Assembly (NCBI GenBank): GCA_040905475.1
Contig: JBBDRM010000071.1
Coordinates: forward strand, 1 to 35,576
Source of the DNA: Actinomycetota bacterium
GTDB lineage: Bacteria; Actinomycetota; AC-67
Length of the DNA stretch: 35,576 nucleotides
Direction of reading: 5' to 3'
The position numbers and the translations under genes are program-made. The notes under the pieces were generated by a model. The model was given only the letters and a program-made list of their open reading frames with translations, had not been told where the DNA came from and did no database searches. Shown here in pieces: positions 1 through 35,576 of this stretch; within the stretch, counting starts at the first letter, position 1, and every line of letters starts with the position of its first letter.

Positions 1-8
1 GTTTTCGG

Positions 9-344
9 TCACCATTCGATCGATCCGGCTCCATCGACGGGGGCAACCGGGACGGGGCGCGATCCGGGAAGGACGGCTTCCACCGCTCGCACGAACGTCA
101 TCGCCGACCCGCGCACGAGCGCCAGCACGCAACCGGCGAACCCGGCGCCGACAAGGCGAGCGCCTACGCAGCCGTCCTGCGCCCGAGCGACCTCGACCGC
201 GCGGTCGAGGTCGGGCGACGAAACCTCGAAGTCGTCCCGCAGCGACTCGTGCGACGCATCGACGAGCGTTCCCATCAGCTCGAGGTCCTCCTGCTCCATC
301 GCCGCGAGGAACGGCATCATCCGCGCGATCGACTGACGGCTCAC
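9..344 (-). CDS. Stand-alone GHMP-kinase C-terminal domain (galactokinase-like fragment)
   Basis: Encodes about 111 residues that match only the C-terminal domain of galactokinase. They align well with the last ~110 residues of the galactokinase-like gene at 15717-16766, sharing SLRDDFEVSSP and GARLVGAGFAG, the third GHMP motif (a Val replaces the usual Thr in both copies). The N-terminal sugar- and ATP-binding half is absent: the sequence upstream is the unrelated CrtC/AttH-like gene. The GTG at 342-344 overlaps that gene's TGA as GTGA, and a second GTG lies one codon upstream, so translational coupling is plausible. It is the last gene of the 14-kb operon. Catalysis alone is unlikely. It is either a decayed kinase kept as a remnant or a small domain acting with another protein. 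Homology is clear; function is unknown. Confidence 0.6.
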   Translation of the reverse strand: MSRQSIARMMPFLAAMEQEDLELMGTLVDASHESLRDDFEVSSPDLDRAVEVARAQDGCVGARLVGAGFAGCVLALVRGSAMTFVRAVEAVLPGSRPVPVAPVDGAGSIEW

Positions 345-1327
345 CACCGAAGGACGTCGGCCTTCCGAAGCTCGCTCATCGGTAGGATCCATTCGCACAA
401 GCCGAAACCGACTTCGCCCTCCCAACTGTAGCGGGTCATGCAGTCGAGCACCGCGAGATCGGTCGACGTGGTCGAATCGCGGTCGGTTCCCAGGCAGAGC
501 TCGTGGGGGAGCTTGTGCGTGAAGCGAATCACGTTCTCGATCTCGCCGGAGATGTCGGCCGGACCGTCCTGGCCGACGAACGACAGTCGTACGGCGCTCG
601 GATCCACGGCCGCTTCGGAGAGAACCGGCATCGACTTTATCTCGACGAACTGGTATGTGCCGCCGTCGAAGATGAACCCGCGCCGCATCGAATGCTCGCT
701 GGGATCCCAGGTGATGTCGGTCACGTAGAAGAAGCGTCCGCTGGGGAACCACGCTTCGCACCAATCGCTTCCTCGATAGCCCGACAGATCGCGCGGGCCC
801 ATGCTGTGATCCCGGTAACCGGTGCCGTCGAAGTCCATCGCTTGGTCGCCGTACTCGAGGCGGCCGCGAGCCGCGCAGGGTTGATCGTGATGGAGCCGGC
901 CCCAAGACGCGGCGCCGGGGGAGAACACCGGCGCCGTCCCGTCGAACGTGACCTGCATGCGCATCTTGGTAGGCAGCCCGTCGGATATCAGCCGGGCGCG
1001 GCTCTCGTCACGGCTCACCAGGCGGGCTGCCCCGTCGATGTTCACCGTCCACCGCTCGAGGGGAACGTCACAGGTGGCGTGGAGAACGGCGGCTCCGGTC
1101 GAACGATCATCGGGGGGACGGCCGTAGCTCTTGGTCACGAGCAGGTCGCCGTTCGGGAGACAGCAGCCGAAAGTGCTTCGCCAGAGCCGCGGATCGAATG
1201 CCGTAACTCCTTGATGGAGGTAGAAGCCCACACGGCGAGCTGGGTCGTACGCGGTCCACAGATACGTCTCGCTCCACAGCGGCACGTCTTGCGGCTCGTG
1301 CGGGAGGTCTTCGACCGGATCGATCAC
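341..1327 (-). CDS. CrtC/AttH-like (lipocalin-related, DUF7064-type) protein, paralogue 1
   Basis: About 328 residues, a close paralogue of the gene at 2940-3986. Shared blocks include WSETYLW near the N-terminus, the HQG motif followed by a WRST block, YGRP, and GYRDHSMGPRD. The DHSxGxRD block recalls the AttH / hydroxyneurosporene synthase (CrtC) calycin superfamily and actinobacterial DUF7064-type proteins. CrtC hydrates a terminal isoprene double bond, so (de)hydration or binding of an isoprenoid is a reasonable guess given the LIS/LDI genes in this locus, but no catalytic residue can be assigned here. No signal peptide or membrane segment is seen. The GTG start at 1325-1327 overlaps the TGA of the upstream phosphotransferase as GTGA; in-frame sequence further upstream lies inside that gene and has arginine-rich shadow composition. 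Confidence 0.72.
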   Translation of the reverse strand: MIDPVEDLPHEPQDVPLWSETYLWTAYDPARRVGFYLHQGVTAFDPRLWRSTFGCCLPNGDLLVTKSYGRPPDDRSTGAAVLHATCDVPLERWTVNIDGAARLVSRDESRARLISDGLPTKMRMQVTFDGTAPVFSPGAASWGRLHHDQPCAARGRLEYGDQAMDFDGTGYRDHSMGPRDLSGYRGSDWCEAWFPSGRFFYVTDITWDPSEHSMRRGFIFDGGTYQFVEIKSMPVLSEAAVDPSAVRLSFVGQDGPADISGEIENVIRFTHKLPHELCLGTDRDSTTSTDLAVLDCMTRYSWEGEVGFGLCEWILPMSELRKADVLRW

Positions 1328-2937
1328 GACGGTACCGGGGTCAGAACGTCGACGGTCCCGGCCTCGCCGTCGACGCGAGCGATGTCGCCGCTGCGGAGGC
1401 GCTGCGTCCCGTCGCGGGTGTTGATGACGCACGGGATCCCGAGCTCGCGCGCAAGGATCGCGCCGTGACTCATCGGACCGCCGACGTCGATCACGCACGC
1501 CGACACCAGGAAGAACAGCGACGCCCAGCTGGGGTCTGTCGTCCGGCAGACCAGGATGTCCCCGTCCTCCAACTGACCGGGGTCACTTGGATCCACGATC
1601 ACTCTGATGCGACCCTCGACCCGTCCGGGGCTTACGCCGATTGCTTCGATGCGAAGAGCGCGCTGCGCAGCCACGGCGGCGGCGCCGTCGAGCTCGATCG
1701 GTTCCGGTCGTCCCTCCCAGCGTTCGGGAAGCTGGACCTTCAGATAACGCTCTCGCCGACCGCGCCGGAAGGCGATCTCAGACCGGGGGTTGGCCGGGAG
1801 CTCGCCGAGCAGCTCGTCGACGGTCAGATAGAACACGTCCTCGGCATCATCGATTGCGCCGTCGACGACCAGAGACTCGCCGATACGGCGCGCCATGCAT
1901 CGGGCGACGTCGTAACTCTTGAGGAACGTCGACCGGCCTTCCTCTCTCAGCGGGATGTAGATGCGAGCGAGGTGCAGCACGAGCTTGGCACGCAGCCGGC
2001 CGCTCGCACCCAGCGCCCCGAACAGCTCGGCCTCGGCCGCGCGCCGGGCCCCATCGCCTTTCGATGAGACCTCGATGGGGCGGGCCCGGTCTCGGTACGC
2101 CTCGAGCAGGTTCCGAAGTGGCGCGGCATCCTCTCGCCACGACTTGCTCGACAGCTCACCCTCAGCCGGGCCGTGGAATCCGTGTTCGGAGAGGAACCGC
2201 TCCATCGGCCGGGTGCCGTTCGCGACATCCCAAAGATCGGAGATCATCCGCGCCTCGTACACATCGGTTTGCGCGCTAACCACGCGAAGCTCCATGCCCG
2301 GCCTGTCGGCGGCGACGCAAGCGCGGCGCGCCTGCTCGAAGAGCCCCTGCGCGATCATCGACACCACAGTGTGCGGCCGGCATATAACCTGCCAGTAGCG
2401 CTTCGCTTGCCGGAAGACCTCGCGCGCCTCTGCGGCGTCCCGAGTGGAGCGCGGCGCCACAGCATTGCGCCACCATCGGTCGACCTCGTCGCGTAGCTCC
2501 TGCAACCGGCGCTTCGCTCGCCACGCGTTCACGGGCAGCTTCCCGAGCACGATCGGCATCCGGGCGGGGTTGCGGGAGCTCGGGATACCTTTTCGCGACG
2601 TGCCGAAGTACTGCTCCTCGACGGCGTCGCCGGACGAGCCCGGCATCTGATCGCCGATGAAACGCATCATGTCGAGGTTGCCGGCGAAGTGGCCGTAGAA
2701 CATGCCGATGAAGTGGCGGTCGAGGTCTTCGAAGACGCGCACGTCACGGGTCGGGATCGCCCCGATGTCGGCGAACGCGCCGCGGAGACCCAGCTCACAG
2801 GCCTCGAAGAACCAGGTCCATCCGAGGGGCGTCCCGACGCCGGGCATCGCCTCGGCGGCGTTCACCGTCGTCCATGCTGCCCGCGTCGGACCGCCGTCGT
2901 GCGTCGGGTCGGGCCGTCCGTCGTCGTCGATCGACAT
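1324..2937 (-). CDS. PEP-synthase/rifampicin-phosphotransferase-like protein lacking the ATP-grasp domain
   Basis: About 537 residues. The C-terminus carries the mobile swivelling phosphohistidine domain of PEP-utilising enzymes: GGPMSHGAILARELGIPCV, with the predicted phosphoacceptor His at residue 491. The N-terminal and middle part (motif MPGVGTPLGWTWFF near residue 33) resembles the substrate-binding middle domain of rifampicin phosphotransferase and similar PEP-synthase relatives. The ATP-grasp domain that normally precedes these modules is missing, so the protein cannot load its own His from ATP in the canonical way. Phenylphosphate synthase (PpsA/PpsB) is a known precedent for splitting these modules over two proteins. 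The ATG at 2935-2937 lies just after the stop of the upstream CrtC/AttH-like gene, and the 3' end overlaps the second CrtC/AttH-like gene. Acceptor substrate unknown; an alcohol is possible. Confidence 0.78.
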   Translation of the reverse strand: MSIDDDGRPDPTHDGGPTRAAWTTVNAAEAMPGVGTPLGWTWFFEACELGLRGAFADIGAIPTRDVRVFEDLDRHFIGMFYGHFAGNLDMMRFIGDQMPGSSGDAVEEQYFGTSRKGIPSSRNPARMPIVLGKLPVNAWRAKRRLQELRDEVDRWWRNAVAPRSTRDAAEAREVFRQAKRYWQVICRPHTVVSMIAQGLFEQARRACVAADRPGMELRVVSAQTDVYEARMISDLWDVANGTRPMERFLSEHGFHGPAEGELSSKSWREDAAPLRNLLEAYRDRARPIEVSSKGDGARRAAEAELFGALGASGRLRAKLVLHLARIYIPLREEGRSTFLKSYDVARCMARRIGESLVVDGAIDDAEDVFYLTVDELLGELPANPRSEIAFRRGRRERYLKVQLPERWEGRPEPIELDGAAAVAAQRALRIEAIGVSPGRVEGRIRVIVDPSDPGQLEDGDILVCRTTDPSWASLFFLVSACVIDVGGPMSHGAILARELGIPCVINTRDGTQRLRSGDIARVDGEAGTVDVLTPVPS

Positions 2938-2939
2938 TG

Positions 2940-3986
2940 CTACCACCGGAAGAGGGGGATCTCGAGGAGCGAAGGGATCGGCGACTTCCCGGGTCGCGAC
3001 ATGGTGATCGGCGTGATCCACTCGCACAGGCCGTATCCGACCTCGCCGTCCCAGGTGTAGCGGGTCGTGCAGTCGATGACCACCAGATCGGTCGGTGTCG
3101 TCGTCGTCCGTTCCGTTCCGAGGCAGAGCTCGGTGCCGGGAAGCTTGTGGGTGAAGTTGAGGGCGCCCTGGATCTCGCCTGGGATGTCGACCGGTCCTGA
3201 ACCGAGGTCGAGCGAGATCATCACGGCCGAGGGATCCGCCGCGGCTGCGGTCAGGCTCGGCATCGACACGATGTCGGCCGGCTGGAACGCGCCGTCGGAC
3301 CACACGAAGCAGTAACGCTTGTCATAGGCGGACGTCTCGAAGAAGATGTCGGCCGCCACGAACGTCTTTCCGTTCGGGAACTCGGCCCAGCAGAAGTCGC
3401 TCCCGACGTACTCGCTGAGGTCACGCGGCCCTCGGCTGTGATCCTTGTAGCCGGGGCCTTCGAAGTCGAACTCCTCTCCGGCGACGTTCAGCCGTCCGCG
3501 CACCCGGCAGTGCTGATTGTGGTGGAGGTTGCCCCAGTGAACCGATCGGTGGTTGAGGAGATCGGTCGTGGCTTCGAAGGTGAGCTCGATCCTCGCGCCC
3601 GACGGCACTCCGTCGGTTGCGAGCCGGGTGCGGTTCTCCTCGCGGGTCACGAGACGGCACGCGCCGTCGAGGCGAAGCGTCCAGCGCTTCAGCGGCTCTT
3701 CCCACGTCATGCCCAGGACTTCGCATCCGGTAGAGCGCGGACGCGCCGGCCGGCCGTAGTGCTTCGCCATGAGCACCCTGCCGTCGGGCAGCGAGCATGC
3801 GATCGTGCTCCGCCACACGGTCGAGTCGAAGAAGGTAGTCCCTTGATGCATGTACACGCCGATCTGGCGGACGGGGTCGAACGCGCACCAGAGGTACGTC
3901 TCGCTCCACATGGGAATCGAACGCGGTTCGGTGGGGAGATCGTCGAGCGGGTCGGTCACGATCTCCCATGAGTTATCGGACGTCAT
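2940..3986 (-). CDS. CrtC/AttH-like (lipocalin-related, DUF7064-type) protein, paralogue 2
   Basis: About 348 residues, paralogous to the gene at 341-1327 (by eye roughly half the residues match across much of the length). Motifs: PMWSETYLWCAFDP, HQGTTFFD, HYGRP, WGNLHHNQHCR and GYKDHSRGPRD. The last resembles the DHSxGxRD block of AttH/CrtC-type calycin proteins. It appears cytosolic, with no signal peptide or TM segment. ATG at 3984-3986 overlaps the LivF stop as ATGA. Together with the phosphotransferase and the other paralogue it forms a tightly overlapping C-B-A trio directly after the importer genes, suggesting these proteins act on the imported compound. The C-terminus is about 20 residues longer than paralogue 1 (it ends LLEIPLFRW). 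The fold call is moderately certain; the reaction is unknown. Confidence 0.75.
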   Translation of the reverse strand: MTSDNSWEIVTDPLDDLPTEPRSIPMWSETYLWCAFDPVRQIGVYMHQGTTFFDSTVWRSTIACSLPDGRVLMAKHYGRPARPRSTGCEVLGMTWEEPLKRWTLRLDGACRLVTREENRTRLATDGVPSGARIELTFEATTDLLNHRSVHWGNLHHNQHCRVRGRLNVAGEEFDFEGPGYKDHSRGPRDLSEYVGSDFCWAEFPNGKTFVAADIFFETSAYDKRYCFVWSDGAFQPADIVSMPSLTAAAADPSAVMISLDLGSGPVDIPGEIQGALNFTHKLPGTELCLGTERTTTTPTDLVVIDCTTRYTWDGEVGYGLCEWITPITMSRPGKSPIPSLLEIPLFRW

Positions 3987-4696
3987 GCCTTCACCCCCAA
4001 GTACAGCTCGGTGATCGCGCCGGCTCCGCCGACGCCGTCGATCGTTCCAGACGCCGCGACGCGGCCGTGCTCGAGCAAGTAGACGCGGTCGACGACTTCG
4101 GCGATGAGATGCGGGCTCTGCTCGACGAGCAGGAGCGCGACGCCGCGCTCGCGGTTGAAGCGCCGGAGACCCGCGAGGAGCTCTTGCGTCATCAGCGGGG
4201 AGAGCCCGTCCGACATCTCGTCGACCATGAGCACGGTCGGGCCGCACATCAGGGCCCGCCCGATCGCGAGCATCTGCTGCTCGCCGCCGGACAGGCTTCC
4301 GGCGCGCTGCCGCAATCGCTCCCCGAGCACCGGGAACAGCGAGAGAACCTCTTCGCGGTTGGCGCCGTTCGCACGGCCGGCCAACGCTGCCGCATCGAGG
4401 TTCTCCGCCACGGTCATCGGTCCGAATACGTGCCGCCCCTCCAGGACGTGCGCCAGCCCGAGACCGACGCGCCGCCAGGGCGGGGAACGCGTGACGTCCA
4501 CGTCCGCGAGGGCAACGGATCCTCTCCAGCATGGGAGCGTCCCCGCGAGCGCGCGGAGGAGCGTCGTCTTGCCAGCGCCGTTGGCTCCCAGGATGCCTAC
4601 GACCTCGGCGCGGCCGACCTCGATCGAGACGTCGGACAGGATCGGCGCATCGACGTAGCCGGTGGTGATGCCCGACGCGCGGAGCGATGCGCTCAT
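3983..4696 (-). CDS. livF: Branched-chain amino acid-type ABC transporter ATP-binding protein (LivF family)
   Basis: A 237-residue ATPase subunit, full length for LivF. Walker A GANGAGKTT near residue 36, signature LSGGEQQM, Walker B VLMVDEMSDGLSP (Met replaces Pro in the usual DEPS box) and H/switch region LLLVEQ are visible. It would form a heterodimer with the LivG protein encoded just upstream and power import through LivH and LivM. In this locus the substrate is probably not an amino acid: LivFGHM-type systems also import aromatic acids, urea and steroid- or terpenoid-like compounds, and here the genes sit between LIS/LDI and CrtC/AttH-like genes. The ATG at 4694-4696 overlaps the LivG stop as ATGA. 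Confidence 0.95.
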   Translation of the reverse strand: MSASLRASGITTGYVDAPILSDVSIEVGRAEVVGILGANGAGKTTLLRALAGTLPCWRGSVALADVDVTRSPPWRRVGLGLAHVLEGRHVFGPMTVAENLDAAALAGRANGANREEVLSLFPVLGERLRQRAGSLSGGEQQMLAIGRALMCGPTVLMVDEMSDGLSPLMTQELLAGLRRFNRERGVALLLVEQSPHLIAEVVDRVYLLEHGRVAASGTIDGVGGAGAITELYLGVKA

Positions 4697-5460
4697 ACCG
4701 GCGACGCTCCCAGATAGACCTCGATAACCACGGGGTCGCGCTGGATCTCTTCCGGCGGGCCTTGCGCGACGATACGTCCGCTCGCAAGGACGTACACCCA
4801 GTCGCAGAGCTCCATCACGAAGCCGACGTTGTGAGCGACGACCAGGATCGTTCGCCCTTCTCCGCGTAGTCCGGCGAGAGTCGTGACGAGTCTGGCCGTC
4901 TCGGCAGGGTCGAGCCCGGTCGTTGGCTCGTCGAGCAGCATGATCGCGGGCGCCAGCGTGAGGACGCCGGCGAGCTCCACGAACCGCGCGATGCCGAACG
5001 AGAGGCCGCGCACGACCTCGTGCCGATGCGCGGCGAGGCCAAAGCGGTCCAGCGTTTCTCCGACGCGTTCTCGGACCCGCCTTTCTTCGCGCGCCCATCT
5101 CCACGGCCGGAGCATCGGGTCGAGGAATCCGTACCCCGTCCTAAGGAACTGACCCGCCATGACGTTCGTCTCGACCGTTTGGTCCATCATCAGGCCGAGG
5201 TTCTGGAAGCTCCGACCAGCGCCCAGCCGTGCTCGCTCGTGCGGCTGCAAGCCGGTGACGTCCCGGCCACGGAGGAACACCCGCCCGCCGTCCAGCGGCT
5301 GCAGGCCCGATACCGCGTTGAAGAGCGTCGACTTGCCCGCCCCGTTCGGCCCGATCAGGCCCACGATCTTGCCTTCCGGCACCGTGAGCGACACGCAGTC
5401 GACGGCGGCCAGGCCGTCGAAGTGGACGGTGACGTCCTCCGTGACCAGGAGATCAGTCAC
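4693..5460 (-). CDS. livG: Branched-chain amino acid-type ABC transporter ATP-binding protein (LivG family)
   Basis: A 255-residue ATPase with Walker A GPNGAGKST, Walker B IMLLDEPTTGLDP and switch His in VVAHNVGFVME. The ABC signature is degenerate: it reads LSFGIARFVELA where LivG proteins usually have LSYGQQR, so the canonical Gln is missing. The second LivG in this window (33144-33929) also deviates (LPYGIQRIAEIA). The long insert after the Q-loop, rich in Arg and containing LRPWRW, is a normal LivG feature. The start is GTG at 5458-5460, overlapping the end of the LivM gene by 8 bases. Partner of the LivF encoded directly downstream. Confidence 0.93.
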   Translation of the reverse strand: MTDLLVTEDVTVHFDGLAAVDCVSLTVPEGKIVGLIGPNGAGKSTLFNAVSGLQPLDGGRVFLRGRDVTGLQPHERARLGAGRSFQNLGLMMDQTVETNVMAGQFLRTGYGFLDPMLRPWRWAREERRVRERVGETLDRFGLAAHRHEVVRGLSFGIARFVELAGVLTLAPAIMLLDEPTTGLDPAETARLVTTLAGLRGEGRTILVVAHNVGFVMELCDWVYVLASGRIVAQGPPEEIQRDPVVIEVYLGASPV

Positions 5461-6901
5461 GCGAGCTCCCTGTGCCGGTGGCCGGACGGCGGACGGGGGC
5501 GTCGCGGGTTTCCAGCGCCTCGGCTACGGCGGCGCCGATACGGTCCGCCATACGAACCTCGGCGCGCGCGATCGCATCCCGGAGCACAAAGCAGACGCCG
5601 ACGATGATGAGCGCGAGACCACCGAGAGCGCCGGAGATCAGATGCTGGATCTGGATCCATACCTGGTCGGTGTTACCCGAGTAGTACCACCCGAGCCCGA
5701 TGGCCACCGCGCCTTCGCCGATGAGCAACGCCCCGATCACGAGCGAGACGGAGAGCTTTCCCTGCCCGCGTGGACGGCCTTGCTCCTCGGTACCTGATCC
5801 GTCTCCGGACGCCGCCTGCTCGCCGCCGGAAAGAACTCGGAGCTTTCGCATCATCTGCCTCCCTACGCCGTTGAGTCCGGCCGGGTGTCTCGTGAGCATG
5901 AACAGCAGACCGATCGGTCCTCCGTATGCGACCGCCGGCCCGAGATCGGATACGAGATACGGAAGCCCTTGGAGCAAAGCGGCGGCAACGAGGACGCCGC
6001 CGACCGAGCCAGCTCCCGCGAGCACGACGGCAACCAGATAGTCGAACCCGAGCGTGAGCGGAAACGTCTGCGCGACGACGAGCGAGAGCCAGATCGACGT
6101 CAGTCCTCCGGCAAGGCCGGCGAGCGCTCCCGCGATCGCGTACGCGCCGATGCGGTATCGGTCGACCGGCACACCGAACGCGGCCGCCGCATCTCGATTG
6201 GTGCGGATCCATAGGAACGACCGCGCGACCTTCGAACGATGGAGCGCGCGCATCGCCAGCACCGTGAACGTGAAGAGGATCGCGAGCACGGGATAGAGGG
6301 AGCGACTGTCGTCGAAGGCGATCGGACCCAGCGTTGCGTCGCTCACGCGGACGCTGCCGTCGCCCACGATCCACGGGCGCGTGAAGAAGAACCGATCGAT
6401 TGCGATCCCGCTCGCGAGCGTGACGATCGCCACGTAGAGGCCGCGCGCACGGAAGGCCGGAAGCGCGATAACGGCACCCGAGAGCGCGCCAACCGCGATC
6501 GCGACGGGGATAAGGACGATCGGCGAGATGCGACCGTGGAAGCTGATCTGCGCCAGAACGAACGCGGGGAGCCCGACGATCCCCGCGTGTCCGAGCGACA
6601 GCTCTCCCGTCCAGTTCACCAGCACGTGGAGCCCCATTGCCGCGATCGCGAAGATCAGAACGAGGCCGAGCTTGAACACGGACGACTCCGACATCATGGG
6701 AGGCATGAGCACAAGAGCCGCGGCTCCGGCGACGTACACGATGGGCCGAAAGGCCTCGGTGGCAGCGGCGGTACCGAGCGGCGTCCGCCAGACCGGAACG
6801 GCCGCCGTGCTCGAGCCTCGGAGCAACGCCGGCTTCCACAAAGCGGCTCCGCCGAGCGCGAGGAGGGCGACGGCGACGGTGACCCCGAATAGGGCTGCCA
6901 T
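5453..6901 (-). CDS. livM: LivM-family permease fused to a C-terminal two-TM domain
   Basis: 482 residues, about 100 longer than a usual LivM. Residues 1-350 are a LivM-type permease with the hallmark GELSLGHAGIVGLPAF near residue 99, RARGLYVAIVTLA near 151, and the cytoplasmic coupling region around IRTNRDAAAAFGV. Residues 351-380 form a polar Gly/Glu-rich linker. Residues 381-482 add two further hydrophobic segments and a charged tail. That tail domain is homologous to the stand-alone protein at 29562-29987: both show a G-W, then D-V, QI, SG and the identical hexapeptide GGLALI in the same order and spacing. ATG at 6899-6901 overlaps the LivH stop as TGATG. The fusion suggests the small domain is an accessory transporter subunit. 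Confidence 0.92.
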   Translation of the reverse strand: MAALFGVTVAVALLALGGAALWKPALLRGSSTAAVPVWRTPLGTAAATEAFRPIVYVAGAAALVLMPPMMSESSVFKLGLVLIFAIAAMGLHVLVNWTGELSLGHAGIVGLPAFVLAQISFHGRISPIVLIPVAIAVGALSGAVIALPAFRARGLYVAIVTLASGIAIDRFFFTRPWIVGDGSVRVSDATLGPIAFDDSRSLYPVLAILFTFTVLAMRALHRSKVARSFLWIRTNRDAAAAFGVPVDRYRIGAYAIAGALAGLAGGLTSIWLSLVVAQTFPLTLGFDYLVAVVLAGAGSVGGVLVAAALLQGLPYLVSDLGPAVAYGGPIGLLFMLTRHPAGLNGVGRQMMRKLRVLSGGEQAASGDGSGTEEQGRPRGQGKLSVSLVIGALLIGEGAVAIGLGWYYSGNTDQVWIQIQHLISGALGGLALIIVGVCFVLRDAIARAEVRMADRIGAAVAEALETRDAPVRRPATGTGSSRD

Positions 6902-7758
6902 CAGTACTCCGTCCGCAACAGTCCAGTGGGGCGAACGAGCAACACGACCATGATGAGACCGGCGATCGTCAACTCGGTGAGACCGGGGGTGCTGACCGTG
7001 TAGCCGAGGACGCCCTCTGAGACGCCGAGCAGCACGCCGGCGCCGAAGGCGCCGTGTATATTCGTCAGTCCGCCGAGGAGAGCAGCCGCGAGTCCGCGGA
7101 CGAGCAGCGCGGTCATGAAGAACACGTGGAAGACGACGAGCGAGGAGACCAGGATCGCTGAGATCCCGGAGAGGGCCCCGGCGAGCGCCCACGAGGCAAT
7201 CGACACGGCGTTCGTATTGATTCCGATCTGACCCGCCGCGTACGGGTCGATGGCCGTCGCTCGCATCCGGACCCCGAACGACGTGCGGTTGTAGAGCAAG
7301 GTCAGCCCCAGCAAGACGACGATCGCCGTGAGCACGATCAAGAGCTGGGTCGGCTTGATCGTGAGCCCAAGAAGGTGCGGCCCCTCACCGCCGACGATGG
7401 GATCGATGAACCGGGGTTGGACGCCGTAGCGGCGGCTCGCGAAGACGAGCAGCAAGCCGGCGAGCCCGAACGTCGCGACCAGGAGCGTCACCCGCGGCTG
7501 ATCGCGAAGAGGACGAACGACGAGCCACTCGGTCACTGCCCCCAGCCCGACCGACACCGCGACCCCCACGACGAGCGCAAGTGCAAGCGGATGCCCGTTG
7601 TCGAACCACAGCTCTGAGAACACGAACGCGCCGAGCATGCCGATCTCGCCGTGCGCGAAGTTCACCACCCGAGTCGATCGATAGACGACGACCAAGCCGA
7701 CGGCGAAGATCCCGTAGATCATGCCGACGAACGCCCCGTTCAGGATCGCCGTCGACAT
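6901..7758 (-). CDS. livH: Branched-chain amino acid-type ABC transporter permease (LivH family)
   Basis: A 285-residue inner-membrane permease with the LivH hallmarks GMIYGIFAVGLVVVYRSTRV and NFAHGEIGMLGAF near the N-terminus, FGVRMRATAIDPYAAGQIGI in the coupling loop, and ALLGGLTNIHGAFGAGVLLG near the C-terminus. Normal length, about eight hydrophobic segments. ATG at 7756-7758, 8 bases after the stop of the substrate-binding protein gene. Pairs with the downstream LivM to form the channel of importer 1. Confidence 0.94.
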   Translation of the reverse strand: MSTAILNGAFVGMIYGIFAVGLVVVYRSTRVVNFAHGEIGMLGAFVFSELWFDNGHPLALALVVGVAVSVGLGAVTEWLVVRPLRDQPRVTLLVATFGLAGLLLVFASRRYGVQPRFIDPIVGGEGPHLLGLTIKPTQLLIVLTAIVVLLGLTLLYNRTSFGVRMRATAIDPYAAGQIGINTNAVSIASWALAGALSGISAILVSSLVVFHVFFMTALLVRGLAAALLGGLTNIHGAFGAGVLLGVSEGVLGYTVSTPGLTELTIAGLIMVVLLVRPTGLLRTEY

Positions 7759-7766
7759 CGCGGCTC

Positions 7767-9143
7767 CTAGAACTGCTCGGCCGGCGGGCCGAGGCTCTGC
7801 CAGGTCCAGTCCGAAGTCCGGCAGCAGATCACCGGGAACACGGCGTTCGTTCCGTAGTTACGGCCGGGCGCCCAGGTGAGCGTCGGGAAGGCACCGGTCG
7901 CGAAGTTCTTGGTGGACTCGATCCCTTTGATCATCGTCCCTCTCGTCGGATGGGCGCCGGCGGCGAGGAGGACGCGTTCGAGGACGAGACCGTTCGCGTA
8001 GAAGAGGAATCGCTCCGCCGGCAGCGGACCGCCCTTGCCGTACTGCTCCGCCTTGGCGTTGAAGGCAGCGAACGACGGTGTGTCGACGGCAGCGTACGGC
8101 CGTACCCAGTACGCGCCGGCGGCCAAGTCGCGCGCGACGCTGGAGACGATGTCGAGGGTCAGGCCGTACATCGACGCCCACTGCGGCTCGAAGTTGATCG
8201 CTTGCGCGTCTCGCAGGATCCCGACCGCTTCGAGGATCGCCGACAGGGCGACGACCTTCACCTGAGCATTCTTCAGGCGGAGTAGCTGCGGGGTGAACGA
8301 CTGGGCGTTCGGTTCGGCGCTCTCCACCACGCAACAGTTCATCCCGTCGGCTTTCGCGCGAGCGATGAAGGCCTTCGCGGCTTCCTCGAGCGCGGCGGTG
8401 TCGTGGATGTAGAGGACGCCCATCTTCTCGCCGCCGTCGCCCTGTTTACGGATCAGACTGGGCAGCGACGTCGCTCCTTGATCCCAGCTCGTCGCGCTTT
8501 CATACGAGTTGCGCCAGCCGCCACTGATCGCCCGCAGTCCGCCCGAATACACGGTCGGGAATCCGGCCTTGTCGAGGCAGTCGATCGACGTGTAGTAGGT
8601 GCTGCCCGAGCTGATCGCCAAGAAAGACCCGTTCGATTGCACGGTTTTACACGCCGCGATCCCGCCCTCCGGGCTGTTCTCATTCGAAACCTTCTTCACG
8701 ATCACCTTGCGGCCGTGGATGCCTCCACGCTGGTTGACGTCTTCGACCCACGTCTCCATCCCGCGATAGGCGACGTTGGTCGGCGGGCCGTACACGCCGC
8801 TGAACGAGCCGATGATGCTGACCGTGATCGTCGTCGCGGTTACGCCGACGCTGGAGTTGCTCCCGGTACCACCTCCGCCGCCGATCCCTTGGTCGCCGCC
8901 TCCGCTCGTGCCGCCGGTGCCGCCCGTTCCGCCCGGCCCTTGCGTCCCGCCCGCGATGAGGCTTCCTGGTGTCGGTGTCCCGCCGGTCGGCCCGCCGGGG
9001 ATCCCGGTGCCCGGCCCAAGGTTGTTCCCTCCCTGTTGAGCGCTCAGCGTGAAACCGTTCCTCGGCGTCTCCACCGCGCAGCCGGTGACGACGGCCAGGG
9101 AAACGACGAGCGCGAAGGTCAACCTCTTCCGCGCCACGCCCAT
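7767..9143 (-). CDS. Substrate-binding lipoprotein of importer 1 (periplasmic-binding type I fold)
   Basis: 458 residues. The N-terminus MGVARKRLTFALVVSLAVV followed by TGC is a lipoprotein signal peptide with lipobox VTGC, so the mature protein is anchored through Cys. Next comes an unusual linker of about 60 residues made almost only of Gly, Thr, Pro and Ser, presumably a flexible tether. The ligand-binding domain starts near TATTITVSIIGSFSGVYGPP and has the Leu/Ile/Val-BP-type block WVEDVNQRGGIHGRKV. Several Cys residues (AACKTV, IDCLDK, MNCC, VICC) may form disulphides outside the membrane. ATG at 9141-9143 overlaps the upstream TGA by one base (TGATG). It should deliver the ligand to the LivH/LivM pair downstream. 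Ligand unknown. Confidence 0.92.
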   Translation of the reverse strand: MGVARKRLTFALVVSLAVVTGCAVETPRNGFTLSAQQGGNNLGPGTGIPGGPTGGTPTPGSLIAGGTQGPGGTGGTGGTSGGGDQGIGGGGGTGSNSSVGVTATTITVSIIGSFSGVYGPPTNVAYRGMETWVEDVNQRGGIHGRKVIVKKVSNENSPEGGIAACKTVQSNGSFLAISSGSTYYTSIDCLDKAGFPTVYSGGLRAISGGWRNSYESATSWDQGATSLPSLIRKQGDGGEKMGVLYIHDTAALEEAAKAFIARAKADGMNCCVVESAEPNAQSFTPQLLRLKNAQVKVVALSAILEAVGILRDAQAINFEPQWASMYGLTLDIVSSVARDLAAGAYWVRPYAAVDTPSFAAFNAKAEQYGKGGPLPAERFLFYANGLVLERVLLAAGAHPTRGTMIKGIESTKNFATGAFPTLTWAPGRNYGTNAVFPVICCRTSDWTWQSLGPPAEQF

Positions 9144-10540
9144 CAGCTCACCGCTCCGAGGCGCGACATCGCGCGATTCCATCGGATCCAGCCGATGAGC
9201 CAGGCGACGAGCAGCGCAACGGGGATCAGCGGAGCCCACAGACGGGGCGACAGACCACCGATCGGAGAAGTGATGGTGGTGATCCCGGATGGCGCGGCGA
9301 TGGCGCCGGGCGGGACCGGCACCGGGCCGGACGTCGGCCCGACGAAAGAGGGGATCTCTGGAGAGAACGGTGCTCCGGGCACGAACGGCGTCCCGGGGAC
9401 CGTTGTGGCGGGTGGGCCGGCGCTCGGGGTGCTTGGTCCGTCGCCGACCGGGAGCTCGGCCGCCGCACACAGGAGAACGCCGGTCGCCTCGAGGAACACT
9501 GTCGGCTCGACGGGGACCGGGAAGGGCAGGAGCGGGCCGAGCTGCCCGGCCGCAGGCAGCGTGTCACACGCGCCGACGACCGCGGGGTCGAGGAGCGGTC
9601 GGAACGGCTCGACCGCGGGGACGAGGACCGAGACCGAGCCGGCCGCGTCCTCGATCAGCGGCACGAATGGTTGAGCGGCCACGGTTACGAAAACCAACGC
9701 GGGGCTTACCGGGCTCGAACCCCCCCCGAGGCCGCACGCGGCCGAGAGCGCGGGCTCGACGAACGGGCTCGTCGCGATCGGCAGCGTGACGAACACGCTC
9801 GCCGTCTGGACGAACACGAAGACGGTGCACGCCGGCTCGAAGGCAGGCTGCAGCACGCCGGCCAACGGCTCAAGAGCGAAGCCCGTTCCTGCCATGACAT
9901 CCGCGTACTGGGTGAGCAACGGGGCAAGCTGATCCGTCGGCGGCGCGGGCGGGGGCGGCACGCCGGCGCATGCCGAGTCGAGTGGAGCGAATACGCCGCC
10001 GAATGCGTACCCGTACGGGAGCAGCCCGATGAGCAGCGGCGCCTGCGCGTTGGCTTCGCACATCACCGACAAGGTGGGGCCGAACGAGGAGTAGAGCTGC
10101 TCGAGCGAGTCGGCTCGTTCCCTGATCGCGGCGTCGAGCGTGTTAGTGACTACCGCGATCTCGCCGGCAACCGTGTCGCCGCCCGTCGCCAGGAGATCCA
10201 ATCCCGGCCCTGCGGCTGCGATCGCCGACCCGGCCGAAACGCGGAACGTCGCGAGGGCCTCCGCCGCTTGGGCGATCACCGGGGCCAGACTCTCCGACTG
10301 CGATCCGGCCGTAAGCACGGCCTGCACGAGCGCGTCGTTGAGCGTCGCGATCGCCTCGCCAACCTGCGCGGCGGCGGGTGCGAGCGGCTGCAAGGCGCCG
10401 TGGATCTGCTCGAACAGCACGCCCGCGGGCCCCGACGGTGGTTCCTCGGCGAGCGCGTCGACCGGTGCGAGCGCGATAAGGGCGAGGAGAACGAGGAGGG
10501 CGACACTCGCCCTCGCGCGGGGACCGCGAGCGTCCCTCAG
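9143..10540 (-). CDS. Secreted, C-terminally membrane-anchored protein with Pro/Cys-containing degenerate repeats
   Basis: No recognised family. No ATG, GTG or TTG gives a complete protein: the first (GTG at 10420) falls after a good signal peptide. Reading from a CTG at 10538-10540, which overlaps the TGA of the dehydrogenase gene as CTGA, gives 465 residues beginning with an Arg-rich segment, a hydrophobic core ASVALLVLLALIALAPV and an Ala-x-Ala site before EEPPSG. The body has degenerate repeats in which a PLxxPA-like segment precedes Cys (FAPLDSAC, LQPAFEPAC, FVEPALSAAC, FRPLLDPAVVGAC). A Pro-rich stalk precedes the C-terminal TM segment APLIPVALLVAWLIGWI and a short basic tail. Expected topology: extracytoplasmic, tethered next to the substrate-binding protein. 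The architecture resembles the protein at 29984-31246, but sequence homology is not obvious. Confidence 0.72.
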   Translation of the reverse strand: MRDARGPRARASVALLVLLALIALAPVDALAEEPPSGPAGVLFEQIHGALQPLAPAAAQVGEAIATLNDALVQAVLTAGSQSESLAPVIAQAAEALATFRVSAGSAIAAAGPGLDLLATGGDTVAGEIAVVTNTLDAAIRERADSLEQLYSSFGPTLSVMCEANAQAPLLIGLLPYGYAFGGVFAPLDSACAGVPPPPAPPTDQLAPLLTQYADVMAGTGFALEPLAGVLQPAFEPACTVFVFVQTASVFVTLPIATSPFVEPALSAACGLGGGSSPVSPALVFVTVAAQPFVPLIEDAAGSVSVLVPAVEPFRPLLDPAVVGACDTLPAAGQLGPLLPFPVPVEPTVFLEATGVLLCAAAELPVGDGPSTPSAGPPATTVPGTPFVPGAPFSPEIPSFVGPTSGPVPVPPGAIAAPSGITTITSPIGGLSPRLWAPLIPVALLVAWLIGWIRWNRAMSRLGAVS

Positions 10541-11577
10541 GGCTTGAGCACCACCTTCGTTGCCTCCTTGGCGTCGAACATCTCGTATGCCTTCGCGGCG
10601 TCCTCCAACGGCATCGTGTGCGACACCAGCCGCCCAGGCGTGAGGCGACCCGCCTCGATTAGTCGCATCAGCTCCGGCCGGTACGCGAACGGGTTCCCGA
10701 TCACGGCCGAGATCGACAGGCCGCGCAAGAACGTCTCGCCGGCGCTCACGGGAAACTCCTCGTCCACCAGCACGCCGAGAAGGACGATCCGTCCCCCGAC
10801 GCGAGGCAGCGCGAACGCGGTCTGCAGCGACGGCTCCGAACCGACCGCCTCGATCACGAGATCCGCACCTTGGTTGTTCGTCGAGTCGAACACCGCGTCG
10901 AGGGGATCGCCCTCACGCACGTCGATTGGGATCGCGCCGAGCTCGGCGGCTTGCTTCAGCCTCTCCTCGACGAGATCGATCGCGAACACCTTCGCCGCCC
11001 CGAGCAGCGGCGCGCAGGCGATCGCGAGCTGACCGAGCGGCCCGGCACCCACGACGGCCACCGACTCACCCGGCCGCAGCGCCCCAGCCTTCAACCCGCT
11101 GTAGGCCGTGGAGAGGATGTCGCTCACGAAGAGCACGTCCTCGTCGCTGAGTCCATCGGGGATCGGCGCGAGCGTCATCTCGGCCATCGGGACGCGCACG
11201 TACTCGGCCTGCCCGCCGGGAAGATCGCCGGCCATCGGGCCCATCCCGAACATCATGAATGCCGGACATCCGCGGTGGTTCCCGCTCAAGCAAGACGCGC
11301 ACCGCCCGCACGCCGTGTACATCGCGGCGACACACCGAGCGCCGACCTCGATCTCGCGCACCGCATCGCCAACGTCCTCGACGACGCCGACGAACTCGTG
11401 ACCCACGATCATCCCCGGCTCCGCTCCCGGCGCCTTGTCGTGGTAGATGTGGAGGTCGGTCCCACAGATCGCCGACGTCGTGACGCGCAGGATCGCGTCG
11501 GTCGGCTCCTCGATCGTTGGTTTCGGGGCGTCGTCGACCCGGAAGTCTCTCTCGCCGATGAAGTGAACCGCGCGCAT
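10537..11577 (-). CDS. Zinc-dependent medium-chain alcohol dehydrogenase
   Basis: 346 residues, normal length for the MDR family. Catalytic zinc ligands are C38 (SAICGTD), H60 and E61 (GHEFVG). The structural zinc cluster is C90, C93, C96 and C104 (CGRCASCLSGNHRGC). The Rossmann motif VGAGPLGQLA and an Asp after the second strand (FAIDLVEE) suggest NAD preference. In context it could oxidise the primary allylic alcohol produced by a LIS/LDI isomerase, the role played by geraniol dehydrogenase GeoA in monoterpene-degrading Castellaniella; that assignment is inference. ATG at 11575-11577 with a GAGGG-type ribosome site upstream. The 3' end overlaps the secreted-protein gene by 4 bases. Confidence 0.92.
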   Translation of the reverse strand: MRAVHFIGERDFRVDDAPKPTIEEPTDAILRVTTSAICGTDLHIYHDKAPGAEPGMIVGHEFVGVVEDVGDAVREIEVGARCVAAMYTACGRCASCLSGNHRGCPAFMMFGMGPMAGDLPGGQAEYVRVPMAEMTLAPIPDGLSDEDVLFVSDILSTAYSGLKAGALRPGESVAVVGAGPLGQLAIACAPLLGAAKVFAIDLVEERLKQAAELGAIPIDVREGDPLDAVFDSTNNQGADLVIEAVGSEPSLQTAFALPRVGGRIVLLGVLVDEEFPVSAGETFLRGLSISAVIGNPFAYRPELMRLIEAGRLTPGRLVSHTMPLEDAAKAYEMFDAKEATKVVLKP

Positions 11578-11600
11578 CGCTGATTACCCTCCTCGCTTGT

Positions 11601-12020
11601 CTAGACGTTGATCAGATCCTGCCGTCCGTCGTTCGCAAGGATCTTCTCGTAGCGCGCCCGAAGCGGTTTCGCGAGCGGCATGAGCTTCAGCATCTTCGGG
11701 ACCGAGCCCTTGACCCGAACCTTCCCGCGGGCCATCGCCGCGGTCATGTTGAGCTTGCCGAGCCAGAACCTGTGTCCGTCATCGGCGGACATCTTCAGCT
11801 CCATGTTGGGCTTGAAGTCGGCGGGGAGCTGCGCGGCACCGAGGAAGAGGCCACCCTCGTCGAACACGACGCCGATCGTCGAGTCCGGATCGGTGTATTC
11901 GATCCGGACGATCAGGCCCGACCCCTTGGTCTTCTCGGCCAGTTCCGGATCCTCCATCGCAACCTTGAAGATCTGCGCAAGGTACTTGTAGACCTCTTGC
12001 TCGTTCTTGAAGAGCGCCAT
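11601..12020 (-). CDS. SCP2-like sterol/lipid carrier domain protein
   Basis: 139 residues consisting of a single SCP2-type fold. Visible features are the charged N-terminal helix, strands IVRIEYTDPDSTIGVVFD, and the typical C-terminal block in which a small-residue stretch (MTAAMARGKVRVKGSVPKML) follows the WLGKLN segment. SCP2 domains bind hydrophobic ligands such as sterols, fatty acyl-CoA or isoprenoids in a tunnel. No signal peptide, so it is cytosolic. It lies between the LIS/LDI gene and the alcohol dehydrogenase, with gaps of 33 and 23 bases, consistent with ferrying a water-insoluble intermediate between membrane and enzyme. Confidence 0.82.
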   Translation of the reverse strand: MALFKNEQEVYKYLAQIFKVAMEDPELAEKTKGSGLIVRIEYTDPDSTIGVVFDEGGLFLGAAQLPADFKPNMELKMSADDGHRFWLGKLNMTAAMARGKVRVKGSVPKMLKLMPLAKPLRARYEKILANDGRQDLINV

Positions 12021-12053
12021 CGCGAACTCCTTCTCTGCGTCGATCCGTCCCGT

Positions 12054-13979
12054 TCAGTTCATCGGGGTGAGCCGGACCTCCTTCCGACCATCGAGGTCGA
12101 TCCGGATCGCGGCGCGCCCTTCCGCGTCGGCCGTCACACGATCCTCGACGCCGCCCACAACCGCGTAGGTTTTGGAGGGAGCGAGCCGCTCGAACAGCAG
12201 CGGCTGCCGGCCCGCGCCGTCGCCCGGCCGCAGCACCAAATCGATCGACGAACCGTCGGTGACGGCCATGGCTACGAGCACCTGCGGGTAGGGAGCGTCC
12301 GCTAGCACCGGCCCCCGTGCGATGACTTCGGGGGTGCCGTAGTTGATGAGGTCGTGCCACGCCCGGCGCCCGCCGAAGCGGCCCGGCGAGAGCATCACGT
12401 TGGCCGCGTTCGAGCCGGGATAGCGAAGCGCTCCACCCTCGACCGACGCGGCCGGCCCTTGCACGTCGAGCGACCGCTGCAGCCCGTCGGCCATCTCGTC
12501 GTCGCCCATCTCGCGGGCGGCGGCGATCCCGAACGCGTAGACCAGATATCCGATCGAGGGCTTGTAGTTCCCGACGTCGAGCCGGTCGGCAGGGCTTAGG
12601 AACTTCATAACCGCCAGACCGTCGCGATCCAGGGTGAAGGCGTTGTCGCGCGCCAGGACCCAGTTCCGCACCGCGATGTCGTTGACCAGCGGGCTCAGCC
12701 AGAACGTGAACCCGGCGATGTTCGTCGTCGAGTTCGTGATCCCCGGCACCGTGATACCGATCCGAGACGAACGCGTGGACAAGGGCCGGCCGTCGACTGT
12801 GGAGAACTCGACGCGCGCGGCGTGGTCGAACGCGTCCCGCACATCTTCGGCGTACCCAGTCCCGTGGAGCCGGTCGTGAGCGATGAGGCCGCCCATCGCG
12901 ATCATGTTGCACAGCGGGTACACCCAGTTGGGCTCGCATGGGAACATGCAGTACGTCGACTGCGAGAAGTTGTGGTGCACGGCCTTCGCCACCGCGGGAT
13001 GGTCGTACGCGAAGGTCTTCTTGTCGTTCCACCGGAAGGGAAGGCAGGCGGCCTGATCGTATCGGTGGTCACCGTTGGTCGTCTCGTACGCGGCGATCTG
13101 CAAGCCGTAATAACCCGAAAGCATGATGTTGTCGCGCGCCATCGGGTCGACGTCGGTGGAGAAGTTCCCCCACAGGTTCTCCCACTTCCAGTACTGCCAG
13201 ACCCTGCGATCGCTCATCTTCTCGATCAGACGGCGCTGCGCTTCTGCCACGTAGCCGGTGAAGGCGGGAGTCCGGGTGTACTGGCCGAGGGCGAGGCCCC
13301 AGCCGCCGTAGTTCAGCTGATAGCGAACCGCGGCCTCGCGGAACTGGTCCACCCACTCGAAACCGTCGAACCGATCGACCGGCTGGAGCGCCAGGTTCAA
13401 CAGATAGCGGTGGTGAGCCAGATCGACCTCCGAATGTTCCAGGATCTCCCGCGACGTCGGCCCGGTCGGCGGCCGGTACTCGATCGTCGCGAGTTTGGTG
13501 TTGAGCACGTCGGCGCGCCGTTGGGAGCGACGGAACGAGGCACGCTGGGTGACGAAGCTCAGAAGGATCACGGCACCGAGACCGGCCGGAAGACCGATGT
13601 CGACGCCCGTCCAGACGGTGCTCGGCGTGCGGATCGCAGCGAGGACGGCTGCCGCCCACCAGACGAGGAACGGGGCGAACATCATGCCGATGATGAACCA
13701 CGCGACGAACGCCACGATGAACACCACAAAGGCAACGGCGAAGAACGTCGGGTCAGACGAGTACAGGAACCCCCCGCCCGGGAAGAGCAGGCCGTGCGCC
13801 AGCGCATGCAGCCGGGGCGACTCGGTCGCGAGGAGGAGCGCGATCGCAGTGATCATCGGGACGCCGAAGATGACGAACGTCCGGCGCGCGAGCCTGGCGG
13901 TGACGGGCCCCATCGGTCGGGCGCGGGGCGGGAGAGCGAGCGTCCGCGGTCGTTCCGTGGCAACGGCAGTGGTTCCCAT
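12054..13979 (-). CDS. Membrane-anchored linalool isomerase / linalool dehydratase-isomerase family protein 1
   Basis: 641 residues. Residues 34-145 contain about four hydrophobic segments. Residues ~190-560 match the linalool dehydratase-isomerase (LDI) alpha/alpha-barrel: VRYQLNYGGWGLALG, DPMARDNIMLSGYYGLQIA, and CEPNWVYPLC followed by HDRLHGTGY. The pair C348/C357 corresponds to the LDI active-site cysteines (171 and 180, from memory); the LDI active-site His in the NIM-x-x-G-H block is Tyr290 here. Length and N-terminal membrane anchor resemble linalool isomerase of Thauera linaloolentis (about 640 residues, from memory). A further ~80-residue beta-rich C-terminus ends RIDLDGRKEVRLTPMN. 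The ATG at 13977-13979 is preceded by AAAGGGGG at good spacing; upstream in-frame ATGs would place coding sequence over the operator. First gene of the 14-kb operon. Likely isomerises or (de)hydrates an isoprenoid alcohol; substrate unproven. Confidence 0.85.
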   Translation of the reverse strand: MGTTAVATERPRTLALPPRARPMGPVTARLARRTFVIFGVPMITAIALLLATESPRLHALAHGLLFPGGGFLYSSDPTFFAVAFVVFIVAFVAWFIIGMMFAPFLVWWAAAVLAAIRTPSTVWTGVDIGLPAGLGAVILLSFVTQRASFRRSQRRADVLNTKLATIEYRPPTGPTSREILEHSEVDLAHHRYLLNLALQPVDRFDGFEWVDQFREAAVRYQLNYGGWGLALGQYTRTPAFTGYVAEAQRRLIEKMSDRRVWQYWKWENLWGNFSTDVDPMARDNIMLSGYYGLQIAAYETTNGDHRYDQAACLPFRWNDKKTFAYDHPAVAKAVHHNFSQSTYCMFPCEPNWVYPLCNMIAMGGLIAHDRLHGTGYAEDVRDAFDHAARVEFSTVDGRPLSTRSSRIGITVPGITNSTTNIAGFTFWLSPLVNDIAVRNWVLARDNAFTLDRDGLAVMKFLSPADRLDVGNYKPSIGYLVYAFGIAAAREMGDDEMADGLQRSLDVQGPAASVEGGALRYPGSNAANVMLSPGRFGGRRAWHDLINYGTPEVIARGPVLADAPYPQVLVAMAVTDGSSIDLVLRPGDGAGRQPLLFERLAPSKTYAVVGGVEDRVTADAEGRAAIRIDLDGRKEVRLTPMN

Positions 13980-14023
13980 AGCCCGCCCCCTTTGGGTCGC
14001 ATGAACCGATATCCCGGCCCGCG

Positions 14024-14048
14024 ACATGTTACAAATCTTGATACATGT
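14024..14048. promoter_or_regulatory. Putative TetR operator (25-bp imperfect palindrome)
   Basis: Left arm ACATGTTACAA (14024-14034), 3-bp centre, right arm TTGATACATGT (14038-14048). Nine of eleven arm positions are complementary. It lies between the divergent LIS/LDI-1 and TetR genes, overlaps the -35 box of the TetR promoter and sits just downstream of the -10 box of the operon promoter, so one bound repressor could silence both directions. The arms and position are visible; binding by the adjacent TetR is inferred. Confidence 0.65.
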
Positions 14049-14066
14049 ACTAGATTGAGTTAAAAT
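14038..14066 (+). promoter_or_regulatory. Sigma70-type promoter for the TetR gene
   Basis: TTGATA at 14038-14043, 17-bp spacer, TAAAAT at 14061-14066. Transcription would begin near 14073, about 60 bases before the GTG start of the regulator. The -35 box lies inside the right arm of the palindrome, suggesting autorepression. Confidence 0.6.
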
Positions 14067-14091
14067 AGGCACCGGATAGGGCGAAAGTCAA
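14062..14091 (-). promoter_or_regulatory. Putative promoter of the 14-kb LIS/LDI-transport operon
   Basis: On the minus strand, TTGACT at 14091-14086, an 18-bp spacer and TATTTT at 14067-14062. The -10 box shares the same AT-rich segment as the divergent TetR promoter. The palindrome at 14024-14048 begins about 13 bases downstream, a typical repressor position. Confidence 0.55.
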
Positions 14092-14134
14092 GAGCGGGGC
14101 ATGATGTGCCAAACCGACGAGAGGGAGCGCACGG

Positions 14135-14839
14135 GTGAAGAGCGAGCACCGGCACGCGGCGAGGCTGGCTGCGGAGAATAGAAAGACCCCGTGGGACGGC
14201 CGCGCCCCGGCCGACGACGACATCGCACGCGACCGGCTCCTCGATGCGGCCGCCTCTTGCTTCGAGCGGTTCGGCGTGCTGAAGACCACGGTGGACGACG
14301 TGGCGACCACTGCCCACGTATCACGAACGACGGTTTACCGGTACTTCCGCGGCGGGCGCGACGAGCTGATACTCGGCGTCTTCATGCGAGAGGTGCAAGA
14401 GCTGTCCGGGGAGATCGCCGCAGCGATGCGCGAGGAGTCCACGTTCCCGGAGGCCGTAATCTCATCGATCGTCTTCGCGGTACGGTCCGTGCGCGATGGG
14501 ATCCATCTCAGGTTCCTCTTCTCGCCCGAAACTGTCGGGGAGACGGCGAATATCGTCATGACCTCGCCCGCGTTCTACGCCCTGACATCGGAGACGTTGC
14601 GGCCGTTCTTCGAGGATGGCCAGCACCGGGGTGAGATCCGGACCGATCTCAAACTAGAGGACACGAGCGAGTGGCTCGTGCGCATAACGCTCTCGCTGAT
14701 GACCGTGAACGCGCCCGTCGAACGCGACGACGATCAACTCCGTGCATTCCTGCGTGAGTTCCTCGTACCGATGTTTCGCTCCGAACCTTCCGTCATCACG
14801 CTCGACGGTCCCGACGCTCAGTTCGCCTCACGCGGCTGA
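14135..14839 (+). CDS. TetR-family transcriptional regulator
   Basis: 234 residues. The N-terminal helix-turn-helix domain spans roughly residues 30-75 (DRLLDAAASCFERFGVLKTT, then VSRTTVYRYFRG, the TetR recognition helix). The C-terminal ligand domain has no recognisable subfamily. About 28 polar residues precede the HTH. Start is GTG at 14135-14137 with GAGGGAG at 14121-14127; nearby upstream ATGs are out of frame. It is transcribed divergently from the LIS/LDI operon with a shared regulatory region, so it most likely represses that operon and itself, with the imported substrate or a CoA derivative as inducer (inference). Confidence 0.9.
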   Translation: MKSEHRHAARLAAENRKTPWDGRAPADDDIARDRLLDAAASCFERFGVLKTTVDDVATTAHVSRTTVYRYFRGGRDELILGVFMREVQELSGEIAAAMREESTFPEAVISSIVFAVRSVRDGIHLRFLFSPETVGETANIVMTSPAFYALTSETLRPFFEDGQHRGEIRTDLKLEDTSEWLVRITLSLMTVNAPVERDDDQLRAFLREFLVPMFRSEPSVITLDGPDAQFASRG

Positions 14840-14847
14840 GTCGGCTC

Positions 14848-15334
14848 ATGCAAGTTGGTCTCGTTAGGCGGACGCGCTGGGAGACGGCCGCGCGACTTGG
14901 GAACGACGCCGGTCTCATCGCGTGCGCCGCGATCTTCGGGTTGGGGTTGGGTGGCCTGCTTCACCGTGTGCTGATCGCTGCGTTCGAACGATGGGGGCGC
15001 CTCTCCGTGATCCCAAACGCGCCGCGCGCGTCGCTCCGCGAAGACATGTTGACGGTCGGCCCGTGGGCGGCGATCGCTCTGAGCGTGTCCGTCTACGCGT
15101 TGATGGGCCGATGGCGAACCCGGGCGTGGAGCTGGCGGCGCGCGGCCGGTGCGTCGATCGCGGTCGCCGGCGCAGTGGTCCTCATTAGTCGGCGAGCTCG
15201 AGGTTCATGTGTTCCGGACGCTCGCGCAGGAGTGGCGTCCGCACGATCTCTGGGATGTGATCTTCCATGTGCTCGGCGAGGCGATCGCACTCATGGGATG
15301 GCTGCTACTTCCGCGCGGCGAGCCGCGCGGCTGA
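14848..15334 (+). pseudogene. DUF2243-like membrane protein with an apparent frameshift
   Basis: The first frame, from ATG 14848, encodes three hydrophobic segments typical of DUF2243 (FGLGLGGLLHRVLIAAF, then VGPWAAIALSVSVYALMGRW, then GASIAVAGAVVLI). Near 15183-15190 the good protein sequence jumps to the next frame, continuing as VGELEVHVFRTLAQEWRPHD and WDVIFHVLGEAIALMGWLLL up to the TGA at 15332-15334. In the original frame the sequence becomes Arg/Ala-rich shadow. The span is 487 bases, one more than a multiple of three, consistent with a single-base indel in a gene of about 161 codons. It starts 9 bases after the TetR stop and probably shares its transcript. Either a recent pseudogene or an assembly error. 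Confidence 0.55.
15311..15330. terminator. GC-rich hairpin between convergent genes
   Basis: Perfect inverted repeat with 9-base arms, CCGCGCGGC and GCCGCGCGG, separated by GA. It lies over the last codons of the DUF2243-like gene, 11 bases before the end of the convergent small membrane-protein gene. There is no T-run, so a classical intrinsic terminator is doubtful, but the position fits a bidirectional transcription stop. Confidence 0.4.
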
Positions 15335-15340
15335 TTCGGG

Positions 15341-15634
15341 TCAGACGGGCTCGCGTACCCGCCGATCGACCATCGCCTCGTCGAAAGAGCTCCTGAGGTA
15401 ATCGGGGAGCTCATAAACCGGAGTGGGCACCGCAGGAGCGATGTCGGCGGACGGCTTGCCGCCGAACAATGCTTTCACGGACCGCCCGGTCCATCGGGCC
15501 GCACGAAACACTATTCCAAGGAGGAACGCGCCGATCAGACAGCAGACCATCAACGCAAGATAAGCACGGAGTGATCGCCCCCGTCCAGGACCAAGATTGA
15601 CGCCGCAGGTCCGGGTCTCGTACGAGCAGTGCAT
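15341..15634 (-). CDS. Small hypothetical single-TM protein
   Basis: 97 residues with one clear hydrophobic segment, AYLALMVCCLIGAFLLGIVF, followed by a basic stretch and a soluble C-terminus containing PVYELPDYLRSSFDEAMVDR. No family was recognised. It lies 82 bases downstream of the galactokinase-like gene on the same strand and may be the last gene of that operon. ATG at 15632-15634; a shorter start cannot be excluded. The amino-acid composition is protein-like, not shadow-like. The 3' end converges on the DUF2243-like gene. Confidence 0.5.
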   Translation of the reverse strand: MHCSYETRTCGVNLGPGRGRSLRAYLALMVCCLIGAFLLGIVFRAARWTGRSVKALFGGKPSADIAPAVPTPVYELPDYLRSSFDEAMVDRRVREPV

Positions 15635-15716
15635 TCGAGCTCACGGCGATCCCTTACTACGCGTGGGCCAACCGCGATCCTGCACCGATGACGGTCGGGA
15701 TCCGCCGCGATCCAGG

Positions 15717-16766
15717 CTAGAGAGCAACCTCGCCCGCTCCGTCGACTGCGACGACCGGCCTCGCGCGAACGCCGGGTGCCCGCTCCTCGACCTGCCGTGC
15801 GAAGTCGGCCTCGGACCCCGCGCGGACCAGCGCCAGGACGAAGCCGGCAAATCCTGCGCCGACGAGACGGGCGCCGAGACAATCCGTCTGGTTGCGTGCC
15901 GCCTCGACGGTCCTATCGAGCCGCGGCGAGGAGACCTCGAAATCGTCGCGGAGCGAACGGTGCGTAGCGTTGATCAAGTCCCCCATCGCCTCGACGTCGC
16001 CGCGCGTGATCGCGTCGAGGAACAACCGGACGCGATCGTTCTCGGTCCTGAGGTGCCGCAGCCGGCGTTCCCCGCGATCTGTGGTATCACGTCCGGCGAT
16101 CGCGTCTTCCGCCTCGATGCGTCGAGCGGCGTACCGCCCGTCTTCGAGCCGACGTCGCGTGTCTGTGTCTACGACCACGAACCCGACGGGCGGGAGCGGC
16201 AGCGTCTGCCAGGTCATCGCCGCACAGTCGATCGCGAGTGCGTGTCCCTGTCGGCCGTGCAGCACGGCGACCTGATCCATGATCCCACACGGCACGCCGA
16301 CCGCGAGGTGCTCGGCACGCTGGAGCACCTCGGCGGCCGGAGCGACGCCGTTGAGCAAAGCCAGCGCCAGAACGGCCTCGAGCGCGGCGGACGACGACAG
16401 CCCGGAACCGGCGGGGATCGACGACCAGATCGCCCCGCGGAAGCCACGCACGCGCAGACCGGCTTCCCGGAGCGCCTCGACGACGCCCGCGACGTACCGG
16501 CCCCACCCTACGGCTGCGTCGCCGGGATGCTCGAGTGAGATCCGAACCTCGCCGGGTTGATCGAGGGAAGAGACGATCACCTCGTCTTCCAGCGGGACGG
16601 CGACGAGCACGGACTCGAGATCGCACGCGAACGGAATCACGGTCCCGCCCGTGTAGTCGACGTGCTCGCCGATCAGGTTGACGCGGCCGGGCGCACGCCA
16701 GATATGGAGCCCGGGCTCATCCGGACCTACCCCAAGGCGCTCGAAGAGCGCTTCAGGAGCGCGGAG
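15717..16766 (-). CDS. Galactokinase-like GHMP kinase, start codon not identifiable
   Basis: About 350 residues with all GalK hallmarks: APGRVNLIGEHVDYTGG (sugar-binding motif), SIPAGSGLSSSAALEA (ATP-binding motif 2), GVPCGIMDQ (catalytic Asp), and GARLVGAGFAG (motif 3, with Val instead of the usual Thr). It would phosphorylate galactose or a related hydroxyl compound. The reading frame continues upstream into the LIS/LDI-2 gene with no ATG, GTG or TTG before the GEH motif, so the 5' boundary given is approximate. The frame is +1 relative to LIS/LDI-2 and joins it exactly at its TCC-TGA end. Explanations: a rare start codon, a +1 frameshift fusion, or an indel. A galactokinase after a terpene-type enzyme is unexpected; a non-sugar alcohol substrate is possible but unsupported. 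Confidence 0.8.
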   Translation of the reverse strand, partial: LRAPEALFERLGVGPDEPGLHIWRAPGRVNLIGEHVDYTGGTVIPFACDLESVLVAVPLEDEVIVSSLDQPGEVRISLEHPGDAAVGWGRYVAGVVEALREAGLRVRGFRGAIWSSIPAGSGLSSSAALEAVLALALLNGVAPAAEVLQRAEHLAVGVPCGIMDQVAVLHGRQGHALAIDCAAMTWQTLPLPPVGFVVVDTDTRRRLEDGRYAARRIEAEDAIAGRDTTDRGERRLRHLRTENDRVRLFLDAITRGDVEAMGDLINATHRSLRDDFEVSSPRLDRTVEAARNQTDCLGARLVGAGFAGFVLALVRAGSEADFARQVEERAPGVRARPVVAVDGAGEVAL

Positions 16767-18684
16767 CGATGCGTACCTCGGTGCGCCCGGCCAGATCGAC
16801 CTCGAGAACCGCCTTGCCGTCGCCGTCCGCGACGACCTCGGATGGGAGCGCCCCACGTACCGCGTACGAACGGCCGGGATCCAGCCGGCCGATGCCCAGC
16901 CGCTTCCGGCCGCCACCGTTGCCGGGGTAAAGGATCGCGTCGAGGGCAACGCCGTCCGTGACGGCCCTCGCAACAAGGACGTCCGGATACCCGGCGTCGG
17001 CGAGGACGGGCCCTTCACGCCACGCGGCCGGCAACCCGCGCGAGATCATGTCGCGGAAGCCTCCTTCGCGGCCGAATCGCCCGAGGAGCGCCATCCCGTT
17101 CGCGATGAGCGAGCCGCCCGCGTAGCGGCGCACGCCGTCGCGGGTCTCCGGCGCGAACTTCACCTCCATTGCGTCTTTCAACGCCGCGAAGGTCTCCTCA
17201 TCGCCCATCTCGCGGGCGGCGGCCGAGACGATCGCGTGCGGGGCAACGTCGGAACGGCGGTAGCTTCCGACATCGATCTTGTCCCAGCCACGGAGCTCGA
17301 GACGAACTCGCCCGTCCGGACCGTTCATCACGAGCTCCCTGCGGACCAGCGCCCAGGTTCGCTGAGCGACGTCGGGGAGGCTCGCCGCCAGGAACAGCGC
17401 GGTCCCCGCGTCGGCCATCGTGGAGGTGAGGGATGGGATGGTCACACCGAGGCGGCTCGACCGGATCGCCGTCACGCGCCCATCAGGCGTTAGGAACTCG
17501 ACGTCCGCGGCGTGGCGATAACCGTCGATCGCCTGGACCGCGTGGTCGGTGCCGTGCAGGCGGTCGTGGACCAGCAGCGTGTTGATCCCGAACGCGTTGC
17601 ATCCGGTGTAGATCCAGTTCGGCTCACACGGGAACATCCCGAACGGCGAGCTTCGGAAGTTCTCCGAAACGGCGCCGCTGATCGAATGGTGGTCGTACGC
17701 GAACGTGCGGCGGTCGTCCCACCGGAACCGCACCGACCCGGCGACGTCGTACGCGTCGTCTCCGGTGTTCGACTCGTACAAGCCGATCATCAACCCGAGG
17801 TAGCCGGACAGCATGATGTTGTCCTTCGGGATGGGGTTGGGATCGAGGTCGAGATTGCCCCACATGTTCTCGAGTCGCCAATACTTCCAGACTCGGCGGT
17901 CCTGCATCTTGGCGATCAGACGTCGGTTCGCCTCCGAAAGGTAACCGTGGAACGCAGGGGTGCGCGTGTACTGCGCGAGTGCGAGCGCGTACTGTGCGAA
18001 GTTGATCTGGTAGCGCACGGCCGCCGTCTGGAACTGATCGATGAACGTGAAGCCGTCGAACCGATCGACCGGCTGCAGCGCGAGATCGAGCAAGTACCGT
18101 TGCGCTGCGAGGTCCTCTTCTGAGAGCTCCGACCCAAGCGGCGGCGTCGCCCCCGAGGCTTCGGGGATCGGCTCAAGCGTGACGAGGTAGCGATTGCGTT
18201 CGATCCGCCGCTGACTCGCCGCGCGGAACGCCGCCTGCTGCCCTATGAACCCGAGAAGCAACGTGCCGGCTACGAGCGCCGGGACGCCGAGCTCGGCCCA
18301 GGTCCAGGTCCCAGCGTCCGTCCGCATGGTCGCGAGCGCTGCCGCACCGAGCCACACCAGCGGCGGGGCCAGGATGTTTCCGGTCCCGAACCACGCCACG
18401 AGCGATACGACGAAGACGACGATCGTCAGAAAGACGAAGAGCGGATCGGCGGTGTAGAGGAAGCCGCCGCCCGGCATGACGAAGCCGAGACCGAACGCTT
18501 TCCATCGCGCCGCCGCGTCGAGGACCACAGGAAGCATGCCCAGAGTCGCCACGACCAGGTAAACGGTGAGGGTTCTTCGAAGGCGTGCGGCCGTAACCGG
18601 ACCATGGGGCTTGGAGCGCTCGGGGATCAGGAAGCTCTGAGCGGCATCGGAGGCCGCCGCCGGCATCGCCTCTCGAATGGCCAT
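16753..18684 (-). CDS. Membrane-anchored linalool isomerase / linalool dehydratase-isomerase family protein 2
   Basis: 643 residues, a full-length paralogue of the protein encoded at 12054-13979. It has the same N-terminal layout with hydrophobic segments at about residues 38-55, 82-100, 104-120 and 134-150. It shares LALQPVDRFDGF, RTPAFHGYLSEA, KDNIMLSGYLGL, CEPNWIYTGC (C353/C362, matching the LDI active-site cysteines) and HDRLHGTDH. As in paralogue 1, Tyr (295) replaces the LDI active-site His. It also keeps the extra C-terminal beta-rich segment ending DLAGRTEVRIAPRS. ATG at 18682-18684 with AAGGGGG upstream. It lies in an operon with an acyl-CoA ligase, thiolase-like protein and enoyl-CoA hydratase, linking the family to CoA-thioester catabolism. 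Substrate unproven. Confidence 0.85.
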   Translation of the reverse strand: MAIREAMPAAASDAAQSFLIPERSKPHGPVTAARLRRTLTVYLVVATLGMLPVVLDAAARWKAFGLGFVMPGGGFLYTADPLFVFLTIVVFVVSLVAWFGTGNILAPPLVWLGAAALATMRTDAGTWTWAELGVPALVAGTLLLGFIGQQAAFRAASQRRIERNRYLVTLEPIPEASGATPPLGSELSEEDLAAQRYLLDLALQPVDRFDGFTFIDQFQTAAVRYQINFAQYALALAQYTRTPAFHGYLSEANRRLIAKMQDRRVWKYWRLENMWGNLDLDPNPIPKDNIMLSGYLGLMIGLYESNTGDDAYDVAGSVRFRWDDRRTFAYDHHSISGAVSENFRSSPFGMFPCEPNWIYTGCNAFGINTLLVHDRLHGTDHAVQAIDGYRHAADVEFLTPDGRVTAIRSSRLGVTIPSLTSTMADAGTALFLAASLPDVAQRTWALVRRELVMNGPDGRVRLELRGWDKIDVGSYRRSDVAPHAIVSAAAREMGDEETFAALKDAMEVKFAPETRDGVRRYAGGSLIANGMALLGRFGREGGFRDMISRGLPAAWREGPVLADAGYPDVLVARAVTDGVALDAILYPGNGGGRKRLGIGRLDPGRSYAVRGALPSEVVADGDGKAVLEVDLAGRTEVRIAPRS

Positions 18685-18747
18685 CGTTCCCCCTTATCAG
18701 TCAGCGAGCGGATTGAACCACCCAGTCGGATCCGCCAACAAGGGTCT

Positions 18748-19512
18748 TCATCGCCCCGTCCAAACCGGCGCCCGCTTCTCGGCGAACGCGGCGATGCCCT
18801 CCCAGACGTCCTGCGTCGCGGTGACCTCAGCCGCCCGCTCGAAGTTGCGCTTCCACGCTTCCTCTTCGGTCATCTCAAGCGACTCGATCATGAGTCGCTT
18901 CGACACCCGAACGGCCACAGGGGCGTTCTCGCAGATCCGCTCCGCGAGCGCGATCGCTTCGTCCAGCACCCGATCCGCCGGCACGACCCGGTTCACGAGC
19001 CCGAGCGCGAGCGCCCGCTGCGCGTCCACCGGGTCCGCGGTCATCGCGAACTCGAGCGCGATCGCGAGCGGGATCCGCTTGCCGAGCCGGATCAGGCCGC
19101 CGGCTGCGGCCATGAGGCCGCGCTTCACCTCGGGGATGCCGAACGTCGCGTGCTCGGCGGCGACGGCGAGATCGCAGGACAGCACGATCTCGAACCCGCC
19201 GGCGAGCGCCGGGCCGTTGACCGCGGCGATCAACGGCTTCGGGAAGAAGCGCTGCCCGATCCCCGCGAAGCCGCCCGGAGCTCCGATGATCCGCTCCGCG
19301 TCGGTTGCGATCGCCTTGAGGTCGACGCCGGCGCAGAAGGCCTTATCTCCGGCTCCCGTGATCACAACGGCCCAGACGGCGTCGTCGGCCTCGAGCTCGT
19401 CGAAGATCGCCGACAGCGCCCACGCCGTATCGCCGTCGATCGCGTTCCGCGCCTCGGGACGATCGAGCGTGACGATCTCGATGCGACCCCGACGTTCCCT
19501 GCGAACGGTCAT
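18748..19512 (-). CDS. Enoyl-CoA hydratase/isomerase (crotonase family)
   Basis: 254 residues, normal length. The oxyanion-hole regions are seen in AFCAGVDLKAIA and the NGPALAGGFE segment. Both hydratase glutamates appear present, in GGFEIVL and FGIPEVKRGL, so hydratase activity on a 2-enoyl-CoA is plausible. ATG at 19510-19512. It lies between the thiolase-like gene (31-base gap) and LIS/LDI-2 (63-base gap), in one minus-strand operon. Likely a beta-oxidation-type step; the chain type cannot be read from the sequence. Confidence 0.92.
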   Translation of the reverse strand: MTVRRERRGRIEIVTLDRPEARNAIDGDTAWALSAIFDELEADDAVWAVVITGAGDKAFCAGVDLKAIATDAERIIGAPGGFAGIGQRFFPKPLIAAVNGPALAGGFEIVLSCDLAVAAEHATFGIPEVKRGLMAAAGGLIRLGKRIPLAIALEFAMTADPVDAQRALALGLVNRVVPADRVLDEAIALAERICENAPVAVRVSKRLMIESLEMTEEEAWKRNFERAAEVTATQDVWEGIAAFAEKRAPVWTGR

Positions 19513-19543
19513 GCTTCCCCTCTCGGCTCCCCTGCAACGACGC

Positions 19544-21061
19544 TCAGACGATGTCGAAGGTCGTCTGTCCCTCGGTGTTCGTCTCCACTTTGCCCTCGAT
19601 CCCGATCGGTTCGACGTCCGGCCGGATGAGAACCTCGAGCGCCGCGCGATCGCCCGGCGGCGTGTTCGCGACGAAGCGCTCGCCGCCGCGCAAACGCCCG
19701 ACGACGATCCCGCTGGCCGGTTCCCCCGACCGGCCGTACACGACCGTGTACGTCTCGAGCGAGCCGGGCCCGTTCGGCTCGGGCGCGAGCGACGGAGCCG
19801 GAAGCGCGTCGATCGCGCGTTGTCGCGCTTCGTCGTCGCCGACCGCATAACCCTCAGCCGGCGGCTCGTTCCCCATCAGCAGCGCGTGATGTTTCGTCAC
19901 CAGGCCTCCCTGGCCGTAGAGGAGCGCCGAGGAACCCTCCCCGCGCCGCATCGCGCGCGTCATCGCGGCCATCGCATGCAGCATGTAGGCGTTCCCCGCG
20001 CCGCCGAAGAACGTCAGGCCTCCGGTGACGCTCATCGGCCGCGCGCGATCCAGGCCCATATGCGTCGACGCCATCTTCGGAACGCACGGGAAGCAGCTGT
20101 AGAGCTCGAGCAGGTCGATGTCCATGATGCCGCCCTCGGTCAGGGAGAGCGCATCGTCGAGCGTCGCTTCCATCGCCGGCGCGCGGTCGTACGAGACTCG
20201 TCGGAGGACGTCCATCGGGTCGTCTGCCCCGGCGCCGCCCCACGGGTAAACCCAACGCTTCTCGGGCACCCCGAGCCGCCGCGCGGTTCCGGTGTCGGTG
20301 ACGACGACGGCCGCGGCCTGGTTCACGAGCAGGTAGGCATTCATCAGCTTGGTGTAGGGATGGGCGATCATCCGGTTGTCCGGCGCCGGCGTCGCGATCT
20401 GATCAGGCTCGCGGGGCGTGGGATGCCACGCGGCGGGGTTGCTCGCGGCGATCTTCGACATGTCGGACCACATCTGCGCGGACCAGCGCTGGCTCTCGTC
20501 GAAGCTCATCCCTTGCGCGGCGCGGAACGCGTTCTCGTAGAGCGGATAGATCTGCGTCGGCCATTGAAGGCCGTGGCGGAAGGCGACCGGCGGTATGACG
20601 TCCTGGGCCTGGACCGGCTGGTCCTCGGGCGGCGTCCAGGGCAGCGCCACGCCCGTGCGCATCGAACGCTCGACCGAGCGGAACACGTCGCCGGCGCAGA
20701 CCAGCGCGACGGTGCTCTCGCCGGCGGCGATGCGGGCGGCGGCCAGGTCGACGAGCTTCGTCGGCCAGTTCCCGCCCCAGTCGGTGTGCACCCGGTGGGC
20801 CGGGCGGGCCCCGAGCCGCTCGGCGAGCAGCGCCGGCAGATCCCGGTACACCCACGCCGCGACGTTGACGATGAGCAGCGTGTCGGTCTCATCGAGCAGC
20901 GCGCGCGCCGGCCCGGCGTCGTCGGCCGCGAGCCGAGCCGCCTCCTCGAGAAGCGTCAGCGGTTCCTTGGCGTTCGCGAGGTCGTCGTCGGCGATGCGGT
21001 CGGCGAGGTCTCCGACCCCGACGATGACGGGGACGGCCTCGCGATGCCGCCGGACGCCCAC
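19544..21061 (-). CDS. Thiolase-like protein (acetyl-CoA acetyltransferase family, SCP-x/lipid-transfer type)
   Basis: 505 residues. Motifs VIVGVGDLADR at the N-terminus, LLELYSCFPCVPKMA (region around the family's conserved Cys) and TGGLTFFGGAGNAYMLHAMA identify the divergent thiolase-like group common in actinobacterial sterol and fatty-acid clusters. A C-terminal extension of about 80 residues (from TYTVVYGRSGEP) resembles the small OB-like domain attached to such thiolases. Activity may be thiolytic or retro-aldol-like; it cannot be decided here. Start taken as GTG at 21059-21061; a CTG at 21071-21073 that overlaps the upstream TGA as CTGA would add four residues. Confidence 0.85.
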   Translation of the reverse strand: MGVRRHREAVPVIVGVGDLADRIADDDLANAKEPLTLLEEAARLAADDAGPARALLDETDTLLIVNVAAWVYRDLPALLAERLGARPAHRVHTDWGGNWPTKLVDLAAARIAAGESTVALVCAGDVFRSVERSMRTGVALPWTPPEDQPVQAQDVIPPVAFRHGLQWPTQIYPLYENAFRAAQGMSFDESQRWSAQMWSDMSKIAASNPAAWHPTPREPDQIATPAPDNRMIAHPYTKLMNAYLLVNQAAAVVVTDTGTARRLGVPEKRWVYPWGGAGADDPMDVLRRVSYDRAPAMEATLDDALSLTEGGIMDIDLLELYSCFPCVPKMASTHMGLDRARPMSVTGGLTFFGGAGNAYMLHAMAAMTRAMRRGEGSSALLYGQGGLVTKHHALLMGNEPPAEGYAVGDDEARQRAIDALPAPSLAPEPNGPGSLETYTVVYGRSGEPASGIVVGRLRGGERFVANTPPGDRAALEVLIRPDVEPIGIEGKVETNTEGQTTFDIV

Positions 21062-21069
21062 GCCGGCGC

Positions 21070-22539
21070 TCAGTCGCCCTTCGGGCGTTCGTCGATGATG
21101 CGGCGAGCCTTGAACTCGCGAGTGGGGTCGTAGATCTCCGAGAGGTCGTCGAGGATCTCGACCTTCGGACGCATCTCGACGGCCATCAGCAGCCGCTTCC
21201 GGAGCTCCTCGAGGTCCGACGACTCCCATGAGGTGCGGTCGACGCTCGGCTCTAGTCCCAGGCGCAGCCGCACGACTTCTTGCGAGTACGGGTCCGAAAG
21301 GTCTTCCAGGGTGACGATCATCTGATACTCGACGACGCCCGGCGAGTTCATGACGACATCGTGAACAAGCTGAGGATTGACGAGCGTTCCCTTGATCTTG
21401 AGCAGCTCCGACGTTCGTGAGATGTGCGCGCTGCCGCTCGAAACGAGCAGCGATCCGCCGCCGCGCCCGCACCGCTCGCAGCGCTCGAACGTGATCGCGG
21501 AGATATCCCCGAGCAGATACCGCAACAATGGCATCCCACGCCGGTTCAGATGCGTCAGCGCGACGAGTCCGGGCTGACCGTCGGGTACTCGTGCGTGCGT
21601 GTCCGGGTCGAGGATCTCGAGGAACACCTGGTCCGGCGCGGCCGGATGCAACGGGCCCCCTTCGTAGCACGGACCCCACGGGAGCCCTCCCTCGGTGAAG
21701 CCGTACGTGCCGGTGATGAACACGTTGTTGGCGCCGCAGCGCGCGAGGTTGGCGTGCATGTGGTCGCGCATCCCTTTGGTCAGCACCTCGCCGCTCGCGA
21801 TCACGATCTCGAGCGACGACAGGTCGCGGCCGTTCCGGGCGGCATCGGCGAACATCCGGCGAAGGAAGCTGCCGATCCCGGCGAGGATCTCGGGACTCCG
21901 CGATTCGATCATGCCGACGAGGGCGGTGGTGGAGCGCTGGACCGGGAACTCGTCGTGCGGGATCCCCGTGAACCCGTGCAGGAAGGCGATCCCGGCCGCG
22001 TTCGCGATCATGTTCCCGAAACCGGCGACGTGCGGAAGGGGGCTCAGCGGGAAACCGGTGAGGAAGAGGTCGCCGGGGATGTAGTAGCTGAGCTTCGCGT
22101 TCCGGATGCCCGCCTGCAGGATCCCGAAGTAGTCGTGGGTCGTGTACTCGTACGGGGTCGGCCAGCCCATCGTCGTGCCCGTCGTGTAGACGGTCGTGTA
22201 GGTGAGGTCGTAGAGGGTTCCTTGCGGGAACTTCATGCGGAACGATTGCGGGTTCCCCATGAGGTCCTTCTTCGTGGTCACGGGGAGATGGACGAGGTCG
22301 TCGACCGTCTTGATGCCGGCAGCGTCGATCGACTCTCGCTCGAAGAGCTCGCGGTAGAACGGGCTCGCTTCGGCGAGCCAGCCCACCTGACGGCGAAGCA
22401 GCTCGTCCTGGCGATCGCGCAGGCGGTCGTCGGGCCAGAAGGTGGGGTCCTCGGCGTCCGCCTTGTACGAGGGGATCGCGTCGATGAACTCCCGCACCGA
22501 CTCGGGCGTAGGGTCGATGAACGGTCGTTTCTGCGCCAT
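21070..22539 (-). CDS. AMP-forming acyl/aryl-CoA ligase (PaaK-like)
   Basis: 489 residues. Adenylate-forming motifs visible are YTTGTTMGWPTPYE (P-loop-like), YGFTEGG (A5-like motif), and a C-terminal segment with KIKGTLVNPQLVHD, typical of phenylacetate-CoA ligase relatives. It contains a CERCGRGG motif, a possible metal site as in some PaaK relatives. Expected reaction: carboxylic acid plus CoA plus ATP to acyl-CoA, AMP and PPi. First gene of the minus-strand operon; ATG at 22537-22539. It would activate the acid for the following thiolase, hydratase and LIS/LDI-2 proteins. The acid is unknown. Confidence 0.9.
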   Translation of the reverse strand: MAQKRPFIDPTPESVREFIDAIPSYKADAEDPTFWPDDRLRDRQDELLRRQVGWLAEASPFYRELFERESIDAAGIKTVDDLVHLPVTTKKDLMGNPQSFRMKFPQGTLYDLTYTTVYTTGTTMGWPTPYEYTTHDYFGILQAGIRNAKLSYYIPGDLFLTGFPLSPLPHVAGFGNMIANAAGIAFLHGFTGIPHDEFPVQRSTTALVGMIESRSPEILAGIGSFLRRMFADAARNGRDLSSLEIVIASGEVLTKGMRDHMHANLARCGANNVFITGTYGFTEGGLPWGPCYEGGPLHPAAPDQVFLEILDPDTHARVPDGQPGLVALTHLNRRGMPLLRYLLGDISAITFERCERCGRGGGSLLVSSGSAHISRTSELLKIKGTLVNPQLVHDVVMNSPGVVEYQMIVTLEDLSDPYSQEVVRLRLGLEPSVDRTSWESSDLEELRKRLLMAVEMRPKVEILDDLSEIYDPTREFKARRIIDERPKGD

Positions 22540-22578
22540 GGCCGCCTCCCGCTCGCGCGCTGCCCCGGTGGGAGAATC

Positions 22579-22608
22579 AGTTTAATCAGTGAGCCCAAAG
22601 GCGAGCAA
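22579..22608 (-). promoter_or_regulatory. Putative promoter of the CoA-ligase operon
   Basis: On the minus strand, TTGCTC at 22608-22603, 18-bp spacer, TAAACT at 22584-22579. The -10 region overlaps a direct repeat of AATCAGT (22575-22581 and 22584-22590, 9-bp period) that could be a regulator site. Only moderate matches to the consensus. Confidence 0.4.
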
Positions 22609-22648
22609 GGGGCCGCCCGGCCCCCTGGTTCAGAAGTAGTTCACCTGG

Positions 22649-22678
22649 TTGACTATTTCTTTACGGCTCGTTTATCCT
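22649..22678 (+). promoter_or_regulatory. Putative promoter of the second substrate-binding protein operon
   Basis: TTGACT at 22649-22654, 18-bp spacer, TATCCT at 22673-22678, in a locally AT-rich stretch about 65 bases before the ATG. The rest of the 205-base divergent intergenic region shows nothing else convincing apart from the minus-strand promoter and repeats. Confidence 0.55.
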
Positions 22679-22744
22679 CATCGTTGCCGCCGACGGCCAC
22701 GGTCTCGGCAGGAGACCCGGCCCGGGCGAACGAAGGAGACGCCG

Positions 22745-24103
22745 ATGAAGCGGTCGAGGCTAACTGCGCTCCTCTTCCTGGGCGTCCTCTCTCTCGCATC
22801 GTGCGGCGGCACGTACCACCCGCCCACTGCGGACCAGGCATTCGTCTCCTTCGGCCCTGGATCCCAGCCGACTGCGGTGGGGACCCTGCCCGCAGGAGGC
22901 GGTCCATCGATCGCCCCGAGCAGCGGCCCCGGCGTCTCGGGGCCGGCCACCGGCCCGCAGGTTCCCCCCTCGAAGGTCGGCACCCAGACCGCGGTACAGG
23001 GCGGCGTGATCAAGCTCGGCGGCGTGTTCCCGCTGACCGGCCCGATCGCGCCGATCGGACGCTCGTACTACGAGGGCCTGGCGTCGTACTACTCGTACAT
23101 CAACGAGCGCGGCGGCATCAACGGCGCCAAGATCCAGTTCCTCGTCGAGGACGATCAGTTCGACCCCGCGCAGGGAAGAGCACTCATCCAGAAGCTCATC
23201 GAGCAGGACAAGGTCTTCGCGATCTCGGGCGTCCTCTCCCCGTTCACGATGATCGCGGCGCTCCCCGACATCCGGAAGTCGGGGACGCCTGCCGTTCCGG
23301 GCACGGGGACCGACGGACGCGAGTACAACGAAGAGCTGATCTACAACACCTACGCGCCGTGCGAACGGCAGGTCCAAGGTCAGATGCAGGACGCGATGAA
23401 ACGCCGGGGTTCGAAGCGGGTCGCCCTGCTCTACATCAACATCGACACCGCGCGACTCTGCGCGGACGGGGCGAGCCGCGCGCTCGAGGCTCTCGGAGGA
23501 ACGGTCACGTATCGGGGCGAGCTGCAAGCGGGAGGAGCCAACTGCTCTCCTCAGGTGCTCAACGCGCGGACCCGCAACGGCGGCGCCGATACCGTCTTCA
23601 TGCTGACGGACAACCTCGGTGTCGTGAAGTGCGTTCAGGCGATGAACCAGCAGGATTGGGATCCGCTGGTCTCCGTGACGGCGAACCTCGCCGACGACAA
23701 GGTGGTCGTCGAGGCGCTCGGTGGGCTCGCCGAGGGCCTGCACAGCGTGTCGCCGTTCACAGGGATCAACTCGCCGGAGTACGAAGCGCTGTGCGGCCCC
23801 GCGATGAACCGCTTCTTCCCCGACGCGAACACCCAGTACTTCACGATCGTCGGATGCACCGGCGCGCATCTCTTCGTCACGGCGATGCGCGCCCTCGGCC
23901 CCAACGTGACCCAGGCTCAGCTCGTCAAATACCTGGAATCGGGCGTGAGCTTCTCGACCGGCGGGGTTTCTCCCGACTTCAATTTCAAGCCGAACGCCCA
24001 TCCCGGGTATCTGCACATGCCCGTCGATCTGGTGCGCGCGCTCGAGGTGAAGGGTGGCAAGTGGGTCGTGGTCGGGCCGCTGTTCCACGGCATCCACGCA
24101 TGA
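22745..24103 (+). CDS. Substrate-binding lipoprotein of importer 2 (periplasmic-binding type I fold)
   Basis: 452 residues. Lipoprotein signal MKRSRLTALLFLGVLSLASC with lipobox LASC. A Pro/Gly/Ser-rich linker of about 65 residues precedes the binding domain, which begins GVIKLGGVFPLTGPIAPIG and has the Leu/Ile/Val-BP-type block YINERGGINGAKIQFLVEDD. The start ATG has GAAGGAG 7-12 bases upstream. It heads a plus-strand operon with catabolic genes, while matching permease and ATPase genes lie about 7 kb downstream (31282-34659) without a binding protein of their own, so it probably serves that importer. It is diverged from the importer-1 binding protein. Ligand unknown. Confidence 0.9.
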   Translation: MKRSRLTALLFLGVLSLASCGGTYHPPTADQAFVSFGPGSQPTAVGTLPAGGGPSIAPSSGPGVSGPATGPQVPPSKVGTQTAVQGGVIKLGGVFPLTGPIAPIGRSYYEGLASYYSYINERGGINGAKIQFLVEDDQFDPAQGRALIQKLIEQDKVFAISGVLSPFTMIAALPDIRKSGTPAVPGTGTDGREYNEELIYNTYAPCERQVQGQMQDAMKRRGSKRVALLYINIDTARLCADGASRALEALGGTVTYRGELQAGGANCSPQVLNARTRNGGADTVFMLTDNLGVVKCVQAMNQQDWDPLVSVTANLADDKVVVEALGGLAEGLHSVSPFTGINSPEYEALCGPAMNRFFPDANTQYFTIVGCTGAHLFVTAMRALGPNVTQAQLVKYLESGVSFSTGGVSPDFNFKPNAHPGYLHMPVDLVRALEVKGGKWVVVGPLFHGIHA

Positions 24104-24153
24104 CGTCTTCCCCGGCCGCCCGACTCGGGCCGGGAACGAACTGAGAGCGGATA

Positions 24154-25281
24154 ATGCGAACTTCCGTCTGCGACCTGTTCGAGATCGAATTCCCGATCTT
24201 CGCCTTCAGCCATTGCCGAGATGTCGTCGCCGCCGTCACCAACGCCGGCGGGATGGGCGTTCTGGGTGCGGCCGCGTTCTCCCCTGAGCAGCTCGAGATC
24301 GAGCTGAGCTGGATCGATTCCCACGTCGGCGGCAAGCCCTACGGCGTGGACGTCCTCATGCCCGCCTCGTACGTGGATGCGGGGGTCGGGCTCGATCGGA
24401 TGGCGGAAGAGCTCAACAAGATGATCCCCGAGGGGCATCGCCGTTTCGTGGCGGAGTTCCTCGAGCGACACGACGTCCCTCCCTTGCCAACCGGCGAGGA
24501 ACCGGCCAGCCGCTTCCTCGGGCTGACCCACGAGGGAGCCCGCTCGCAACTCGAGGTCGCGCTCGCGCATCCGGTCGGCCTGGTCGTCAACGCGCTCGGT
24601 CCTCCGCCGAAGGATGTGGTCGACCTTGCGCACGAGCGTGGCATGAAGGTCGGAGCGCTCGTCGGCACCGGGGCGCACGCGGTCAAGCAGGTCGCCGACG
24701 GCGTCGACGTGATCATCGCGCAAGGCACCGAGGCCGGCGGGCACACCGGCGAGATCTCCACGATGGTGCTCGTCCCCGAGGTCGTCGACGCGGTTCACCC
24801 CGCGCCGGTGCTGGCGGCCGGGGGGATCGGAACGGGCCGCCAGGTGGCCGCCGCGATGGCGCTTGGAGCCCACGGCGTCTGGACGGGTTCGGTGTGGCTT
24901 ACGGTGCGAGAGAGCGACACGCCGCCGGCGCTGGTGCAGAAGCTTCTCGCCGCGCGGAGCAACGAAACCGTCCGCTCGCGCTCGTGGTCGGGAAAGCCGA
25001 TCCGGATGCTCCGCACACCGTGGACCGAGGCATGGGCATCCCCCGACTCGCCCGGCACGCTGCCGGCCCCGTTGCAAGCCGTCCTGTTCGAGGAAGCCGA
25101 GCAACGCATGCAGCGTTCAAAGGACGACAACCTGGCGGGAACCCCGGTCGGGCAGATCGTCGGCCGGATGAACGCGATCCGATCCGCGCGAGACGTCTTC
25201 TTCGAGCTGGTCGAGGGATACTTGAAGACGGTGGCAGAACTCACCGGGATGCTGAACGACGAGCCTGGTGCCGCGCCATGA
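24154..25281 (+). CDS. Nitronate monooxygenase-like FMN protein
   Basis: 375 residues of the 2-nitropropane dioxygenase / FabK-like TIM-barrel family. Signs are the N-terminal FPIFAFSHCRDVVAAVTNAG, GGMGVLGAAAF, the flavin-site block VIIAQGTEAGGHTGEIST, and the phosphate-binding VLAAGGIGTGRQVAAAMALG. Members oxidise nitronates or act as enoyl reductases; in CoA-catabolic clusters the physiological role is often unknown. It has an insert of about 50 residues (around EFLERHDVPPLPTGEEPASR). 50 bases after the binding-protein gene; its stop overlaps the SDR start as ATGA. Confidence 0.87.
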   Translation: MRTSVCDLFEIEFPIFAFSHCRDVVAAVTNAGGMGVLGAAAFSPEQLEIELSWIDSHVGGKPYGVDVLMPASYVDAGVGLDRMAEELNKMIPEGHRRFVAEFLERHDVPPLPTGEEPASRFLGLTHEGARSQLEVALAHPVGLVVNALGPPPKDVVDLAHERGMKVGALVGTGAHAVKQVADGVDVIIAQGTEAGGHTGEISTMVLVPEVVDAVHPAPVLAAGGIGTGRQVAAAMALGAHGVWTGSVWLTVRESDTPPALVQKLLAARSNETVRSRSWSGKPIRMLRTPWTEAWASPDSPGTLPAPLQAVLFEEAEQRMQRSKDDNLAGTPVGQIVGRMNAIRSARDVFFELVEGYLKTVAELTGMLNDEPGAAP

Positions 25282-26036
25282 GGGATCCGGCCATGCCGGC
25301 CGTCCTCGCTGGCCGGCGAGTCGTCGTCACGGGTGCCTCGAGCGGGATCGGTGCGGCGATCGCTCGCTCGATCGTTTCGACGGGCGGGCGCGTTGCGATG
25401 ATCGCACGACGCGCCGAACGCCTCGACGGTCTGGCGGAGGAGCTCGGCGCGCACGCGGTGGCGCTCCCCTGCGATGTGACCAACTATGAAGAACTGAACG
25501 ATGTCGTCGCCAAAGCGGCCGCAGCGTTCGGCGGGCTGGACGCGGTCGTCGCGAACGCAGGCCATGCGCTCGTCGGTCACATCGCGACCGGCGACCCGGC
25601 CTCGTGGCGGAAGCTCCTCGATGTGGATCTGTTCGGGGTCCTCGCGACGATCCGGGCCACGCTCCCACACTTCGCAGACGAGGGGCCACGGGACGTCCTC
25701 CTCGTCGGATCGACCGCCGCCGTGAGTCCCCACGAGATATCCGGCGTCTACTCCGCAGCGAAACGGGGCGTCGCCGCGATCGCGGATTCGCTGCGTCTCG
25801 AGCTGGCGCCGCGGTCGATCCGCGTGTGCCTGCTGGAACCCGGCGACATCGCCACCGAGCTGCGCGACCGAGCCGTACGGGAGGAAGGGCGGCCGGCCAC
25901 CAGGCCGGTGACCGGAACGCATACGCCGATGGCTCCCGAGGAGCTTGCCGAGATCGTAACGTTCATACTTTTCCGACCGGAACGCATCGCGCTCAACCAT
26001 GTGGTCGTGCGACCGACCGGAGAGCTCACGCCGTGA
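25278..26036 (+). CDS. Short-chain dehydrogenase/reductase (SDR)
   Basis: 252 residues, classical SDR. Cofactor motif VVVTGASSGIGAAIAR with a basic pair (ARRAERLDG) after the second strand, suggesting NADP preference. NAGHALVGH, catalytic Ser in LLVGSTAAVS, and YSAAK (the YxxxK motif) are all present. ATG at 25278 overlaps the previous TGA (ATGA), and its own stop overlaps the next GTG. It could oxidise or reduce a hydroxyl on the imported compound or a 3-hydroxyacyl-CoA. Confidence 0.92.
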   Translation: MRDPAMPAVLAGRRVVVTGASSGIGAAIARSIVSTGGRVAMIARRAERLDGLAEELGAHAVALPCDVTNYEELNDVVAKAAAAFGGLDAVVANAGHALVGHIATGDPASWRKLLDVDLFGVLATIRATLPHFADEGPRDVLLVGSTAAVSPHEISGVYSAAKRGVAAIADSLRLELAPRSIRVCLLEPGDIATELRDRAVREEGRPATRPVTGTHTPMAPEELAEIVTFILFRPERIALNHVVVRPTGELTP

Positions 26037-26623
26037 CCCTCGACGTGTTGCACGCGCTGCGACTCAAGGGGATCGTCGCGCTCGACTTCCTTGCCGAGCT
26101 CGTCGAGCGCTCCTCCGGGGACGTGCAGGCGGAACTCGATCGCTTGACCGGGGAAGGCCTCGTACGCCTGCGCGAGACGCCCCGGCTCACCGGGTGGTCG
26201 CTGACGCCCGAAGGTCACGCGCGCCACGCCGACGAGATGGCCGCCCAACGCACTCCGGAGATCGTCTCATCGCTCACGCCCATCTACGAGGGCTTCCTTC
26301 GGCTCAACGATCGGGTGAAGGCACTGTCGACGTCGTGGCAGCAGCTTGCGACCGACGACCGGGCCGGCCGATGGGAAGCGATCGAGGAGCTCGCCGAGCT
26401 GCTCGGAGAGGCGGCCGCGATCTTGATCACGGCCGCCGGGGTGGTTCCCCGGTTCCGCTCGTACGAGCGCCGGTTGACGTCCGCGCTGGAGCAGCTCCGC
26501 GCCGGCGACGAACGGTTCTTCACCGGCGTGACGGTGGACTCGTTCCACACGGTGTGGTTCGAATGTCACGAGGATCTCATCCAGAGCCTGGGGCGCGATC
26601 GCGTGCAAGAGGGAAGCTTCTGA
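26033..26623 (+). CDS. Winged-helix domain protein linked to the PPDK-like gene
   Basis: 196 residues. The first ~70 (LHALRLKGIVALDFLAELVE through GWSLTPEGHARHADEM) look like a winged-helix domain of MarR/PadR-like shape, with a wing around LVRLRETPRLTGWSLTPEG. The remainder is helical, contains RLNDRVKALSTSW, and is not a recognised ligand domain. GTG start at 26033 overlaps the SDR stop (GTGA). Its TGA overlaps the next ATG (TGATG), so it is translationally coupled to the PPDK-like protein. It may be a regulator or a partner of that protein; which one cannot be told. Confidence 0.7.
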   Translation: MTLDVLHALRLKGIVALDFLAELVERSSGDVQAELDRLTGEGLVRLRETPRLTGWSLTPEGHARHADEMAAQRTPEIVSSLTPIYEGFLRLNDRVKALSTSWQQLATDDRAGRWEAIEELAELLGEAAAILITAAGVVPRFRSYERRLTSALEQLRAGDERFFTGVTVDSFHTVWFECHEDLIQSLGRDRVQEGSF

Positions 26624-28542
26624 TGGCCACGACGACGCGCGCGGATGTGGTCTCGTTCGACGACGCCGATCCCGGCGACGTCACCCGGCTCGGCGGCAAA
26701 GGGGCGAGCCTCGTCGAGATGAGGCGGCTCGGGCTGTCGGTCCCACCCGGCTTCATCATCTCGACCGACGTCTGCCGCCGATATCTTCACGAGAGTCGTC
26801 TGCCGGAAGCGATCGGCGCCGCCGTCGACGCGCACCTCGCAGACGTCGAACGAGCGGTCGGCCGCCGGCTCGGTGATCCCGATGCTCCCCTGCTGGTCTC
26901 CGTGCGATCCGGCGCGCCGGTTTCGATGCCGGGGATGATGGACACGATCCTGGACCTTGGATTGTGCGACGCGACCGTCGACGGCCTCGCTCGCGCGACG
27001 GGCGACGAGCGCTTCGCCTGGGATTGCTACGTCCGGCTCCTCGTCGCATACGGCGCGACCGTGCGCGGGATAGAGGCCGCGGCTTTGAGTGAGGCTATCG
27101 CCGGCTCCCCCGGGGACGCGGACGGCCTCCGCCGGTCGGTGCGATCCTTGCTGACGCTGATCGAAGAGCGCTCGGGGAAGCCCTTTCCGCAGGACACGCG
27201 CGCACAGCTCGACGAAGCGATCGCCGCGGTCTTCTCCTCGTGGGAGAGCCCGCGCGCGAAGAAGTACCGCCGGTACGCGGGCATCGACGACGACCTCGGC
27301 ACCGCCGTGGTGGTACAGGCGATGGTGTTCGGCAACCTCGGCGAGAGGTCGGGAACCGGCGTCGCGTTCACCCGGGATCCGGCCACCGGCGCCCGGTCGC
27401 CGTACGGCGACTTCCTCGCCGGTGCGCAGGGCGACGACGTCGTCGCCGGCGAACACGACGTCGGGTCCCTCGACGAATGCAGGGCGATCGCCCCCGAAGC
27501 GTTCGTCGAGCTCACGCGAGCCCTCGACGTCGTGGAGCATGCCCACCGCGACATGTGCGAGATCGAGTTCACCGTCGAGCAGGGGCGGCTGTGGGTGCTC
27601 CAATCGCGCGTCGGCCAGCGGACCGGCGTCGCCGCCGTGCGGATCGCGACCGAGATGATCGCAGAAGGCGTCATCGACCCGGCCGAGGCCATCACGCGGA
27701 TCCACCCCTCAGCTTTGCTCCATCTGCGCGCGCCCGTGCTCGACCCCGACGCGCCGCGCGAGCTCATCGGGCGCGGCGTGCCCGCATCCCCGGGATCCGC
27801 GGTCGGACGCGTGGCGCTCACCCCATCGCGGGCCGAGGAGATCGCGGCCGACGGCACGGACGTCATCCTCGTCCGGCCGTTCACGAGCCCGGACGACGTC
27901 GCGGGCATGATCGCGGCGCGCGGGATCGTCACAGCGCACGGCGGGCGGACGAGCCATGCGGCCGTCGTCGCGCGCGGCATGGACCGGCCGGCCGTGTGCG
28001 GCGTGGCCGGTCTCGTGGTCGGCGACGCCGGGGCCCGATTCGGCGCAACAACGGTTACCGAGGGCGACGAGCTCTCGATCGACGGCTCCTCGGGGGAGGT
28101 CTATCGCGGGATCGTCCCTCGTATCACACCCATCGCGGACCCGCGCGTCGAGACGCTCCTTGCGTACTGCGACTCCCACCGGCGGATCCCGGTCCTGGCG
28201 GAGGCGCAGCAACCGGGATGGGCGGACGGCCCCTTCGACGCGGACGGCGCGATCGTCTGCCGCTCCCGCGAGGACGTGGAGCGCGCCGTCCGGGCAGCCG
28301 ATCCTGATCGGACGCTGGTGATCGACCCGGAGGAGGCAGACGGAGCGGCGGCCCTCGCGGCCGGCGGCGAGGCGGCCGCCACCGGGATCCGCGTCGTCGC
28401 GCGCGTCGATCGCTCCTGGCCTGCCGCTGTGCGACGGCTTCCGCCGGCTCCGTGGATCGCCGTCGTAGCGACCGAAGAAGGCAGCTGGGCGGCGCGGCTT
28501 CTGGCCGCAACCGCCGAGGTTTCCGCCCCCGAAGCGCAGTAA
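26623..28542 (+). CDS. Pyruvate-phosphate-dikinase-like protein lacking the PEP-binding barrel
   Basis: 639 residues against ~870-900 for full PPDK. ATP-grasp motifs are intact: RLGGKGASLVEM, SVRSGAPVSMPGMMDTILDL, MVFGNLGERSGTGVAFTRDP and CEIEFTVEQGRLWVLQSRVG. The swivelling domain is intact with GGRTSHAAVVARGM (phospho-His 445). After residue ~490 the TIM barrel is only a stub: the segment that reads GLCRTEHMF in PPDK is AIVCRSREDVE here, so the catalytic Glu/His block and the rest of the barrel are lost. It can probably autophosphorylate from ATP, but a different acceptor or a partner barrel is needed. Shortened PPDKs are known in mycobacteria (Rv1127c, from memory). A partner lacking ATP-grasp exists at 1324-2937. 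Confidence 0.88.
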   Translation: MATTTRADVVSFDDADPGDVTRLGGKGASLVEMRRLGLSVPPGFIISTDVCRRYLHESRLPEAIGAAVDAHLADVERAVGRRLGDPDAPLLVSVRSGAPVSMPGMMDTILDLGLCDATVDGLARATGDERFAWDCYVRLLVAYGATVRGIEAAALSEAIAGSPGDADGLRRSVRSLLTLIEERSGKPFPQDTRAQLDEAIAAVFSSWESPRAKKYRRYAGIDDDLGTAVVVQAMVFGNLGERSGTGVAFTRDPATGARSPYGDFLAGAQGDDVVAGEHDVGSLDECRAIAPEAFVELTRALDVVEHAHRDMCEIEFTVEQGRLWVLQSRVGQRTGVAAVRIATEMIAEGVIDPAEAITRIHPSALLHLRAPVLDPDAPRELIGRGVPASPGSAVGRVALTPSRAEEIAADGTDVILVRPFTSPDDVAGMIAARGIVTAHGGRTSHAAVVARGMDRPAVCGVAGLVVGDAGARFGATTVTEGDELSIDGSSGEVYRGIVPRITPIADPRVETLLAYCDSHRRIPVLAEAQQPGWADGPFDADGAIVCRSREDVERAVRAADPDRTLVIDPEEADGAAALAAGGEAAATGIRVVARVDRSWPAAVRRLPPAPWIAVVATEEGSWAARLLAATAEVSAPEAQ

Positions 28543-28543
28543 T

Positions 28544-28563
28544 GCACTGTGTATAATGAGTGC
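28544..28563. promoter_or_regulatory. Consensus -10 box inside an inverted repeat at the GntR gene (leaderless start)
   Basis: TATAAT at 28552-28557, flanked by GCACT (28544-28548) and AGTGC (28559-28563), a perfect inverted repeat with a 10-bp spacer. Transcription would begin about 7 bases after the -10 box, at or next to the ATG at 28565, giving a leaderless mRNA. No good -35 box is seen. The dyad over the -10 suggests autorepression by the encoded GntR protein (inference). Confidence 0.6.
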
Positions 28564-28564
28564 G

Positions 28565-29356
28565 ATGAGCAAATCGGTTGGTGAATTGCACGCTACCGAG
28601 CGTCTCGTGACCAACGAACGCGTACGCGTCCCCAAGACCGCCGAGCTCGTCGCGTCCGAGCTCCGCCGGCGGATCGTTCGCGGTGAGCTCAAGGAAGGCG
28701 ATGCGCTCCCGCCCGAGACCGCCCTGATGGAGCAGTTCGGGATATCCAGACCGACCCTTCGCGAAGCGTTCCGCGTCCTCGAGGCCGAGTCACTGATCAC
28801 GATCCGTCGTGGCTCCCGCGGCGGCGCGCGCATCCGCATCCCCAGGGAAGAGGTCGCCGCGCAGTACGCCGGGCTCCTCCTGCAGTTGCGCGGCGCAACG
28901 CTCGGCGACGTGTTCCAAGCGCGTCTGGTCGTCGAGCCCCCCGCAGCGGCGTTGCTGTCCAACCAGAAGTCCAAGCGTGCGCTGGCGGCGATCCGCAAGG
29001 CGCTCGACGAAGAGGCGGCGGCGATGGACGACCCCGTGGCGTTCGGTCACGCCGCCGCCCGGTTCCACGAGCAGGTGGTCGAGCTCGCCGGGAACTACAC
29101 CCTCGCGATCTTCGCCGCGATGATCGCGGACATCATCGATCGTCATACCACTCAGCTCCTGCGCGATGCGGCCACCACGCCGACCCAGCCAGAGCAGGTT
29201 CGCCGCGCGCACCGGTCCCACGAGAAGCTCGTGCAGCTGATCGAGAAGGGCAACGCCGCGCAGGCCGAGGCACACTGGCGTAGCCACATGGAGTCGCTCG
29301 GACAGTGGTTCATCGACGGGGACGGCGCGAAGAAGCTCGTTGAGTTCTACACCTAG
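28565..29356 (+). CDS. GntR-family regulator, FadR/FCD subfamily
   Basis: 263 residues from ATG 28565. The N-terminal winged helix is clear: LRRRIVRGELKEGDALPPET, then LMEQFGISRPTLREAFRVLE, the GntR recognition helix. The C-terminal all-helical FCD domain contains DVFQARLVVEPPAA and RFHEQVVELAGN, with Asp and His residues where FCD proteins bind metal. An alternative in-frame ATG at 28556 overlaps the -10 box and is unlikely to be transcribed. It lies between the catabolic operon upstream and the importer-2 operon downstream and probably controls one or both, with an acyl-CoA or carboxylate effector (family knowledge). Confidence 0.9.
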   Translation: MSKSVGELHATERLVTNERVRVPKTAELVASELRRRIVRGELKEGDALPPETALMEQFGISRPTLREAFRVLEAESLITIRRGSRGGARIRIPREEVAAQYAGLLLQLRGATLGDVFQARLVVEPPAAALLSNQKSKRALAAIRKALDEEAAAMDDPVAFGHAAARFHEQVVELAGNYTLAIFAAMIADIIDRHTTQLLRDAATTPTQPEQVRRAHRSHEKLVQLIEKGNAAQAEAHWRSHMESLGQWFIDGDGAKKLVEFYT

Positions 29357-29362
29357 CCCTCG

Positions 29363-29378
29363 GGCCGGTGCTTCGGCC
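29363..29378 (+). terminator. Weak hairpin after the GntR gene
   Basis: GGCCG (29363-29367) and CGGCC (29374-29378) with a 6-base loop, beginning 7 bases after the GntR stop. A short T-run (TTTT) follows only 10 bases later, so intrinsic termination is possible but weak. Confidence 0.3.
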
Positions 29379-29466
29379 GGATCACCGCTTTTAGCTCGGA
29401 TCCAGCTCGGTCAGCCTGTTCCCCTCCGCACCCCCGGCCCGTAGGCTGAGCAAGGGCGCCGGGGCC

Positions 29467-29501
29467 TTGACGGGCTGAAGCTCACAGTTATATAAGTTAT
29501 A
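29467..29501 (+). promoter_or_regulatory. Putative promoter and repeat element of the importer-2 operon
   Basis: TTGACG at 29467-29472, 18-bp spacer, TATAAG at 29491-29496, in the most AT-rich stretch of the neighbourhood. The -10 is embedded in a direct repeat of AGTTATA (29486-29492 and 29495-29501, 9-bp period), a candidate site for the adjacent GntR regulator. The remaining bases of this 205-base gap show nothing else. Confidence 0.5.
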
Positions 29502-29561
29502 CAATTGACTTTGTGCCGGTCCCGAGCCGGCCGCTCGGAACTGCAGGGAGCGGGGTGGGAC

Positions 29562-29987
29562 ATGGACTTCCGTCGGAACCTTGATCTGGCGGGCGTCATC
29601 CTTATCGGAGTCGGCTTCGGCTTCGTCATCGGCGGCTGGGTCGGCCTGCGTGCTCAGGACTCTGTCGTCGAGCAGATCCCCTATCTGGCGAGCGGCGGGA
29701 TCGGCGGCCTCGCCTTGATCGCCACCGGCGCGTTCTTGCTCCACATGACCCGGCAAGGCCGCATCGAGCGTGAGGTCAAGGAGCTTGGCGATCGCCAGCG
29801 CACACTCGAGTCCACGATCGATCTCCTCGTTTCCGCGCTCTCGGAGAACAGCAAGTTGAAAGTGTCGCTCTCCGCCGCCGCGGCTGCGCGCCGGCGCAAC
29901 GCCAATGGCGGTTCGCTGCCGCGGCTCCGCGACGGAGCCGAGGAACCGGTGGCGGAACCGGTCGCCGCTTCCCTCGAGGATCAATGA
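29562..29987 (+). CDS. Small two-TM protein homologous to the LivM C-terminal extension of importer 1
   Basis: 141 residues. TM1 is around LAGVILIGVGFGFVIGGWV, TM2 around ASGGIGGLALIATGAFLL, then a charged likely coiled-coil (IEREVKELGDRQRTLESTI) and an Ala/Arg-rich tail. The first ~75 residues align with residues 381-450 of the LivM protein at 5453-6901: G-W, D-V, QI, SG and GGLALI fall at matching spacing. It begins the importer-2 operon and overlaps the next gene as ATGA. ATG at 29562 is preceded by a G-rich stretch; an upstream GTG would add 19 residues lacking sensible character. Probably a membrane accessory subunit of the importer (inference from the fusion). No named family was recognised. 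Confidence 0.82.
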   Translation: MDFRRNLDLAGVILIGVGFGFVIGGWVGLRAQDSVVEQIPYLASGGIGGLALIATGAFLLHMTRQGRIEREVKELGDRQRTLESTIDLLVSALSENSKLKVSLSAAAAARRRNANGGSLPRLRDGAEEPVAEPVAASLEDQ

Positions 29988-31246
29988 GGCTGCGACGCCT
30001 CTCCGCGTGCGCGGCCTGCGCCGCGTTGATGCTCATGGCCGGGCCCGGCGCGGTAACGGGATTCGCCCAGGTGGACACCAGCGGCATCGCGGCGGGCTCG
30101 GCGTCGGCCAGCAGCGTGTTCGCCAGGTACTCCGATGATGCGACGTTCTTCGAGGGGGCGACCCTTGGAACGGCGGACTTCTACCTCGGATACGCGTCGG
30201 GGGACGTCGACCGGAGCGGGTCCTCCGGGGCCATCGCGGCCGTCGCATATAGCCCGTACGTCGACCTCCCCGGGGCCGTCAACGCCCTGACCCCGGGACC
30301 CGACGTCGACTACGATTCCATCCTCTCGAGGGCGCGCGCGTCGATCACGGGACAACCGCCGAAGGACGCCGAGGCCTCGCTCACGACGCCGACGGATCAG
30401 GTTGAGGTGGGAACGATGGAGGCCCACCTGGCCGAAGGGCCCGTCCTCGACGCGTTCACCACGCTGACGCGTATCGAGCCCGCGCCGGCGACCTACATCA
30501 AGTCGTCGACGTCCCGCATCCGGGTCGCCAAGATCTCCGGACGTTCCGTCACGGAGGCAACGACGATCCTCCGCTCGGTCAGCATCGCGGGGTTGATCAC
30601 CTTCGATTCGATCACGCTGACGTCGACCGCGACCGCCGACGGCGGAGCGGGAGATGCCCGGGGGACGGTCCTGGTTGAAGGAGGATCGATCGCCGGAATG
30701 CCGATCGCTCTCACCGAGAACGGGATCCAGCTCACCGACCAGGCCGTTCCGCTCGACCTCCAGCAACTGGAGGAGGGCCTGCTCCAGGCGGGGATCGAGC
30801 TCATCGCCCCAAGCACGCTCACGCTCGAGCCCGGTCCGGAACGGTCGGTCGCGATCGCGACCGGGCCGAAGATCATCTTCACGTCCCCGCAGGCGAACAG
30901 GATCGAGATCGTGCTCGGTCGCGCGATGACTTCCTCGACGCTCCTTGCCGGATTCTTGCCGCCGGCGCTTCCCTCGATCCCGCCGGTTGCTCCGGCGCCG
31001 TTCGTCCCCGCGCCCGTCGACTCTGGTGGCTCCGTTTTCACGCCGCCGTCCGGCGTCATCGCGCAGCCGCCGGCCGCTCTGCCGGGATCTCGGGTCGTGG
31101 ATCTCAGCAGGCTCGTCCTGAGCGACGCGAAGTCACTCGATAGTTTCGCTGCCCTCTACGGCGCGATCGCCGTTGGGGGTCTGCTCGTGCTCGCCGGAGT
31201 GATCGCGCCCCGGCGACGATCCCTCATCGAGGAACGCCTCCGCTGA
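29984..31246 (+). CDS. Secreted, C-terminally membrane-anchored protein of the importer-2 operon
   Basis: 420 residues. An Arg-rich start and hydrophobic core (ACAACAALMLMAGPG) form a signal peptide with likely cleavage after GFA. The body is Ser/Thr-rich with probable beta structure (ATTILRSVSIAGLITFDSIT), followed by a Pro-rich stalk (LPSIPPVAPAPFVPAPV), a C-terminal TM segment (LYGAIAVGGLLVLAGVIA) and a basic tail RRRSLIEERLR. No family recognised. Domain order (signal, exposed domain, Pro-rich stalk, TM, short basic tail) matches the protein at 9143-10540 in the other importer locus, but the body sequences differ. It overlaps the two-TM gene by 4 bases and precedes the permease fusion by 35 bases. 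It may capture or present a hydrophobic ligand to the importer. Confidence 0.8.
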   Translation: MRLRRLSACAACAALMLMAGPGAVTGFAQVDTSGIAAGSASASSVFARYSDDATFFEGATLGTADFYLGYASGDVDRSGSSGAIAAVAYSPYVDLPGAVNALTPGPDVDYDSILSRARASITGQPPKDAEASLTTPTDQVEVGTMEAHLAEGPVLDAFTTLTRIEPAPATYIKSSTSRIRVAKISGRSVTEATTILRSVSIAGLITFDSITLTSTATADGGAGDARGTVLVEGGSIAGMPIALTENGIQLTDQAVPLDLQQLEEGLLQAGIELIAPSTLTLEPGPERSVAIATGPKIIFTSPQANRIEIVLGRAMTSSTLLAGFLPPALPSIPPVAPAPFVPAPVDSGGSVFTPPSGVIAQPPAALPGSRVVDLSRLVLSDAKSLDSFAALYGAIAVGGLLVLAGVIAPRRRSLIEERLR

Positions 31247-31281
31247 ACAGGCGCGAGGTGCCGGGCGTCTAGGGAAACCGC

Positions 31282-33147
31282 GTGCTCGATCTCGCGATCA
31301 GCGGCATCCCGGTCGGTGGGATGTACGCGCTCGCAGCGCTCGGCATCGTGCTCATCTACCGCACGACCGGAGCGCTCAACCTTGCACAAGGCGCCGTGGC
31401 CACGGCGACCGCCTTCGTTTTCTACGAGCTCTGGGCGATGCGCGGCGTTCCCGCGGCGATCGCGCTCGCGCTGGCACTCGCCGTCGCCGCTCTCCTCGGT
31501 GTGGGCATCGAGCGGATCATGCGCAAGATCGGGCCCGAGCAGATCCTGAGCCAGGTCATCGCGACGCTGGGCATCTCCGGTGTTCTGCTCTGGTCGCTCG
31601 CTCGGATGTTCGGCAAGGAGACCCGGTTCGTCGAGCCGTTCTTCTCGACGAAGCGCCTTTCGATCGGCGGCGTCAACATCACCATCAACCAGTTCGCCAT
31701 CATCGCCATCGCAGCAGCGATCGCGATCATCAGCGGCTTCCTGCTCACCCGGACGAAGATCGGCACGGCCATCCGAGCGACGTCGCAGAATCGACTGGCG
31801 GCGGATCTCGCCGGCATCCCCGTTCATCGGCTGCAGACGCTTTCGTGGGCTTGGGGGTCGGTGCTGGCCGGCATCGCGGGGATCCTGCTGGCGCCGCTGC
31901 TCTTCCTCGACACCTTCCAGGTCTCGGTCTTCTTCCTCGTCAAGCCGTTCGCCGCCGCGGTCGTCGGCGGGCTGATCAGCTTCCCGCTGGCCTTCGGAGC
32001 CGGGATCGCGATCGGGGTCGTCGAGAGCGTGCTGTCCCGGTACAGCGGCGCGGTCGGACTCCCGGAGATGGTGCCGTTCGCGATCGTGCTCTTCGCCCTC
32101 CTTGCGCGCAAAGGGTTCCTCACCGGGGCCAGCGCATCGCTCAGCGATCTGCCGGTAAAGCGGGCCGGGGGATCGCTGCGGAACGGCGTCGTGGCCGGCG
32201 TTGCCGTCGCCGCGATCATCCCGTTCCTCGGCGTGTTCCACACGTCGCTCCTGGAGACCGGGATCATCTTCTCGCTCCTGGCCCTGTCGCTCGTGGTGCT
32301 GACCGGCTGGGTCGGGCAGGTCTCCCTGGCTCAAGCCGCTTTCTTCGGGATGGGCGGGTTCGTGGCCTCGAACCTCGCGACCCGAGCCGATCTTCCGTTT
32401 CCGTTGGTCGTCGCGTTGACGCCGATCGCCCTCGTACCGTTCGCCGCCGTCGTCGGCCTTCCCGCGCTTCGCTTGCGGGGACTGCTGCTCGCGATCATGA
32501 CGCTGGCGTTCGGCGTGCTGGCCTACAACACGTTGTTCCAGTGGACCACGTTCACCGGCGGGCTCGACGGCTCGATCCTGCCGACGCCGACGCTGTTCGG
32601 AGCCGATCTCACCGAGGGGCACCGGTTCGTCTACTTCCTGCTTGCCGTCGCCGCCGCGGTCTTCCTCGCCGTGCGCAACCTCGGACGCTTCCGCTCCGGC
32701 GGTGCGCTGTTCGGCGTGCGCGACTCCGAGGAGGGGGCCGCGGCGCTCGGCATCAGCACCACGCTGCAGAAGCTGACAGCGTTCTCGATGTCGGGCGCGA
32801 TCGCCGGCCTCGCCGGATGCCTCTTCGCCTACAAGCTCCAGATCGTTGCGATCGACCAATACCACCCGCTGGTTTCGTTCAACCTCTTGGCGCTCGCGGT
32901 CATCGGCGGGATCGAGTCGCCATGGGGCGCTGCGATAGCCGGCGGCATGTACGCGCTCTCGCCCGAGCTCCTGGGGCCGCTCCACATCGAGGACGGCGTC
33001 CAGCTGGTGTCGGCGGTCGGCCTCGTTCTCACGCTGCTCGTTTCCCCCTCCGGGCTCGCCGGACTGGGATCGCGCATCCGGTTCGCGTTCCGGCGCGGCG
33101 CCGCACCGCGGCTGGCAACCGCGGCGATGATCGGGAAGCCGCGATGA
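31282..33147 (+). CDS. LivH-LivM fused permease of importer 2
   Basis: 621 residues combining both permease subunits. Residues 1-~285 are LivH-like (GGMYALAALGIVLIYRTTG, NLAQGAVATATAF, TKIGTAIRATSQNRLAADLA). From about 290 on it is LivM-like (LTGWVGQVSLAQAAFFGMGG, LRLRGLLLAIMTLAFGVLAY, FGVRDSEEGAAALGI). Such fusions are known in this family. Start is GTG at 31282-31284; a weak ribosome site (TAGGGA) precedes it. The stop overlaps the LivG ATG as ATGA. No C-terminal two-TM domain here: that domain is supplied by the separate gene at 29562-29987. Confidence 0.95.
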   Translation: MLDLAISGIPVGGMYALAALGIVLIYRTTGALNLAQGAVATATAFVFYELWAMRGVPAAIALALALAVAALLGVGIERIMRKIGPEQILSQVIATLGISGVLLWSLARMFGKETRFVEPFFSTKRLSIGGVNITINQFAIIAIAAAIAIISGFLLTRTKIGTAIRATSQNRLAADLAGIPVHRLQTLSWAWGSVLAGIAGILLAPLLFLDTFQVSVFFLVKPFAAAVVGGLISFPLAFGAGIAIGVVESVLSRYSGAVGLPEMVPFAIVLFALLARKGFLTGASASLSDLPVKRAGGSLRNGVVAGVAVAAIIPFLGVFHTSLLETGIIFSLLALSLVVLTGWVGQVSLAQAAFFGMGGFVASNLATRADLPFPLVVALTPIALVPFAAVVGLPALRLRGLLLAIMTLAFGVLAYNTLFQWTTFTGGLDGSILPTPTLFGADLTEGHRFVYFLLAVAAAVFLAVRNLGRFRSGGALFGVRDSEEGAAALGISTTLQKLTAFSMSGAIAGLAGCLFAYKLQIVAIDQYHPLVSFNLLALAVIGGIESPWGAAIAGGMYALSPELLGPLHIEDGVQLVSAVGLVLTLLVSPSGLAGLGSRIRFAFRRGAAPRLATAAMIGKPR

Positions 33148-33929
33148 CCAAGACGATCAGCGGCACGCCGGTCCTCGAGGTGCGAGGCATCGAGGTCCGG
33201 TACGGCGGCGTACGCGCCGTGGCCGACGCTCACCTTCAGGTGTCCGATGGAGAGATCGTCGCGCTGATCGGCCCCAACGGCGCCGGCAAGACCTCGTTGT
33301 TCAACGCGATCGCCGGGGTGGTTCGGCCGAGTGCCGGCACCGTGCTGCTCGACGGGCGCCCACTGGATGGGATGCCGCACGAGCGCGCGCGACGCGGGCT
33401 CGCTCGGACGTTCCAGGCCGGACGTCTGTTCGGACGGATGACGCTTCGCGACAACCTCGAGGTCGCGCAGTACCTCCGCGGCCGGAGCGGTGTCCTCGCG
33501 GCGCTGACCGGATCGCTCGGCGCCCGCATCGACCGCAAGCTCGCGCGCGAGCGGACCAACGAAGTCATCGCAGCGGTCGCGCTCGAGGAGTTCGCCGACA
33601 TGCCCTGCCGCGCGCTCCCGTATGGGATCCAGCGGATCGCGGAGATCGCGCGCGCCCTGTGCATCGAGCCGCGGATCCTCCTGCTCGACGAGCCCTCGGC
33701 AGGGCTCGATTCCCGCGAGTCCGAGGATCTCAACCGGATGATCAAGCGGATCCGCGACCTCCTCGAGACGCCGGTGCTCCTTATCGAGCACGACATGACG
33801 GTGGTCATGGAGATCTCGGATTACATCTACGTCATGGACTTCGGCTGGATGCTCGCGCAAGGAACACCGGACGAGGTTCGCTCGGACGAGCGCGTGATCT
33901 CTGCGTATCTGGGGGACGAGGTTGCCTGA
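33144..33929 (+). CDS. livG: ABC transporter ATP-binding protein (LivG family) of importer 2
   Basis: 261 residues. Walker A GPNGAGKTS, Walker B ILLLDEPSAGLDS, switch His in LLIEHDMTVVME. The signature reads LPYGIQRIAEIA, close to the LivG consensus but with Pro for Ser. Q-loop region RTFQAGRLFGRMTLRDN. It pairs with the LivF encoded directly downstream (8-base overlap if the TTG start is used). Confidence 0.95.
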   Translation: MTKTISGTPVLEVRGIEVRYGGVRAVADAHLQVSDGEIVALIGPNGAGKTSLFNAIAGVVRPSAGTVLLDGRPLDGMPHERARRGLARTFQAGRLFGRMTLRDNLEVAQYLRGRSGVLAALTGSLGARIDRKLARERTNEVIAAVALEEFADMPCRALPYGIQRIAEIARALCIEPRILLLDEPSAGLDSRESEDLNRMIKRIRDLLETPVLLIEHDMTVVMEISDYIYVMDFGWMLAQGTPDEVRSDERVISAYLGDEVA

Positions 33930-34659
33930 CCCGATGCTCGGCGTCGACGGCCTCGAGGTCGCCTACGGTCCCGCGCGCGCGGTCCAGGGGATCAGCCTCG
34001 AGGTAGCGCCCGGCGAGGTCGTCGCGCTGCTCGGCGCGAACGGCGCCGGCAAGTCGTCGACACTGCTCGCCATCTCGGGCGTGGTTCTATCGCGCGGGCG
34101 CGTCGTGTTCGACGGCGAGGATCTCCGCGGACTCGAGCCGTACGAGATCGTCCGTCGGGGATTGGTTCAGGTCCCCGAACGGCGCGCCATCTTCCCCGAC
34201 CTGAGCGTGCGCGAGAACCTGGCCGTCGCGGCGTATGCGCGGAAGCCCGGCCCGGAGCTGGACGCCGACCGGGCGCTGGTGGGCGAGACGTTCCCGCGGC
34301 TCGCGGATCTTTCGGGCCGGCCCGCCGGTTCGCTCTCGGGCGGCGAGCAGCAGATGCTGGTGCTGGCGAAAGCGCTTCTCGCCGGGCCGCGCCTGCTACT
34401 CGTCGACGAGTTGTCGCTCGGGCTGGCGCCGCGGGTGGTCCAAGAGCTCTTCGGCGTGCTGTCGCGCATCCGGGACAAGGGCGTCGCGATCCTGCTCGTG
34501 GAGCAGTTCGTTCCACTGGCTCTGCGGCTCGCCGACCGCGTCTACGTGCTGGAGAAAGGACGCATCGTCGCCGACGGCCCGGCGCAGGCGTTCCGGGACG
34601 ACCCGAACATCTTGCGGTCGGCGTACCTCGGGCGCGGCGTCGACGCGAGTCCACGATGA
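33922..34659 (+). CDS. livF: ABC transporter ATP-binding protein (LivF family) of importer 2
   Basis: Up to 245 residues. Walker A GANGAGKSS, signature LSGGEQQMLVLAKAL, Walker B LLLVDELSLGLAP, and the LLVEQF switch region are typical of LivF. Start is either TTG at 33922, overlapping the LivG stop, or ATG at 33934, four codons in; GAGG at 33918-33921 fits the ATG better by spacing. Its TGA overlaps the ATG of the next hydratase gene. Second ATPase of importer 2. Confidence 0.94.
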   Translation: MPDPMLGVDGLEVAYGPARAVQGISLEVAPGEVVALLGANGAGKSSTLLAISGVVLSRGRVVFDGEDLRGLEPYEIVRRGLVQVPERRAIFPDLSVRENLAVAAYARKPGPELDADRALVGETFPRLADLSGRPAGSLSGGEQQMLVLAKALLAGPRLLLVDELSLGLAPRVVQELFGVLSRIRDKGVAILLVEQFVPLALRLADRVYVLEKGRIVADGPAQAFRDDPNILRSAYLGRGVDASPR

Positions 34660-35435
34660 GCGAGGCGGTCCTCCGCGATCTCGTCGACCGTGTCGCCGTT
34701 CTGTCTTTGAATCGCCCGAAGAAGCACAACGCGTTCAACGACGAGATGATGGACGCTTGGACCCGCGCGCTGGATTGGGCGATCGGCGAGCCGGACGCGC
34801 GCTGCATCCTCATCCGCGGTGAGGGGGCTTCGTTCTCGTCGGGGAGGGACGTCACCGAGCTCGGGCAGCGCGCGAAGGGCGAGACCGATTACGAGTTCGT
34901 CCGGCGCGCGCAGGACGACGCGCTGCGCCTGAGCGAGACGCCGAAGCCGGTGATCGCCGCGCTGAAAGGATACGTCTTCGGCGGTTCGTTCGAGCTGGCG
35001 CTGCGCGCGGATATCCGGGTCGCGGCGAGCGACGTGAAGATGTGCTTCCCCGAGATCGGGTTCGGGATCCTGCCCGACACCGGCGGAACGCAGCTCCTGA
35101 CCATGCTCGCCGGGCCGTCGCGCGCGAAGCTCCTGATCATGACCGGCGACCGGATCGGCGCGGACGATGCGAAGGCTTGGGGGATCGTCGACATCGTTGT
35201 CCCGCCCGAGGAGCTGGACGAAGCGGCGCTCGACCTCGCGCGACGTCTCGCCGACGGCCCGCCGCTCGCGTTGGCGCTGGCGAAACAGCTCGTCGACCAG
35301 TTCTCGGCCGACGCCGTCCGGCGCGGCACGCGCGCGGAGCTCGTCGCCCAGACCGGGCTCTTCTCCAGCGACGACTACCGCGAGGCGCGGACCGCGCACG
35401 CGGAAGGCCGCCCGCCGCGTTTCACCGACCGGTAG
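34656..35435 (+). CDS. Enoyl-CoA hydratase/isomerase (crotonase family), second copy
   Basis: 259 residues. Oxyanion-hole regions FSSGRDVTEL and ALKGYVFGGSFE, with Glu in GGSFELAL and a second Glu in CFPEIGFGILPDTGGTQLL, which is close to the classical crotonase block. Hydratase or isomerase activity is plausible. ATG overlaps the LivF stop as ATGA, so it is co-translated with importer 2, tying that importer to CoA-thioester catabolism. Sequence differs clearly from the hydratase at 18748-19512. Confidence 0.92.
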   Translation: MSEAVLRDLVDRVAVLSLNRPKKHNAFNDEMMDAWTRALDWAIGEPDARCILIRGEGASFSSGRDVTELGQRAKGETDYEFVRRAQDDALRLSETPKPVIAALKGYVFGGSFELALRADIRVAASDVKMCFPEIGFGILPDTGGTQLLTMLAGPSRAKLLIMTGDRIGADDAKAWGIVDIVVPPEELDEAALDLARRLADGPPLALALAKQLVDQFSADAVRRGTRAELVAQTGLFSSDDYREARTAHAEGRPPRFTDR

Positions 35436-35569
35436 GTCCAGCCGATCGTCGCGATCCGGCCGCTGCGAGCCGCACGGTAGTAGGCGCGGTGATAGTTCTC
35501 GTATGGATTGAGCGCCACATAGAGCCTGTCGCAGAATGGCCGTGACCATCGTAGTTCTGCGATGGACAC
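35375..35569 (-). CDS. Possible partial gene at the window edge (unknown)
   Basis: Reading the minus strand from the window edge gives an open frame of about 64 residues with protein-like composition (RLYVALNPYENYHRAYYRAA) in the part outside the hydratase gene and ending 61 bases inside it. A GTG start exists at 35567-35569, but the frame stays open to the edge, so this may be the 3' end of a longer gene. No family recognised. It could also be chance in high-GC DNA. Confidence 0.3.
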   Translation of the reverse strand: MSIAELRWSRPFCDRLYVALNPYENYHRAYYRAARSGRIATIGWTYRSVKRGGRPSACAVRASR

Positions 35570-35576
35570 GCGGCGC

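Follow-up and report, generated by a model that had tools for sequence, protein, structure and literature searches.

To our knowledge, ATP-driven dehydration by a kinase and a lyase has been established solely for anaerobic cholesterol side chains. In Sterolibacterium denitrificans the pair, which dehydrates an isoprenoid tertiary alcohol, consists of 25-HSK, a 43-kDa phosphotransferase-type kinase, and the 25-phosphosteroid lyase 25-PSL (PDB 9fzn, 9g2i and the product-bound 9g4c; PMC8449060, PMC7411048), with no lyase candidate near the kinase gene (PMC8449060). In the known two-component dikinases HpeHI, CreHI and PpsAB, acceptor site and swivel histidine lie on one chain and ATP-grasp on a separate, ATP-grasp-only subunit of PEP-synthase type (PMC12167813). 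The sole characterised enzyme of the linalool isomerase (LIS) group, from Thauera linaloolentis 47Lol, uses linalool and geraniol (PMC4791888); the reaction that defines LIS is a 3,1-hydroxyl shift on these alcohols. At the locus described here, two lyase-like paralogues flank PEPu, a kinase-like protein that is a PEP-synthase relative, unlike 25-HSK, in one operon with a LIS-type gene and an importer. For cholesterol the chemistry is familiar from 25-HSK/25-PSL; its dikinase version and the link to LIS appear to be new.

The window, that is, the whole 35,576-bp stretch analysed, is an entire contig (C71) of a 4.24-Mb metagenome-assembled genome (MAG) from Actinomycetota. On its minus strand, from 13979 to 9, thirteen genes stand in series (gene calls and Pfam), in the order LdiA, SCP2, ADH, a 465-aa protein, SBP, LivH, LivM, LivG, LivF, DUFa, PEPu, DUFb and a reading frame at 9-320. 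Once starts had been adjusted by eye, no gap exceeded 33 bp and the remaining neighbours overlapped by 1-8 bp, so that the tight same-strand layout described in the initial annotation was borne out; its thirteenth full gene was not. The frame at 9-320 is a galactokinase (GHMP kinase) remnant, truncated immediately past DUFb, comprising the last ~100 residues (roughly the C-terminal third) and showing 62% identity to residues 203-305 of an intact galactokinase-like paralogue of the parent type (15717-16640, minus strand). At the head of the operon, a 155-bp gap (13980-14134) precedes a divergent TetR-family regulator (14135-14839, plus strand; PF00440, E=6e-11). A scan of 16.7 kb gave a single promoter-like site on the operon's strand, and it falls in this gap, with its -35 at 14091; the gap also holds an operator-like 11-nt inverted repeat, ACATGTTACAA-N3-TTGATACATGT, at 14024-14048. 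Terminator-like sites were not in excess (8 versus 6.4 +/- 2.1 by chance). The single regulatory region first proposed was confirmed. The 55-mer at window position 1 recurs exactly on contig C72 and is otherwise unique in the genome, and thus the two contigs probably adjoin. On C72, SCP2 and ADH recur in the same order as a diverged block (85% and 89% identical, respectively) that lacks LdiA. Together with the galactokinase remnant and the occurrence of the same operon in no relative, this copy would suit a chance mosaic, in which importer, LIS block and trio were joined by duplication of segments and insertion, without joint function, the trio having entered a galactokinase gene. Yet the block is tightly coupled translationally and has one promoter region, and LIS and kinase-DUF7065 modules associate across genomes and also in other phyla; we regard such a mosaic as improbable.

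On balance, we lean towards reading the TetR-controlled operon as a route by which an alcohol with an isoprenoid skeleton, either a terpenoid or a sterol side chain, is taken up and fed into metabolism, involving LdiA, ADH and an ATP-driven dehydratase formed by PEPu, DUFa and DUFb, with the PPDK-type protein PPDKlike as donor. The importer would bring the compound into the cell. LdiA, at the membrane, would act in the manner of linalool isomerase, shifting or removing a hydroxyl in allylic position, and ADH would oxidise the resulting primary alcohol. An ATP-grasp partner, most likely PPDKlike, would charge PEPu via its swivel histidine; PEPu would phosphorylate a hydroxyl that is not directly dehydratable, and DUFa and DUFb would form an alkene by splitting off the phosphate, a kinase step followed by a phosphate-eliminating lyase step. 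We infer all catalytic steps and the substrate class from the observed homologies, gene order and gene pairings.

LdiA (12054-13979; PF18566, E=1e-84; PDB match to LDI, E=1e-12) combines four N-terminal transmembrane (TM) helices, matching four hydrophobic segments within residues 34-143, with an Ldi domain (219-524) and a C-terminal beta domain. Four such helices, a cytosolic Ldi domain and a Cys pair are also present in the T. linaloolentis LIS (locus L088), which is of similar length (641 aa for LdiA versus 644) and 37% identical (PMC4791888); LdiA differs in its operon context and in sharing its genome with three further LIS paralogues, among them LdiB (16753-18684, minus strand; PF18566, E=1e-94). 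With the Castellaniella defragrans LDI it has in common the Ldi domain, the CEPx6C cysteines and an equivalent of Tyr66. Its C348 and C357 correspond to LDI C171/C180, a pair kept in 87/87 family members, T. linaloolentis included. LDI, however, is periplasmic, with a signal peptide and His129, whereas LdiA is membrane-anchored and has Tyr290 in the His129 column, which is occupied by His in none of the other members (n=87). This histidine we take to be an LDI-type feature. The assignment to the LIS/LDI family can therefore be kept and narrowed: LDI was rejected for LdiA on the membrane anchor and the His129 column, and by its architecture LdiA is a predicted linalool isomerase-type protein.

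Downstream lie an SCP2 sterol/lipid carrier-like protein (11601-12020; PF02036, E=3e-9), a Zn-dependent alcohol dehydrogenase, ADH (10537-11577; PF08240/PF00107), and an unknown protein of ~465 aa (9143-10540; start and TM segment read by eye). For the last, the most likely start is a CTG that overlaps the stop codon of ADH; the protein has a signal peptide next to this start and a C-terminal TM segment, and it matched no family in Pfam or in a further family-model search. The importer is complete, as had been proposed, and Liv-type by Pfam: a substrate-binding lipoprotein, SBP (7767-9143; PF13458, E=4e-30), LivH-type (6901-7758; PF02653, E=3e-34) and LivM-type (5453-6901; PF02653, E=7e-30; with an extra C-terminal TM segment) permeases, and LivG-type (4693-5460; PF00005, PF12399) and LivF-type (3983-4696; PF00005) ATPases. 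The Liv branched-chain amino-acid importer has the same set of one SBP, two permeases and two ATPases; the SBP of the present operon scored 29.9 bits against the LivK/J model, whose curated cut-off is 477. All four LIS paralogues of the genome adjoin Liv-type importers, a linkage rejected as a general one because it is confined to these four and absent in relatives. The same adjacency could indicate that the compounds handled by importer and LIS are glycosides, such as terpenyl arabinosides, or prenylated nucleosides, such as cytokinin ribosides, the polar part being processed by nearby sugar or nucleoside enzymes: C72 encodes GH127, PfkB, three nucleoside hydrolases and adenosine deaminase, galactokinase-like genes lie in the window, and the LIS gene of Nocardia carnea adjoins a sugar-type ABC importer. 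However, the operon contains no glycosidase or nucleoside hydrolase, and none was seen near LIS at 80 other loci (nucleoside enzymes being outside the systematic search), and we consider this substrate class very unlikely.

The two proteins flanking PEPu, DUFa (2940-3959; DUF7065/DUF7064, PF23212, E=5e-8) and DUFb (341-1327; 53% identical to DUFa), had been called CrtC/AttH-like, which holds in the sense of distant kinship: profile comparison with CrtC gave an hhalign probability of 96% (E=2e-9; controls <0.3%) and with AttH (2ich) E=0.007. In Pfam the CrtC family model PF07143 did not match either protein, so that kinship with CrtC is seen only between profiles. The chemistry of CrtC relatives is varied and includes hydratases and pericyclases. 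In the PDB the best profile match of the DUF7064/7065 family was 25-PSL (E=7e-54), which was also reached from the dikinase-associated members alone (E=1e-9) and, weakly, from a three-sequence profile (E=0.009); a single-sequence search returned nothing at E<=1, the kinship with 25-PSL existing at profile level only. A structural model of DUFa from two sequences was unusable (pLDDT 41). One from eight sequences (pLDDT 52) had as its top Foldseek matches three 25-phosphosteroid lyase entries, followed by kievitone hydratase and CrtC-like pericyclases, at a TM of about 0.3; this match of a low-confidence model was accepted because the sequence profiles agree with it. On these profiles, DUFa and DUFb belong to the 25-PSL group, homologous over their length, and are putative phosphate-eliminating lyases. 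Thus, the CrtC-like pair and the PEP-synthase-like protein stood, and a hydratase pair with an odd kinase did not, since kinship with 25-PSL fits a kinase plus a lyase; the idea that the enzymes share an action on water at isoprenoid double bonds gained support. DUFa and DUFb might still be hydratases, or lipocalin-like lipid carriers, beside a PEPu that phosphorylates for trapping or carboxylation, as in the Hpe and phenylphosphate pathways. CrtC, kievitone hydratase and AttH are among their relatives, the products of HpeHI, CreHI and PpsAB are carboxylated or oxidised, not dehydrated (PMC12167813), and in two gammaproteobacterial MAGs (L124/L125) LIS lies near PPDK and biotin-carboxylase-type genes. 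Such roles seem distinctly unlikely to us, given that both the profile searches and the fold comparison rank 25-PSL first in the PDB and that DUF7065 is tied to kinases of two unrelated folds.

PEPu (1324-2937) starts at ATG 2937, 2 bp past the DUFa stop, and is the PEP-synthase-like protein expected between the two CrtC-like genes (PF00391, E=2e-22): an acceptor-binding and swivel subunit of a PEP-synthase/RPH-type dikinase, whose swivel histidine is His467 (numbered in the 1324-2865 frame), within GGPMSH. It matched rifampin phosphotransferase across its C-terminal 294 aa (E=6e-28); as Pfam found PF00391 and no ATP-grasp domain, a canonical rifampin phosphotransferase was rejected. Like the corresponding chain of HpeHI, CreHI and PpsAB (PMC12167813), it thus carries acceptor and swivel-His parts, with ATP-grasp on another chain or, in relatives, fused, as in Rhodococcus, M. 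pinniadriaticum and Nocardioides. PEPu is smaller than HpeH (57 versus 71 kDa), and where the two-component dikinase motif T/SxxGGxxxH has Thr or Ser it has Ile (IDVGGPMSH); the N. carnea homologue has the Thr. PEPu would need an ATP-grasp partner, and the candidate lies beyond 9-13979, at 26623-28542 (plus strand). This protein, PPDKlike, has PPDK ATP-grasp and swivel domains (PF01326, PF00391) without the pyruvate/PEP-binding barrel (E=1e-131 to maize PPDK residues 23-564). It follows unk196 (26033-26623, plus strand), a small winged-helix-type protein (weak PF25212) found beside PEPu/PPDK in relatives. Homologues of PPDKlike adjoin PEPu in N. carnea, Diaphorobacter, M. avium and M. branderi, and elsewhere PEPu adjoins unk196 and a C-terminally truncated PPDK. 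PPDKlike is thus the most likely phosphoryl donor of PEPu, judged by gene neighbourhood. The two genes lie 23.7 kb apart, in separate operons on opposite strands that would have to work jointly, and the genome encodes two further PPDK_N proteins, on contigs C88 and C159, either of which may be the donor instead. In contrast to the donor of HpeHI, CreHI and PpsAB, the putative donor here is PPDK-type and has a swivel His of its own, so that both PEPu and PPDKlike carry one.

Conservation does not extend to the complete operon; its parts are informative. Neither the PEPu trio nor an importer or SCP2 carrier occurred near LIS-family genes at any of 80 loci, and a conserved LIS-importer-SCP2 operon was rejected, as was the conserved LIS-trio gene order anticipated at the outset. 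The trio is one instance of a module that recurs elsewhere: DUF7065 is the immediate neighbour of 16 of the 28 PEPu genes found elsewhere (p=3e-10), and in a phylum sample APH- or PEP-type kinases made up 9/65 immediate neighbours of DUF7065 versus 1/233 non-neighbours (p=6e-6), with four EcK-DUF7065-DUF7064 fusions. The small-molecule kinases that DUF7065 genes thus adjoin, or to which they are fused, have two unrelated folds, which fits a lyase acting on a phosphorylated product. A pair of DUF7065-type and APH-kinase genes lies within 10 kb of LIS at 5/80 loci. Among 397 genomes, 5 contain PEPu, 6 contain LIS and 4 contain both (p=7e-8; p=4e-6 without the present genome, both uncorrected for genome size and kinship), and a search of 50 LIS genomes left 44, T. 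linaloolentis among them, without a full-length PEPu.

A literature search found DUF7064/7065 mentioned in no paper. We see about an even chance that they form a large family of phosphate-eliminating lyases that has escaped recognition and whose members pair with kinases able to replace one another, whether of APH/ecdysteroid-kinase type, one-chain RPH-like dikinases or split PEP/PPDK dikinases. Such pairs would make up a general ATP-driven system by which Actinomycetota and Proteobacteria dehydrate terpenoid and steroid alcohols, the version here being a LIS-coupled dikinase. This suggests that ATP-driven dehydration may be far commoner than known. If so, many actinobacteria and proteobacteria would share one chemistry in which kinase types are interchangeable, two 'domains of unknown function' would gain a function, PEP-synthase-like 'PEP-utilising enzymes', several of them on catabolic plasmids, would gain a substrate class, and linalool-isomerase-type enzymes would join a wider logic of moving and removing isoprenoid hydroxyls. 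That the substrate is a sterol or steroid side chain, LdiA and the trio handling a C24-C26 alcohol, and not a free terpenoid, we consider rather unlikely: the sole characterised LIS-group enzyme uses linalool and geraniol (PMC4791888), ring-degradation genes are absent from the window and the importer is Liv-type. Nonetheless, the window encodes the SCP2 carrier, a TLP1 thiolase-like protein, a CoA ligase and enoyl-CoA hydratases, the characterised relative among the lyases works on steroids, and in a Sterolibacteriaceae MAG (L086) LIS, a 25-PSL-like gene and an APH kinase share one locus.

The idea in the initial annotation that this operon performs isoprenoid water chemistry is partly supported, and we sharpen it from terpenoid water chemistry to a putative ATP-driven dehydration coupled to an isomerase of the linalool isomerase (LIS) type. 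Contig C71, represented here whole (35,576 bp), comes from a 4.24-Mb actinobacterial MAG of the phylum to which Nocardia carnea and Gordonia also belong, and the reported 13-gene same-strand block is confirmed. The block runs along the minus strand from 13979 down to 9 and encodes LdiA (LIS family), SCP2, ADH, an unknown secreted protein, SBP, LivH, LivM, LivG, LivF, DUFa (2940-3959), PEPu (1324-2937), DUFb (341-1327) and a galactokinase remnant. Gaps are indeed ≤33 bp throughout once two starts are corrected: PEPu begins at ATG 2937 from the junction reading, an extra N-terminus being common to its homologues, and the unknown secreted protein most likely begins at a CTG that shares bases with the stop codon of ADH, a choice that yields a clear signal peptide. 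At this site (10538-10540) the probable CTG overlaps the TGA (cTGA) and the signal peptide follows immediately. The final gene, in turn, is not complete: all that is left of this galactokinase is a C-terminal piece of ~100 residues (62% identity to the intact gene at 15717-16640), beginning 20 bp past DUFb. Across 16.7 kb the operon strand holds a single promoter-like site, in the gap between LdiA and the divergent TetR gene, where an 11-nt inverted repeat also lies.

LdiA matches the Pfam Ldi family (E=1e-84) and carries four hydrophobic segments at its N-terminus; the characterised LIS has 644 aa and four TM helices, and resides in the inner membrane (PMC4791888). Two cysteines of LdiA are kept in 87/87 family members, Thauera linaloolentis LIS included. 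The column of His129 of the Castellaniella-type linalool dehydratase/isomerase (LDI) holds Tyr in LdiA and Trp in LIS, with His in no other member of the 87-sequence set. Judged by these features, LdiA is LIS-type. Such genes are rare (6/397 genomes of the phylum), and none of SBP, LivH/M, SCP2, a PEPu-type trio or galactokinase lies near LIS in 80 named LIS loci; the conserved order of LIS and trio that the initial annotation proposed to look for is thus absent (0/80). The operon as a whole is not conserved; its modules are.

DUFa and DUFb receive only DUF names from Pfam (DUF7065/DUF7064), and their suggested relationship to CrtC is borne out by profile-profile comparison (96%, E=2e-9; controls <0.3%). 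DUFa, although modelled at low confidence (pLDDT 52), has as top PDB matches three structures of 25-phosphosteroid lyase (25-PSL), with kievitone hydratase and CrtC-like pericyclases next. An independent sequence profile also gives 25-PSL as best PDB match (E=7e-54), as does one from dikinase-associated members only (E=1e-9, AttH next), and the motifs RD(H/R)SxG(V/P)R and GYG..E are shared. Since a three-sequence profile around the window's own proteins matches 25-PSL weakly (E=0.009), DUFa and DUFb are distant members of this group. Kinase-lyase dehydration chemistry has precedent: 25-hydroxysteroid kinase makes 25-phosphosteroids, and 25-PSL eliminates their phosphate to leave an alkene, so that the net reaction is a dehydration dependent on ATP (PMC7411048, PMC8449060, PMC11061730).

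DUF7064/7065 proteins partner with kinases. Across a sample of the phylum drawn without regard to kinases, APH- or PEP-type kinases make up 9/65 immediate neighbours of DUF7065 genes vs 1/233 other genes (p=6e-6). Four further cases are fusions of ~650 aa joining an ecdysteroid-kinase/APH domain to DUF7065-DUF7064 (L220 5549-7534, L238 4807-6798, L243 4966-6915 and L244 4984-6969; Pfam checked in 3/4), likely one-chain kinase-lyase enzymes. Despite the unconserved operon, the trio of DUFa, PEPu and DUFb is a real recurrent unit: DUF7065 is the immediate neighbour of 16/28 full-length PEPu genes (p=3e-10 against more distant genes within the same stretches). Full-length homologues, plasmid and chromosomal, adjoin a DUF7065 protein and often also unk196, a small protein, and a C-terminally truncated PPDK (Diaphorobacter HDW4B, M. 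avium pP7a, M. branderi, Nocardia carnea, Antrihabitans and others). Fusions of PEPu with an ATP-grasp domain occur on Rhodococcus ZPP and R. koreensis plasmids and in M. pinniadriaticum and Nocardioides. The window has its own unk196 and PPDK-like pair in its second operon (26033-28542), the latter protein aligning to residues 23-564 of maize PPDK, that is, ATP-grasp and swivel without the pyruvate/PEP barrel. Compared with HpeH, CreH and PpsA of the two-component dikinases, PEPu has Ile in place of T/S in the motif T/SxxGGxxxH, is of 57 rather than 71 kDa (PMC12167813) and, unlike them, has as proposed donor a PPDK-type protein with its own swivel His (PMC12167813). Given these differences in motif, size and donor, we term PEPu HpeHI-like in the way it would act but do not count it as a member of that group.

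Full-length PEPu and LIS are shared by four genomes (5 PEPu+ and 6 LIS+ among 397; p=7e-8, or 4e-6 without the window's own genome, values that ignore kinship and genome size). PEPu occurs in only 6/50 LIS genomes outside the phylum sample, and a search of the T. linaloolentis genome found none; its presence in few LIS genomes makes PEPu an optional addition rather than a core partner of LIS. In 5/80 LIS loci an APH kinase and a DUF7065-type gene occur together within 10 kb, the pair lying directly across from LIS in gammaproteobacterial MAGs. In two gammaproteobacterial MAGs (L124 1772-9943, L125 6975-15098), LIS has a pair of APH kinase and DUF7065-like genes on one side and, on the other, a truncated PPDK with biotin-carboxylase-type genes after it. 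In a Sterolibacteriaceae MAG (L086 9869-15001), LIS lies together with an APH kinase and a 25-PSL-like gene (E=1.5e-24 to 25-PSL), which hints at a possible action of LIS-family enzymes on the side chains of sterols.

Alongside these observed homologies, neighbourhoods and fusions, we infer a route in which the substrate would be imported, undergo a LIS-type 1,3-hydroxyl shift at the membrane and be oxidised by the ADH. A hydroxyl unable to leave as water would be phosphorylated by PEPu, its swivel His charged from ATP via the PPDK-type donor, and DUFa/DUFb would then eliminate the phosphate. Next to LdiB, the window's other LIS-family protein, are a CoA ligase, a thiolase-like protein and enoyl-CoA hydratases (19544-22539, 18748-19512) that would take the acid onward. 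In the literature searched we found neither the dikinase version nor its spread nor its link to LIS.

The window's end is not arbitrary, since bases 1-55 are the exact reverse complement of bases 1-55 of a second contig, C72 (L037), and this genome-unique 55-mer bears the signature of an assembly-graph link. The two contigs probably adjoin, which would make a region of ~71 kb that holds four paralogues of LIS along with several Liv-type importers; C72 contains two further LIS paralogues, additional Liv-type importers and more PEP-utilising proteins. Window 10537-15709 and L037 114-4301 form a diverged colinear segment duplication, including the galactokinase tail and a DUF2243-like gene, with 81% nucleotide identity in the SCP2-ADH block; the C72 version has an inserted GH127 gene and is without TetR-LdiA. 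The C72 LIS paralogues (L037 9508-14740, L038 1778-8328) lie among three nucleoside hydrolases and an adenosine deaminase, with FAA-hydrolase/enolase-family enzymes also around them and Liv-type importers adjoining. Within the window, each Liv-type importer has one set of unknown secreted/TM proteins (465 aa at 9143-10540; 141 aa and 420 aa at 29562-31246), and by eye the 141-aa TM protein looks similar to the extension at the C-terminus of LivM (5453-6901).

Follow-up and report, generated by a model that had tools for sequence, protein, structure and literature searches.

The window, the whole 35,576-nucleotide stretch of DNA that was analysed, encodes two proteins, A and B, which are new members of a known family, the LDI family. 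Both are likely to be of the Lis type, with terpenol isomerisation the likely activity at least for B and with A as a diverged paralogue. Gene A was located at 12054..13979 on the minus strand and encodes 641 aa with Cys348/Cys357, Tyr290 and Asn195, while gene B was located at 16753..18684 on the minus strand and encodes 643 aa with Cys353/Cys362, Tyr295 and Asp200. Both full-length ORFs were real, with the residues that the original prediction had described. The start of ORF A is the ATG at 13979 on the minus strand, giving 641 aa; an alternative listed GTG start at 14072 gives 672 aa and would cross a dyad upstream of the gene. A search with Pfam PF18566 (Ldi) produced E-values of 1.5e-84 (284.7 bits) for A and 1.2e-94 (317.9 bits) for B, both above the curated cut-off of 26.1 bits, and at these E-values the match is not due to chance. 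The original proposal that A and B are LIS/LDI homologues from separate transcription units, in a family with few characterised members, was supported; two such members were found described, LDI and Lis (PMC4791888, PMC6013536).

Protein A consists of a membrane part (residues ~25-165), an LDI-like (alpha/alpha)6 barrel (~177-555) and a C-terminal beta segment (~557-641). Protein B showed the same three-part architecture, with its C-terminal beta segment at ~560-643, so that the extra segment claimed for both proteins was found in both. The claimed N-terminal membrane anchor was seen as four hydrophobic windows in A and three in B (19-residue Kyte-Doolittle, at the threshold used) and as helices in the AlphaFold models, in which the N-terminal helix set was identical for the two proteins. 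The models had a mean pLDDT of 94. Structural comparison of the predicted cores with LDI crystal structures, along the lines of a check suggested with the original prediction, gave Z scores of 36-38 and an rmsd of 2.3-2.7 Å over ~332 residues, with the next-best folds at a Z score of ~22. The barrel in the models of A and B is thus the LDI barrel fold. An inner-membrane helical anchor would carry the LDI-like barrel and the C-terminal beta segment in each predicted protein. In the Lis type, membrane helices precede a cytosolic LDI-like domain, and hydropathy and the models place such helices ahead of the barrel in A and B. Anchor and C-terminal segment are features of Lis-type proteins generally, including the Lis of Thauera.

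The LDI of Castellaniella defragrans 65Phen (LinD; PDB 5HLR, 5I3T and 5G1U) has the (alpha/alpha)6 barrel, the cysteines Cys170/Cys179 and the NIM..G motif in common with A and B at 21-25% identity. However, it is a periplasmic protein with a mature length of 371 residues, without the anchor or the C-terminal segment. As predicted, the two LDI cysteines were kept, with residues 348/357 of A and 353/362 of B aligned with Cys170/Cys179, and every one of 87 homologues, like 27 others, had their equivalents. Neither His128 nor the Cys48-Cys101 disulfide of LDI is kept. The positions aligned with Cys48 and Cys101 were occupied by Asp in both proteins, and the first Cys was not found before residue 312 in A and residue 353 in B.

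At the LDI His128 position, within the ungapped NIM..G motif, Tyr was confirmed as Tyr290 in A (codon TAT, 13110..13112, minus strand) and Tyr295 in B (codon TAC, 17800..17802, minus strand). A His at the catalytic position, which had been named as refuting the original prediction, was not seen in the alignment of either protein. The original prediction had also presented the Tyr as unusual, and this part did not hold. In this column, 87 homologues showed Trp in 49, Phe in 20, Tyr in 17, Asn in one and His in none, and 27 further homologues recovered via the Pfam profile showed Tyr in 11, Phe in 8 and Trp in 8. His was therefore absent from all 114 homologues, which had Trp, Phe or Tyr with the exception of the single Asn. 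Sequences containing another scan pattern, one that is blind to the LDI His128 position, gave Phe in 19, Trp in 12 and Tyr in 3. A neofunctionalised pair, in which a His-to-Tyr exchange in A and B has created a new active site with a reaction unlike those of LDI and LIS, is implied by the original prediction and would fit the Tyr found in all four LDI-family genes of the genome, A and B included; it is very improbable, however, as aromatic residues are the rule in LIS-type proteins, with Trp in the characterised Thauera Lis, and it is LDI with its His that is the outlier at this position. The aromatic residues across the family rule out the His-to-Tyr exchange as a special feature, and the Tyr is the usual Lis-type aromatic residue and no mark of new chemistry.

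Among the closest known systems was the Lis of Thauera linaloolentis 47Lol (EC 5.4.4.4), with full-length homology to B (40% identity over 633 columns) and to A (35% over 632) and with 49% (B) and 46% (A) identity in the C-terminal segment. It shares the N-terminal membrane helices, the LDI-like domain, the C-terminal segment and the Cys pair (PMC4791888), as well as an aromatic residue at the LDI His128 position. It differs in having Trp where A and B have Tyr, and Glu where B has Asp and A has Asn at an acidic position of the family. Against the Lis-type terpenol isomerase reading, the characterised Thauera Lis is just 35-40% identical.

The two paralogues of the original prediction were real, and the genome carries four LDI-family genes in all. 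A and B were 47% identical to each other and B was 49% identical to a LIS-type homologue of Mycobacterium pinniadriaticum. Since B is as near to the Mycobacterium homologue as to A, the two are not a recent duplicate pair. No further closer orthologues were found in family-, order- and class-level searches (five genomes), and LIS-type proteins in the survey were spread over Actinomycetota, Pseudomonadota and Myxococcota.

The two proteins diverge at the acidic residue of the motif [D/E]-x-A-L-Q-P, which is Asp or Glu in all LIS-type homologues readable there except A. B has Asp200 at this position and A has Asn195 (codon AAC, 13395..13397, minus strand). The original prediction did not mention Asn195. 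The change from GAC to AAC is one base and may be an assembly or strain difference. For the LDI residues Asp38 and Tyr44, MAFFT aligned Asp38 with Asp200/Asn195, with a gap placement in this stretch uncertain by one or two residues, and in the hhalign alignment of the family with LDI the N-terminal helix fell outside the aligned part. Because of this uncertainty, a catalytic role for the acidic residue in LIS is suggested by its conservation only. No paper on LDI-family surveys or Asp variants was found in the open literature.

Because its acidic residue is Asn195, the activity of A may be altered, weaker or lost. That A is impaired or repurposed through Asn195, for substrate binding or delivery or for assembly with B, and that B is the working enzyme, is possible but doubtful. 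In its favour, A has the sole non-acidic residue at the motif, a branch length of 1.16 compared to 0.48 for B, and, for each of the five homologues compared, an identity below that of B. However, the frame of A is intact, the Cys pair and nearly all highly conserved columns are kept, the gene has its own TetR gene and dyad, and the exchange may be the single-base difference noted above. The loss of the acid in an otherwise conserved, separately regulated gene beside an SCP2-alcohol dehydrogenase pair may also indicate that A is functionally distinct, catalysing another step than B does or acting as a non-catalytic carrier or partner, and this is unlikely.

The context claimed for A, with SCP2, Zn-dependent alcohol dehydrogenase and a branched-chain-type ABC transporter, was confirmed. 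A TetR-family regulator gene (14135..14839, plus strand) is divergent from A, and a 25-bp dyad, ACATGT-N2-CAA-N3-TTG-N2-ACATGT, was identified between them at 14024..14048 as a candidate operator; A is probably under its own TetR control. The dyad had a single genome copy at up to 2 mismatches; no second copy was found in the window, in locus L005 or in the genome, which speaks against an operator common to both genes and led to the rejection of that reading. Directly after A is the gene for an SCP2 (sterol/lipid carrier) domain protein (11601..12020, minus strand, 139 aa), followed by the Zn-dependent alcohol dehydrogenase gene (10537..11577, minus strand, 346 aa). The only other copy of this pair was found near the third LDI-family gene, on contig C72, where the SCP2 protein is 85% identical (its one other genome copy) and the adjacent dehydrogenase 89% identical. 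ABC transporter 1 consists of a Peripla_BP_6 periplasmic-binding ORF (7767..9470, minus strand, start uncertain) and of permeases (6901-7758, 5453-6901) and ATPases (4693-5460, 3983-4696) at 3983..7758 on the minus strand. The series ends with a group at 341..3986 (minus strand) of two DUF7064/DUF7065-like proteins (341-1327, below cut-off, and 2940-3986) with a PEP-utilising mobile-domain protein (1324-2946) between them.

The CoA ligase, thiolase-like and enoyl-CoA hydratase genes claimed for B were likewise found upstream of it, namely an enoyl-CoA hydratase/isomerase (18748..19512, minus strand), a thiolase-like protein (19544..21061, minus strand; PRK08257-like with a TLP1 C-terminal domain) and an AMP-binding CoA ligase (21070..22539, minus strand; PaaK/FlxY-like, below curated cut-offs). 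Elsewhere, the genes that recurred beside LIS-type genes included those for aldehyde dehydrogenase, CoA ligase, thiolase and enoyl-CoA hydratase as well as PPDK-like and GntR genes. The uncharacterised Mycobacterium pinniadriaticum gene has PPDK-like, HTH and GntR neighbours in common with the window and no window-type SCP2 or ABC-transporter match nearby. In Thauera, lis lies downstream of atuCFE (PMC4847356), whereas genes A and B are without atuCFE. Upstream of the Thauera gene lie, among others, genes for a carboxyltransferase of 545 aa and a biotin carboxylase of 705 aa, and no SCP2 or ABC transporters were found in the examined part of that locus. Neither geranyl-CoA carboxylase genes nor the Atu genes found next to lis in Thauera were detected in the window. 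In the genome, Thauera AtuC has its best match (37%) in a protein that resembles the beta subunit of propionyl-CoA carboxylase; the three remaining matches were weaker, and none could be recognised as a candidate geranyl-CoA carboxylase.

For B at least, the chemistry would most likely be an acid/base isomerisation that needs no cofactor and may or may not include dehydration, acting on a hydrophobic tertiary or primary allylic alcohol of the linalool/geraniol type, probably through the conserved reduced Cys pair and the near-invariant acid (Asp200 in B). The product may be oxidised and activated to a CoA ester by the enzymes encoded nearby, namely the dehydrogenase, CoA ligase, hydratase and thiolase. 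It is quite possible, if short of probable, that the substrates are instead isoprenoid alcohols larger or smaller than monoterpenols (sesquiterpenols, phytol/isophytol-like, prenol/2-methyl-3-buten-2-ol) or steroid side-chain alcohols, a reading compatible with the preferred one in mechanism and not in substrate. It would account for the SCP2 lipid carrier, which accompanies A and has its second copy close to the third LDI-family gene, for the neighbours reminiscent of fatty-acid or steroid catabolism that the window has in common with LIS loci of Mycobacterium or Nocardioides (PRK08257-like thiolase, pyruvate phosphate dikinase-like, GntR), and for the lack of a recognised geranyl-CoA carboxylase candidate. 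LIS-type genes also occur in many genera of hydrocarbon or steroid degraders. However, linalool and geraniol are the substrates of the best-studied relative (PMC4791888).

Overall, the active-site His of LDI is not a feature of the family, whereas the conserved acidic residue is. Protein A, as a natural Asp-to-Asn variant, would offer a clean test of the catalytic core of the family.

Two open reading frames on the minus strand encode the LIS/LDI-type proteins A (12054-13979, 641 aa counted from the ATG at 13979) and B (16753-18684, 643 aa). Both scored far above the cut-off of Pfam Ldi and matched, with phmmer, the sequences of the crystal structures of linalool dehydratase/isomerase (LDI) of Castellaniella defragrans. 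The LDI reference sequence was identical to PDB 5HLR chain A (371/371 residues), whose residue numbering is followed here. The active-site residues discussed for LDI are Asp38, Tyr44, His128, Cys170 and Cys179 (PMC12455561). Alignment to LDI showed that the equivalents of Cys170 and Cys179 were kept in A (348 and 357) and B (353 and 362), and that the His128 position was Tyr in both (A 290, B 295). The ORFs and residues of the original prediction were therefore confirmed by ORF reading, Pfam Ldi and alignment. The cysteines of the structural disulfide of LDI, Cys48-Cys101 (PMC6600392), were absent from both proteins in the alignment.

The replacement of the active-site His by Tyr had been stressed in the original prediction. 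In 87 homologues (relatives from 80 loci found by a contig scan, the window, C72, which is another contig of the same genome, and three same-phylum sequences), the His128 column contained Trp in 49, Phe in 20, Tyr in 17, Asn in one and His in none. Since Tyr or Trp was a set requirement here in one of the two scan patterns, sequences containing the other pattern were tallied apart and showed Phe 19, Trp 12 and Tyr 3. A further 27 sequences found with the Pfam profile, in which no residue was fixed, showed Tyr 11, Phe 8 and Trp 8, and the linalool isomerase (Lis) of Thauera linaloolentis 47Lol has Trp. These counts indicate that an aromatic residue is the family state, so the observation of Tyr stands but the stress laid on it as a distinctive feature does not. 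Judged from the sequences of the sample analysed, it is the His at position 128 that appears peculiar to LDI.

AlphaFold models of A and B (mean pLDDT 94) each showed helices at the N-terminus, a barrel, and a beta segment at the C-terminus. The modelled barrel (residues about 177-555) superposed on LDI structures with Z of 36-38 over ~332 residues and an rmsd of 2.3-2.7 Å, and the next-best matches (Z about 22) were sugar epimerases and glycosidases, which share this barrel. Hydropathy gave four N-terminal hydrophobic windows for A, three for B and four for Thauera Lis at the threshold used. The membrane anchor and C-terminal segment, previously described as additions, are not extra features within the family, as Thauera Lis aligned with B residues 28-641 and its C-terminal segment was 49% identical to that of B and 46% to that of A. 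Thauera Lis as published is 644 residues long and combines a cytosolic domain with four transmembrane helices (PMC4791888). The locus used here (L033) was taken as Thauera lis because it is from the strain's own genome and its LIS-type gene directly follows genes for a 545-aa carboxyltransferase, a 705-aa biotin carboxylase and an enoyl-CoA hydratase, which fits the published lis-downstream-of-atuCFE order and the AtuC/AtuF lengths.

The motif [D/E]-x-A-L-Q-P near the barrel start has Asp200 in B, Glu in Thauera Lis and Asn195 in A (codon AAC, 13395-13397). The acidic column of the 87-sequence alignment contained Asp 79, Glu 6, Asn 1 (A itself) and one gap from a truncated sequence; sequences with an independent DNIM pattern gave Asp 48, Glu 5, Asn 1 and one gap. 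The profile-found set gave Asp 23, Glu 1 and Ser 3, the Ser trio being a divergent clade (L098-L100) with ambiguous alignment there. In an alignment-free motif search, which could not read six sequences, A was the sole LIS-type sequence without an acid at this position. Calculations have proposed that an aspartic acid, with no residue number given, protonates myrcene (summarised in PMC6600392). MAFFT paired the acidic residue with LDI Asp38, an ungapped reading shifted the pairing by up to 2 residues and the hhalign alignment excluded the stretch. As this pairing is ambiguous, nothing more is claimed than the absence from A of a near-invariant acid of LIS-type proteins. Asn195 may instead reflect a one-base assembly error. 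A was less identical than B to each of five compared homologues, and its branch was longer (1.16 vs 0.48 changes per column) in a quick tree that resolved the part around A and B poorly. The highly conserved columns are nearly all intact in A, which argues against a decaying gene. The L098-L100 clade belongs to one actinobacterial family; its Pfam scores were the highest observed, and its sequence surrounding the acidic residue differs (H[FI]DNLSRQLP).

A is the first gene of a minus-strand run that continues with genes for SCP2, Zn-ADH, a branched-chain-type ABC transporter, two DUF7064/7065-like proteins and a protein with a PEP-utilising domain. Between A and a divergently oriented TetR gene lies a 25-bp dyad that occurs once in the 4.24-Mb genome. 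Genes for a CoA ligase, a thiolase-like protein and an enoyl-CoA hydratase lie upstream of B; operon structure around A and B is inferred from orientation and spacing. A galactokinase/GHMP-kinase-like ORF (15717-17018, minus) has a frame opening inside the 3' end of B, and no conventional start codon was seen from the B stop to its conserved RAPGRVNLIGEH motif. C72 carries a third and a fourth LDI-family gene (L005:7577-9499 and L006:4876-6792, both minus), and the second of the two on this contig has diverged strongly, with 24-29% identity to the family members it was compared with. The only other genomic copy of the SCP2 gene is also on C72, where the adjoining ADH is 89% identical to that of the window. 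This pair (L005:2831-4301) is 85-89% identical to window positions 10537-12020 and is separated from the third LDI-family gene by about 3 kb, whereas the LDI-family proteins near the two pairs are only 40% identical. The association, found twice in the genome, suggests that SCP2-ADH is linked with LDI-family genes. C72 also carries a GH127 beta-L-arabinofuranosidase-like gene (L005:109-1950, minus); GH127 enzymes have the barrel fold in common, and this fold was also among the weak structural matches.

In the 80 loci, genes for aldehyde dehydrogenase, enoyl-CoA hydratase, CoA ligase and thiolase repeatedly formed clusters. The plus-side genes of the window (PPDK-like, HTH, GntR and nitronate monooxygenase-like) have counterparts next to the LIS-type genes of Mycobacterium pinniadriaticum (L013) and/or Nocardioides marmoriginsengisoli (L081). 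An HTH-like protein and a short pyruvate phosphate dikinase-like protein are encoded together at 26033-28542, and the same pairing turns up close to LIS-type genes of Mycobacterium, Nocardioides and sphingomonads. The source genome belongs to the same phylum as genomes whose LIS-type genes cluster in the tree with those of named Actinomycetota, and is accordingly taken to be actinobacterial. LDI-family genes were present in 6 of 396 genomes of the phylum sample and in 34 of 401 genomes of one family within the phylum. A Thauera-type Atu route was not evident in the genome, as the best match to AtuC shared 37% identity with it and most resembled propionyl-CoA carboxylases, with three further, weaker matches.

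Overall, A and B add two new proteins to the LIS-type branch of the LDI family. Their most likely predicted role is that of cofactor-free isomerases or dehydratases of allylic alcohols in a terpenoid-alcohol catabolic island, and the natural Asp-to-Asn change in A is the testable curiosity.
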